Positions 1 to 64,000 of a DNA stretch of 64,000 bases are shown here, piece by piece. The notes beneath the pieces are model-generated. The model saw only the letters and a program-made list of their open reading frames with translations, searched no databases and had not been told where the DNA came from. Each line of letters begins with the position of its first letter. Position 1 is the first letter of the stretch. Source of the stretch: Protonemura montana (lineage: Eukaryota; Arthropoda; Insecta; Plecoptera; Nemouridae); NCBI GenBank assembly GCA_947568835.1, contig OX387607.1:11237701-11301700 (forward strand), in the 5' to 3' direction. The position numbers and the translations under genes are program-made.

Positions 1-317
1 GTAGACACGTGAGTCAGGAGTACACGTGTTGAGGCGTTTCACAACGTTTGCCATCAGAGTGGAGGCGGCGAGCTAGAACGATGCCCACAGAAACAGCGGG
101 TAACGCGGTATGACGGCCGAGAGTGGTTCATACTACGCCATTTATGGTGGCATTAGGATATGTACGTCTTTAAATTAAAGCCAATTGTTTTTTTAAGTAA
201 TCCTACAAAATATTAGCTCGTAGTCATGTAAAGACTTTAGCCACTTGCTGATATTTGTAGACATTTCCAGAGAATTTTTAAATTGTGGTGGACCACAGAG
301 ATATAAGCGAGTTAGAA

Positions 318-738
318 AATCTGGTTCTAGAGAGATCAGATCACCGAAGTTAAGCTACACTGCGCTGGGTCAGGTATAAGATGGGCGACCAGTATACACA
401 TATCTAGTTATATTTGAGAGAGAGGGTGGAGGGGTGAAAGTTAGTAAAGCAACTTCATTTGCCTTGCTTAGCAGCCTTTCGAAAACATGGCCAATTGTTG
501 AGGACTCCTATTTTTCGAATTGTACCATCTCTCGGAGGAGACGTTAAGCCGGTAGTTTTCTTGGTGCTCGACAAGAGACGCCCACCTGACGGCACCGAAT
601 TTCCCTTACACCCTTCCAGAAACAGTTAGGTTTATTATCATCCTCATCATTAATTACCCATTCATCAAAGACAATATATTGGACCAGTGTCACACGGACA
701 GTTGGCAAACAGTGTGCCCTTAAACACAACAAACCGTG
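318..738 (+). repeat. 5S-rRNA-derived SINE, near full length (copy S1)
   Basis: The head (about 330-395) reads like the 3' half of 5S rRNA, with gatcaccgaagttaagc, then ggtataagatgggcgacc, which cover the pol III internal control region. A middle domain follows with a short fold-back around accatctctcggaggagacgttaagccgg (cut here into the pieces accatctctcggaggag and acgttaagccgg). The tail has a tcatcctcatcat run, a tcattcacc-like motif and a cttaaacacaacaaa end. The same head, middle and tail order recurs at least four more times in the window, so the unit is about 400 bp. The middle domain resembles conserved core domains of metazoan SINEs (possibly Nin-DC type); I cannot confirm which. 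Confidence 0.85.
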
Positions 739-2205
739 TAATTGTGGTGCAATGTCTTTTCATTTTTTTTTAGTTCTAGTGCCTCTGAAAACCATTTAAA
801 TGTGAAATACCAAATACCAAAAGTACCAAATGGTAATTGGTGGCTGCTGTGCTTCATGATTCGACTTGAAGCACAGATGCGTTATCGCCTTCTATCTCCT
901 GGTGTCGGCATCTTCATAACAACGACAGATAACCAACCGATTAAACGCATCGGTCCTGAACGTCTGGACGTCGTTAAACTCCTCGTTAAACCGGTCGTTA
1001 AACGGGCCGACATCGCAAAGAGACCGACGTAGGGGTTATCAGCTGACGGCGCTTACAAAGCTCGACGACGTCGGTCACTGGGTATGGCGGCGTCGACGGG
1101 TCACAGGGGGGTGGGGGGGGGGCCTTCTTCAGGCTCGGGGCAGATTCTCGCTTGGTCGAGAGCACGCGTGATGATTCACAGACGGCATTCACGGCCGGAT
1201 ATAGTGTATAAAGCGTTAATTGACTAAAGGTTACTTTAGACAACTAATTACTTTAAATGTTTCTGTGTGGAAATGTAGATACGATTAATTACCATTCTCA
1301 ATATAAATATGCCGTATTTGCGGTAGGTTTTGTTTATAAATATAGCATAACGTACATTAGCCGTGTAGGTATATGAATCTTAAATTGGCAATGCAAGGTA
1401 TCATTACCATCCAGCAGGTACATTAATCGAATTGTTGTAATTATGAAAAATGTAAATGGGCCACAGGCATGGTCGAATTCGGTCAAGTGCAGCTCATGAA
1501 CCCAACTAGAAATAAAAATCGAGGCATGGCCTGCGTTCTGAATCTTGATGGTGGAAGCCGGGTTGATAATTTTGACATCCTGGTAACAAATTGGCTGAAG
1601 ATAGATGCCAAATTCTTAAATCATACTTCATCACAATCTGGTTGCTGCCAAAACTGGTTCAACATTATCACCGATTGTATTCGAATCCCGGTTGGAGTAA
1701 GTCACTCAATATTTTAGGCTATGTGACAGTTTTTCCAAATCAGTTCCTGGTACCTAGAACGACTGAGTGAGAAAAATACTTGGGAGTTGGGAAAGCCACC
1801 TCTTATAAAACACCATGTGTACGTTCCTGGTAAGATAGTTCAAGTTCGGGACATAATCGGAGATGCACGTGTGTGGCTACATTCCAGACGAGCCCGCCGC
1901 TGCCGGGAGACTAACAGGCAATTTGTTGCGACACCCCGATCCCTTTCCCCGTCAGGGACATCCATCACCCGGGGAGCGAGGGTTGCGATTGCTTTCAAGG
2001 CAAACGATACACGGCAGGGATAGACAAACGTCAATGGAGGATTGCCATAGTGATTATTGACTTGCCCATCGACGCATTGTCTGTTGCCGCAGAGTTTGCC
2101 GATATGTGCCCAAAAAAACTAATATTTCAATTCGGTGTAGCAGTTTCCAAGACATATTTTATAAATGGGTCTGATGCTAGCTAGTGACATCTATTGAGAC
2201 AGCAC
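739..2205. other. Intergenic, no gene seen
   Basis: No protein family is recognisable in any frame. It holds a CG-rich patch (about 940-1110) with repeated cgttaaac words and a broken G-run at 1107-1125. The rest is AT-rich single-copy-looking sequence. Confidence 0.6.
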
Positions 2206-2575
2206 CAAAGCAAAGTGACAAAGTGATTAGGATGAGCGGTGGCCGGTCCTTGGTGCTGTTCAGCAAGGGCAGGTTACTTGAGCCAGCGCCGGGCTTACCC
2301 TAAGTAGAATGAGACTCAACCCACACAATGTGTTAAATAGCCAAAAAATAGAGAGACATGCTGATTGTTGACACCGGGTCCTCCCTAAACTCACTTGTAT
2401 GCAAGGCTTTCTTTATTGCCAGACTGTCGTCATTCACCGAAAACATGGTGCCAGAACAGTTAGCTAGACGATGGCCTGCTGTTTGCACTGTTGTACAGGA
2501 ACAGGCTACGTACCGGCACAGGGTCCAACCTCGGCCTCGGCTGCCTCTGAATTTGAATCACCGACTCCTAGAGTA
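2206..2575 (+). repeat. Two degraded pieces of an unnamed SINE-like repeat (family E)
   Basis: Segments near 2206-2295 and 2418-2575 share blocks with 4636-4835: gacagcacca, gatggcctgctgtt or an equivalent, ggtgctgtt and caggaacaggc. The order is the same in each copy, but they have diverged strongly. I cannot see the ends or a promoter box, so class and full length are unknown. Confidence 0.5.
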
Positions 2576-4345
2576 CCAAGTTTCTGTACCTCGCTTGACG
2601 CACGTGCAGTCGACGCTATCACGCTGTCACGACGCCCATGCGTCTGTCGACGCCGTGACGCGTGCCAAACGACCGGCGTCGCGACGTCCAGCGTCGAGGG
2701 CGTGACGCCAGGAAGCCGAGCGGACTGCTGAAATCAAAATAAACAAAAGTCTATTACGTACGAGTTACGAGATCTCATCACAGAATTTGTTATGAGATGA
2801 GCTGCGGTGATTTATATTGACAGGCTGGAAAGGAATTCAGTGTAGATATTTTACAGGCATTCGGAAATGGTTCCTGTTCCAGTATCTTCACAAGTTTCTC
2901 TGCTGGTAACAAGAGAAGCTTTACTTATTCTGAAGCGTCGGCCTATTAGTATTCTACCGGGTAAGTATGTAAAGAAATCCATGGTGCGAAGTGGATTGGT
3001 TAGCAATGGGGAAATAGTTATCAAGTTTATCGAAGGCTTTGTTTGGTTGATCCAAGCAAAGCTAAGATGCTAAACTAAGACCGACCAACAGTCATTTCTT
3101 GCGAGAGGGCTAAAATGATTCTCTGAAAGCCACGCTTCTCTCTCGGCCGTCGGCGTCAATGGGGCGTACCTCGAAACCTACCGACGCCAACTCAATGCTC
3201 CCAAAGAGCCGGCAAAGACGCTTCAGTTTTACCGACATCGTAGCACTAGTAAGACAGTCGTGTGACGTTATGTACGCATCACTTGACTTATCGCGTCGAC
3301 GAACTAAGCAAGGTTAGGCAGATTGCGACTGGATATTGGCGTCTAGACAAGTCCAGCCGCCGTCTTCAAGGAGCTGTGTCGTGTGGTTGGAAAGTTTGTC
3401 GGAAAAGCTAGCTTCTGAACGTTGGGAAAATGGCCTGGGGCGATTTTTTTGGCGCAGGATGGACCGGTAAGTGGTTCCCGGTGCCGAGCGCGAATTTGTA
3501 TAGTAGGAATGGTGTGTTCGTTGAGTGTGCACATGTGTGATGTTGGGAATTGGCATACCATGAGAGTTGGCGGGCTGTAAAGTAATCGGCTAAGTGGTAA
3601 TTTGTAGTTTGTTTGCGCTCCGGTCTAGGGAGCGGCAGAGGAACTTTATTTAGTAATCGCGGTGCAATCGCAGAGGAAATGAAAAGACAAATTAATAATC
3701 AACCAATAATGCGTCAAGAAGTTTTCTGAGATTTTTCCTCTGAAAGTTTTCTATGCTCTGTCTATGTTTGAAGAAGTACACAAGTTTGTGAAATATCAAC
3801 AAATAATCATAGCGTCTGATGGGACTGACTGTACAGAACTCCCGAGACAATCGTCAAAAAATATTTTAATTGTTTGTATTCCATACTGTTATCATTTGGG
3901 ACTTGAACCCAATACTGTTATCGCAAAACGCTTAATTACCAGACCCTGTAATCAATTCAAGAGCATCTTTCACCCAGGGTTAGGGCCATGGGATCGAACG
4001 TGACAACGTCACATGTTATGTCACGTCAATAAGCACCCAGTTCAAGGCGCCGACGATCTTCGCGCCGCCTGCAGCTGGCGGACAAATTGCAGTAAAAATT
4101 AACGAACAACAATTAAAAATTGCAGTTCTTAACATGACCGCGTTACTCAAAACTGTAAAATTTCTAGTCAAATACATCTGATTCCACTCGTAGCGACCAT
4201 GACCCCTCAACTCGACATTTGAGTCCTTAACGTTTGACCACAGGGGCGGGACCCTGACGCGAAAACCAAAACGTAAAAGTCAGGTTCCCATCTAGCGGCC
4301 GGCTGATTTCGAAAAGAAATCAATGAAAACTCGACTAAAACTTAG
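2576..4345. other. Intergenic; CG-rich patch then AT-rich sequence upstream of the mARC gene
   Basis: At 2590-2710 the sequence is dense in cgacg and gcgtcg words. A similar texture, without clear alignment, occurs at 49375-49545 and 51890-51930. No coding region is recognised. An unseen 5' exon and the promoter of the downstream reductase gene should lie here if that gene starts with AUG, but I could not identify them. Confidence 0.45.
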
Positions 4346-7300
4346 TCCTTGCGCTGTCCAGCCAGCCAGGTAACGCTGGCGGCGTCGACGGCGGCCGTCC
4401 TCGCGGTCACCATCTACACGCTGCGACGCCGCCCCCGACCTGCCGCCGCCCCCGCCCCCGACGCGTGGCGAAGGGTGGGCACTTTGAAGGACATAACAAG
4501 TTACCCGATCAAGTCGTGTGGGGGCGTGCGACTTCAGACCAGCCACTGCGCGGTGCTCGGGCTTGAGAACGGATTCCTGCGCGACAGGTATTGTCTTAGG
4601 GAGGTGAGGTGCCGGTTCTTGACTGAAAATTGGCTCCATTCTAGTCAGGCTGTCATTCACCGACAGCTAAATGACAACAGGGACAGCACCAGCACATTTT
4701 GGAAAATGGACGAGACTAAGCAATGGCCTGCCGTTGGTGCTGTTGAACAGGAGCAGGCCAAGTGCTTTTACCGAGTTCACTCTCGGCTCCCTGCTAGGCC
4801 ACAACAGCATCAATATCACCAGCCATTTGCAGACTGTCAATAATAAAAATAAGTAATGCTAGCTTTCAAAATTTGGTGGAAAAAATTAAATAAGATATCC
4901 TTAACTGCATCAATTTTTTTAAATGCCATTAATGTACAAAAAATTGCCCAAAATTAAAAACTAGAAAAAGATAAAAATCGTAGAGATAAAATAAATTTCA
5001 AATCACTCGATATGTCTGATTAAATTGGTAACATTGTTTTTTCCTGTCTGGCTTCGCCTGTCCTAACACCAAACCCTGTTCTCTTAAACAGGGTATTCGT
5101 AGTGGTACGTGAGGGAGGAGACTTTGTGACCGGACGAATCTACCCAAAGCTGACGCAGATTGCTCCGAGCGTGGAAGACTCCACAATGACGTTACGGACA
5201 GAAGGAATGCCTGACATCTCGTTCGACATCGCAGCATTGCCCGACAGGACCACCAACAATTCCAGGTATACGAAAGAATAGCAAGTTAGTGAATGTTTTC
5301 ACCATAATCTGTCCTTATTGATTATGAGTGAAACTGAAGAGTTCGAATCTTTTCTTGTGGTGGAAAAAACAGTTGACAGATAAATTATTTTTTCTTGTAG
5401 AATGAGATTTTGCCGGCTTAGGTAACAGCTCGAAATGTGGTTGTGTTTCTAATTTTACCGCTCGTCGCAGGGTGTGGGGCCAGTCAGTTCGTACTGTCGA
5501 CTGTGGGGACGCCGTTGCGACGTGGCTGTCTCGCTTGTTGCTAGATGGCGCGGAGGCCGGCTTGCGTCTGGCATACTTCCCCGGCGACACATCCACACGT
5601 CAGGTCAAGCCACAGAACGCGTTCAAGAAGAAGTGTACAGCCAAGGACATGGTATGGGCTAGTGGTTTGCTTAATAGTTTTTCATCGAGGTTAATTACTA
5701 TATTGTGTAAGAAATTAAATAGAGTTTGTGTTTTACCCTTATCTTAGAGATAGTCCACATTCTTGGAGAAAAATACGTGAAAATAGGGGTAAAGTTGGAG
5801 GGAAAACAGCGTACCTTGGCATGAGGGAGGGATAACTGCACAGGGATGGTTAGCAAAGCAGGCAAAACAGATAAAAACATGCTAAGCAATCTTTTAATGA
5901 TTTCTCCATTCATTTGAGCATTGAGGTGCAGGGAGCATTGAGCTAAGAAACTGTTAAGGCAGTCATTAATTATTGGTGTAGCCAAACCTGTGGTTGTACT
6001 TATTTCTCCAGTTGTTGTGAAGGCAGTTGGAATCATTGCAAATAATCAAATTTGTACTCAAAAGACTCTCCTCAACTCAAAGGTTGTTTCGGTTAGAAGC
6101 CATCACATTCAAAACTAACTTAACTAACAAATATAAGCAAAACTAACGCACATATACACTAAAATTCTATGGAACATTTCAGTAATTACGTTTGGCTGAT
6201 GCTTCAATGTGGCTCTCTCTTTACTAGGGTGCTTTCAGTGATGAGACCTCCTACTGCTTGATGTCATCTGCATCGGTTGCCGACCTGAACTCGAGGCTAG
6301 CACGACCCGTTCCCGCAAGGCAGTTCCGAGCAAACTTCCTTGTCGAGACGGAGACGGCTTTTGCCGAGGACACTTGGGAATGGGTGCGCGTCGGTGACGT
6401 CGTCTTTCAAAATGTCCTTCCCTGCACGCGGTGAGTCATGGACACGGTTTGAAGTGAAAGTGGGTAACAGAACTCAATTATGAACCCATACTGCGCTTGC
6501 TACATTATGAGTCTTGTCGTTTGGGACAGGTTCCGAAACAGTAAATGTTATGTTACTATGAATCACTGCTTTGCAACTTGATTTTCTCAGATTAAAACAA
6601 AGATATTTTGAAGGAAGCATAGCAACTTTAGCATGTAGATGTATGTCTTTCCCTGGTTTTTTAACTTTTGCTGGTAAAAGCAAGTTTATTTTGCACTTGT
6701 GCTTTGTACATTCATACCTGCAGTCTACAGAATGATCTTGTTCTGCAAAATGTCACTCTGCAGTGCACTAAATTAGTGACTCAACAGACAGCTCTGAAGC
6801 TCAGAACACTTGAACTAAACAAGAGCGTGAGCTATTCCAAGTTAAAATGATACCAATCAGAAAAAAACAATATCTTAAAATAAAAAATAAATCTTTCTTA
6901 ATCCAGGATGCAGGAGGAACAAAATTTGCTCAATGATCATGTTCTTGTTTTTCAAGATGCCTGTTTACAACGGTGGACCCTGACACAGGCACAAAGAGTG
7001 AGGACACAGAACCGCTACAAACACTGAAATCGTGAGTTGCTCTAATGACTACGATTATACGCCTCCTTGCTTAACTTTTATTTGACCGTTTGTCAACGAA
7101 AGTACCGGGAGTTATGCAGGTAACTGGTGGCAAGAGTTGGAACTCGGACAAAACTCACATAATGAGCTATAATGTGCTAAGCACCATCCGTTTCATGCGA
7201 AAAACATTAATATACAAAAAAAAGGTTGTTTCAAAGTTTAGTTACTGTACCAAAATGGAACCATGTTGGGGTAAATTAATTGTAACTTAATCGACTAGCG

Positions 7301-7440
7301 TCTATGATTCATGCAGGTACCGGCAGATAAAGGATCCTGCCATGGCCCGGTTTGCAGGCCCTTCACCTGCACTGGGGATCCACCTTGCGCTGACCAGCGC
7401 TGGTGACATATCCACAGGGGACCCGGTCTACGTGCAGTGA
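4346..7440 (+). CDS. mARC: Mitochondrial amidoxime-reducing component (mARC/MOSC) protein
   Basis: Known role: the family holds a molybdenum cofactor on the outer mitochondrial membrane and, with cytochrome b5 and its reductase, reduces N-hydroxylated compounds such as amidoximes. Exons: 4346-4587, 5092-5265, 5471-5651, 6228-6430, 6957-7031, 7317-7440. All junctions are GT-AG with compatible phases, summing to 999 nt (332 codons plus TGA), close to the usual length. Exon 1 gives a hydrophobic anchor, an RRRPRP stretch and the MOSC N-terminal motif DITSYPIKSCGGV; exons 2-3 continue that barrel. Exon 4 has DLNSRL. Exon 5 begins with the Cys (6958-6960) before LFTTVDPDTG, at the place of the molybdenum-ligand Cys. 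The end GDPVYVQ is typical of MOSC. Odd: a stop at 4343-4345 and no in-frame ATG before the conserved domain, so a short upstream exon is probably missing (acceptor possibly at 4361) or there is a frameshift. Confidence 0.93.
4620..4835 (+). repeat. Family E SINE-like repeat in mARC intron 1
   Basis: It shares tcattcaccga, gacagcacca, caatggcctgc, ggtgctgttga and acaggagcaggcc blocks with 2206-2575. It lies just downstream of the exon 1 donor. Open frames through it are chance readings. Confidence 0.55.
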
Positions 7441-7799
7441 TTAGCTGACTTGCTTTTAGATCGCCAAACCACAAATCCCCCCCACGTCGGTGATATCAAC
7501 TTAGACGGGGCGGTTGAAGCATATATATATATATAAACCATTTGTACAGCTAGATCAGGATTTTAATACAAAAGATTGGGACATTTTTGTTGTTAACGTA
7601 GCACCTCGTTGCAATAGGGCTAGAGAGTTCAACATGCAGCGCTCTCAGTCACTATTGGCAAGTGTGAAAGATTGCAGTCAGTCTAATTGGGCATCGATAG
7701 GGTGTATGAACATATCGTAAGTTTCCTGTATTTTTATATCGGTGTAATAAAATGAACTGTGTCAATATAGTAAGGAACTGATTTTTTGTTACTACTGGA
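7441..7799. other. Short gap between mARC and the TRPA-like copy
   Basis: This is the 3' flank of the mARC gene. It contains a small (TA)n run near 7523-7536. Possible ankyrin-like remnants of the following TRPA copy are not convincing here. Confidence 0.5.
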
Positions 7800-8866
7800 G
7801 GTGTTACGCCTGGCCGCAAAGACGGATCGGAACGCAGTTTTTTAACATCCAATGGTGGCCAACTATATCAAACTCCAATGGAATCGTCTGGAAAGACCCT
7901 ACTTAACTATTAATTCTTTACCTCTTCACTACCTCTTTCTTATGCTGCTTGTCACTATTAGATTCTTTGCTAAGGATTCAGTTTCACCAAAGATACTGAC
8001 ACTGTCAATAAGCCTGTTCTTTATGCTGCCTTTGGTTGTGCACGATGTCGAATGCATCTGTTTTTCATGTGCACGCAGAAATACATGCACTGGGCAGAAA
8101 CAGTGTTCAGAATCGTCTGCTTCGTGCTATCTGTTATCTACTACTTCTGTTCCTGTGCGGAATGCTTTGCATTTGTTGTCTTGCTAGATACAGCATCGAC
8201 GATCCGCAATGTGTCACAAATCCCCAAATTTAGAATTTCATGCTGATGTACGTCGAGGTTTCCGTTAAGTACTTCAAGATGATGATGATGATGTTTATAC
8301 TTGTTATCCTTGGCTTTATGATGACATTTATGGTTCTGTTCAGAGGAAATTCTCCATTTGCTACAACTCTGGCTGTTGCGATGAAGATAATTGTTATGAT
8401 GACCAATGAGTTTGAGTTTGAGAACCTTAGCACGGTTATCCTCTCCACAGGCTCAAACTCAACGCCAATTCCACTTGTTTCTGTAATGGTCTTGATCTTT
8501 CTGTTAATTATTTTCACGGCGGTGATCCTAAGCAACATTTTCGTGGCGGTCGCAGTGGACAAGATAGAGAAACTCGGCAATACACGCAAGCACGTGGAGT
8601 TTCTTGCTTGGCGATTCTTGCTGGTGCATCGATACCACTGTTTAAAAAACACCAGCAGCAGAATTATTGTTCTGTTTTACAAGGTGATCCGCTATTTGAT
8701 CAGAAGTGTTAATTCTAGATTATCAAAAATGCACCCAACCTATCATATTACAAAGGAATTTTCAATCCGGATGCCACAGGCTGGAAGCATGCTGCATTTA
8801 AGTGAAAATTGCCTGATTTCAGGGATTGATGTTGCCAGTATTGCTTTGAGGATGGCTAAAATTTAG
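7800..8866 (+). pseudogene. TRPA-type cation channel, transmembrane region, broken and intronless
   Basis: Three frames carry successive parts of one TRPA membrane domain. Pre-S1/S1 (HPMVANYIKLQWNR then RPYLTINSLPLHYLFLML) is in the frame of 7852; an S3-like stretch (KYMHWAETVFRIVCFVL) is in the frame of 8052; S4-S5 (MLMYVEVSVKYFKM, VILGFMMTFMVLF), the pore (SPFATTLAVAMKI, MTNEFEFENL), S6 (SVMVLIFLLIIFTAVIL) and the post-S6 segment (VAVAVDKIEKL) are in the frame of 8240. TRPA channels are sensory cation channels (heat, irritants) of neuronal plasma membranes. An in-frame TAA lies just before the HPMV motif, and two frameshifts interrupt the domain. No ankyrin repeats are visible upstream. No introns separate the pieces, so it is either a retrocopy or a decayed member of an intron-poor group such as painless-like genes. 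The last 208 codons are open and conserved, so decay is recent or sequencing indels contribute. Confidence 0.75.
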
Positions 8867-8941
8867 AACTTGAGGCATGAAGAAAGTTGCAAATAAACAG
8901 TAAGAGACAAGTTGAATCAGTGGGATCTAGCCTTGACTTAT

Positions 8942-8964
8942 GGGGGGGGGGGGGGGGGGGGGGG
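8942..8964. repeat. Poly-G run, 23 G
   Basis: An uninterrupted G tract that could form a quadruplex. Its length should be distrusted, because homopolymers are often mis-called. Confidence 0.8.
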
Positions 8965-9465
8965 CGAATTTTCAAGGGAGGACCCCCATTTTTAGAGGTG
9001 ATAGTAAAGACTTCTCTGAAACTTTTGGTAAGTTGGTACCTATAAGTGATTGTGAAACAAATCGACGCAATGTAAAGTGAAGAAAATGTTGCAAAAGCAG
9101 AATCGCGATTTGTCTTTCGAAAAGTCGTGATGTTTTATAAAAAAAGCAAAATATTTAAATTTCATAAAAACTGTATGCTGCACTTTATTTTTTTTAGCTA
9201 TAAACTTTTTTTGATAAGCATAGGTATAAAAAAAATGTGCCTTAAAGATCGGTTAAAATAGGCAGTGAAATTTCGGTTTACATAATAGGCATAAAAATAA
9301 TACAGATAAATGATAATGATCAGAACTCTTTATATGGACATTTATATATTATGAACCAACCATTGCATTTGTGTAATCCTAACCATCAAAAATCAAAATC
9401 TTATAAAGAATCATAAACCATTAAGTTATAACATTCTTTGGTTGTTTTTAAATGATAATTAATAA
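8965..9465. other. Intergenic, AT-rich, no gene seen
   Basis: Nothing coding is recognised. It probably includes the 3' part of the hAT element that follows on the minus strand, but no terminal inverted repeat was found. Confidence 0.4.
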
Positions 9466-10440
9466 CTAAAAGCAAATAAAAAATTGAACAAATTTTGAAA
9501 AGGTTTGACTTGAGATGGCGTGTGTCATGTGATTTTCAAATTGTTTTGCCACATCTTTGAAAATGCTGGGATTTCCCGCGTTAACTCCTGCATATGTTTC
9601 TTCAGTGATTAGTTTCTTCTTTGGCAAAAGAATGCAAATATTAAGTGAATTTAACGTGTCGGGTGTAAATCTTTGTTTAATATCTGCTGAAACATCATCC
9701 AAGAGCAGTATAAACAATATACGTCTGAAGTACTCTTCGGGCGAATTCGCAGGATGGTTATCTCGGTGGGTCTGTTTTTTAGCAAGGCGAGGTAAAGTTA
9801 TGTTCACACCTAAATAGTTACAGAAAGACGTGACATCTGAAAATATTTGCGCGAAGATTTCAGGGGCGTCGTCCCTAATCGACCAAGTCCGATACACAGT
9901 CCACAGCGGCGTTCATGTCCATGGTCTTCTTCTGCAGGACGATACTGAGTGGTTTCGATATGCTCAGTACAGTAGCTTAACTGTGGAGAGATATAATGAA
10001 CTCGCAGGTGGCGAGTGTCGATATAAGCGATTTTGGCTGTGTAGATGAATATGTCTCATCCCAAACACTAATTTCCTCGAGAGCGTCAATTATAGCTGGC
10101 AGCTCTTGCTTAAACATGAGGACGGAATCTTGGCGTTCAACCCATCGGGTTTTGCACAACCCTTTTACTTGACCAGGGAGGTGTTTTTTGAGAACGAAGT
10201 TTAATTTTGCAGACCCTGTAAAAAAGCCACATACTTTCTTTATGACTCTAACAGAGTTGCGAATTTGGATAGCATCTGAACTTCGGGCAATACGCGCCCA
10301 TTCAGCGCGTGATTAAAGCATGGCGATCGCACCGCGTGCACAGCAAGACGTTGAATTTTGAGGACTGCTCCGTTTTGCTTAGAAACCATCACACTGCAGC
10401 CGTCGGTACTGATCCCAACGCAATGAAGCTTGTCTAACAA
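9466..10440 (-). pseudogene. hAT-superfamily transposase remnant (ZMYM/p52rIPK-like type)
   Basis: Reading right to left on the minus strand, three blocks follow the family order. 10440-10240 contains CVGISTDGCSVM and CFNHALN (RNase H-like catalytic region). 10230-9977 contains KKVCGFFTGSAKLNF, then LCKTRWVERQDSV and ELPAIIDALEEISVW. 9897-9466 contains LPRLAKKQTHR and NSPEEYFRRILFI. The blocks sit in different frames, with stops between them (for example after TLLES and after FIISLHS), so no functional transposase can be made. The N-terminal zinc-finger part and the C-terminal dimerisation motif are not visible. Known role of intact copies: cut-and-paste transposition with 8-bp target duplications. 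It is an old insertion, unrelated to its neighbours. Confidence 0.85.
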
Positions 10441-10680
10441 ATGCCTCCAAGGATAAAAAAAAACGTTTTTCCCTAGACTTTGCCAGTGAGTTTGGGTTCT
10501 TCGGCCACGACCAGCGTATTTCCTTTTATGGATTCTGCTTCGTCTTTGCTTATTTGACTCCAGGAATCTGGATTAGTTCTAATTGTAGTACGTTGATTGA
10601 AGATAGTGTTATTGCAATTCTCAATCCGTGTCGGCGATTGGAACGCACATGAAAGAAAACGCTCGCTTCTTTCCCTCCTA

Positions 10681-10718
10681 ATTCATGGGGGGGGGGGGGG
10701 GAACCCCCCACCATGAAT
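10681..10718. repeat. G-run/C-run hairpin
   Basis: ATTCATGG (10681-10688) and CCATGAAT (10711-10718) are exact inverted repeats around 15 G, AA and 6 C. It can fold as a strong hairpin or quadruplex and lies upstream of the hAT remnant. A link to the element's end is possible but not shown. Confidence 0.65.
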
Positions 10719-11521
10719 CCACTACTGAGTTGAAAGGCAAAAAGCCAAGGAGAAGATGAAATCGCTTGAACATTGTTTCGCTGAGAAAAATGCAAAATTT
10801 TGAAGGGATTGAAATCGAGGAAACTAGCTCATCAACTATAACAGTCAAGAAACCTTTAGCCCGAGTTTACATTTACATCCTATGCTTAAATAGATAACAC
10901 TGCAGGACTTGTGGTTCTCAAAATGTTTTAAATAAAAATATCTGTAGCTGTATTTAAGAGATATCAAATCTTCATCAAACTGCAAAACAAATGTGCACAA
11001 GGGAAAATATTCAATTAGACCAGGCTGATGTATAATCATCACTACGTATTTCCTCCGTCTATGAACGGGTCTTGCTCTACACACACGAATTAGATGTGTT
11101 CACGTTCAAGTCACTAACTTTAGCTCCTGCGAGACTAATCAACTGACTAATCATTGAAATTGATAATAATTGACTGCTCAAATGACTAATCATCAAAGCT
11201 GGTCAAATTGTTTTGTGACCAAGAACTTAAGAAATTTAAAAAAATGACTTCGATTTTACTAGTTTTTATGCCGAAAGTTCTCAATATTTTCTCAACAGAC
11301 TTTACAAATGTACAGAGCAAATTGTAATACAATAAAGTTTTTAAATTTGCACTTTTCTTTTTATCTCCTATGATGTTTCAAGTGAGACACTCCTCCAGAC
11401 AATGTCAGCATCTCCACATTCGCCAACCGCTGAATCCAATATGGATTGCTGAACGTTCAATAACACAGTTGGTAACAAAAGGACCAGATTTCCAGTGAAA
11501 AAAAATTGTGTCCGACTTACG
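10719..11521. other. Intergenic, AT-rich, downstream of ARMC7
   Basis: No coding signal is recognised. The 3' UTR and poly(A) site of ARMC7 (minus strand) should lie in the right part. Confidence 0.5.
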
Positions 11522-13053
11522 TCAGATACCCAACCCCACCCCTTGGTCTGTAGCCGTCAGGGGCTGGCCATGGTCTTCCAGGAAGACAGTGGCAAGATTT
11601 CGAAGTCGGGCGTCGCTGGATGCAGCAAACCGCTTCATGGCACTCAGCGTTTCCTCGCTCGTGAACACTGTGAAGCAAAACATGGGTTTTCAATCTTGTT
11701 CACTCACATTTTCAGTATGTATGTTACATAGCATGAACTGACATTATTTAAAGTTGGACTCCCATTTGCTTATATGATTTTCTCTCGAGTCAAGAACAAG
11801 CTACAAAAACTAAGAAGAACTAAGAAAACAAGCTAACAAAATTGTGGGGCGACAATATCCCCAATTTTCAATTTGGCAGCAAGCTCCTTGAGTAGCGTCA
11901 GTCATGGGTGCCTGCCTACAGAGGCAATATGCACTCGGCTGGGTGGCCTCTTGCCGAGGCTGACGGTCTGATGCAGCACACTCGCAATCTTGTCGCAGTG
12001 TTTCCAATTAAGTAGTGTGAAAATCTGCTGCAACGTGGTTTAACAACTCTTCTTTCTCCTTATTGATCAAATAAATAAATTTACAATGCTTTTTCAGGGG
12101 AAGAACAAACATTCGCGTTCGATGCACCAGACAACAGCAATAACGGAACAGTTTTTTGCTTTAAAATAGGCTTTGATTTCAAATAATCTCCCATTAATTG
12201 AAGCTTTTGTCAGTTATAGTTTAGTAAGTTCAAATCTCAATGCTGCCAAACAAAAAACAATTGCGCTAAGTGTACCTATTGCTAATTGCAATCGTACTTA
12301 CAAGTGCGTGTTGCAGGCGTGGAGAAGAATATGAGAGAGGTGATAGCTGATATGACAGTGTCATCATCGGTGGAAGCTAGTAGCCGTGACGTTAGCTCGA
12401 TTGCACCACAGGTCAGCATGTGGTCTCTGCTCTCTGGATCTGTAAGAAGAGTTAATGTAACTAACTTTAGACTTATGATACCAAGTAAAACTGCAGGTGA
12501 TATGTGACGCCAACTGTCATATACCAAGTGAATACTGTAAAGGAAGTAAATACCTGTAAAGAACCAGTTTATCTGTCAGTCATAGCAGTCAACGTTAGCC
12601 AATTTTAATTGCCCATTGTCTTTAGTATAATTTTTCTTTTAAAATTAGTAACATACCGAGAGCCAAATTGCATATTCCTCCAATAGCAAAGCGAACCAAT
12701 GCAACATTATCTTCTTCAAGCTGGTCAAGAAATAAATCCACAACTTGAAGCTCTCGTAGGAAATCGTAGTTGATTGGATCATAGGAAAAGTTGGCAAGAT
12801 TAGCAAGCACTTGCTCCTTGGGCTCTGAGTGTGAAAAAGACAAAAATTAACAAGTGAGCATAAGAAGTCAAATTAAACGAAAATCAAGTAACAAAATACA
12901 AGAAAATGTTCCAATGAAGCAAACTAGGAAATTATTCGACAAACCTGATTTCTTCGAAGCACGAAATTCTTGCACTAGTTGCTGAAGAAATTCAAACCGT
13001 CCCACTCCTTTTGAACCTTGTTGTTTCAAGAGCTGCTCCTTAGTGGAAAACAT
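11522..13053 (-). CDS. ARMC7: Armadillo repeat-containing protein 7
   Basis: Four exons on the minus strand: 13053-12945, 12824-12657, 12439-12302 and 11667-11522. All have GT-AG borders and matching phases, totalling 561 nt (186 residues plus TGA), near the roughly 200 residues of vertebrate ARMC7. The N-terminus has [13 protein letters not shown]. Exon 2 has [19 protein letters not shown] and [11 protein letters not shown], a near-signature match to ARMC7. Exon 3 gives [12 protein letters not shown], and exon 4 gives [16 protein letters not shown]. The protein is an all-helical armadillo fold that acts as a protein-binding scaffold; its cellular job is poorly defined. I chose the Met at 13053; another in-frame Met at 13068 would add five residues. 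Nothing in the coding sequence looks damaged. Confidence 0.95.
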
Positions 13054-15177
13054 AGTGCTACAAGTCAACTATATCCAAATGTGTGCTTCATTATCCCTCG
13101 ATAAGAAATGTTTGCCCCCAACGTTTGCTCAGTTCGGCCTACCGGATCCATAACCTAACTTGACTTTCCGTCTCGCAGACACTCTCGATCAGCCATTGGC
13201 CAAGTTAGACCAATCAGGAACTTGCGCTAGATTCAAACCATGCCAACAACAGTTGCAGGCAGCAAGAAAGGATACTTAAATCTAGAGTTCCTAAAAGACT
13301 TCGTAGGTGAACTTACTTGAATTACCTTTCTTTGCATTGAATTTTCTCAAATGGTCGACTGGCACTTTCAAATTGTCAAAATCAGTTTCTGTTACCAATT
13401 TGTGGTGTACCTACGACTGTTGAGTGTATATTCTCAACGGAACAAAAATCTATGGTACGAAGAAAGGAAGAAGAGGAGCCATCCCTTTCTTCAAGGTACG
13501 ACCTTTGACTGTGCACCTTAGGTAAGACACCTCGGCCCAGGATTCTGGGTTAGAAATTGTCATGCAGAAATTTGCTGCCCGTCATCACCGTTCCATCGGG
13601 GAGGCGCAAGGGGCGCTACCGCGCTACAAAACGCTCATATTGTATAACTTGAAATTACAGAATATCACAACATCTTTCTTTCTGAGATTCTGAATCTAAC
13701 TTGCATTTAATGAACTATTAATTGTCAATGTTTAGGCATTTCTCATAAAACATTCGGCTTAGATTAAAACAGAATACTTACAAACCTCCTCAATTCACAG
13801 AGCAATACCGTAAAACAAATCTCAACACAGTGTACTACCGTTGTACTACTAACACAGAAAACAATAGGTAGAAAATAAAAACACCATTATACGCTAAACT
13901 TTAAAATCAAGGTATATGAGGGAAATCTAGAAACTTAGAAAGTTTTCGGTTTTTCTGGTGTGCGAACACACGGGCGTTTACCAGTGAGCTTGAAAGGGAT
14001 CGAAATGTGCAATGAAACCGGGCTACAAAGTACGAACCCTGAACCTTTTATTTATTTACTCATTCTTATTTATGACAATTTGTATCAATACATATAAATA
14101 TAAAATAGATATAAATACATTACAAGAAAACCCGCATAAGCCTTGCCTTGTGTTTGGGAAAGGTACATTGTTTTTCATCAATATACTAATAAGATTATTC
14201 AAGATGGTAACATAGTTACCATAGTAGAGAAGTTATAAGTTTCAGATAAAATATAATGCATTATCTACACATTTAAGTACCTCCATCTTTTCTACGAAAT
14301 TATATCGATACTTTAACGCGGGAGAGCTTTGAGAAATCCTTAACAGAAACTGAAAAAACCCGTAAGCTTTGCACCGCGTTCCTAAAAAAAATATTTAATT
14401 TCAGATAGGTAGGATTGTTCCCAACAATAAATCTGTTACCATGACTAAACCTGGATATAAATAACTCACAACAATGACTAGCATGCGGAGAAAGGTTTTA
14501 TAACCAAACCATGGCCTGACACATTGTTGCTGGAACGTGATCTTCTGTCTTTCGTGAGGCCCAAAGAGCTAATATTATTGAAATTTAAACCCTGATAATC
14601 ACTCAAATCGACCAATCACAAACCCTGTCTCCAGGAATCAAAGACCTTCACACATCAACCTTAAAAATTACAATCGAATGAAATTATGATGTTCCACGAA
14701 CACTTCAGCCAGAGGGAATTAAAACCAGTCTAAACACAAAACCATTGTCTGTACCATTGTTCAAATGTTCAAACTTCAAATCGTTCACGAGAGGATCAAA
14801 TAAAAAGCTTTCCCAAATTCACAAAACCAGCTCGACAGTACAGCATTTCAACGAGTTCGTAATCCTCTAGCCAGGCAGCGCTTCGTGTTCATTCTATCAA
14901 CAGAACAGACTCCCTTGTTAGGTCTCATTGTTTTTGTCCGCGTCGAGCTCGTGTATTTTGGTATAGCTAAGAGGATCAGGACGAGGGTAAAGTCATCGGT
15001 ACTAATTGCTTCGCAGAGATCGACGACCACAATGTCGACGAGGGGAAAGGAGTTAGACAGCCTGTAATCTGCTTGAAGTGTAATGCTTAATTGACGATGT
15101 TCGTTCGTATTAGTGGTTGTAGATGTTCTGCGGTTAAATCGTTCAAACGAGAACAGGTAATATTCTAGTGCGGAAGG
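13054..15177. other. Intergenic; 5' flank of ARMC7
   Basis: No second gene is recognised. The ARMC7 promoter should lie in the first few hundred bases, but no TATA box or clear CpG island is visible. A short frame near 13405-13500 faintly resembles a hAT C-terminal motif; see the rejected list. The remainder is AT-rich. Confidence 0.5.
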
Positions 15178-15312
15178 AATCGCCATATATTATTGAGTTT
15201 TCAAGAATGGCACCCAAGGTTTAATCGCCGTGTATTATTGAGTTTTCAAGAATGGCACCCAAGGTTTAATCGCCGTGTATTATTGAGTTTTTAAGAATGG
15301 CTCCCAAGGTTT
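15178..15312. repeat. 45-bp tandem repeat, three copies
   Basis: Units at 15178-15222, 15223-15267 and 15268-15312 have exactly 45 bp each. They differ by only a few substitutions (catatat versus cgtgtat, ttttcaag versus tttttaag, ggcaccc versus ggctccc). Each unit starts aatcgcc and ends cccaaggttt. Every unit contains a TAA, so it is not a coding repeat. Confidence 0.95.
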
Positions 15313-15649
15313 GGAACGCATTAGGCTGTAAGACGAAAGTTTTTGAGGCTAGAAAACGAAGTCGTCAGAGCGAAATCGACTGCGAAGCAAAATTAATTTT
15401 CTGTGCGTGTGTTACCACTCTTTCTCCGCGACGTTCACCATCAATTTGCCAGCCTCTGTGCACCCTCTGCTCTTTCTTCCCAGCGTCATTCCGCATAACT
15501 GCGTAGATTTGCACGACATGCAGGCAATCAGACCTAGCGGTGATCGACAACCGTCCCCATTAGCGATCTCTGTTCTTCATCCTGACTATTTTAATGTGGA
15601 ACACTGTCAGAAAGATTCGGCAAAAAATTCGCGTTTAAGGAATCGACCA

Positions 15650-15702
15650 GACGGTTTGGCGAGTTGGTAGCACTGGTTCTCGTGATCACCGAAGTTAAGC
15701 AA
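15650..15702 (+). repeat. 5S-derived SINE, head fragment (S2)
   Basis: acggtttggcgagttgg, then ctcgtgatcaccgaagttaa matches the 5' start of the 5S-derived family. Homology stops abruptly at a T-run, so only about 55 bp remain. Confidence 0.75.
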
Positions 15703-16747
15703 GTTTTTTTTTTAAGTTGTTTGCCTGCGCCTGCGCCAGGGTCGTAATGAAGTTGCATGCGCAGCGCATAGCTGCGATCCGCGAGCGCAGCCAGTTGAGT
15801 GCAGCCGAGTCCACTCGATGTGCTGACGTCACGGAGAGACATTTTGAATTCAGACTGCCTGTTACAGATTCGCATTTGTTGGGCATAGTTTTATGAGTAG
15901 AAAATAGAAAATTGAAAACCTTTTAAAAGCAACTTTTAAGTCATTGGCAATCACACAAATAACCGGACAGATGTTTTAACGTAAGTCGGGGCGTCGCCTA
16001 GAACAGATTCATAAAACAAAAGTTCCTAAAAGGTTCAGAGGTGGCGTCAAAAACAGTTTTTTTTTAATTTCAATTTGCACCTCACTTCACTGTGAATCGA
16101 TTGTGATATAAAGTTAAAAAACATATATAAATAAAATATTATAAAAATAAAATATTTGTATAGTACCTACCTATTACAATATACAATAAAGTTCTGATAT
16201 AGTTCAATCTGTAGTAGTACAGTGTAGTTCTTCATGCCACATACATTAATACATACATACATAATACATTTAATGATTACAAAAACAATTGGTTGATTTC
16301 TAAAAAACTTAGCAAAACATCGACCTGTTCTTTAGCCTGCTAGTTTCCCGTTTTCATCATCCTCCTATAAAAAAAATTCATCAATCATCGGACAGGGATA
16401 GCCCAGGGTAATCAGCAAACGCATGTTGTTGTTTTTTATCGCTTCCCTATACGCCCGCTGCGAGCGCTGCTGGCCACGGGGAGATAAGGAAGAAATCGAT
16501 GACGTCATAACGCGTTAGTTTACACAGCCACCTGGATACAGTGTCATCCAATGGCAACGCGCACAATGTTTGCTCTCAAAGATGACGGATCACAGTACTC
16601 TTTTATTTTCCAATCATATTTTCCCATTTCCACTGCACACGCTATGTACACACAACGCGCAGTGAAATTTTCTCATCGACTTTTCGGCAACCGGTTTTTT
16701 TTCACGCTTTGTAGGCTAGGTTGATTTTTAGCCAGAGCCAAACTCAT
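15703..16747. other. Intergenic with two TGACGTCA palindromes
   Basis: No gene is recognised. Full CRE palindromes lie at 15824-15831 and 16500-16507, each in a locally GC-rich setting between AT-rich stretches. Whether they are functional promoter elements cannot be told from sequence alone. Confidence 0.4.
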
Positions 16748-17119
16748 TGCAGTGTTGAAACACCTGTTCTCGTGAGATCACCGAAGTTAAGCAACACTGT
16801 GCTGAGTCAGGTATTGGATGGGTGACCATCATACGCAATACGATAATTTCAGATGAGGGGGGGGGGTAGGTCGGAGGGAGTTCAGTTGTACACTTTCTTT
16901 CGCCTTATCAACCTCCTCGACACCACGGATCTTTGTAAGAGTCCTGTTGTTCGAGTTGTACCGTCCTTAAGTAGGGGCGTTAAATCGGTGTTACCCCTTG
17001 GTGAACTTCGCTGTGTGATAGCACCCGTTCTCCCCACTCCCTTCATTTCTATACCTGGCTAGGTTTATTATCGTCCACGACAACCACCAACTAATCCACT
17101 GATGCCGTTAGGGCCAATT
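16748..17119 (+). repeat. 5S-derived SINE (S3)
   Basis: The head is ctcgtgagatcaccgaagtt and ggtattggatgggtgacc (5S-like). It is followed by a G-rich insertion (about 16856-16866), a cttatcaacctcctcgacacc middle, a ttgtaccgtccttaag core and a tail ending near gttagggccaattt. The A-run/3' end is missing or eroded. Confidence 0.85.
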
Positions 17120-17822
17120 TAGTATTTCTTAAATCAAGGCTATCTGTGCAAATTGACATCGGTTAACCTAATAAGGAATAAATTATTGTGCCCCTAATTT
17201 TCTCATTTTCATTGAACTTTGTCAAATTTCAACGGTCGCTCAACTAGATCGTACACGCTTGTGCGTTTCACACAACGTGTGCCCCCAAGAAAGCAATACA
17301 TTTCCAATTTGGGCCAGAGATCAATCGTTCCCCCGTCCACCAATGAAATCATCGCAGGGTCGCGCTCTCACGATCCAAGTCGCGTATATCGCTGACGTTA
17401 AATCGAGATTTGATTGAATCCCAAGGGACCGTGAAAGCTTTTCATTTTGTCCCACGCGGAGTTGTATCGGTTGCTAGTGACAACGACATAGCGGTTCTTG
17501 ATCCTGGCTCATGATAGCCGTGTACACGTGATATGAGCGAATGCGTTTTTTTTTTATTCGCTGTCGTTTTTTGTCTACCTGTTATTTAATATGCTGTGAA
17601 ATATATATATATATATATATATTTATTCGTTTCTATCGATGGATATGAAGATTTTATCATCCGTGAACGAATTCGTTCGCTAGCCTTTACGGATGAAGTA
17701 ATTTCAAATTTATAGACGTTTATTCTGTTATTGAAGAAATAGTTTGGGCCGAAAAAAAGAGGTAAAAATAAATCTGCGAATGAATTCTCAGGTGTGTATG
17801 CATCGCATATTCAGACCCAGTG
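17120..17822. other. Intergenic between two 5S-derived SINEs
   Basis: No gene is seen. It contains a (TA)n microsatellite at about 17600-17622. Confidence 0.6.
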
Positions 17823-18207
17823 AACCGTTTGGCTCTTTGGAAATACTGGTTCTCGTGAGATCACCGACGTTGAGCAACACTGCGCTGCGTCAGGTATTGG
17901 ATGGATGAGCATCATATACATGACCCGTTCTGTGTGGAAGACAAGCTAGAAGGATAAAAATCAGTAACAGCAACTTCATTCGTCTTTAACAACCTCTTGA
18001 GAGCATGGGTTTCTGGAGGAATCCTTTTGTTCGAGTTGTACCAGTTGTACCGTCCTTCGGAGGGGACGTTAAGTCGGTTGCCCTCCGGTGCTCTTTTTCG
18101 TCTGCATTTTCCTTCTATGCTAGGTAAGGTTTACCATCGTCTACTCATTCACCGAAACAATTGGACCACACGACTTGAAGTCAATACAGTGTGTCGTTAA
18201 TTTATAA
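17823..18207 (+). repeat. 5S-derived SINE (S4)
   Basis: Head ctcgtgagatcaccgacgtt and ggtattggatggatgagc; core ttgtaccgtccttcggaggg and acgttaagtcgg; tail catcgtctactcattcaccg, ending near gtgtcgttaa. It lies head-to-tail, same strand, about 700 bp after S3. Confidence 0.88.
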
Positions 18208-19734
18208 TCAACCAATCAATTTAAGGGGTTTCATTCATAGAAAAACAGATGGAAAAATTCTAGAAAATGTTTCTGTTTTAGCCTATTAATTTGCAAGTTG
18301 GTACCTGAGACCCTAGAAATAGCTGCTGACAGAGCATTAAGATAATTGTGTATTAGGTTAAATAACTTTAACCAATCGTAGTGCTAGCACTACACTTTAA
18401 TGAATTTTTTGTTTATTTTTGTGATATTTTGATAATATTTGTAGCAACTGTTGTGTCATCAGTTTGATATGCCAAAAGCTTCTTTGCCTGCCAATTTTTT
18501 TGTTTCAACTAATTAATATTTAATCTGAGCACACACAGCAAAGAATCGAATCGATATCATATGTATAATAAAGTATTGTATGTCTTTCTAATGAATGAAG
18601 CTACATGTTTCTGATTACAGCTTAGTCTGGGGCCAAATTGTATTACTCTAATTTATAGACAAAAATTACTGAGCAGGAATTTAAACTCTCGAAAATGTCA
18701 GCAACTTGTAGCTTTATAGCACAACGGGCTTTTATGGCGCTATGAAGAGTGTGGTTGAACCGGGCGCTGACGCCGTGCTCGCGGACAAGTACAGATATTT
18801 CTTGGCATGGAGACACGGGGAAATATAGCATGTAAAGGAAACAAGAAGAAAAACCAAAGAAAATCAAGTGCTAGAAATTACAGCAAAACCACTTGCGACA
18901 CTAATTCGTCAAGAGAGAATCTCGAAATTCACGAAATTATGAAACATTGAATCAGAATGGAAAAAATCTTAAATGTTTTGGTGAATGCAGCGGAAGAAAT
19001 TGTGGCATGTTCAGAAACAAAATTAAAGAATTATTGACAGAAGTTCAATAATCAGGGAAAAGGTAGGAGCTTAGAGAACGTTAGTGCTTTAAAATTGGTT
19101 AGAAAAGCTTGAAATTGTATGGAAAGGTAAAGAGAATAGCAGAGAATATGTTACATAAAAGAGTAAGAAAATACTTGAAATGAAAAATGAAAAGTTGGGA
19201 GAGGAAGAATCGTGGTTGAACAGAGAAAAATGGAGTGAGATGCAAATAGAGCTGAGATTTGAGATGAATCAAAAGTAGATGAGTGTAATTCCGAAAAAAA
19301 AGTGTTTTATAACTGGCACTGGTATAAAATGTGGAGGCAAGAAACCGAAAAGATGACATCATTACCTGTTTCTTGAAATGGAAAAGATAAATAAAGAAAA
19401 AAGCGGAGAAAAGCAATGGAAATGGAAAGCAAATACTAACCATATGTAGGCCCCTACAATACTCAACAAAAGTGTTTGCCCATCATCAAAATATATATTT
19501 ATTTTTATTTTATATTTTTATTGAATGTTTTTTGGTGCATCCACACAATTAAATTGCCTAAATTTAAACAAACCATGAGAATTACAAGAATTCCAAAAGT
19601 GCACACACTTGCATACACAAAATATCATATTTAGTAAGTTCCAGAAGTGAATGAAATAGTTGACTTTTTCAATTCAAATTGCTAAAGTGTTGATCAAAGT
19701 TTGCAGAAAGTGTCCACGCGAGGTTAAAGAATAG
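18208..19734. other. Intergenic; long purine-biased stretch downstream of the lectin gene
   Basis: From about 18830 to 19440 the + strand is strongly A/G rich (gaaaa, gaaat and agaaa words throughout). Open frames on the minus strand here are low-complexity Phe/Leu/Ser readings, not genes. The left part is AT-rich with nothing recognised. Confidence 0.5.
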
Positions 19735-22700
19735 CTAATTGCAGGGCATGAGCTTGTAACGTGAGGGCAACAGCTGTTGGCAAAGGAATGGCAAAACCCA
19801 AGTGCATGGGACATCTTGCATATCCGCATTCCTAGCGAAGCCGAGAGTGGTACATTTTTCGCCCGCAAGTCCCTCATATATGTTTTGATGTGAGAGCGAG
19901 CCGACTGTGCACAAACGTTGATCTGGAACAAGAAGACCCCCAGACGAATGAGGTACAGAACCAAAAGTATATAACATTTAGATCGGAGATATTAGACCCA
20001 AATCATTTCGATGCATTCAGGATAAAGTTTAAGTATTTGAAAGAATTTGACTACGTTCCTAAATGACCACTTTATTTTCATTTTTTTTAAAATCTATATA
20101 TATTTTTAATTTATTTATACCAAAGCCTACAAGACCAAAAGCCTTACAAAAGCAAAGATTTTTGGTGTCTAACTGGTTTCGTTAGTAAAAAACGACAACT
20201 TTTGGCCAAGAGAAGGTTATTTTAGATCGAAAATCATGTTTAAGTTATTTTAATTGTCATGTTTATGGAAAGGGAGCTAGGACTGAAAAATGTGGAACCG
20301 AACTGGGATACGAACCCGGAACCATTACAAAACCCGGGTCATATTGTTATTTATTTATTTTTAATTGGATGCGTTTTGGGTGCATAAACAAGTTTTTGTC
20401 TATGATTGTTTTTAGACTCATGTCTACTTGATTTATCCTTAGCACTAGTTTTAAGAAAAACTGTTTGAAATGGGGTTTGAATGCTAAGTAAAGGGCTACT
20501 AAATTTATTTTTATTTTCATCATCATATTATTTTTAAATTTAGTAGCCCTTTACTTAGCATTCAAACCCCATTTCAAATAGTTTTTTTTTTAAGTTTTAT
20601 TTATATTTTTTGGTTCTGTTTTCATCGTAGAAAATTCACGGCTGCTATGATCATTGATAAAGTAAAATTCATCAGTTGCGAAACTTTGGGAAAATAATAA
20701 TTTTTTTACTTAGCATTTAAAACCCCAGTTATTTCAAGTGTTTTCACACGTGCTAAGGATAGATACTGTAGACATAAGTCTAGAAACCATAAAGCAGAGT
20801 TAGCTTTTGCAACAATGCTGACCCGATACTAAAAAACCTAAGCATTAATGTTTTCCCTTCAAATTTAATCCACACACTCAACGATGGAACTAATAATGTG
20901 GTAAACCCGTGAACCGGGCATAGATAAAAAAAGTGAACATTTATCCCTCAACTCACCTGTCTCCGAAAAGTCCCAGTCCAAACGGACGAGATTGTCAGTG
21001 AACCCGACGAAGAACCCACTGGGCCAATACTTCATAGCAAGCGAGGTGGACGAAAGAAAGATGTCCAACAGTGGAGTGTAGTCGGCAGGGGTCAGAGGGA
21101 CGGCCAAGATGGCGCCCTCTGAGGCACAAATGTCTTTCGCTTGAGCGAAAGTCTTCTGCTCAGTGTGCAGCTTGAAGTACCCCTGGTTGTCAACAAATGT
21201 GTAGCCCGCTGGTGGTGTCACAGCAGCTGTATGGAGAAATTACTGAATTTACCGATTTTATTTTTGTAATTTAAGCCTGTCACTTAGATAATTTACTGTT
21301 TGTGTAAGGTCTAAGCTTACAAAATGCACGTACTTGAAAATTTGGCTTACACCCAGAAATATCTACCACTGTACAAATAGAAATTCCAGCTTACGGAGTC
21401 TGCTTTGATTGATAATTAGAGAGAGAGAGAAAATAAATTTATTTAAAAATCGACAGCTTTCCATAGATATGGTTGACCATTAAGGTCTAGCTTACTAATC
21501 ACTTACTGCTAACAATTTGTTATTAATATTACTTATGATTATGGTTATGAAATGAACACATTGTAATTATGAATTTTAGTTGTATAGATGGTTGTGCAAG
21601 ATGCAAATTGATGATTTAAGAATGGCAGGAACTATTGAATCTAACATTGAGAGCGAGATGATGAAACGCTTGAGGAAGTCAGTGAAAAACGTCGGTATTC
21701 CTCCCCGAGCACCGACCAGCCACCGCCCACTATCTCCCATTTTCCGACAGGGATCTGATATCGTCTGGACAAGTCGGCGATGCAGGGCTGGTATATCCTC
21801 TTTTTCTCATCATTCTTTTTCTCATAATTATATTACATTAATGACTAGTTAATTAATTATTATGTATACTTATTATCTTATAATAATATTATTTTATATA
21901 TTTTATATATTTACTTATAAATTATAATTAATTAATTGATAATTAACGGTGGGTCAACACCAAGATGGACCTTTCAGTCCCAAATGCGATTCCTCACACG
22001 ACAATTGGCTGATGATAAACAACACATGTTATTATAATACTAACGTAGAAAAGAAAACTGTCCATTCTGTGAGAAAAGGTACCAAATTAAAGCTCTCTAG
22101 ATCCATTTTTTCCATAATAGATAGCGGAAAAAATGCATGTGAAATTACGTGGAATAAATTTAAATTCATGTTTGCAACGGTTTCGCCTCTCACGGTCTAG
22201 GGTACCTATATGTGTGTATGCCTAGTTAAGGCAAGAAGCGAGCAAAAATAAATTAGTGTGTTATCTTTTAAGACGTTGGCATTTCAACTCGATCCAACTA
22301 AAACCAAACTTCTTCGAGCCCCCACCCTAAGAAAGAAAATTCATTGGAAAACGTTTTGGTTGTTGCCTTACTCGATGTTCTTACCAGGTGTTATGGCCAT
22401 AGTGACCGCCACAGCATTGACGGCGTCGTCGCAGAAAACGGGCATGAACCAATCACAGTGTGTCCCGGTGGCTGGGGCGCTTGTCCCCGGTCCCGTCAGC
22501 ACACAAGCTGAGCCGCTCTTAGTCGAACACTGCCAGTTGTCAACGTCCATGATCTTGGCAACTGTATTTAGATAGGTGAGCAAGTGACGTAATTAAAACA
22601 TGTATTAAGTGTATTTAATGGTCATCGGTTGGATTTTGAAATGGTTTGTACCTTATTACGACGTTATTCTAATCAATTAAACTACAAAGTAAGAACAAAA

Positions 22701-24717
22701 CTTACCAGCAACAAGTGAGTCGACCGGACTGGTGACAGGACCAGTGGCAACTACTGGACAGTCAGGAGCAGGAACTGGTGCTGGGCAAGTGATGACAGGA
22801 ATGGGTGCTGGACACTCAGGGGCAGGAACTGGTTCAGGACATGTGGGGGCAGGGATTGGTTCTGGGCATACGGGAGCAGGAACCGGTGCAGGGCAGACTG
22901 GGGAAGGATCTGGTGCTGGACATGCGAGGGCAGGGGTTGGAGCTGGGCATACCGGTTCAGGGCAGACGGGGGCAGGAACTGGTGCAGGACATGTGGGGAC
23001 AGGGATTGGGGGTGGGCATACCAGTGCAGGGCAGACGGGGGCAGGAACTGGTGCAGGACATGTGGGGGCAGGGATTGGAGGTGGGCATACGGGAGCGGGA
23101 ACCGGTGCTGCACACACAGGGACAGGGGTTGGTGCTGGACAGAGGGGTGCGGGAACTGAGGCAGGGCAGAACGGCGCAGGAGCTGGTTCTGGGCACGTGC
23201 GGGCAGGGGTTGTAACGGGACAAGACGGGCAATTGAGAGATGAAGGATTTGTTAAGACCGGAACTGGAGCGGGTGGAACACTGTAGCCTTGTACTTGAAG
23301 GGTTTGGGAGAAGGCTGATGGCCGACCACGATATCCTGTGTTAATCGCTGGGTATCGATTTCCTTGTACTGAAGAGTAGCTTTGACGCAGGCTGCTTTGA
23401 GGCGGGAAATAGGCGGAGGGCTGGTAATTTGCGTAACCGGCCCTTAGCCCTTGAGCGGGAGTAGGATTCACCAATAATTGCTGGATAAGACTTGCAGAGG
23501 ACGACTTTTGGGGTGTCCAAGCAGCTCCTGCATCTTTGGACAGTACCAATAGCACGAGCAGGATGGCCCCAATACCTGGAAAGATGAGGAATTTGTGGTC
23601 GCAGCAACAGTAAGCAATTCCGGTTGTACGCTATATTTAGAACAACGACTTAAGGTTCAAGGTTACGTTTAGTCATGGTAGGACCAGTTGGACTGAGGTG
23701 TATTTAAGTTATATTTAAATCCAGTGGCTTTTCTTTATAAAAATCGTTGATTGAAATCAATTTTTAAGAACCTACGTTATTAATTATTATAAGCAACATC
23801 GGCGATAGGTGGCGATCGGGGTTCTATTTCCCGTCTAGGCATCAATATTTGAGAGGTTTTTAGTGCTTCTAATAATAAAAATACCCCGCGCATTGCAAGC
23901 TTTTGCAATTTAAAACAGATTTCACAAAATATTATGTACATTTTTCTTTTAGAGGAAATCTTTGATTTATTTATTTTCGTAAAAATATGTTAAAAGTACT
24001 TGCACTGTAAAGCTGCACATGAGAAAAATTTAAAACCAGGTTGTTTTTGTGGTACTTTTTTTTTTAATATACAAACATTTTTCTGAGATATTCGTTGCCT
24101 TTGTTGAAAAAAAATATATATATATACTGACAAAGAATATGAAATTCAATTATTAATTAAACTTTTGAATCCAAGGAGATGCTGAGATCGCCTGTCAGAG
24201 CTTGCCTGCGTCCTATAAGACTTCTATCAAAGGTAGTTTTTACTGATGGTTTTTAGAACTTGATTTATCCTTAGCACTAGTTTTAACAAAAACTATTTGA
24301 AATGAGTTTTGAATGCTAAGTAAAGACAACTAAATTTCCCGACGTTTCGTAACAAATAATAAGTACATGTACTTATTATTTATTATTTGTTACGAAACGT
24401 CGGGAAATTTATAAAGAAATAAAAATAAATAAAAAATAATAAAATTGTCAGGACTGCTGTAACCCTTGAAGAAGAAACTAGTACATGTTACGAAACGTCG
24501 GGAAATTTAGTTGTCCTTTAATTAGCATTCAAAACCCAGTTCAAATAGTTTTTTTTAGTGGTTTATACTGTTTAAAAGTTTGTCACTGGCAGGTTTTCGG
24601 CAAATACAAAACCTGGTGGAGTTACGAGCCTCTGTATCAGTAGGATTTAAGTTGCAAGGAACATCTCTTACACTTACCAGTCACGGCGCGGAATCCTTCC
24701 ATCTTGTAGAAGAACAT
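19735..24717 (-). CDS. Secreted Cys-Pro repeat protein with C-type lectin-like domain
   Basis: Five exons on minus: 24717-24678, 23575-22706, 22561-22385, 21226-20957 and 19922-19735. All introns are GT-AG and phase 1; the total is 1,545 nt (514 residues plus TAG). Residues 15-25 (IGAILLVLLVL) form a signal-peptide core with likely cleavage near residue 31. Residues 33-140 are a Gln/Ser/Tyr/Pro-rich linker. Residues 141-289 are about 17 units of C-P-x-P-x-P-x-P-x (27 bp each), two of them shortened. Residues 304-362 (NWQC, HCDWFMPVFC) match the C-terminal half of a C-type lectin domain. Residues 363-514 form a full domain (YFKLHTEQKTFAQAKDICAS, then GEKCTTLGF and PCTWVLPFLC). No EPN or QPD sugar-binding triad is visible, so carbohydrate binding is doubtful. 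The inferred role is extracellular, perhaps a cross-linked stalk with a recognition head. Confidence 0.88.
20297..20345 (-). repeat. tRNA B-box relic
   Basis: gggatacgaacccgg on + is the reverse complement of a pol III B box (ccgggttcgtatccc), as in the tRNA-like locus at 25850. Only the T-arm side remains. Confidence 0.4.
20430..20590. repeat. Fold-back MITE (family M, copy 1) in lectin gene intron 4
   Basis: A perfect 43-bp inverted repeat, 20464-20506 against 20536-20578, with a 29-nt loop. The arms begin tttgaaatggggtttgaatg, a sequence shared with 24290-24320 and 24520-24550. The left flank ttgatttatccttagcacta is shared with the copy at 24262. Confidence 0.9.
22730..23215 (-). repeat. 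27-bp coding minisatellite (Cys-Pro units)
   Basis: Tandem 27-bp units inside exon 2 of the lectin gene encode nine residues starting Cys-Pro. About 17 units are present, and two are shortened by 12 bp, preserving frame. The opposite strand is also open because of the repeat, which produces spurious Gly-rich frames. Confidence 0.9.
23795..23935 (+). repeat. tRNA-type SINE, 3' part (family T), in lectin gene intron 1
   Basis: gatcggggttctatttcccg (eroded B box), then gaggtttttagtgcttct, a taataaaaataccccgcgca step and the terminal hairpin-like ttgcaagcttttgcaattt. Confidence 0.65.
24255..24552. repeat. Nested fold-back MITE (family M, copy 2) in lectin gene intron 1
   Basis: The outer inverted repeats are about 65 bp: actatttgaaatgagttttg at the left, and its reverse-complement counterpart ending tcaaatagttttt at the right. 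Inside lies a second hairpin, so the block tacgaaacgtcgggaaattt occurs three times (once inverted). A ttgaagaagaaac segment precedes the right-hand block, as in the copy at 35655. Confidence 0.85.
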
Positions 24718-25849
24718 GTTGCTTGATAAGTGACAAGTATCCCTTGTCAACACCGGCACGGTAACAAGTATTCTACGTACGAATTTCTAATCTAATTTTT
24801 TATCCATTGCGTGTTTAAAAACAAAAAAGAAAATACTAGGTAACATCAACAACACGGTAAATGACCATGGCCACTAAATACAATAAGTATGGTTTACACA
24901 TGCTCCCTTTTTCACTTAATTACCCGACGCTTGCCGATTTCCATGGAATAACATGACTTATTCATTGGTCTGAATTTTGGCTGGATTTTGACACCTCAAA
25001 AACTTGGCAAAATGCGTCTCTCTAATCAGAGATTATTCTAAAAAAATTGAGACAGCTGACGCCACGGAAATGCGTGCCTTACGCGCGACGCCCGTCCTCG
25101 ACGCCGACGCCATGACTGTCCGGATCATTGCAACACCCTGGAGCGACGACGCCCCCACCGACCACGATAACACCATTCAAGTTTATGCTCCACAAGCAGG
25201 AAGAAGTAAGATTAATGTAATCCAGGTAAAATATGTTATTTTTACTGGCTATCTCACCTGCAAATCGAAAGCAGGAATAATAAACGATGAAATCTTTCCC
25301 TGTTTTTGAAATGAAAAAAAAAACAAACAAACAATAGAGAAATAAAAAGAATTAATAGAAGAAAAATAATAATAATTGCATTTCGGGCAATGCGTATATT
25401 TGCAAATAATCTTAGGGAAAGTAAATAAAACTGGGAGTGTAAACTTAGAACTGGACAAAAGTATGAGTTTTTTTAATTTCTTTTTCATGAGCGATAACAA
25501 AGCTTTCACAGAATAGCTACACATTAAAAAACAATTATTTTATTGCCACTACTTTTAGAACATATAATTGTTTACCCGTGCCCGTCATTACGCCCACAAC
25601 AAAAGCATATCGGGTGCGTAATAAGAGTCGCTTGGCATGATAATGATAATTGGTATGATAATGATAATGATGTCATTGCCATGATAATTATACCGTGTAA
25701 TTATTTTTCTGGCAATTGTTTCGTTGTTTGTAAGCCTGATAATTTTAATTCCACCCACAAACATTGTGAGTTTGTACGGTCCAGAAGTAAACATGGTAAA
25801 CAGCTAAATCATAGCTCATAGAAACCTCATGTATGACCGAAACGGGATA
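24718..25849. other. Intergenic; 5' flank of the lectin gene
   Basis: No TATA box is obvious upstream of the start. A frame at 25004-25309 has a CG-rich patch but no recognisable domain and is not called. Short ataatgata-type simple sequence lies at 25637-25690. Confidence 0.5.
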
Positions 25850-25910
25850 CGAACCCGGGACCGCCCAATTTTCGGTCGGGTGCTCTAGCAACTGAGCTAT
25901 CCGGGTACAC
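25850..25910 (-). tRNA. tRNA-Phe-like sequence, probably a pseudogene or SINE head
   Basis: On the minus strand the A box is tagctcagttgctagagc and the B box is gggttcgtatccc. A five-pair anticodon stem (CCCGA/TTGGG) encloses a seven-base loop reading CCGAAAA, giving anticodon GAA. The base 5' of the anticodon is C instead of the invariant U, and the acceptor stem pairs poorly. It is therefore more likely a decayed tRNA or tRNA-derived SINE than a working gene. Confidence 0.5.
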
Positions 25911-26130
25911 AGATACCAATTTTCACGGGATGGGATAAGGGATCCTCTCGAAGAGATGTCTAGCTTCCTATTGGAATCACTAGAAAAACCAAAAACCCTG
26001 CAAAAAACCTTAGGTTGTAATATAACAACTACAGGCTTCTATCAGATAATTTTTTATTAAAATCTATCCACGTTTTGTGATAAATTATCAGAAATAAATA
26101 TCAAGAAATAAATATAGAAATGTGACGGGA

Positions 26131-26440
26131 TTGCTTAAGAAACTGGAATGGGACCCACTGAGGAAGAGGAGGAAAGCGGCAAGATTGGCTGCAATCTTCA
26201 AAGCATACTTAGGGGACAAGGTTTGGCAGGAAATCGGAAGCAGATTGGAAAAAAACAACTATTAAAGTAGGAAAGACCACTGTTATAAGATTAAGAGGAA
26301 AGGCTTGGAAGAAGGGTTAAAAACATGGACTCATTGGTGGACAGAGGTGCAGCTGAGTGGAATGGGCTGCCTCAGAAGGCATTTGTGAATATGAAATCAT
26401 GTAAATTATTTAGAAATAGAGTGTTAGAAATAAGTTAGCA
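26131..26440 (+). pseudogene. Non-LTR retrotransposon (LINE), reverse-transcriptase protein C-terminal tail
   Basis: LLKKLEWDPLRKRRKAARLA at 26137 and AEWNGLPQKAF with FRNRVLEIS at the end follow the usual tail of LINE ORF2 proteins (W..L..RR..AR, then a WN.LP motif). They sit in two frames, separated by stops. The rest of the reverse transcriptase is absent upstream, so this is a typical 5'-truncated, decayed copy. It ends just before the SINE at 26527. Confidence 0.65.
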
Positions 26441-26526
26441 TGTAATAAAGTTTCATTCAAACAGCATGTGAAATGTTTTTCTGTATCTCTTTAGTTAGCT
26501 CGAAAGCTGGATTCACAAAGCAAAAA

Positions 26527-26962
26527 CCGAACGGTTTGGCGTGTTGAAACACCGGTTCTCGTGAGATCACCAAAGTTAAGCAACACTGCGGTGAGTGAGG
26601 TATTGGATGGGTGACCGTCATACACATGCCCAGTTCTGTTCGGGAGAGTGGTTCGAGGGATGAAAGTTAGTACAACAACTTCATTCGCCTTACTCATCAA
26701 CCTCTCAACAGCATGGATTTGTGGAGGAATCCTGCTGTTTGAGTTGTACCGTCCTTCGGAAGGGACGTTAAGCCGGTGTTCTCCTTGGTTCTCTTCGACA
26801 GGAGATAGCTACGTGCCGTCACCGGGTTTCCCCTCCTCCCTTCTAGGCTATGTTAGGTTCATTATTATCCTCATCATCATCCACTCATTCACCGACGCCA
26901 TTAGACCAGTGCCGTATGGCCAAATGTCAAAACATTGCGTCGTTAAACACCACAAATAATCA
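26527..26962 (+). repeat. 5S-derived SINE, full length (S5)
   Basis: The best-preserved copy. The head is accgaacggtttggcgtg, then ctcgtgagatcaccaaagtt and ggtattggatgggtgacc. The middle is ccttactcatcaacctctc. The core is ttgtaccgtccttcggaagg and gacgttaagccgg. The tail is tcattattatcctcatcatc, cactcattcaccgacgcc and cattgcgtcgttaaacacca. It ends in a short A-rich stretch. Confidence 0.92.
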
Positions 26963-29900
26963 TAATAATTCGAACCTAGTTTATCGTTTTCATATTCTAC
27001 ACGAATGAATTTGAATATTATTGACCTCAAATATTCCTCTCCCGTCTGATAAGATAATACGTGCGAGCAATTTCACGAAAAAAATGAAATAAAAAGAAAA
27101 TCCCACGGAAAATCGAGACATCTCCATTCTACTAAAAAAAAAACGCAAGACATCCGCCAAGCGCTTCGTATAAAACCACGACCTCCCAGATTCGTGCTCG
27201 CCCCGTCAGAGTCGATAAATCAAAACCTCTGTCAAAACACTGGAGCTATTGATCGCAAATAGCTGTGACACGCCACACAGTCTCCCAGATGCATTACGCG
27301 CATAGATGCTCACTGCCGTTACGAGCCTTCGATTTATCGGCAATATCACGGCCCCGTGCTGCTCCGGTGATGTATTTTCATCGCGTTATAATGGCGGTAT
27401 TTCTTTGTGGATGAGAGATCGAGTATCTGGATGGCCGTTATACCGTAAAGTGATGGTTTAGTGGACGATGATTGCGAATGTCCGGTAGCAATTGTTGTTC
27501 GTTTCGAAATATGGTAGGTCGTTTTTCTTGTTTCTTTTTCATTCTGGTCTCTGGGTGGTGGTGGAGGTGATCTACAACATGGTTTGAGAATGAGGTCCAT
27601 AAAATGCATTGTTAGTATCGCGTAATAAAAGCATTGTTGTCCCAATTGGTCCAATTAAAGGTCGCAATTTTATTTTGTTTGGCAGTGTAATCTTAGTGAT
27701 AATCTAATTCTCAGTGATTATGAGTGATTATGTATTTATATTTTAGGCTTATAGCCCCACTTCAACAACTAGGGAACGCTAGGGATCTCAGGTTTTCAAT
27801 GGAATATTGAACCAATTAAAGTAATTAAGCTACGGATCTGCTGATGAAACCACCCTGAGATAAAAATAGACGAAGAAGTCAACAATTGCAATTGTTGTAC
27901 AGGTTACGGTAATTTGAAATCGCAGTGAACATTGGGAAAATCCAAAAATTCTGACTGATTCTGACCCTCCCCAATGAAATATCAATTAAGAAGTATTTTC
28001 TGATCACAAGTGATCGATTGCTGTCTTGACCTTAAAATGTACAAATTTATTTCCAAAAAATTGCTGGAAAATAGGGACATTTTTTCCAAAATCAGCTTAA
28101 AAACACAAACAAGTATCTCGCTTTGTGTTGAATTGTTGTAAGCAACAATGGCGGTCAAACAATGGTGTGCAATAAATTGAATCAATACGAATGGAATCAG
28201 AATGTAGAACATATTTACTACAAAATATAAGTAAACATGTATTAAGCTTTCTCTGTCGGATTATTTTGATTGAAAATATTTTAAAATCACTTATTTATCT
28301 TCACATCATCTTTATCAACTAGTTTCCAGAAGCCTCCACAATTATCTTCTTATGATTAATTTATCAAATGTAACACATTGCTTCCCAAGATATTTGCTTG
28401 AAATTCCAGTTCCTTCGTTATCTTTAGGTATTAAGCATCTATGTCTATTTATATTTCTTTGAAACTCGTGTATTCCACTGCAAAATACATGAATGACGCT
28501 GAGTTCGCTGTTTCCTTCATGTCGTCGCAGATTGAAACGTGAGCTTGACATTCTCGCAAAACGTCATCTCACGCGACTGGTTTTTGTTTCGATATAACGA
28601 GGGCACGGCTCCTTTGATTCTTGCAAGTTATGAAACTAAAATGTACATCACTGCCAGGCTGATGCACTGCACTGCTTTGTAAGCACCAAGGTGAATTTAT
28701 TGTTTTGTATCTAAATGTTGCTAAAACATACATGTATATAGAGGCAAACAAACGCTGTTTGCTCGGCACATGTAGTCAAGGGGTTGGCGCTTGGTGTAAT
28801 AATAATAATTATAATTAGATGAATGTGGTGTACAGAGAGGGTCTGTTCAAATCTCTATAGCACCCGGTGTGTTGACACTTTACTTCAGTGGCAATAATTG
28901 CGTCCTTTCTGGACAAGAAACGTCTGCTTGAGGTTAAAGTATGAATTGTAAATAGCGAAGTGTACGCTGTGAAGTTCTGTGAGATTTTCTTGTCATTTTG
29001 CTATAATTTTGTCATTTTGTTAATTAATGTCGCGTTGAGGGATAAACGTTTTGAAAAAAAATGCTGTTAGTGTACGAAAATTTAGTGAAATATTTTTCAC
29101 TTTAAAATGTGGTGGAGGAATGCTATTTGAGCCGATCAAATTTGTTTCGCATTTTGCGTATAACCACCCGAAAAAAAAATTAAACCGGCTAAAAACAGTT
29201 TCAGATAGGTCAGTTGTCAATGGCCGGCTTTTGCCAAAATTTTCAGCTCTAAAGTTGGATCTCTAACTCACAGAAACATCTTATTTTAAATGCAAAGATT
29301 CAAGATTTAGATTCAAAGTCGCCATGAAAATTGTGTCAGCTGACACTGAACTACGAGTTGAGACACCTGGTGAAACTTAGAAAAGCACATCTATATTTAA
29401 TTACTTGATTTTAAAATAGGAAGCATCACTATTTGTTATTCCCCCTGAGGTAGGATTCACAAAGCAGAGTTTAAGCTGAACCCCATTGGTATGAAGTTGT
29501 TTTTGCTATGGTAACAACCTCTGAAAATCAGGGAACGCTTTCTGTGATTGCCTAGACCATTATAAACTCAGGGGGTTAAACTTAAAACCAGCCCAGAAGA
29601 TTAAAAAGCTCATTAGATTCAAAACCACGCAAAAAGATATTCCCTAAAAGCCAACCTACAGAACATTTTAATAGATTCAATCGCCCGAAATCTCGACGCA
29701 GAACTGAGGTGCAGTGAAAATATCGATAAAATGCCAGTCAAAGAAGTCTCGACCATGACTCAATCCTACATCAAGCTCAGCTTCCTAGAAACCTATACGA
29801 ACGGAAAAAATCATCGCCGTCACTTTGCCGGCGGCACGTCAGATCGAACGGAACCTGGAAAACACGAGAAATAAAAAGATTGACACTTTGCATTTCCACC

Positions 29901-30594
29901 CCCGGAAAAGCGCATGGCGCCCGCGAGCGATGACAGGCCACGCGTATCCAAGATTTCCACCGTCAAGCTTTTCCCGCTCGGCAGCTTTTCCACGCCGTTT
30001 CACCTGGCTGGTCGTGACGAGAGTCAAACAATGCTCGGTTAAAGCCCCGCTAGCGGGAGTCTGAACTGGTAGAGAGTGGCCAACTCCAAGCAATGACCGC
30101 CATGTTGGCAACAAAGTGTAATTGCAATAACCTTGAGTCAAGTTTTACCTGAATCTTCAAATTCATTTCTTTTTACTTACAGAGACAACAACATTTTACT
30201 GCATGTAATTGGAAGTTGCGATTGAAGTTGTTTTAGAAGATAAAAAATACCAAAAAAATCTTACGTAGTAAAATAAAAATTCTCGCTAAAAAGTGAAAAT
30301 TGCAACCCCAGTCCAATTACAATCAATTTTGCTGTACAGTTCGGAGGCGCGGAACCCTGAGGCTGACGTGGACATAGCCTAAAAGCGCCTCATCTGAGGG
30401 GCACCAAAATATAAGAATCTAATTACCCAATTTTGGTGTAAAAACATGAAGATTTAATTGAAAAATAACAATCGGACCAGTTTATTTTTAAGCCAAAGCA
30501 AAGTTTTTTTGTTACTTTTTCAAAAAAAATATTTTTAATTGACACAGAAGTATGTTTTGCGATTTTGTGGACCCAAAATTCGTCCTTAGATACT
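26963..30594. other. Gene-poor stretch, no gene recognised
   Basis: About 3.6 kb without a recognisable protein, RNA or intact repeat. Minus-strand frames at 27346-27654 and 29839-30141 are open by chance and lack domains. 29445-29600 has short imperfect inverted words (ccctgaggtaggattcac and actcagggggttaa) that could be an old MITE. Confidence 0.5.
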
Positions 30595-30657
30595 GTGGTG
30601 GTGGTGGTGGTGGTGGTGGTGGGGGTGGTGGTTGTGGTGGGGGGGGGGGGGGGGGGG
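30595..30657. repeat. (GGT)n microsatellite followed by a 19-G run
   Basis: GGT repeats from about 30595 grade into a pure G tract at 30639-30657. Quadruplex formation is plausible. Length calls in such tracts are unreliable. Confidence 0.8.
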
Positions 30658-31544
30658 TTAACCGAGAAACTCAAAACCTATCTTCCCCATAGCGTTTTGT
30701 TGTAAATTTAAATGAAAACGTGGCGGCCTTTACCTGCAGATGGCCACTCTCTAGCAATAAAAGCTTCTCAAAACCGACTCGCTGAGCAAAACAAAAAAAA
30801 AACCCTAAAAAAAAACGAGCGTAGCTCGGTACTCTCACTCGCTCGCGATGGCAGCTGTTTTCGCATAAAATCCCATTGTCACGCGCGGGGAGACGAGCAG
30901 GGCTGCATTTTTGACGCGGCCCCCTCCCCTCCCCCACCACTCCCTCAGCAAACAGGAACCAGCATGTTTGAAACCCGTCAGCGGCACGCGAGCGATCCTG
31001 GCGGCGGTGATGCACATCGCCCGGGACAAAGCTCCACCGTGTTTATCTGTCAGCCACCATGATGCTTGTGCTATTGTTTTGTGTTACACGGTGGCGTAGG
31101 GGTTGGCTCTGCTCATGGACCAAGTAGGCTCTGACATTAACTAATAAAGAGACACGTTCTTGTGTAATCTGATTTAAATTGCAAATTCTTGCAATGCCAG
31201 AAGTAGTTGTTTATAAGTAAGACTTATAAATGACGGAACTGATATAAAACGCCGGACAGTGTTTTAGGTCATGAGGAACGAGCAACCTATTTCCTTGCTG
31301 ACCGTGATGATGTATGGGATTAATCGGGTACCCAGCGGAGGGGAGAAAGACCGGCACGCTATCTCACTGCAATGGGGATGAGCGTTGAGTGGTCTCCTGC
31401 AGCGCTAATGAGCTGAGAATCCATGGAAAGCTTGATATATAATCAGTCAAGTCCACATGATACTTTACAGATATCAGTTCCGCTATATAGTCATATATAA
31501 ATTACGCTTATAAATTACTTATAACGCTCAAAAATTGGTGCCCA
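30658..31544. other. Intergenic with a CG-rich patch
   Basis: 30725-31062 is richer in G+C and CpG (gctcgcgatgg, cacgcgcggggagacgagc) than its surroundings and is open in several frames. No domain or splice pattern supports an exon. It could be an unannotated promoter or 5' exon. Confidence 0.35.
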
Positions 31545-31650
31545 AACGGAAAATTGAGTGAAGATCGGGGTTCGATTGCCCGTCTGGGCTTCAATTTTAG
31601 AAAGGTAATTAGTGCTTCTTATGATAAAAGATACTTTCTGGTTTTTAAGA
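31545..31650 (+). repeat. tRNA-type SINE, 3' part (family T)
   Basis: gatcggggttcgattgcccg (B box) followed by tctgggcttcaatttta and ttagtgcttcttatgataa matches the 3' side of family T copies at 23800 and 46900. Confidence 0.6.
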
Positions 31651-32379
31651 GTTTGATATTAGAAAGATTTACTCAAAAATTCAGAATACTATCTTTTACT
31701 TAAAATATAAATATTTTTAAGCTAGATATACAATATCACTTTTGGCTTTTAGATGAAAACAGTTAAAACTGCCTAGCTTTGCCAAGGACGCATTCTTTAA
31801 CTGTCAGTTAAATTGTTTACAGGGCAATTTTAAACCGTCTTTTTGGCTAACAACGTGCTTAACTGGTTTTTAACTAGTCTGTTAACTAGTAGCTAACTAG
31901 TTAACTAATATGGCGTTCAAACCAGAAAGAGACCTCAAAATTGGCTTCATCATCACCATAAGAGAGAATTCGAGAAACTCCCTGGCTGTCATGAGGGTTG
32001 CCTCAAGGCCAGACAAGCCCGTCTCGCTTCCATGAGGGTGTGTACAGCAAAAGAGCGTCAACTGGTGGACGTGCACGCAGCACCATGAAGACGAGGACGG
32101 CGTTAACAAAAGGAGGGTCGCTACGACAACAATTCGTAACAGACATTAGGTTGACAAGAATTTGAACGCTCTGCACGTTTTGGGGGGCGATAAACTTTGC
32201 GGGTACATTCTAATATACGGTCTGTGTTGGCCCCCATAGAAAATTTAGACTGCCTTTCCGGCCAAAGAGTCTTAAAATAGCCAAAAAGCTCATGGTTTTT
32301 CTACAAAGGGACAATTAATTCTCCAAAGATGATATTTTTATGTATATACATTTTTTTAGTGGTATACAATCAGTATCAC
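31651..32379. other. Intergenic, no gene seen
   Basis: AT-rich. 31855-31910 has a cluster of aactagt words. Nothing else is recognised. Confidence 0.5.
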
Positions 32380-32780
32380 TTTTATTTGAAATCTCATTTA
32401 AATTGCAAACGCTTGCAATGCACGCGGTATTTTATTGTATACCGTCTCAAAAATTAGACTCTACCTATCGTGGGTGTTGCTCTAACTCATTGAGCTACTT
32501 GGACACATGCTTTTTGGGACGATTTTAATGTATTTGATGAGAATGACGGATCTCCAAGGAGTAGAACCAAGAGACTGTGATTAATCACAGTCACTCTGAT
32601 TCTAGTCAACCATTCAATCTCAAGATTTCCTTTTTTTTTCAATCTTTTCAATTTTTTTCAATTTTTTTAATTTCAATTTAATCAGTCCTTCAGACAGTAG
32701 TAGTGTTCATAATAATAAAATACCCCGCACATTGCAAGCTTTTGCAAATTAAATAAGATTTCAAATAAATACAAATTAGA
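32380..32780. repeat. Two facing family T SINE copies (minus then plus)
   Basis: 32385-32630 is a minus-strand copy. It contains the A box (reverse of tagctcaatgggttagagca, slightly changed), the body motif ggatctccaaggagtagaac and the 5' end gattctagtcaaccattcaa. Its B-box segment is deleted. 32690-32775 is the 3' end of a plus-strand copy, ending ttgcaagcttttgcaaatta. A T-rich linker separates them. Confidence 0.7.
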
Positions 32781-32797
32781 GATACATTTATCATGAT

Positions 32798-32862
32798 CAT
32801 CATTCGCTCATTCACCGAACAAGGCTCATTGTCAAAACAGTGCTTCTTTAAACAACAAAAAT
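32798..32862 (+). repeat. 5S-derived SINE, tail relic (S14)
   Basis: catgatcatcattcgctcat, then tcaccga, and tgcttctttaaacaac correspond to the last 65 bp of the family. The head and middle are absent. Confidence 0.5.
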
Positions 32863-33574
32863 GCTCAAAGTCTACTGAAAATTACCTGGCCAGAATGTGT
32901 GTCTCATTCTAGCCAATCTTTAAAGCGTTGTTAGAATTAGATGACTTTCCATTCTAGGAAAGCCAGTCTCATTAAATACCTGATTCCTCGCGATAGAAAT
33001 GAGATTTTTTTGCTGCGTTCGTTGATCGGAAAATTCAGCAACGTCTAGCCGGGAAATTGTAGGAAATGGACTTTCCAGACAGTAGCTATCAGCGCCAATG
33101 AAAGTTTAGGCGAAGGTTCTCGAGTTTCTCAGAAAAGGATGCTCTGTTAGCTTGAACAATGTTGTGATTTTCTTGAGATAACAAAAAAGCTCGTTACATT
33201 TCACTGAACTTGCATTTCCCTGCATACCTTTGCACATCAATTGTTTTATATAAAAGAAAATAAGGTGAAAAGCGTGCAAAATCTCACCGTGATTGATGCA
33301 ATGCAGCAGAAAATTGCTAAAGCTCGTTTTTACCTATTCGATTGGGTGGTCGACTGGAAAATTGAAAATATTTTATCTATTTTCGGAAAACGCTGTGCAA
33401 ATAGAGGCGCATTCAAGGACGAGCGTTTGTTGGTTTTAATCAGACTTTAGGATCCGGAAAAGTTAATCTTAATCGTTTTCAAAATAAACAAAGACAATCT
33501 GATTTTCCGGGTTTTCAAATTTTTGTTGTGTATCTTTGAATTTTTACTCAAAGTGTTTTTTCATTTTTGATTAG
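32863..33574. other. Intergenic, no gene seen
   Basis: A 69-codon frame at 33241-33450 has ordinary composition but no recognisable domain and no splice support. It is not called. Confidence 0.45.
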
Positions 33575-33990
33575 AGACGTTAAAAAGCGCACTGTTTTTA
33601 CAGCGGGCTGTGTGGCACTGGTCTAATGGCGTCGGTGAATGAGTAGATGATGATGATGATGAGGATGATGATGAGCCTAGCGTAGCCTAGTAGAGAGGCG
33701 GGAACATCCAGTGCTGGCACGTATCCTAATCCTGTCGAAGAGAACCAAGGGTACCACCGGCTTAACGTTCCTTCCGAAGAACAGTACAACGCGAACAGCA
33801 GGATTCCTCCACAAATCCATGCTTTCGGAAGTTTGATTAGCAAAGTCAATGTAGTTTTGTCCTTACTTTCATCTCTCCAGCCTCTCTCTCGAACAGAACT
33901 GATCACGTGTATGATGGTCACCCATTCAATACCTGACACAGCGCAGTGTTGCTTAACTTCTGTGAAACATCCACAACCGTTTGGTTTTCT
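33575..33990 (-). repeat. 5S-derived SINE, full length (S6)
   Basis: Reverse orientation. The head lies at about 33985-33905 (ggtattgaatgggtgacc read on minus), the core at about 33795-33755 and the tail at about 33680-33580 with an expanded (gat)n run at 33644-33672. Confidence 0.9.
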
Positions 33991-34439
33991 CAATTTAAAA
34001 AAATTGTCATGCATAGCAGTAAGTTTGTTTCAAAGATTAGAATACAATAATAATGGACAGAGTTTTAAAATTGTTTCAACAGCGCTGCAATAAGCAGCGT
34101 AATATAGTCTAATAATCAATTGAAGAATAAAAAATTAAGTGATTTTGTTTTCGGCGATTGCTACACGCAATTAAACTCACGCATGCTCAAGCGAGCGTGA
34201 CATCCGCACACAGAGCAAATAGCTCTCGTGTAAAATTCAACAAGGCTTGGCCTGTTCAAATTTCCCAGCAAACAAAATAATACGAGCCCGCGGGAAATTT
34301 GCTTTTCCGTGGGAAGTGTAATTATCATTACCCCTTCCACAAACATGTAATTTTAAACCGCTTCAGTATAGAAGCATGCGTTTTCAAACACGATTGCTTC
34401 GTATAACGTAGGTAGACACGTGTATTTGTGTGTGTAGGA

Positions 34440-34600
34440 AACGCAGCTACTTGAGAGATCGCCGAAGTTAAGCAACACAGTATTGGGCCAGGTATCGGAT
34501 GGATATCGAACGCATGACAATTTTTGTTCGAGAAAAGGTTTGGTGGGGTCGAAGTTAATATACCTACTTCTCGATGGCATGTGTTCAAGGAAGAATCATG
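34440..34600 (+). repeat. 5S-derived SINE, head part (S7)
   Basis: gagagatcgccgaagttaag and ccaggtatcggatggatatc match the head. Similarity fades after gttcgagaaaaggtttgg; the core and tail are lost. Confidence 0.7.
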
Positions 34601-35654
34601 TTGCACTAGTTGAAACTGGTTTGCTTTGTGATTTTAGACAGTATAAGACACAAGATCACTATCGTTTCTACATCAGGCTAAATTTAAACTTTATCTTAGC
34701 ACATCTCTCACACGTTTACCAACTAAAAATGTACTAAAAACAAATCCATCCATATAATCTGTAGCAACAAGTACGCCAGAATTAATTTCCTTGTAATCTC
34801 AGCCTGCAGTGCCAACATGCACCCGCCGCCCTCTTCAAACCTATTTCCGTCCTAGAAACTCCACACCGCGCACAACGCCCCAGGCGCACTTTACTCTAGA
34901 ACTTTCTCCTCGGATACAGCACCGCGTGGCAGTAGCTTCGCGTGGGTACGCCATCTTGATGTCAGCTCACAGGTTACCCAAATGAAATTGATATCCACCA
35001 CTTAGTCAACATTTTGAAACACATCAAAAAAATCTCAGTCAAATACACAAAAAAAAGTAGCAACCTGTCAAGAAATGTCCGGCACAAATGTGACGGCGAG
35101 TGTCCGCTCCTTTGCTGGGAAGCAACAAGGCAAGACCTCTTGAGGTGCCGAAATGGAAAATCTTCCCAGATGGAACCCCCTACAGAGAATTTGTCACCTA
35201 TTTCACACTCCCTCTCTCCCGAACCCCTTTTGTAGCAACCTCCCGTCGCCAAGGAGATTGCAGTCGTCGCAACAACAGCACGAGTGCCCAATTTGTTTTA
35301 TCCAGCGCGTTTTGTTAATTACGAAAAGTTTAATTAATTTGGCGCCCGCCAGGTGAGATGTTGATGGCACGGTCACCTTGTTGCTTTGTTTGTCGTTGAC
35401 TTTGTCTGGGAGACAATTTTATTTGGAAGGTAAATTGCACTAAGATCATGAAAGCTAGATTCTAGGAAGGTTTGATGACCTCACTGCTGCTGTATTCCGT
35501 TCGGTAAAGACGGCACCTGTCTTTTGGAGTGACATGCACGGGTCATCTAAAAAATGTAAAAAAAAATGTGATCATTTCCGTGAATTATGGTTTTATTTTC
35601 ATAGTTATTCTATAATATTGGTAATTGTTATAATTTTCTGTGGTTCTTTTGTTA
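34601..35654. other. Intergenic, no gene seen
   Basis: Overlapping frames on both strands at 34974-35356 are open but share no known domain and have no consistent splice sites. Confidence 0.45.
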
Positions 35655-35770
35655 TCGGAAAATTGTCAGGACTGCTCAAACGCTTGAAGAAGTAATAAGT
35701 ATATATTACGAAACGTCGGGAAATTTAGCTGTCCTTTACTCAGCATTTAAACCCATTTCAAATAGTTAGT
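35655..35770 (+). repeat. Half copy of fold-back family M with hammerhead-like core
   Basis: 35661-35768 matches the right half of the element at 24445-24550: aaaattgtcaggactgct, ttgaagaagtaataag, then acgaaacgtcgggaaattt and catttcaaatagtt. Around 35693-35718 it has TTGAAGA, an inverted repeat GTAATA/TATTAC and CGAAACGTC, the order of a hammerhead ribozyme core (CUGANGA, stem II, GAAA). The first C is changed to T. Confidence 0.6.
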
Positions 35771-36144
35771 GAATATTTTTCAATTCGATTATTCTCTAAA
35801 GCTTATATCGTGGCAAGAAGTTTTGTTTTTCGAACTATTTCCAAGTTGTTCTTAGCAATAAAAACAATCTTGGGAATTCGTTGGTCTATATATAATAGTT
35901 GTTCGGAAATCCCGCCATTAAAATCACTAATCGAATTAAATTGATTAATTAATCAAATAGCAAGAATCTAAACTGAAATAAATAAACGAATACAAGGGGA
36001 AAATTTCTATAACTAAGTCAGAAAACTAATTTGGGACAAAAACTTTCCCAACAAATGTAAGTTTCTAATATATAAGATGTAATGTATGGGTGTGGATCGT
36101 GGAGTTTGAATGGAACGGAGGAGAGGAGAATGGAATCAGCGCAG
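35771..36144. other. Left flank of the large palindrome
   Basis: AT-rich, no gene. The last 60 bases are purine-rich (ggaacggaggagaggagaat). No target-site duplication matching the right flank was found. Confidence 0.5.
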
Positions 36145-36515
36145 CCCTGCTGAAAATTCTTAGCAAGATCTTGCAAGATCTTGCAAGATCTTGGCAAGAT
36201 CTTGGTAAGATGCAAGATCTTGCCAATTTCTTGGCAATTTCTTGAAAACATTTAAGATTTTTCCCTTCAGACAAGATTTTTTCAAGATCTTGGTAAGAAA
36301 TTGACAAGATCTTGACACGGTCCCGTGGGATCTTACATGGCTGCAAGATTTTTGGAATCTTGGCAAGGAAACGATATCTTGGCAAGTTCTTAGCAAGTTC
36401 TTGAAATAATTTTTTTGTGTTGCGATTCTTGAAAGATCTTGCACGCAGAATTCTGCGTTTCCGACTTTAAAGTCTTCTAAAATAATAATTGATAACTGCA
36501 AGATCTTGCTCGGTG
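36145..36515. repeat. CAAGATCTTG palindromic-decamer array, left arm end
   Basis: It starts ccctgctgaaaattctta and continues with many, partly degenerate, copies of the self-complementary decamer CAAGATCTTG spaced by one to a few bases (dense at 36163-36230, sparser to about 36510). The mirror copy is at 43190-43560. Confidence 0.9.
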
Positions 36516-36754
36516 CGAAAACGCACTCGTGAATGGAGAGCACACAAATGAGATTAATGTTTGTCTTGTTGAATGCTCTGGTTCTGGATCTGATCCCTCT
36601 GATTCTGAGTTTCTGGACAACTGGACCATGATCCAGTTGTAACTTTTTCTGCAGGAAGGTTTACAACGTCATTATACTTAGGGGTCGTTGTGACAACAAT
36701 ACTTCGTAAAACTGTGAAATTTAACGACGCATTGTTTCTATAACCTCTCTCCGG

Positions 36755-36868
36755 TACAGAACTGTGTGTGATGGACACTCATATACTAATACCCAGCGCG
36801 TGTTGCTTGACTTCGGTGTTCTCACGAGGACCGGTGTTTCCAACATGCCAAATCGTTCGGTGATAAGC
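36755..36868 (-). repeat. 5S-derived SINE head in left arm (S8)
   Basis: On minus: acgatttggcatgttgg, ctcgtgagaacaccgaagtc and the cagttctgtaccggagagag transition. The 5S box is shortened (gggtattagtatatgagtg). The mirror copy is at 42837-42950 on plus. 36718-36735 (tttaacgacgcattg) may be a tail scrap. Confidence 0.75.
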
Positions 36869-37231
36869 TGAATGTCGGTTTAATGTGAATATATGATGCG
36901 ATTCTCCATTCGGGCTCTATAGTATTGCAATATATATATTTTTCATACTAAATGATAAATACTCATGCTAAGTTTTGTTTAGTAGGTATGTGGCAATTGT
37001 TGGACTGGGACCGAATTTTGGCCTTTCAACTGATATTTAATATTTCTACTAATAAATTTACATTTTATTATTTTCTCACAGAGTCGTACATTTTGTACCA
37101 CAAGATGCACATTATTGTAAATGTTTAATTATATTTATTTCAATCCGAGGTTTGCACGGAATTATTTGAAACTCCACAGGAATTTTGCATTGCATTCAGC
37201 AATGCACGCCCTTTTCAATCCTAAGTTACAA

Positions 37232-37320
37232 TAAACACCATCATCATCCACTGATTTACCGACGTCTTTAGGCCGCTGACAACGATGGCTGTTAGCAAAA
37301 TAGTGCGCCGTTGAACACGT
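37232..37320 (+). repeat. 5S-derived SINE tail in left arm (S9)
   Basis: accatcatcatccactgat, ttaccgacgtctttaggcc and gtgcgccgttgaacac match the tail of the family. The mirror copy is at 42385-42473 on minus. Confidence 0.65.
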
Positions 37321-37383
37321 TGATCAATCAACTGTGTTATTATGCAACTATAGCAAATATCACGGAAGGTATTGTTCTCAAAA

Positions 37384-37548
37384 ATGCCTCGTGTGCTTTT
37401 CTCTACGTGGATGAGAGCTTTATCAAACATTGGTGCTGGGCCCTATGTGATTTCCGAAGAATTAAACTCCCAAATTCGAAGAATTAGCTTGTTGTACAAG
37501 CGTACTTTCTTCTGTGTTTTCGACCAACGAAGACTTTCGAATTCACAA
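37384..37548 (+). CDS. Exon-like segment, unrecognised protein (left arm)
   Basis: ATG at 37384 in an A-rich context opens 55 codons, beginning MPRVLFSTWMRALSNIG and ending DQRRLSNSQ, directly followed by a consensus donor gtaagt at 37549, phase 0. Composition looks protein-like, with a basic N-terminal stretch that could be a targeting sequence. The family is not recognised. A next exon with a matching phase was not found. The identical mirror is at 42157-42321 on minus. It could be the first coding exon of a captured host gene, or chance. Confidence 0.35.
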
Positions 37549-38414
37549 GTAAGTACGAAACAAACTTATAGTCAATACGGTACATACATTTACTTTGTAG
37601 ACTTTGCACTCAAGATTTTCTTTTGGCGAACCCATACAATATTGGTTATTTTGTGTATACGTTTCGCTGTTATGCAAGTTGTTATTTTGGTAAGAACAAA
37701 TACCCTCGATTATCTCTGAAAACGCTCTTATAATCACAGTGAATTTACTGTGTTTTTTCATTCACAGTGAATCTCAGGTATAAACAAAACAAATGACTGG
37801 ATTCCAATTTAACGCTCGGCTATAATAATTGTCATTTTATAATCATAACATGGTCATTGGTGATAGGTGACATGTGTGTGAAACATTCGGCTGACAAAGA
37901 GTGGCGCGATGGACCAATACCTTGTTATAGTTCTTTCATTTATCTCAACAGCAATTCTTTACTTTTCTGTCAAGAGAAAAAATGTGCTGATGCTGAAATG
38001 TAGTGCATCTACTCAAGTTGAACTCATACTCGAGTTGCTGTTGCAGATAAGAAAACTAGACTCCAACGACTCATTCTTTATTAGCCGGGCTATATATGCA
38101 TTTTAGCAGACTTGCAAAATGATACTCGTAGCGAGCAGCGTTCCTCAGTATGAACTAGATTTCGACTGGTGGAGATGTGTCGCGTCGCGTCGCGTTGCTT
38201 TGTTTAGTCTCTAATTGCACAAATTATTTGTCTTTTTCGGCAATGCGATTGTTAGAAATAGGAAGTCATTTTTACCGTCTGCACTGTGGCATTTTTTGTC
38301 TTCGGGGTTTGAAGTTAATAGGGGAGACCTTTCAATTGATTTGTTTCGTGTAATTTGAAGGTACGCATCACTGTTACATTCAAACGCATCACTTCTTGAA
38401 TATCGTTTGTCTAG

Positions 38415-38617
38415 AAGCAAATTGGAAACATCACCTTATCAACATGCTTCCTACTTTTTCAGTCTTGGAGCTCAAAACGTTGCTGCGTTCATCAGTACTG
38501 AATTGGAAGACAGATGCTCCACTTTATTCCCTGACAAGCTGCCCTTGTCCACAGTAGAAGCAGCTATATCGCTTGAAGATAGCGTTGCGATGTCAACGGA
38601 CAATTTCACAACTCTTG
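38415..38617 (+). CDS. Exon-like segment, unrecognised protein (left arm)
   Basis: An acceptor at ttgtctag (or a stronger one, ctactttttcag, giving a start at 38463) leads into an open frame with LGAQNVAAFISTELEDR, PLSTVEAAISLEDSVAM and STDNFTTL. It closes at a consensus donor gtaagt at 38618, phase 1. Acidic/hydrophobic alternation suggests real helices, but no family is recognised. The mirror is at 41088-41290 on minus. Confidence 0.4.
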
Positions 38618-38750
38618 GTAAGTTTGCTAGGATGCAACTACAATAATCAATTAATTTTCAGAAACCTATGTTGGCATTTATTGATCAGGAGGTGCTAGTA
38701 CAAATGATGCTTGTTTCCATGTGTTTAAAACCGCACATTTTTTATTGCAG

Positions 38751-38867
38751 TGCTGTGAATCTCTCCTGGCTGGTGGCAACAAACTCTGAGATTCCATGCC
38801 CATGGTGTGATGTCCCAACTTATTTCTGCCCTCCATTCCAAGCTCCATTGGAAGAAAAATTAGTATG
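38751..38867 (+). CDS. Exon-like segment with CPWC motif (left arm)
   Basis: A strong acceptor (ttttttattgcag, ending 38750) leads to AVNLSWLVATNSEIPCPWC, then DVPTYFCPPFQAPLEEKL, and a consensus donor gtaagt at 38868. The CPWC and nearby Cys could be a metal or redox site. The frame needs entry in phase 2, while the preceding exon-like segment leaves in phase 1, so they cannot be joined directly; joining gives a stop within three codons. An unseen exon or pseudogenisation is implied. The mirror is at 40838-40954 on minus. Confidence 0.4.
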
Positions 38868-39234
38868 GTAAGTTAATTTGAATTTTCCTCCAAAATCTAT
38901 GTTCGTACTATCTATTTAAATAGCATTTGTTAACATATGCGATTTCTTAGACGCTAATTTTTTCACGTAATATACAAGTACTCCAAAAAACTACTTGGTG
39001 GGCCCCTTTAACTGCTTTACCAACATTTTGTAACCTTTGCTAGTTGCTTTCTCAAGGTAAAATGTTTGATGGATTTGACAGCATAAACAAAATATCAAGA
39101 AGAAATTATATATTTGCCAATGATTCCTTGAATCAAAATAGTTCTATAATTAATCCAGCTAAATGAGGCTTTTTGAATAAAAAATCCCAAAACCACAAAA
39201 AATGGCATATCTAAATCCATTTACTTACCACCTC

Positions 39235-40470
39235 AGGGAGACGCAGGGAGACGAAGTTTATAAGGAGTATTGAAGGGATAACGAAGTTGGACAACCCTGC
39301 TGAAAAATCTTACGTAAGATCTTGTAAGATCTTACCAAGATCTTGTCAAGAAAAACTTGCAAGATCTTGTGACAAGATCTTACAAGATCTTGCAAGATCT
39401 TATAAGATCTTGCAAGATCTTATAAGATCTTGCAAGATCTTGAATCAAGATCTTGTAAGATCTTGCCAAGAACTTGCCACGATTGTTTAAGATCTTGCCA
39501 GTTCTTATAAGATCTTGTAAGATCTTGCCAAGAACTTGCCACGATTGTTTAGGATCTTACCAAGTTCTTATAAGATCTTGCCACGATCTCATGAAATCTT
39601 ACTACGATCTGATAAGATCTTGTTTGAATATCTTGCAAGATTTCCTAAGATTCACTGTAAAATGGCACGGAAAGGCAAAGTAGGTTTACAAAAAAATGAA
39701 TGCATATTAGAGATGCTACCAAATTTATTTTAAAATTGCAAAACTGTATGCACTGTATAACAAATTACAGAAATTGCAGTTTAGATATACTTTCTTCTTT
39801 CCAACAACTTCAAAACAGCTTCAAAACAAAACAAACAAAAATCAAATAAGAATTGAAAATCGGCAAATACAAACTATCAATGCCCTATCTTTTGTAGGAT
39901 GTAAACATGAAACAAAATTGAGAAAAAAATTGTCAAATAGAATCAAAGCTCTATTAATTCAAAAATATAGTATAAGAATTTTATGAATGCAATTCAGTAT
40001 ACCTATATAGGTGTTCCCAAAAATAAAAATAAAATACTTTAAAACTTGGCAAATAAAAATCATGAATGCCTCATATAACAATAAATATTTTAAACAATAT
40101 TAAGATAAAAATGGTAAAAAAGAACCCTGTAAGAAACTCTTGATTGAGAAATATAATAAGTATGCAAAAATAATAACCTAAATCAGCACAAAATTCAAAC
40201 AAGGTACTTAATGAACATGAAGAGAAGAGAGGAACAGCCGGCCAGGAAGTGCAGTGCACCCTCTGTCAATTAGGATGTCTTACTGTATCTGTAAAAAAAA
40301 AAGTAAATGTGTAAAAGCTTTGTCGCCAGACAAATAACAGCCAAAACAAATAAATAAGAGCATCTGTTTTCTAAATTTTTTAAATCTGTGATATACTTTT
40401 TTTTCAATGAATCACTGATTTTACAGAGTAAACAAATTTGTTTTTGTTGTACTATCACAGAATAATAACA
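39235..40470. other. Palindrome spacer with central CAAGATCTTG array
   Basis: 39294-39655 starts with the same ccctgctgaaaaatctta leader as the arm end and holds a dense run of AAGATCTT-type palindromes (tataagatcttgc and taagatcttgcc variants). From 39656 to 40470 the spacer is AT-rich, with long A-runs and no gene. Confidence 0.85.
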
Positions 40471-40837
40471 GAGGTGGTAAGTAAATGGATTTAGATATGC
40501 CATTTTTTGTGGTTTTGGGATTTTTTATTCAAAAAGCCTCATTTAGCTGGATTAATTATAGAACTATTTTGATTCAAGGAATCATTGGCAAATATATAAT
40601 TTCTTCTTGATATTTTGTTTATGCTGTCAAATCCATCAAACATTTTACCTTGAGAAAGCAACTAGCAAAGGTTACAAAATGTTGGTAAAGCAGTTAAAGG
40701 GGCCCACCAAGTAGTTTTTTGGAGTACTTGTATATTACGTGAAAAAATTAGCGTCTAAGAAATCGCATATGTTAACAAATGCTATTTAAATAGATAGTAC
40801 GAACATAGATTTTGGAGGAAAATTCAAATTAACTTAC

Positions 40838-42321
40838 CATACTAATTTTTCTTCCAATGGAGCTTGGAATGGAGGGCAGAAATAAGTTGGGACATCACAC
40901 CATGGGCATGGAATCTCAGAGTTTGTTGCCACCAGCCAGGAGAGATTCACAGCACTGCAATAAAAAATGTGCGGTTTTAAACACATGGAAACAAGCATCA
41001 TTTGTACTAGCACCTCCTGATCAATAAATGCCAACATAGGTTTCTGAAAATTAATTGATTATTGTAGTTGCATCCTAGCAAACTTACCAAGAGTTGTGAA
41101 ATTGTCCGTTGACATCGCAACGCTATCTTCAAGCGATATAGCTGCTTCTACTGTGGACAAGGGCAGCTTGTCAGGGAATAAAGTGGAGCATCTGTCTTCC
41201 AATTCAGTACTGATGAACGCAGCAACGTTTTGAGCTCCAAGACTGAAAAAGTAGGAAGCATGTTGATAAGGTGATGTTTCCAATTTGCTTCTAGACAAAC
41301 GATATTCAAGAAGTGATGCGTTTGAATGTAACAGTGATGCGTACCTTCAAATTACACGAAACAAATCAATTGAAAGGTCTCCCCTATTAACTTCAAACCC
41401 CGAAGACAAAAAATGCCACAGTGCAGACGGTAAAAATGACTTCCTATTTCTAACAATCGCATTGCCGAAAAAGACAAATAATTTGTGCAATTAGAGACTA
41501 AACAAAGCAACGCGACGCGACGCGACACATCTCCACCAGTCGAAATCTAGTTCATACTGAGGAACGCTGCTCGCTACGAGTATCATTTTGCAAGTCTGCT
41601 AAAATGCATATATAGCCCGGCTAATAAAGAATGAGTCGTTGGAGTCTAGTTTTCTTATCTGCAACAGCAACTCGAGTATGAGTTCAACTTGAGTAGATGC
41701 ACTACATTTCAGCATCAGCACATTTTTTCTCTTGACAGAAAAGTAAAGAATTGCTGTTGAGATAAATGAAAGAACTATAACAAGGTATTGGTCCATCGCG
41801 CCACTCTTTGTCAGCCGAATGTTTCACACACATGTCACCTATCACCAATGACCATGTTATGATTATAAAATGACAATTATTATAGCCGAGCGTTAAATTG
41901 GAATCCAGTCATTTGTTTTGTTTATACCTGAGATTCACTGTGAATGAAAAAACACAGTAAATTCACTGTGATTATAAGAGCGTTTTCAGAGATAATCGAG
42001 GGTATTTGTTCTTACCAAAATAACAACTTGCATAACAGCGAAACGTATACACAAAATAACCAATATTGTATGGGTTCGCCAAAAGAAAATCTTGAGTGCA
42101 AAGTCTACAAAGTAAATGTATGTACCGTATTGACTATAAGTTTGTTTCGTACTTACTTGTGAATTCGAAAGTCTTCGTTGGTCGAAAACACAGAAGAAAG
42201 TACGCTTGTACAACAAGCTAATTCTTCGAATTTGGGAGTTTAATTCTTCGGAAATCACATAGGGCCCAGCACCAATGTTTGATAAAGCTCTCATCCACGT
42301 AGAGAAAAGCACACGAGGCAT
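40838..42321 (-). CDS. Mirror set of the three exon-like segments (right arm)
   Basis: 42321-42157, 41290-41088 and 40954-40838 on the minus strand are exact copies of the plus-strand segments at 37384, 38415 and 38751, including splice signals. If either copy is transcribed, the two transcripts would read toward the centre of the palindrome and converge. The same uncertainty about phase and identity applies. Confidence 0.35.
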
Positions 42322-43189
42322 TTTTGAGAACAATACCTTCCGTGATATTTGCTATAGTTGCATAATAACACAGTTGATTGATCAACGTGTTCAACGGCGC
42401 ACTATTTTGCTAACAGCCATCGTTGTCAGCGGCCTAAAGACGTCGGTAAATCAGTGGATGATGATGGTGTTTATTGTAACTTAGGATTGAAAAGGGCGTG
42501 CATTGCTGAATGCAATGCAAAATTCCTGTGGAGTTTCAAATAATTCCGTGCAAACCTCGGATTGAAATAAATATAATTAAACATTTACAATAATGTGCAT
42601 CTTGTGGTACAAAATGTACGACTCTGTGAGAAAATAATAAAATGTAAATTTATTAGTAGAAATATTAAATATCAGTTGAAAGGCCAAAATTCGGTCCCAG
42701 TCCAACAATTGCCACATACCTACTAAACAAAACTTAGCATGAGTATTTATCATTTAGTATGAAAAATATATATATTGCAATACTATAGAGCCCGAATGGA
42801 GAATCGCATCATATATTCACATTAAACCGACATTCAGCTTATCACCGAACGATTTGGCATGTTGGAAACACCGGTCCTCGTGAGAACACCGAAGTCAAGC
42901 AACACGCGCTGGGTATTAGTATATGAGTGTCCATCACACACAGTTCTGTACCGGAGAGAGGTTATAGAAACAATGCGTCGTTAAATTTCACAGTTTTACG
43001 AAGTATTGTTGTCACAACGACCCCTAAGTATAATGACGTTGTAAACCTTCCTGCAGAAAAAGTTACAACTGGATCATGGTCCAGTTGTCCAGAAACTCAG
43101 AATCAGAGGGATCAGATCCAGAACCAGAGCATTCAACAAGACAAACATTAATCTCATTTGTGTGCTCTCCATTCACGAGTGCGTTTTCG

Positions 43190-43560
43190 CACCGAGCAAG
43201 ATCTTGCAGTTATCAATTATTATTTTAGAAGACTTTAAAGTCGGAAACGCAGAATTCTGCGTGCAAGATCTTTCAAGAATCGCAACACAAAAAAATTATT
43301 TCAAGAACTTGCTAAGAACTTGCCAAGATATCGTTTCCTTGCCAAGATTCCAAAAATCTTGCAGCCATGTAAGATCCCACGGGACCGTGTCAAGATCTTG
43401 TCAATTTCTTACCAAGATCTTGAAAAAATCTTGTCTGAAGGGAAAAATCTTAAATGTTTTCAAGAAATTGCCAAGAAATTGGCAAGATCTTGCATCTTAC
43501 CAAGATCTTGCCAAGATCTTGCAAGATCTTGCAAGATCTTGCTAAGAATTTTCAGCAGGG
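43190..43560. repeat. CAAGATCTTG array, right arm end
   Basis: Reverse complement of 36145-36515. It ends ttttcagcaggg at 43560, after which symmetry with the left flank stops at once. Confidence 0.9.
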
Positions 43561-43811
43561 AAGATTAAAAGCAAAATATTGAGAAAACTAATTCGTTAGT
43601 ACGGCCAGTCCTTGTGTTGTATTGTAATTTTCTTCTATGGCACGTTTTGTGAATGGTTATCTTTTTTCCATTTCCTTTTTAAGTGCTGGAAGACGGAAAC
43701 GCTTAAAGAAAGACGAATGAAAAAGCTAAACAACCTGTAAAAGTTAGAAGATGTGTAAATATTATTCTGCAATTTAGCGATTTGTTATTCATGGAATGTA
43801 CTGATTCATTG
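43561..43811. other. Right flank of the palindrome
   Basis: AT-rich, no gene. It starts aagattaaaagc. It has no match to the left flank that would suggest a target-site duplication. Confidence 0.5.
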
Positions 43812-44216
43812 AGTTTAACGACGCACTGTTTTGACGACGGGCACAGTGGCACTGGTCGGTAAACGGGTCCGTTGTTTCGGGGATAATAATACACCTAACC
43901 TAGCCTAGAAGAGAGAAGAGGAAACACGGCGCTAAACATTTTCTCGACTCAAACACCATCAAGAAGACGAAAGTCCTAGCGTACCTTGCGAATGACGGTG
44001 TAACGCGAGCAGGATTCCTCCACAATCCAATGCTGTCGAGAGATTGATAAGCGAGGCTAATGAAGTTTCTTCAAAGTTCCTTCTACCTCTCTTCCGAACA
44101 GAACTGGTCATTTTTGTGATGATTACCCATGAAATATTTGGCTCAGTGTAGAATTGCTTATTTTCAGTGGTCTCACTAGAACCGGTGTCTCCAACAAGCT
44201 TAGACCGTTTGGTTAT
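43812..44216 (-). repeat. 5S-derived SINE, nearly full length (S10)
   Basis: Tail at 43812-43865 (acgacgcactgttttgac, ggcactggtc), middle at about 43940-44100 and head at 44110-44216, with the 5S box eroded (attacccatgaaatatttgg). The core between 43925 and 44000 is rearranged. Orientation is minus. Confidence 0.85.
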
Positions 44217-44514
44217 GTTTCTGATCAGAAGCAGCCGAATGTGAACGTTTGAACAGATATTTAAAAACGGGGTGTAGCTGTATCTTATTGATACGGCCGA
44301 TATTTATGCGTGACTACGTTCAACTACCGCGTCGGCACGTAGGTCAACTACCGTACTGACCATACTTCGCATGCAAGTTTTACATCTCTCTTTATTTGGG
44401 TTGTGTTTTCATATCTAATTTACATGCTGAAGGACTTTACAGATTGGGATGGAAGTGTCATCTTGCTATATATATACTTTATTTTGCATTAGTCTAATGA
44501 CAAGTGCTTAAAAC

Positions 44515-44848
44515 GCCGCCTTCTCTCACGTCTCCAATATTTAGTTTATCGAAAAAAAAGTACTTCTAGAGAATTATCTGAACTATTGAATGATAATAAA
44601 CCACATTCTGTCCTTTGTTTCCTGTAGGCTGTAGGGGTTGTTACACATTTGCCATTTTGCGTAATTTAACATTGGTCTTATGGAGAGCATTAAAAACGCC
44701 AACCCCTCTAACGCCTCCAATATTTATTTTATCGAAAATTAAAAAAAGTGCTTTTAGAGAATTGTCTGAACTATTGAATGATAATAAGTCGCACTCTATA
44801 CTTAGCTTCCTGTAGGCTGTAGGGCTTGTTACACATGTGCCATTTTGG
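44515..44848. repeat. Direct duplication, 188-bp period, two copies
   Basis: 44515-44660 and 44703-44848 share cctccaatatttatttta or its variant, atctgaactattgaatg, ataataa and cctgtaggctgtaggg, all at a constant offset of 188 bp. The intervening about 40 bp differ. There is no coding signal. Confidence 0.85.
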
Positions 44849-46414
44849 AGAGCAAATCCGTACATGTCTCCCTATATAATGCGCTTTAAGACGTAGTCAC
44901 GTCAAAAATGCTGCAGATATTTTTTAGCGTTTCGTCAATATGAGGAACCCAACTTAATGGTAATTTAATCATTCACTGTGTTTTTAGATTCGTGCAGAAT
45001 GTGATCGTAGCATTCGTTCGGGCAGTAACAGGAACTATTGTCATTCCACTCCGGAGATCATATTTGCCCGTTGTCATAACAACAGCTTGTTATTAAAACC
45101 TACAAATCATTCAGCGTAAAATGTCTTTACCCTCATTTCGTCTAGGTACAAGAATAATGTTTTTAGTTTGGGTAGTTTACGTGATTGGCCATTATCATTA
45201 AAAACATGCAACGATCAAGTATTTTACTTGGTTTTACTAATTAATTTATCTTTGAGCCAAGTTTTCACAGAGGAAACTGTTTTAAAATAAATTACACGTG
45301 TTTTTCCATCTTAAAAGCGTCGAAAAAGACTTTAAAATGACTAAATTAAACGATTTCTTACAAGCTTTCGATTCGATAAAAATTTAACATTGCAACAGGT
45401 ACACGGCGTTATTGCTTATTTCGGTGCTCTTTGACCGTTGTTATGGCCGTTGTCATAGCAACGTGACTAGAGGTAGGTTTGGTGGAAGCCCAGGTCAGTA
45501 TCCATCAAGCTGTTCGTTCGAAAGGTAGTTTAGTTTCTCGTTTGTCAATCATCTGACGGTGACATTTTGTGAATTCAAAGGTTGGCTGAAAATTGTCTTC
45601 AAGTTTTTGACAATCTCTGTAAGAATGCAGCTGTTTTGTTCGCTGTTGCCTGGTGTTAATCTCGTCTCAACGTGTTTTGCAACAGCCCCTGGGTAAGAAC
45701 CTTTACAGTTATATTTTAGCAATGCTTAAAGTTTCGACAATATCCAATAGCAATTTATGTTTCTGCTAGCAATCTTGATCAAATTGTAATGTTAATAAAC
45801 TTTAGAAAACATTGTGAACGCACTTCGGAATTACGTTATCTTTATATTGCTCTACTTCGGTAAACCATAACTAGTTTTATATTAGTTTTAGTTATAGCTT
45901 GACTTTTTGACGACATAGTTTCAGCAATTTTTATAACTTCCGGCTATCTCCACGGTCACAGCCATTCAGATATTTCACGTTTTAATTTTTAATATACGTT
46001 TTTGTCACTGGACATCGATAGACATGGTATATCAGCATGCAATATGCACATCTCTTTCAATTCCAGTCACCCCTGCTGACTAGAAGGTATGTAGGTACTA
46101 TAAATACGGTACGCAGTTCGACTAGCTGCTGCATAGGTATGTGTACTTACGGACACTAGCTTCTGCTGAAGAACAGAAATAAAGTAGTTTTTAACAATGT
46201 GTGTGCTTCGAAATGAAATATTTGTTGACTTAGAAATACAAACAAAATAGCAATGGTACTCTAGGAAAATCAATTTTGTCCTTAAACCTCCCTGAAACGC
46301 CGATTAAGTTAGATTTTACCGTCATTGATAAAATCGGCTTTCAGAAAGCAGGCCGTTTTCTTGGCTGTGACGTAACATTTTTTTGTATTTAGCTCAAGAT
46401 ATTGAGAAATTGTT
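44849..46414. other. Intergenic, no gene seen
   Basis: It has two short look-alike words, cccgttgtcataacaacagc (45066) and ggccgttgtcatagcaacg (45444), but otherwise no structure I can support. Confidence 0.5.
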
Positions 46415-47005
46415 TTTAAGCTTATTTAAATTGCAAACGCTTGCAGTGCGCCGGGTATTTTATTATTATGAACACTATAACCGTCTCAAAAATTGCTGCT
46501 CAAACGGGGACTCGAAACCCGATCTCCACCCATCGTGGGTGTTGCTCTAACCCATTGAGCTACTTGGACACATGCTTTTAAAGACGATTTTAGTGCATTT
46601 GATGAGAATGACGGATCTCCAAGGAGTAGAACCAAGGGCCTATGAGGCCAAGAGGCATCAATTTTTGAGACGGTAGTAGTGTTCATAATAATAAAATACC
46701 CCGAGCATTGCAAGCGTTTGCAATTTAAATGAGATTTCAAGTAAATAAAACGCATCCATCGTCAAATTGGAGTTACTTGAGATTGAATGGTTGTGACGTG
46801 GTATAGTCACTAGAATCAGAGTGACTGTGAGTCTTCACAGCCTCTTGGTTCTACTCCTTGGAGATCCGTCATTCTCATCAAATACACTAAAATCGTCTCA
46901 GAAAGCAAGTGTCCAAGTAGCTCAATGGGTTAAAGCACGGGGTTCGAGTCCCCGCCTGGTCATAAATTTTTGAGACGGTAGTAGCGTTCATAATTATAAA
47001 AACAG
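46415..47005. repeat. Fold-back cluster of three family T (tRNA-type) SINE copies
   Basis: 46415-46650 is a minus copy with an intact A box (tgctctaacccattgagcta on +) and B box (gactcgaaaccc on +). 46655-46750 is a plus 3' end. 46755-47000 is a plus copy containing the body ttggttctactccttggag, the A box tagctcaatgggttaaagc and the B box gggttcgagtccccg. The copies share the termini ttgcaagcgtttgcaattt and ttcaagtaaat. Confidence 0.8.
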
Positions 47006-48081
47006 TGAAACTTTTCCCTTCCTGGAGCATATCGAGTCAAAAGTTTTTGCACTTCTACTGTGCGTTCAAGCGTAAATTTGGGTTTGCAGCGAAGCCATTA
47101 TTGTGATGCTTCATAATTAAAATACCTAAGTTGAGTTTGACGTTCATTTTTCGAAGCTCCACGTCATCCAGCGCCTGTAAAAACGAGCTCACGAGCACCA
47201 TGTGTGCAGTGAACGAAAAGGGAGCGAGATTGTCACGAGTCCTTCTACGAGCTCACATTTATTATTTATCCAACTGGCCGAGTCCACACGAGACACATAG
47301 AGAGAGTGTTTGATCATTTTCGCAAACAAAATTGGTAGCTCATCGCTTTTCAAAATTTAATTTTCCTAATTGGACGCAACAGTTTCCACGTCACCGTGCT
47401 TAATAACAATCATCGCATCAGTTTTTTTTAACTGTTTTTCAATTAGGTAGCAAGTCTTTGATAGCCATGTCCACCTTCATTATCTCTGAACAGTACACTA
47501 CGTGGACTAATTAATGGGTATGATCTAGTCTCGTTTATTGCGAAATGCGTCTCTAATTTATTTCAATTTGCAATTTTAGTATCTGGTTTAAAATATACTC
47601 TCGTTGCATGTTACAATAATTGGGATCATGTTCTTGTCGGTGGTAATCGTGTGAAATTTGCGCCGCGCAATTACAGCGTATAATTGTTAATGATTAGTGA
47701 CGTTTAATACATTTGGAACGGCACCTTGATTGCTTTAATCCAGGAGGGAGTGAAACATAAACACATGTCGAGAGACGATTAGCCATACATCGGGTTGTAG
47801 GTATATTCAGTTTTTGTTGCTGGCGTTTTGGGTCAAACGCATGCTAGGACAAAAACACCTCGTTGGATGGATTGTTATTGCATCAATGCTATGGTAAAAA
47901 CCAATTGTATTGCTTATTTTCTTGGGTCTTTGATTATAAGTTTATTCAAAGTCCCATGGCTAAAGTAAAACTGTCTTGGCAAAAAATAACGCCAGATCAA
48001 ATTCAATACCAACGGAAATTTTAGTTTCTAGGTGTATTCACTGTCTATGCCTATTTGAATATGTTTTTTCTAAGCACCAAC
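47006..48081. other. Intergenic, no gene seen
   Basis: AT-rich; no domain in any frame. Confidence 0.5.
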
Positions 48082-48178
48082 GAACGGTTTGGTGTGTTGG
48101 AAACACCGCTTTTTGTTAGATCCACAAAGTTAAGCAACACTGCGCTGAGTCAGGTATTGGATGGGTGATCGTCATACT
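48082..48178 (+). repeat. 5S-derived SINE, head fragment (S11)
   Basis: acggtttggtgtgttgg, caaagttaagcaacactgc and ggtattggatgggtgatc; homology ends at catactcgtt, so the copy is 3'-truncated. Confidence 0.85.
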
Positions 48179-51100
48179 CGTTAAACTCGAAAAATCGAAA
48201 GACGCTGTTTTCATATCATTAACGTACAAACAATTACATTTTTCCCGAATTAGATCATACATTTCTTTGTCAATGAGCTGTCAGAGCACCTTCCCCGCTG
48301 CACAGAATCATTCACCTATCACAAAGCATGACCCCGCGATGACCTTGTTTGCTCCCGCGCAGAAGCACGGTCGGCACGGTTACCCGCCGTGCGTGGGCAG
48401 CCATCTTAGGGGATGCATCGCCTTACATTCGAGGTATCATTGTCGCGTCGACCCACGCGGAAACGCGATCGGTAGGAAGTTGCCGTGGAGGCGACGAATC
48501 GATCCACGGGCCCCCGCTTTGAGCAACGTGATGCCAGGCTAGGAGAGGTTGCGGGGTCATTAGAATGGGGGGCGTTGAATCATAGGAATTAACATGTGTT
48601 ACTAAGAGGTTTCTACGGAAAATAGTCAATGACACCGGTTTCTTGGAACGCTCTGGTGGTTTCTTCCAATAGGGAAACTCGGTGTCTGCGTTTTTCTCAA
48701 AATTTGCGGATACATCGGTTCCTTTTCATAGTTTCCTGAAATCAGAGAGATTATTGGATTTTTATCACACCCTGTCAAACTTTCTGTAGTGTCAAAAAAA
48801 CCCATCAACTTCCTTTTTTTCACGGGATTTATTAATTTCCTCCCAATGTAATTAGGTACATAATCACCAGTTTTGTGATGGCCAAACACATGCGTAAGGT
48901 TTATCAATTTGTCCTAGGTTTATTTCCCTTTGGATGGTGGGGCGGGGGGTTAGGGGACACAGAGGAAATTCTGAAGATAGTGTGTAATGGTCACACATCA
49001 CCCACTCGATGCAGTTTTATTCAAAGTTGGTGACCGTAATTGGGACACCTCATTATTTTGTTTCCTGCCGTACACACGACCATATAGCCAATTTGGCTGA
49101 AAAACTCACAGACCTTTACGCTTTTTTGGGCAATTTCCACAACATCAAACTAAAGCAGGTGTAATCTCGGCTGGAGATCGAACTCTTTATTTTTTTGTAA
49201 TTCTAATTACTTTTTGGTGATTTTAGTGACATCGGGCATAACAAAAACAACCACACTTATAATAAAATTGTCTGTGATTTTCTAAAATCTGTATTTTTCT
49301 ATGCTAAGCCTATCGAGACAAAACCATGTTAGCAATAATCACATTGTTCACCAACCCTCAACGTCCTTTCGTCCCGGCAGCCTGCGTGACGCCGGCGCTT
49401 GTGCGCAAGCCGTCACGACGCCGGGCCACAGGTGGGTCGCGCGCGACACCAGCCGACGCCGATGCTCAGTGGGACGCCGTCGGTCAGCAGGGAGAGACGC
49501 CGAGACGTCGCTGCGACCAGCGAAGCTCGCCACACAGGAGGTAGGAGTCGACAGATTTATCTTCGCTTTGTTATTCGGTACCTACCCAACAGAAGGACGA
49601 CCGTTCGGAGTCTCTAGGTAGATTTCTGTGTTTTTATAGCTGATTTTCGTCGGTGTCATTATGTAGGGGGAGACCATGTGAGTCCCGAAATACCGATACT
49701 TTGTCACAAATGTACAGGAGGATGGATCTTTGATAAATGAGCACTTTATCCCTCCATGTAGGTTACCATGTAGGATATGTAGGTATATTTCACGATGTCG
49801 GTATTTTGGTTCTTGTCCGAAGAATCATATACATAACTGACTACATAACTAAGTTCAATGCTTTGTCACAAATGTCGAGGAAGATGGATCCATCATAATT
49901 GTAATATGTGTAGGAGTATGGCAGGATTAAATTGCCAAGTCTGTATTTTGATTCTTGACGGAGTAAGAATGCACGTGATTGATCGTTAAGTTGAGTGGGG
50001 CATTTGATGAGTAGTTCTTGCAAATATTTTGGTTTACAAGAAAGTGGTCTCAGAAATGCGCGATATGCAATCTGTTCAAATTTATAAGCAGCAAAGGATA
50101 CTTCTAGGAAAGTTCAAGCATACTTTGGATATCTTTATCTTTTGTTTGCCGAACTGCCCTTAGCATTTTTTGATGCATAATGCAGATTTTCGTTTGTTTT
50201 TTTATGTATGTTTTCAACTTTTTACGGCAATGAAAAATCTAAAGGTCTTTGCTAGAGCCAAAATACGTGCAAAAATTTCTACACAATTTTCAAAAACTTT
50301 GAGCTCTGCAACGCGCTGCCATCTGGCAGTTTCTTTTCACACCTATATCAGACGAATTATTTCCGATTCTGTTGAGCTCCCGAAGGATCTAAAATATCTA
50401 CGCTTCTCACCTCAAGTTTCGTCGAACTTTTCACTCAGAAATCTTGGTTTTCACACCACACGTTTCGAGTGCAAAACTATCAAGCTCTACGCCCAATAGA
50501 CGCGAGTTCGATGCCCGGGACACGACTTTCGTTCGCAATCTTTTCGTTATTCACTGCCACCTCGGATCAGATCCTAGCCCGGATACTCACGGCGAGCCTG
50601 AAACGGGACTTCCGCCGACAATGCTCGCGATTGTTCTGCGAGCGTTGATATAAAGCGAAAAGATCTCCCTGTCGAGGGGTACGACATTGTCAGGACAAAG
50701 GAACCACCAATAAAGGTGGCTGATTACACAGCGTTCTTGTAACTTTGAGCTCGTTTAAGAAGCCTATGTATATGGCCATTTTTAATGATATCTTATCCTG
50801 ATATTGCTCTTTTACAAACGTAGATATTTACCAAAATATTTTGTAAGATAGCAAATGTTGTGTGCCAAATTTGAAAACAAAAATTACTAAAAGCATATGA
50901 TATTCAATGATAGATTCTTATAGAGATGCTGAGATCGCCTGATGTAGTTTCTAAAATCTGCTTTCTTGTTTTTCCATGGGTATAGAGATTTTACTTTTCA
51001 AACTGGACAAAAATTTCTCCAGAGGGCTTAGGAATGGTACTTTCTATGAGAAGATGGACTGTAGAGGCGTTCATGTCGTACAGATTTCGACAGTGTGAAT

Positions 51101-52370
51101 TCGCCAAAAGAGTCGGTCCGATTCAAACTCAAAGAATTAATCAGAGCGCGAAATAGTTGAAGGAAAAATGTTGCCAGCTGGGTGGGGCTTCCGGGCGTTG
51201 AATTTTTGTCGGCTGCAGTAGATATTTAATCAGCTAACATCGCGCGCTGGGAATTGAGAAAAACTCGTCTCCAGGTTTCGCTATTAGAAGAGTCGAATTA
51301 TGTAATTAACGTGCTGTTAAAGAACGCTCCATAGTTTTTGCTCGGCGACAGATTTTCTTGCTTTATATCAAGCAGTAAACGGAGGCGAAAATGTCCTCGG
51401 CGTAAAAGTTCAACGGACTGGTTTTTCGTGAAATACAGACATTTTGTGAAATGTAATTTTTATAATGTAGTTTTAGTTTACACTTTCAAACCCGCACTAA
51501 CACAAAATTAATCATTTTTCCATTTCGACCAACAAAATAAATATAAATAAAAAATATTATCAACTTCAACTATACCCGTCCACGAGTGCGGTATTGTAAT
51601 TTGGATGAGAATCCATTAATTTTTTACATTGTGAGCATTGACAAAAAATAGCCATATCATTTTACTGGAAAAAGGGTACTCTGGCCAACGTGAAGCTAAA
51701 CGTGTCGCGTCACCCTCTTGCTCTCACCTATCCCAGACTTTACCACTCCAACGCCTCTCTTTTCTCGCCCGTCACCTGGCACGTACTACAACGCTTCACA
51801 CCCTTTAATTAGCCTAACAGCCCAATGCCCGTTTTTCGCACGGTGGCCATTCTTTCATCAATGCCGTCCCCAAGGGAGGCGTCGTGACGGTCGATTGAAG
51901 GATCGACGCCGGGCCACGTCGTTTTCTCGGGATGGGTTTTGTGTCACGGAAAGCCGAGGGCGTTTGAAGTTGACTTTGAGAGGTTTTATTGGGGAGTTCG
52001 GCGTCCAAGGCTCGGACAGTGGATAGGATACTGACTATAGTTATTTTAGGAGTCTGGTAAGGAGTTTCTTGAGGCTGGTTATCATCATCTTTACCATCAT
52101 CGTTGTCATCGGTTAATTGTTCATTGTTGATTTTAGAAATATTTTACGTGAAAACTTAAACCATACAACCAAGACACATTGAATCCTGGGTTTGTGAAAA
52201 TCCTGGAATTATGTGGCTCTCTTTGGCCATTTTCAAGAAGTGAAATAAGAATCTTCGATGTGTAGGTTTGTTATTTATTGAAAAGTATATGCGAAATATA
52301 TAAGTTTTTGCTCATTATTTCATTCTATGGAATTGAGAATCATCAAAGATGAGCTAACAATTCCATTTTA
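48179..52370. other. Gene-poor stretch with three CG-rich patches
   Basis: CG-rich patches at about 48280-48550, 49375-49545 and 51700-52020 are open in several frames, but none shows a domain. 49375-49545 and 51890-51930 share acgacgccgggccac-like wording. 49690-49960 contains an imperfect direct repeat (tttgtcacaaatgt, then ggatggat and ttttggttcttg). No gene is called. Confidence 0.45.
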
Positions 52371-52646
52371 ACCCTTGAAATTATCACTAAAAATCCATTT
52401 TGCTTTCATCTGAGCATAGTGCAGCATAGTCGAATGAACTGACCACTATTTGTGCCTACAGTACTGTCTACTTTAAAGCATTTATGCAATTTAAAGTACA
52501 CTTAGGTCCTGTTTTACCAAAATCTCGCCTTCTAGTTGAAGTTTTCGTTGAAACTATTGCCATGGCGACTTCCAATCACATGCAGTGAAATTCAGACTTT
52601 TCTGAGAATACTTATAGTTGAAAAGATTGGTAAAATCCGACCTTAA
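52371..52646 (+). repeat. MITE-bearing repeat (family H, copy A)
   Basis: 52500-52646 begins cttaggtcctgttttaccaa and ends with the inverse-type ggtaaaatccgacctta, giving terminal inverted repeats of about 15 bp. It includes ttgccatggcgacttccaat. The upstream flank from 52371 (gagcatag, gtcgaatgaac, acagtactgtct) is also shared with 58800-59030. Confidence 0.75.
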
Positions 52647-54422
52647 AAGCGTGCCACAAAAAATTATAAAATTTAATAAGCATAAAACAATCTAATAAAA
52701 TGAAAACTCGGGAAATTTCACCCAAGTTCTAGGCAAAATGTCCTAGTACACCATTGCCGAGCACCGACACACGAATATTGTCATTGTCAACTTATAAATG
52801 CAAAACAGCAAACCGTATACGAAAACAATGCGGCCGAATACCCGACTTGGCACAATGCCCAGTCATGCATATGCCACGGGGTGTACGCCGAAGAGTTGCC
52901 GCCATTTTGAACGCGACGCCTCAGTGACGGGTACGTTGACACAGAGGGACAATGTCGCCGTCGACGAAGTGTTTAATGTGTAACGTGAGAGTGAGAGAGA
53001 GAGGAGATAGATAGGAAGTCAGTTTCCGGGAACTTCTCTCGGCTGTGTTCCAAGTAACTTACTATGCAAGAGGGCCGAGATTTCCACGATGAAAACACGA
53101 TTTTCTTTACTTTTAAATACAAGTCAGTTTATGCATGCGTCTCTCAATCTCCGTTTTTTTTTATATCTTCACACGAGTTTTGCGAACTGTATTTATATTA
53201 TGGAAAGCTTTAACTAACTTTATACTTCGTTTGCGAAGCACTTTCGCGAAATTAAAATTAGAAATAAGCAAGTGAAAAAAAAAGTTTTCAACTTAGAGAT
53301 TTGTTTTTTGGGGTGGGTGGAGGAAAAGAAAAACAGTAAATTTCCACGGCCCCTCGGGCGCAATCCCACGGCCACTTGTCGTGCAAACCAAATACAATGT
53401 CGCTAATCGAGAAGGCCGTGGGCGTCTAGCCCGCGGACGATTAAAAAAATTTCGCGAGTTTTTCCCACGGTTAACCATTTCTTTTGGGAAACATTTTGTT
53501 TATTTGCCAAGTCTGAGCTACACCGCTAGAAAGTAACCTAGAGGTTAAAAGAGGTGGGTAGATTTTGATACAAATGCCTTTCTGAATTCGTGTTATCGAA
53601 GATAAAATATGTATATTTTCGTAACAAACCTAGAACCAATATTCTCAATTTTAAACGATCTGCTGAGCAAACGAGCCGGCAACTTTTCGTACCGGTGGCT
53701 GCCACTCGATGGCGCTTGCGAACGTTCTTTTAAAAATCTTCTACATATATATGATCGTATTATCAATAACTTTTTATTAATAATTAAATTATTTCAAATC
53801 AGAATATCGACACACATTTATCAATCGTTGAGGTTAGCATCAATTAAAATTATTTGAGATTATACCAGTCTCAATTGTGAACGAGAAACAATGAAATTTC
53901 GTAACACTCCAAATGATGGTGACTCCACCTAGAAGCAACTATCATATTTGTCAGAGTAATCGATCTGTTGGTTATTTTTCGCTGAGACTGTTTGACATCA
54001 GCGCCGGAACTCTGTCTAAACTTATTCATCCAATATCGGCACCAGCTACTTACGAAGAATTATTTGGCTAACGCTTGTCTATGCCTCATGCTTGCACGTC
54101 CAACGTAATTAACCACTCGACGTAAACTTTGCCAGCCCTTCACAACGGCTTGTTAAGTTTAACGTGAAGATTTCTAGGCACCAACTGAAGCGTAGCACGA
54201 CTCTACTCGTGTACAAACACACCTATTTATCCTCAAAATACGGGAACTCGAAACAAGCTAATACGCTTTGCTATCAAAACATAAGGACTTATATTTTAGT
54301 GTTTTGGTTTCCCACTGTAGCGAAACTCAACGCTCCAGGCACCGTGGGCATTAGTATACCAGCAACGAACGACTTGGGTTTCCACGGACTTGAGGCCGTT
54401 TTGATAACCGAATCGCATGGAT
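52647..54422. other. Intergenic, no gene seen
   Basis: Mostly AT-rich. At 53665-53725 a short segment (gagccggcaac, ggtggctgccactcgatggc) resembles the catcgggtggc repeat at 56790 and 57650 in inverted or altered form. Confidence 0.45.
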
Positions 54423-54423
54423 C

Positions 54424-54458
54424 GGGTTCTGGAGGTTCTGGAGGTTCTGGAGGTTCTG
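54424..54458. repeat. 9-bp tandem repeat (GGTTCTGGA)n
   Basis: About four uninterrupted units. The frame across it reads Gly-Ser repeats, but there is no supporting gene structure. Confidence 0.85.
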
Positions 54459-55194
54459 CACAAAGAGAAGAAAAAACGCAGGGTTTTCGTTCTTAGTAGG
54501 GAAACGCAGAGCTAGTTGGGTATCGTTGATGGATGAGCGTTTTGAGAGATGTGCTGGCTCGTTTGGAAAAAAGGTGCTGGCAAATTTTTTGTTTCGCTCA
54601 TTACGCTCATTAATAATGGCGCCTCTGTGCGAATTTCTTGGAACGCAATACTTCATATCTTTATATATATTTTAATGTCACTGATTTTGGCACTGTACTT
54701 ATTTTTGTTATTTTTTTCGCACGAAAATTAAGACTATTTTTCATTTTTTTGTCGGAAAAGGAGTCGTTTGACGGCTATTTGGGGCGAAGGCAGTTTTTCA
54801 TTTGAGTTATATGGTAGTAGGTGTTTATGCAATATTCAAACAATTAAAACGATGCGTCCTGATGCAGAATTGTTTTAACTTAATTTGGTGAAAAGATATT
54901 TTGCTTAATTGAAAAGGGAATAAGTTTCAGTTCCCCTTCACAAATTTTCTTATATTCACACCATTATTAAAAATAACACAGCTCTTTTTTCATCTTCCTT
55001 CCCATAACAAAAACAAATTAAAAAACAACAACACCTAACAACTCAAACGCAAAAGGCCGTGTTTTTGGACAAAGATATTGAATATATTTTTTTTTTCGTA
55101 TAACCTCTAAACTAGCTTACAAAAATCACAAAAAACGCATAAAATATTTTATTTTAAGAAACACCAATAAAACAATACTTTATGTCAGATTTCA
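54459..55194. other. Intergenic, no gene seen
   Basis: AT-rich, no features supported. Confidence 0.5.
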
Positions 55195-55482
55195 TAGCAT
55201 AAAACATTTCCAATGTCAAATTGGAGTTACTGGAGATTAAATAGTGTTGACGCAGTAAAACGTCTTTGGAATAATAGTGACTGTTAGTATTCACAGCTTT
55301 ATGGCTCGACTCCTTGGATATCTATGACATTCTCATCAAAATCACTAAAATTCTCTTAGATATGACATGTCAAAGTAGCTCAGTTGGTTAGAGCAACACC
55401 CGTGAAAAATGGTGATCAGGGTTCAAGTTCCCGTTTAGGAACCAATTTTTGAGAGATAATTATGTTCCTAATAAAAAAATAA
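55195..55482 (+). repeat. tRNA-type SINE, family T, near full length
   Basis: Body caaattggagttactggaga and gactccttggatatctatga; A box tagctcagttggttagagca, close to the tRNA consensus; B box gggttcaagttcccg; the 3' side caatttttgagagataat follows. The tRNA-like part (55374-55440) cannot fold into a complete cloverleaf. Confidence 0.8.
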
Positions 55483-56559
55483 TTTGCTCTTTACAAGACT
55501 CTTCACCAAATAATTTAGAACTCACAACTCATTAAAGCACAAAACACAATTAAAATATTTAAATACCAAACAGACCTGTACAATCCCACTCCACGCACAC
55601 AAACAATTGTCCACCGAAATTGTCCTTAATTTTCCACACCAATCCCCAGCGTCGAAACGATTCCCTCTAAAGACCAAGCCAAGCCACCATAAGCGCAAAC
55701 CCAAATGTAACACTACCTCCACAATAATTCTCTGACTAATTCGTGACTTAACACCTTAATACTCTCACATGCATGCCAAGGGCTCGAACGACCCTGAAAC
55801 AAAACATTCAAAACGCCTCCCCGTCCCGGACAAACATTAGCATAGCGCCGTTCCGCTTGATCCTTAGGGAAATCCCCGTGGGCCTAACGACCTGGGACCC
55901 ATTACCCCGCACCACCCCGCCAAACACCTATTGCCAGGGAAATCGATGACGTAACGAGGATCGTCACGAATCGCTCAACAAGTAGCTAAGCACCAGGTGG
56001 TTGCTCTCTCAGATGGATTGGAAGTGGGGTTTGGATGGGGTGGGGCGATTCATTGGGTCGTGATATCGACTGCCGCGCTGAAGGGATGAACTTTTGGCCC
56101 ACATTTCGGTCAACCCTGGTGCACAACCATGCTGTTGAGGGGTAGGTGAGAGAGAGAGGGGAGGGGGACGCCTATCCGGTACGCTGCACCCGGGATGCGA
56201 ACTGGGTCGTTTTTAGGGGGTGGGTAGGGTTCGTTGACTTTGTGGGGTGTGTAGACGTTTGGAGGGCGCAAAGTGATGGCTTAGCGGTGATGTTTTTTTT
56301 GTTTTGTCTTGTAGACGGATTTTTCGGATGCTAAGCGTAAAAAAATATTTGTTGACTTCATCAACTTTAGCAAGAAACGCTGTGAGATAATTTTGTACAT
56401 GAAGGTGTTACTCGTTCAAACACAATTTAGGTGTTTAATGTCCAGTTAGTAGAACAAAATTTCACGTGATCTGATAAGTTTACATGCGAACGGTCTTGTC
56501 CTTGCTTGTACCATTGGGTTTGCAGGTAAAGTCAGAGTCACATTGCTAATGTTGAACTG
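55483..56559. other. Intergenic, no gene seen
   Basis: 56140-56240 is G-rich, with no domain in any frame. Confidence 0.5.
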
Positions 56560-56870
56560 TCTTTTAAAAAAGTCGCCGCCAAATGACTGTTTTACCAACA
56601 AAAATTTAAAAAAATGCTACTAGATGGAGTCACCGTCGTTTTGAGTGTTAAGAAATTTAATTTCGTTATTTCTCGCAGATTACTTGTATTTCCGACTGGT
56701 ATATGCTCACTTAATATTTATATAATGTTAAATTCAACGCTTATCGATATTTTGAGACGTAATTTTTTAATTGTAATGTTTGTTTAAAAGGACGGCAACA
56801 ACCGCCATCGGGTGGCCGATACCATTACCACGTGTTGCCGTTGTGTTTGCTCAGCAAAATGTTAAGCATT
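56560..56870 (+). repeat. Dispersed repeat, family R, copy 1
   Basis: It shares, in order, gttttacc/ctttacc, atgctactagatggagtca, gtcgttttgagtgtta, cgcagattacttg, gactgg and gccatcgggtggc with 57420-57710. About 270 bp, diverged, class unknown. Confidence 0.7.
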
Positions 56871-57019
56871 ATCGTTGTAACCTGTACACTCAATGAGTGC
56901 ACTTCTGTGTTTATTCAATAAACCAGCGCTGCAAAGCATTATGTACCACGTATAAGACCGTCATAGGCCTAAATGTTTCATTTCTCTTTTCATAAAGCTA
57001 AGATCGCATCTCATTTTAC

Positions 57020-57260
57020 TGTGAAAAATGTTATGCAGTTGCGAGTGACGTCACGCAAATCTCGTGGCCACCTGGGCAAAGCTTCTTAGATCCCCGGCCA
57101 CAGCGCGATCTGCGCCCCCCGCGGGGTAAATAATGGTTCCAGGACCAGCCGCCGGCAGCCAATGGCGTGGCGACATTGCGATAATCTCTTGCGATTCTTG
57201 GCGACTATCCTCTGCAAGCTAGGGCTTAGATAGCGGCGAACGCTTTTAACATTTACCACC
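57020..57260. promoter_or_regulatory. CpG-rich patch with CRE and CCAAT-like boxes
   Basis: TGACGTCA palindrome at 57046-57053, CpG-rich ccccgcggggtaaa downstream and an agccaatgg CCAAT-like box near 57157, in otherwise AT-rich DNA. It looks like an animal housekeeping promoter, but no first exon or downstream gene is recognised on either strand. Confidence 0.3.
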
Positions 57261-57419
57261 AGCATTCGGTTTTTGGACTATTCGGGTGCATCAGGTATGA
57301 TTGATTACCACTCAGGTATCATGCAAAATTTACTTGCGAGATTCTCTTTTCAATTTTAACGAGATTTTTGAAGTATTATGAACTCGTATACCGTACTACC
57401 ATAGTGCTATTTCGCAAAA

Positions 57420-57710
57420 AACTACTGGCAAATTACTACTTTACCGAAAAAAAATGGAGGATGCTTCTAGGGGGAATCGCCGTCGTTTTTAGTATTACAA
57501 AATGTAATTACTTTATAATTCGCAGATTACTCGCATTTGAGACTGGCTAGCGGCTTAATCTATATTAATGCTAACCCCAACGATTGACATGCATGTGTTG
57601 ATATTTTCAGTCGTTATCATTTAATTGAAGAGGTTTGTTCAAAACGACGCCCGCAAGAGCCATCGGGTGGCACTAACGCGTTGCCGGCTCGTTTGCAGGA
57701 AGGTTAACAC
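57420..57710 (+). repeat. Dispersed repeat, family R, copy 2
   Basis: The direct counterpart of 56560-56870, ending gagccatcgggtggcacta, about 850 bp downstream in the same orientation. Confidence 0.7.
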
Positions 57711-58734
57711 TAACGCTGGCCCTCTGACTATGACTAAAAACTCAATGTGTATAAAATCTGAGCCCAACCAGGAACTGGGTCCCTGATCTTTACCAAGAGC
57801 TAGTGTTTCTCTTTAAATTTGAGCTAATTGGACTTGACCAATTTGAGAGGACAAAAGTGAACGCCAACCGTTGCAAACTTTTGCAATTGCAAATGCAAAT
57901 GCAGAAATAAAATACTCTAGAAAACATCTCAAAATAAGATTAAAATTCGTGTTCACTTAGCGCCAGTTTAACATATGAAAAGATAACTGCCAGTGAAACA
58001 TATCTCCATGGCCACTGGCCCTTAGGTAAGATTAAAATAGAAAATTAACAGCGAAGGTTCGATTTCCCAAAATTTTGAGTGAGTTAGTTGAGTTAGTTGA
58101 GTTAGTTAGTTAGTTATCAGTGACAGTGAATCTTTTTTCCCCACCCTTCAAGTCCTCATTTAAAAAACGGCCACATAACTTTCCAATGCCCGTCATCCCA
58201 GCAGATTTTGACGAAATATTTCTGCCAGCGGACTTCAACAAAAGAAAAACGAAAACAGAACTGGATATGCTCCCGTTGCCCTAATAACATGGCGGGTCGC
58301 TTCACCCTTGTTTTGCACGCGTCTGTATTGACGTCACTGCCTGCTAGTGTATCTAGTTGGCTAGGGGCGCCCACCCTTCGCTACCTGTTGCACCGACAGT
58401 CCTGCACACGGCCGCTTTGATCCCCCCGCCCTTTCCCACCAACACACCGCCGCCCGAACAGATACACGACAAAGCACGTCAACACAGAGGGGCCTTGCAT
58501 ACATGTGCAATATTGTTTCGTGTTAAACAGTTCTTTTATTTTGGTTTGTCGTTCGTTACGAAATCAGTGTGTTGTGCATACCAGAGGTAAAGGGTAGAAA
58601 TATACAAATTCTATTTTATTTCATTGTTTAATGCTGTTGTTTTTTTAATCAAAGTATGAGCTTGTTTCAATAAAAGCTTTCCAGATTCAAATGAGCACAT
58701 ATCCAAGCTTACAGCTTCTAAAACTACGTTAATT
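57711..58734. other. Intergenic; T-family scraps and a microsatellite
   Basis: 57865-57900 (ttgcaaacttttgcaattgc) and 58051-58070 (aaggttcgatttccc) resemble family T ends and B box. (GAGTTAGTT)n lies at about 58077-58115. Frames at 58156-58590 have no recognised domain. Confidence 0.45.
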
Positions 58735-59030
58735 ATCTGTTAGTGAAGCTCTAAGATCCGGTTTTACCAAGATTTTGCCACCCTAGTTGAAACCCCTGAT
58801 ATTATCACTGAAAAAACATTTCTCTTTCATCTTTCATCTTTCATCGATTTATTATAGACATATAATTATTATTGTAAGCTAATTTACTGACTTGTCTAAT
58901 GCCATATTTTACATGGTGAAATGATGAAATAAAGAAACTTGAAACTTGAAACTTGAGCATAGTCGAATGAACCAACCACTATGTGTGATCACAGTACTGT
59001 CTTTTTTTAAAGCATCTGCAATTTAAAGTA
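58735..59030. repeat. Family H flank split by a LINE 3' tail
   Basis: The sequence up to ctttcatct (about 58842) and from gagcatagtcgaatg (58954) matches 52371-52490 continuously. The intervening about 110 bp ends aaataaagaaac then ttgaaacttgaaacttg, a tandem-repeat 3' tail typical of jockey/CR1-type LINEs. Confidence 0.7.
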
Positions 59031-59192
59031 CACTTAGATCCGGTTTTACCAGAATCTTACCTCATAGTTGAAGTGTTAGTTAAAAACTATTGCCATGACG
59101 ACTACCAATCACAAGCAGTGAAATTCAAATGTTTTTGTGAGTTACAGGTCCAACTTATAGTTGATAATGTTGGGGAAATCCGACCTAAGTGT
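59031..59192 (+). repeat. Family H MITE, copy B
   Basis: The ends are cacttagatccggtttta and gggaaatccgacctaagtg, inverted over about 20 bp. The interior is ttgccatgacgactaccaat, as in copy A. A frame across it reads a plausible-looking peptide by chance only. Confidence 0.75.
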
Positions 59193-59439
59193 GTCTATAG
59201 CACCAAAGGAAGCTTCGTAGTAATCTTTTAAAGCAGTCGCTGGTATTTCTGCTTTTAATTTACTTAATGTACCATCCGAATTTTTCACAAATAATTCAAG
59301 TCTCTCAACGAAACGTGGTTTAGTATAACACAGCAACCTTTTGAAATAGGATGGATGTGCAAGGAGGGTAATTTCTTCTATTTTCTATTCCAAGCGAATG
59401 TCTAAGATTATATTAAGACCAGTGTTTCACTTTTCACAA

Positions 59440-59650
59440 CTTCTTGTCGGAGTGTTAGTCGAAAGAATTGGCGAAACCAATACCAATCACATGCAGTTAA
59501 ATTAATATTTTTCTGTGAGCGAAAGGCTCTATAGTACAGTTTTAACAAAATTCTTAAATGCATGTGATTGGAAGTCGCCATGGAAATATTTTCGACTAAC
59601 ACTTCAACTAGAATTTGAAATTTTGGAAAAATCGGACCTTAGTAAAACTG
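59440..59650. repeat. Family H MITE, fold-back copy C
   Basis: The left arm gtgttagtcgaaagaattgg, ending ccaatcacatgcag, pairs with the right arm atgcatgtgattgg, ending tttcgactaacac, giving a long imperfect hairpin. The right end has atcggaccttag. Confidence 0.7.
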
Positions 59651-61655
59651 TGAATTATAGAAGAAAACAAACCAAATTGATAAAAAAATCAAGAAAAAAA
59701 ACTAAAACTCGATCCACTTTATTAAGCATACTCTTTTAAGGGCCTTGCCCGGGCTAAAAGGGAGGGGGGGAGGGGGGTGTCGTACGTGGTGTGAATGCCT
59801 CGAGTTTCCAGCTGGCCGAGTCTCTCGCAGTGAGTCCGACGCTCGTTTGTTCCCGTCCGGAGCGTCGCCACCGCCTTGTGGTTGACCTAGTTCACCACCG
59901 CCTAAAGTCCGTGCGCCGAACGAATCACGTCTAGCTGGCGGTGGTCATGTCGTTAGGACCAGCAAGTTGGAGACACTTGGGATGTTTTGTCGGTTGTTTT
60001 GGGTGACTTTTGGTTGTTTGTCTGGTGGCTTTTAAGTTTGCGTCTAAGGGCGTTAGGGATTTGGAAACGCTTTTTCTGTCGGGCTGTGGATGAACATGGT
60101 TTTTGTGCTAGAGACAAAACCGAAGCTGAAATTTGTACTGAATCTCGCATTAATAGACGATTAGGATGTTTTTAGATAGTTTGATGTTGATTAGAAGCAT
60201 GAAGTAGCAAATTTCCTAGCACATTAACGAAATAATGCGATTTAATTTAGGGATCTGTAAAAAGAGTAGGTACCTACTGAAAAAACACAAACTTTGTATA
60301 TTTGAAACTAAATAATCATAAATGTTTGCAAAGACAGGCAAAGTAAAAACAAAACACTTTTTTTTACTCTATAGTGTGGCAAAAAATATGACGCTCCCAA
60401 GAACTTTAAAAGGTAAAATGAAATTATTTTCTCGAGTGAATAACAACTTGAGGGGCAATTAATTAAGTAAAAAACGAACAGTTTGTGATTATGTACAAGC
60501 TCAGGAACATCCTTTCTGATGTTATCATGTCGGATTTGAATGGATTGTTTTTTTTTTCTGAAAGCACTGAAATCAGAAGGTGGAACATAATACAAAACGA
60601 ACAAGGACTGCTACCCTGAACTGAATCGGGCGCGATTTACATTTCCCAGACCGGCTGCTTTCCCAGGAAAATATCCAGATAACGTTCCAGGAAAACTTCT
60701 ACCAGAAACTTTCTAGCAAAACGACTCGTTTTTTTTCCGGTAACAACGCAGCTCAGACTGGCCGTGCATAGCGGATTTTACACACCATGTGCATGGTGGA
60801 AAGCTTTACATAGGGATCTCGCATGGTCGTGTTGAAACGATTCAACGAATCAGAGACGAGCTGCTAGATTGAAAACAGAACGCGCTGTCTAGGATTTTCC
60901 ACTGGGCTTGTTTATTTTATACATTTTACAAGTTTTATACGTCATGTCTGCGAAACGGTGAAGACGTAGCCGTGACTGACTTTTGTTATTAAAACGCAAA
61001 CCCCGCGAGTCTCGAGGGCGCCGTTACGTACAGACGTCGTGTCATCCCTTGTCATGGTAGGGTTGAAAGGAGCTTGTGGTGGTTGAAAAGAGCAGTTGAC
61101 TTCATCTCAAAATGTCCGACCGGGCCGTCGGTTTTATGGACCGTGCACATACAACTTTCCGGGAATAGCGAGGAATCGTTAGGCGAGGACATTTCGTAGA
61201 CATTTAGACAGGTGGTTTTACTGGGTAGAAATGTCTACTATTATTTGAATTTTGTTAAAGTTTACGTGGTAGTACGGAGAATTTTAATTCGTTTATTTAG
61301 AAGGTTCTGGTAACATAATCTATGAAATATTTTGATTTGATTGCTAAAATGTGAAAAATGATTTAAAGCTATGAAGGACCGACGACAAATTTGTGGATAA
61401 TTACAGCACAGAAGGCACATAAAGTACATCACCCATGTTTTGATTGCAATCGCTCAGTTTAGGACAATTTTTTTGAAGTTCACATTCCATTAGATACTTT
61501 TAATTATTATTTACAGTTAAAAAAGAAGCTCTGACCAGAAAGTACGTTCTTAGCGCGTATCTCCGGTTGACAAATCAGAAGTTTTCAGTAAAAGCTATTA
61601 TCAGTTAAATTCAAATCGTCCTGCACGGTACATTTCTTTGGTAGCATAACGCTTC
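59651..61655. other. Intergenic, no gene seen
   Basis: A G-rich run lies at 59759-59778. Frames at 59953-60175 and 60308-60604 lack domains. Nothing else is supported. Confidence 0.5.
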
Positions 61656-61975
61656 AATTGCATTATGTTTGTATATGACAAAAGTTTAAAAAATGACTGC
61701 TCGGTAAGAGCATATGACACTAGACAACAAAATGTAAAAAGACTAGCTACGCACAAACTAACTGTGGTGGAGAAGTGGCCTCACTATGCTGGAACGAAAC
61801 TGCACAACTCTTTGCCTTTAGAAATAAACTCAATCAAAAAGAAATTTAAAAAATGAACTAAAGGCATGGTGCGTACACAAATGTTTCTAAAGTGTGGAAG
61901 AATTTTATGGATAGACTGATAAGATGTCGAGCTCACATAATATGTATATTGTGTACTTATTTATTTATTTACTCA
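61656..61975 (+). pseudogene. LINE reverse-transcriptase protein, C-terminal tail remnant
   Basis: RAYDTRQQNVKRLATHKL, then YAGTKLHNSLPLEINSIKKK follows the jockey-like LINE tail pattern (RTR..., G.KL.N.LP.EI..., KFK). After 61856 the expected ELKAWCVHKCF continues in another frame, so a frameshift is present. A T-rich 3' end follows to about 61975. The upstream reverse transcriptase is absent. Confidence 0.7.
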
Positions 61976-62265
61976 TATGAATTGACATGTCCAAAATTAT
62001 TGTAAAATTAAAAATCGGGACGAACAAAAGCATTTATTATTATTATTTATTATTATCATTATTATCCAGTAGGATTTTTTTTACTGTAAAACTGGGCCTT
62101 AATTTCGGGATGGAACCAAATTGCAAGTCCGGATATAAATGGAACCCCTCAGAGTTATATTTTTTAAGCAGATTGGCATCGATACCTCCCGAATTATGAT
62201 ATCACGTTGAATCGGGCCCTTAGTTTGTTCCGATCGTTGACACGTATTGGACAAGGTAAGCTAGT
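61976..62265. other. 3' flank of the CRAL-TRIO gene
   Basis: Contains a (TTA)n-like run at about 62036-62063. No gene. Confidence 0.5.
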
Positions 62266-63590
62266 CTAATCTAAGGAGAGCTTCTTGAAGGAGCCATCTT
62301 GCCCGAAAAGGTCGCCATCGACTTTGGTCAGTCTGGTCTCTCTGAGCGCCTCGTTCACCTTGCAGTGTTCCTCCTCCTCTAGGAACCAGTCTTGGTAGCC
62401 GGCCAGCAGCTTGTCGGTACGCGCTATGGAGTGAAGGGTGCGTTTAAACATGAGGTAACTCGGCTTTGGCACAGAACTGCACATTTTAGGGGCGTAAAAT
62501 TTTCAAACTAAAAAACATAGCATCACCGCCATTTTTTTAAATTTTTTTTTTAACCCTTATATTGCTTGCTTGACCTTCCCTGCGCCCCATGGAAATCACT
62601 TCAGCAGTTGAACGATCATAAAAGAAAACCATTTTACATCACCAGTTGGTAAAAGGGACATAGGGACAATAGGGTAAACGGGACATAGGACTCAAAATAA
62701 GGCGTTTGGCCTGCAATCCATGTCTTTATTAGAGATTTTCCTAACATTTCTGAAATTTTTTTAAAGAAGTTAATCTAACGGCGTATAAGACAAATCCATA
62801 CTTGTATTTATTTTGCAGTTTAACACCATAAAGTGTGAATTAGATGAAATTTGTGCACGTTTCAATGGAAACACTGTAGCTTTAGGTAAATATTTTTACC
62901 TTGCGAGCTGATACATTTCCAATTGTCAAGAAACGCTAATAAGAAAGTCACTTATCGAACTTAAATACTGAAATTGGCAAGCAAAAAATGGGTTAGTATG
63001 GTTCTAGATCAGTTAATTGTACGGCACCAAAGTTAAGCAACACTACATAGGGCCAGGCATTGGATGGGCTACCATTAGTGGGTTAAATAGCGTGCACTCT
63101 CACCGGCCAAGACGTCTACAGACTCGTCAGCGCCTCCGTACTCCTTAGGCAGTCGCTTCTTGGGCACTGCTTTGTAGAACTCGTCCATATTGTCGGCGGT
63201 GTGGAAGTTGATCTGTTGAGCAGAGGGAGTATGTAACAACATTTTAGAACATTGTTTTTAATTTGAAAACTACTTTGGAGTTTGCGCTTCTCACGGGGAA
63301 ATATCTGCCTCCTGGAGGCTTTGAAATGAGAAGAAAATGAGAATTAGAGTTGGTCGAAATAAGACTGTCGTATTTGAGCAAAAACCAGCAGAATAATTAC
63401 TCCAAAAATTCAGAAACTATGCTAATTATGTGGTATTGTTTTATCAAAGAAAATATCACATTTTTTGTCAAAGCCTTACCAGCTGTAGATGATCCTGGTT
63501 CATGAACGGTCTGATGAACATCATGATCTTGCTCATCAGTGGGGTGGAGTTGATGACGTGCATCGCTCGTAGCTTGACGGGCATCGCTTC
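62266..63590 (-). CDS. CRAL-TRIO domain lipid-binding protein (alpha-TTP/clavesin-like), C-terminal part
   Basis: Three exons on minus, with 5' exons beyond the right edge: 63590-63480 (EAMPVKLRAMHVINSTPLM, IMMFIRPFMNQ), 63212-63104 (INFHTADNMDEFYKAVPKK, LPKEYGG) and 62423-62266 (ARTDKLLAGYQDWFLEEEEH, ending DLFGQDGSFKKLSLD, TAG). GT-AG sites and phases 0 and 1 agree; 125 residues are visible. The IHVIN-type strand, the FIRPF helix and LPKEYGG are hallmarks of the CRAL-TRIO lipid pocket, which carries tocopherol, retinaldehyde or phosphoinositides between membranes. The acidic W-F-L-E-E segment and LFG..GSFKKL tail are typical of arthropod members. The ligand cannot be told from this part. 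An in-frame extension upstream of 62423 to 62484 exists but gives the wrong splice phase. Two 5S-derived SINE pieces sit in its introns. Confidence 0.92.
63005..63080 (+). repeat. 5S-derived SINE head in CRAL-TRIO intron (S12)
   Basis: ggcaccaaagttaagcaaca and ccaggcattggatgggctac match the 5S head, antisense to the host gene. Confidence 0.75.
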
Positions 63591-63604
63591 CTGCAGAAAT
63601 CACA

Positions 63605-63722
63605 CCACAAGTGGTTGGAGTTAAGCAACACTGCGCTGAGATTCGCACGTGGATCGGTGGCCGATAGCTTTATGCGCATGCCCACGAGTGGTGTTCGAGA
63701 GAGAGAGGCTCGTGCGACGGGA
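63605..63722 (+). repeat. 5S-derived SINE head next to a splice acceptor (S13)
   Basis: tggagttaagcaacactgc, then a diverged ggatcggtggccg and the family's ttcgagagagagag linker. It begins about 15 bp upstream (in gene sense) of the acceptor of the exon ending at 63590, antisense to the gene. Confidence 0.7.
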
Positions 63723-64000
63723 AATTTGTGAAAATTATGGAACAAAAACTACTAAATTGAATTCAATACGTAGTGATCTAGTTTGATAATACAAAGACAT
63801 CATCAAAATTTTACAAAACAATCCGAGTGGTTGCTTGGCACGTTAAGCTCAAACAACAAAACAAAAATTCACACCTGCACACATATTTTTTTTGTTCATT
63901 TACATTTTATATCCAAGAATAATTCTTTATGAAGTTAATATGAAGATCATTTTTGGAAATACTTATCATCTGTAAGTGGGAACTACTATGATGCCGTAGC
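63723..64000. other. Intron of the CRAL-TRIO gene, no exon seen
   Basis: AT-rich. The next upstream exon on the minus strand should lie beyond the window edge. Confidence 0.6.

Follow-up and report, generated by a model that had tools for sequence, protein, structure and literature searches.

A perfect 3.1-kb inverted repeat in Protonemura montana read as two opposite insertions of one transposon

We conclude with high confidence that a perfect inverted repeat in the genome of Protonemura montana consists of two linked, opposite insertions of one terminal-inverted-repeat (TIR) transposon family, R terminus facing R terminus, and that it is of recent origin. This confidence covers the two-insertion structure and the recent origin, and not the order of later steps. 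In the window, the 64,000-nucleotide stretch of contig OX387607.1 that was analysed, the arms lie at 36145-39234 and 40471-43560, each 3,090 bp long, with 1,236 bp between them. Mirrored positions are identical at 3,090 of 3,090 sites (coordinate sum 79705), with 0 mismatches and 0 indels, as an earlier sequence-only reading had claimed. The sharp breaks that it described at both ends were also recovered: mirror identity drops to background outside 36145 and 43560, and likewise inward from 39235 and 40470. A repeat finder returned the same identical arms, 100% complementary and 1,236 bp apart, and the next inverted pair that it listed in the window was 205 nt long at 81%. Chance is excluded as the source of the arm identity.

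Read from its sequence, the inverted repeat is not a symmetric unit with a spacer but two copies of one transposon. What had been taken for the spacer reads mostly as the remaining, uncopied end of one of the two elements, together with 46 bp of host DNA and a break junction. The parts of the locus are as follows.

35948..36144, + strand: left portion of the target, an older dispersed repeat of the host, closing with the target duplication AG at 36143-36144; from empty-site paralogs
36145..39234, + strand: left transposon copy, element positions 1-3090, from the L terminus CCCTGCTGAAAATTCTTA to the break; 100% identical to 40471-43560
39235..39243, + strand: junction filler, together with the C before it a copy of the 10 bp that follow, so that CAGGGAGACG stands twice in tandem; read directly
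39244..39248, + strand: CAGGG, read as the final 5 bp of the left copy's R terminus, then the target duplication AG at 39249-39250
39249..39294, + strand: 46 bp of host repeat between the insertions, with AG at the left end and AA at the right; continuous with both flanks in paralogs
39295..43560, - strand: the complete right copy of the transposon, 4,266 bp, with its L terminus at 43560 and its R terminus at 39295; aligned to 40 fetched loci
39295..39650, - strand: array of AAGATCTTG-type repeats next to the R terminus of the complete copy; from repeat finders and the terminus motif
43185..43560, - strand: L-subterminal repeat region of the right copy, mirrored at 36145-36520
43561..43592, + strand: target duplication AA on the right (43561-43562), then the host repeat to its right end; from empty-site paralogs and the target-duplication comparison

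The complete right copy is flanked by AA on both sides and the left copy (36145-39248) by AG on both sides, each as a 2-bp target duplication. The left copy lacks element positions 3091-4261 (1,171 bp), keeps the last 5 bp of the element, which ends in ...CAGCAGGG, and carries a 10-bp tandem duplication at its break. Taking both insertions out leaves host sequence that belongs to an older dispersed repeat, and 36 of 41 matches span both insertion points; these 36 empty-site matches lie elsewhere in the genome at 73-83% identity. Letters were read for four of the 36, and all four have an uninterrupted site with small variants, ...GCGCAG (or GCGCTG, GAGCAG) running straight into ATGAAG. These sites show that the flanks were once contiguous with the 46 bp now lying between the copies. 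The junction filler is missing from all four sites, and the idea that CAGGGAGACG already stood twice in the host was dropped, as these sites have neither unit.

An assembly or sequencing fold-back, in which a chimeric read artificially mirrors one real copy, had been put forward earlier and would give perfect identity over 3,090 bp. Such a fold-back is expected to mirror flanking host DNA too, whereas here the mirror stops exactly where the transposon ends. A matching 2-bp duplication of its own brackets each copy, and joining the flanks restores a dispersed repeat. Because the joined host sequence is such a repeat, with most matches spanning both points, an artefact is strongly argued against, and we regard it as very improbable. 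A consensus may have equalised the window copies and so produced their identity.

The motif CCCTGCTGAAAAATCTTA at 39295, noticed earlier as an array leader within the spacer, is real and is a transposon terminus; the nearly identical CCCTGCTGAAAATTCTTA at 36145 is mirrored at 43560. The window holds three terminus-motif matches with at most 3 mismatches, against 0.17 expected in shuffles, and the exact terminus pattern has 105 matches genome-wide, against 0 for a control pattern. The family has short matching termini (CCCTGCTGAAAAWTCTTA) of the form CCCTGCTGAAAA. Looking for the arms elsewhere in the assembly, as the sequence-only reading had proposed, gave at least 27 matches outside the window that span the whole first 1,001 bp of the left copy, one of them ending at base 1000; 40 of 941 candidates were scored in this search, which makes copy numbers lower bounds. 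The family has many near-identical copies in the 258-Mb genome. The earlier interpretation had missed this multi-copy transposon nature of the arms; its very recent event is supported and its fold-back is not.

Alignment to 40 fetched loci placed full-length copies of the element elsewhere. Because the supposed spacer directly continues the arm in these copies, in reverse orientation relative to the left arm of the window, arm and spacer form one element. Among the 27 elements in these loci with both ends recognised, the set to which the count is confined, the 2-bp target duplications match in 24 and do not in three. Ten shorter elements (0.98-1.27 kb), read at their ends only, carry the same two termini. 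An older relative, L057, is 81-85% identical in its main pieces and has no ORF longer than 137 codons.

Dispersed copies thus bounded at both ends by inverted termini, with a target duplication of constant 2-bp length, are typical of TIR DNA transposons, and the family is probably a non-autonomous member of this class. It shares short matching termini, fixed-length target duplications and many dispersed copies with cut-and-paste TIR DNA transposons and differs in that no transposase or autonomous partner with these termini was found, the scan covering four open frames (one exon of the element taken from a sister copy, two ORFs in the arms and one in a nested insert). Matches in these frames were weak and below threshold (PF17222, E 0.039; PF00257, E 0.16), and no PDB relative of the element exon was found. 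Two other identities were rejected. An RNA-gene origin fails because the arms contain no Rfam family at gathering threshold, and a protein-coding duplicated segment fails because most of the longest arm ORF, 166 codons, falls in the repeat array.

CACTA elements carry subterminal repeats, which the repeated motifs near both ends of the window family resemble. PMC12730594 gives 2-5 bp as the target duplications of the CMCT clade, which includes EnSpm/CACTA, and the 2-bp duplication of the window family falls within this range. In the same source, CMCT termini are CA..TG in most cases, though not absolutely, and PlavakaA has termini TGT..ACA with 2-bp duplications; the window family, in contrast, ends in CCC..GGG. 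The genome holds Transposase_21 genes, with five matches. No terminus lies near the one on contig C5 among the terminus matches listed, and the 2.7 kb beside the one on C16 holds three chance-like terminus hits with at most 3 mismatches in 12.

One large transposon of the fold-back type, its 3.1-kb inverted termini enclosing a 1.2-kb middle, would also have long, identical arms that end in terminus motifs. However, a second inverted arm appears in 0 of the 40 aligned loci (within the fetched stretch, mostly 300-bp flanks), and the window pair is bordered by AG on the left and AA on the right, which do not make a duplication. Two other pairs of L ends closer than 10 kb, on C3 and C14 among the matches listed, have the same orientation. 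We give such a transposon almost no credence.

The age of the pair was judged from a distance table of 17 arms, each aligned to the query in one piece over 2,950 bp or more; these are a subset of all copies, and a difference is a mismatch or a gap opening. The window copies differ at 0 sites over 3,090 bp and the closest other copy examined differs from them at 9, in line with the very recent event proposed earlier. The lowest value among the other 135 pairs was 3, and the median over all 136 pairs was 27 differences in roughly 3,090 bp; every copy in the comparison is young. Eight alignment columns are private to the pair: the two window copies differ there from the 15 others by five substitutions and a single 3-bp insertion. 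Because these columns are common to the pair and the two copies differ nowhere, one copy would be the source of the other through local transposition, perhaps out of a replicated sister chromatid into a position 46 bp away. Two independent insertions of greater age, whose arms gene conversion kept identical, would share private columns as well, and conversion between close inverted repeats is known in general; in this way it may have erased differences between the arms. Conversion would need to reach the last base of the arm, and it is not needed where all compared copies are young, which leaves it improbable.

The copies are also clustered. Three pairs of L ends closer than 10 kb occur among 46 L ends, against 0.114 expected, a count reached in 2 of 5,000 simulations (L ends among the matches listed, 100 of 105, with the length of contig C13 assumed to be 15 Mb). 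Clustering does not always mean local copying, because neighbours in the other tight clusters, on C14 and C3, are not each other's closest relatives. A strict search gave no other R-to-R pairs 40-65 bp apart; with its left R end deleted, the window pair lies outside what such a search can detect.

The left copy would at first have been complete, because its last 5 bp and its target duplication remain. It would then have lost 1,171 bp beside the centre, with the break closed by end joining and a short copied filler. The break could stem from an abortive excision cut or from instability of a near-perfect palindrome with 4.27-kb arms. In a variant of this reading, a left copy that was never complete, its L end alone joined by transposase and its other side end-joined, as in aborted re-replication of maize Ac, would likewise show one lost end beside an intact L end and target duplication, and PMC4270019 describes such broken-end joining in maize. 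The CAGGG followed by AG matches the last 5 bp of the element plus the target duplication and suggests that both ends were joined, although a 5-bp match could arise by chance about 1 time in 1,000. We consider a never-complete copy unlikely.

Composite Ac/Ds insertions in maize (PMC4270019) are linked copies, broken on one side and end-joined, and the locus shares the linkage, the one-sided break and the end-joining closure. The maize cases contain termini of two elements and flanking host DNA, whereas the locus has only element sequence and the 10-bp junction duplication. Close inverted Alu pairs are reported to be rarer than direct pairs in the human genome (PMC3215922), and centre-break palindrome rearrangement is the topic of work cited in PMC2444050. 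Compared with these, the initial arms of the locus would be about 4.27 kb with a 46-bp spacer, and its centre break would be a reconstruction. We tentatively propose, as a possibility short of an even chance, that the locus captures palindrome resolution as it occurs in nature: a copy inserted nearby in inverted orientation would have formed a near-perfect palindrome with 4.27-kb arms and a 46-bp spacer. End joining with a templated 10-bp filler would then have deleted sequence near the centre and left a stable inverted repeat of 3.09 kb, its spacer 1.24 kb long, while no base of the remaining arms had yet diverged.

Herein, a striking perfect inverted repeat in a raw assembly becomes explicable almost to the base as two transposon insertions. 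Because two insertions explain almost every base, such a repeat need not count as an artefact or an exotic structure. The locus appears real and recent, and of an ordinary kind, within a transposon family whose copies appear young and clustered. If the centre deletion came after palindrome formation, the locus would show, at a young stage and in nature, how genomes disarm the long palindromes that transposition creates.

The arms at 36145-39234 and 40471-43560 were perfectly complementary over 3,090 bp and separated by 1,236 bp, as determined by mirrored-position comparison and a repeat finder. The sequence-only reading, which proposed a 3,090-bp perfect inverted repeat with a spacer of about 1.2 kb, was exact. 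At either end of the arms, mirrored identity fell to background. The window's own genome (258 Mb, 34 contigs) was searched with pieces of this structure. A query of the arm's first 1,001 bp gave at least 86 matches genome-wide, some of them short repeat pieces of one copy, with 40 of 941 candidates scored. At least 29 of the 86, the two window arms included, started at query base 1, reached base 1000 or 1001 and were 96-100% identical. Two further queries, the arm's last 1,035 bp and the 1,236-bp spacer, also recurred elsewhere. In other copies, the spacer directly adjoined the arm in the orientation opposite to that at the window's left arm, as on contig C1, where an arm at 26389976-26393062 (+) was followed by spacer at 26393063-26394282 (-). 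Arm and reversed spacer therefore make up a single element, and the sequence comparison indicates that the arms are part of a transposon. Alignment of 40 fetched loci confirmed full-length copies; further copies were truncated, or were longer and carried other insertions. Where both ends were recognised, the elements were mostly 4.2-4.5 kb long.

Element and target duplications in the window
43560 down to 39295: element, 4,266 bp, arm plus reversed spacer
39293-39294 and 43561-43562: target duplication of the complete right copy, AA / AA
36143-36144 and 39249-39250 (past its break): target duplication of the left copy, AG / AG

The terminus motif CCCTGCTGAAAANTCTTA occurred at 105 places in the genome (54 + 51), and the same pattern read backwards, as a control, at 0. 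Identical 2 bp lay at both sides of 24 of the 27 elements with both ends recognised, the exceptions being the first copy at locus L012, locus L016 and the inner copy at locus L027. L027 (301-5297) is a composite in which a 654-bp L-end piece directly adjoins a complete element with zero host DNA between; as a whole it has matching flanks (CA/CA), unlike its inner copy.

Past element position 3090, the sequence of the left copy continues as AGGGAGACG-CAGGG-AG-ACGAAG, in which we recognise the final 5 bp of the element (CAGGG), the target duplication (AG) and host DNA (ACGAAG). On this reading, the left copy lacks element positions 3091-4261. The C preceding AGGGAGACG, together with AGGGAGACG, copies the 10 bp after it, giving a 10-bp tandem duplication at the junction that would fit end joining with copied filler. 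The spacer thus consists of 14 bp from the junction and terminus, then 46 bp of host DNA and finally 1,176 bp belonging to the right copy, the last being, save 5 bp, the portion missing from the left copy.

An empty-site query, in which the DNA between the copies was joined to the outer flank on each side, matched 41 places in the genome. Both insertion points were crossed in 36 of these (73-83% identity); of the other five, two were the window flanks and three covered part of the left side only. Four of the 36 paralogs, read by letter, gave GAATGGAAGCAGCGCAG-ATGAAGTTTATAAGG...GTTGGACAA-GATTAAAAGC or close variants, and none of the four had inserted DNA at either point. These uninterrupted sites indicate that the target DNA is an older dispersed repeat, and that just 46 bp (39249-39294) separated the two insertions.

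The window holds two insertions in opposite orientations at separate targets, with identical arms and a deletion in the left copy. One copy may have given rise to the other through local transposition, with a centre-proximal deletion afterwards. A neighbouring model is aborted re-replication during transposition (PMC4270019). Because CAGGG and AG survive, the sequence favours a complete insertion that preceded the loss. Closely spaced Alu pairs in the human genome are reported to be less often inverted than direct (PMC3215922), so it would be no surprise if a palindrome whose 4.27-kb arms flank a 46-bp spacer lost sequence from its centre.

Imperfect AAGATCTTG-type arrays were detected by repeat finders close to both element ends. 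A relic exon of the element matched 57 places in the genome, with in-frame stops in 24 of 25 whole or near-whole matches, the exception being the query itself; a search for its relatives in Pfam and PDB found none. Four open frames were scanned, and the element is most likely non-autonomous. Its 2-bp target duplication fits the CMCT clade, but its CCC..GGG termini do not fit the CA..TG usual there (PMC12730594). The Transposase_21 family is present in the same genome, and no tie between its genes and the element was found at the C5 termini among the matches listed or in 2.7 kb beside the C16 match. At locus L029 (4261-6366), a 702-codon open frame with only a sub-threshold Pfam match lies within another kind of element, itself nested inside a copy of the family. 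At C13:8313793-8313851, the family's L and R termini fall inside 59 bp, marking either a remnant or an exceptionally short element. Among the matches listed, at least 10 elements of 0.98-1.27 kb share the same two termini, six being exactly 1,266 bp. They lie 0.1-0.9 Mb from a contig end (for C13, distance from the start only). Judged from termini, lengths and positions, they are probably derived by internal deletion, with a bias towards subtelomeric sites.

Short elements from the terminus-motif listing
C11:17959525-17960790
C12:327936-329201
C14:12658718-12659983
C15:12643085-12644350
C3:27068590-27069855
five others

Other features of the window
26526-26645: 5S rRNA-like match (Rfam, 51.4 bits)
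34430, 42857 and 48092: repeat family D5 (repeat finder; 5S-like by eye)
25834-25906 and 46497-46569 (-): tRNA-like matches (Rfam)
22677-23630 (-): 317-codon open frame of Pro/Cys-rich tandem units (CPAPVPAP)
4346-4840: open frame with a MOSC N-terminal domain (Pfam PF03476, E 6e-6)

The 5S-like matches suggest a dispersed 5S-derived SINE with one fragment within the transposon. ARAGORN called neither tRNA-like match as a tRNA, and these are perhaps tRNA-derived SINEs. The 317-codon frame had zero Pfam matches at E 0.01.

All 136 pairings of 17 arm sequences were compared. Only the window pair had 0 differences; the next lowest pair had 3, and the median was 27. Nearest to the window pair was locus L011, with 9. 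Both window copies shared eight alignment columns, made up of five substitutions and a 3-bp insertion, that were private to them against the 15 others. Divergence of the pair is at most 0.1%, a rough 95% upper bound from 0/3,090 sites by the rule of three. We judge the two-copy structure to be recent.

Among 46 L ends taken from the matches listed, three pairs lay within 10 kb against 0.114 expected, and at least three such pairs arose in 2 of 5,000 simulations, with the length of contig C13 assumed. Neighbours were not closest relatives in the two other clusters. On C3, the 654-bp piece of L027 had 6 differences from its neighbour and 1 from L011, L012 and L013. On C14, the L012 copies differed at 36 sites and 13 gap positions within a 2,776-bp piece alone, whereas the first copy had 23 differences in 3,086 from the window pair, fewer than from its own neighbour. 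Neighbour identity was seen in the window pair only, among the clusters compared. Judged from the assembly, the structure is biological, and it is ordinary in kind; the excess of close L-end pairs makes clustering a trait of the family.
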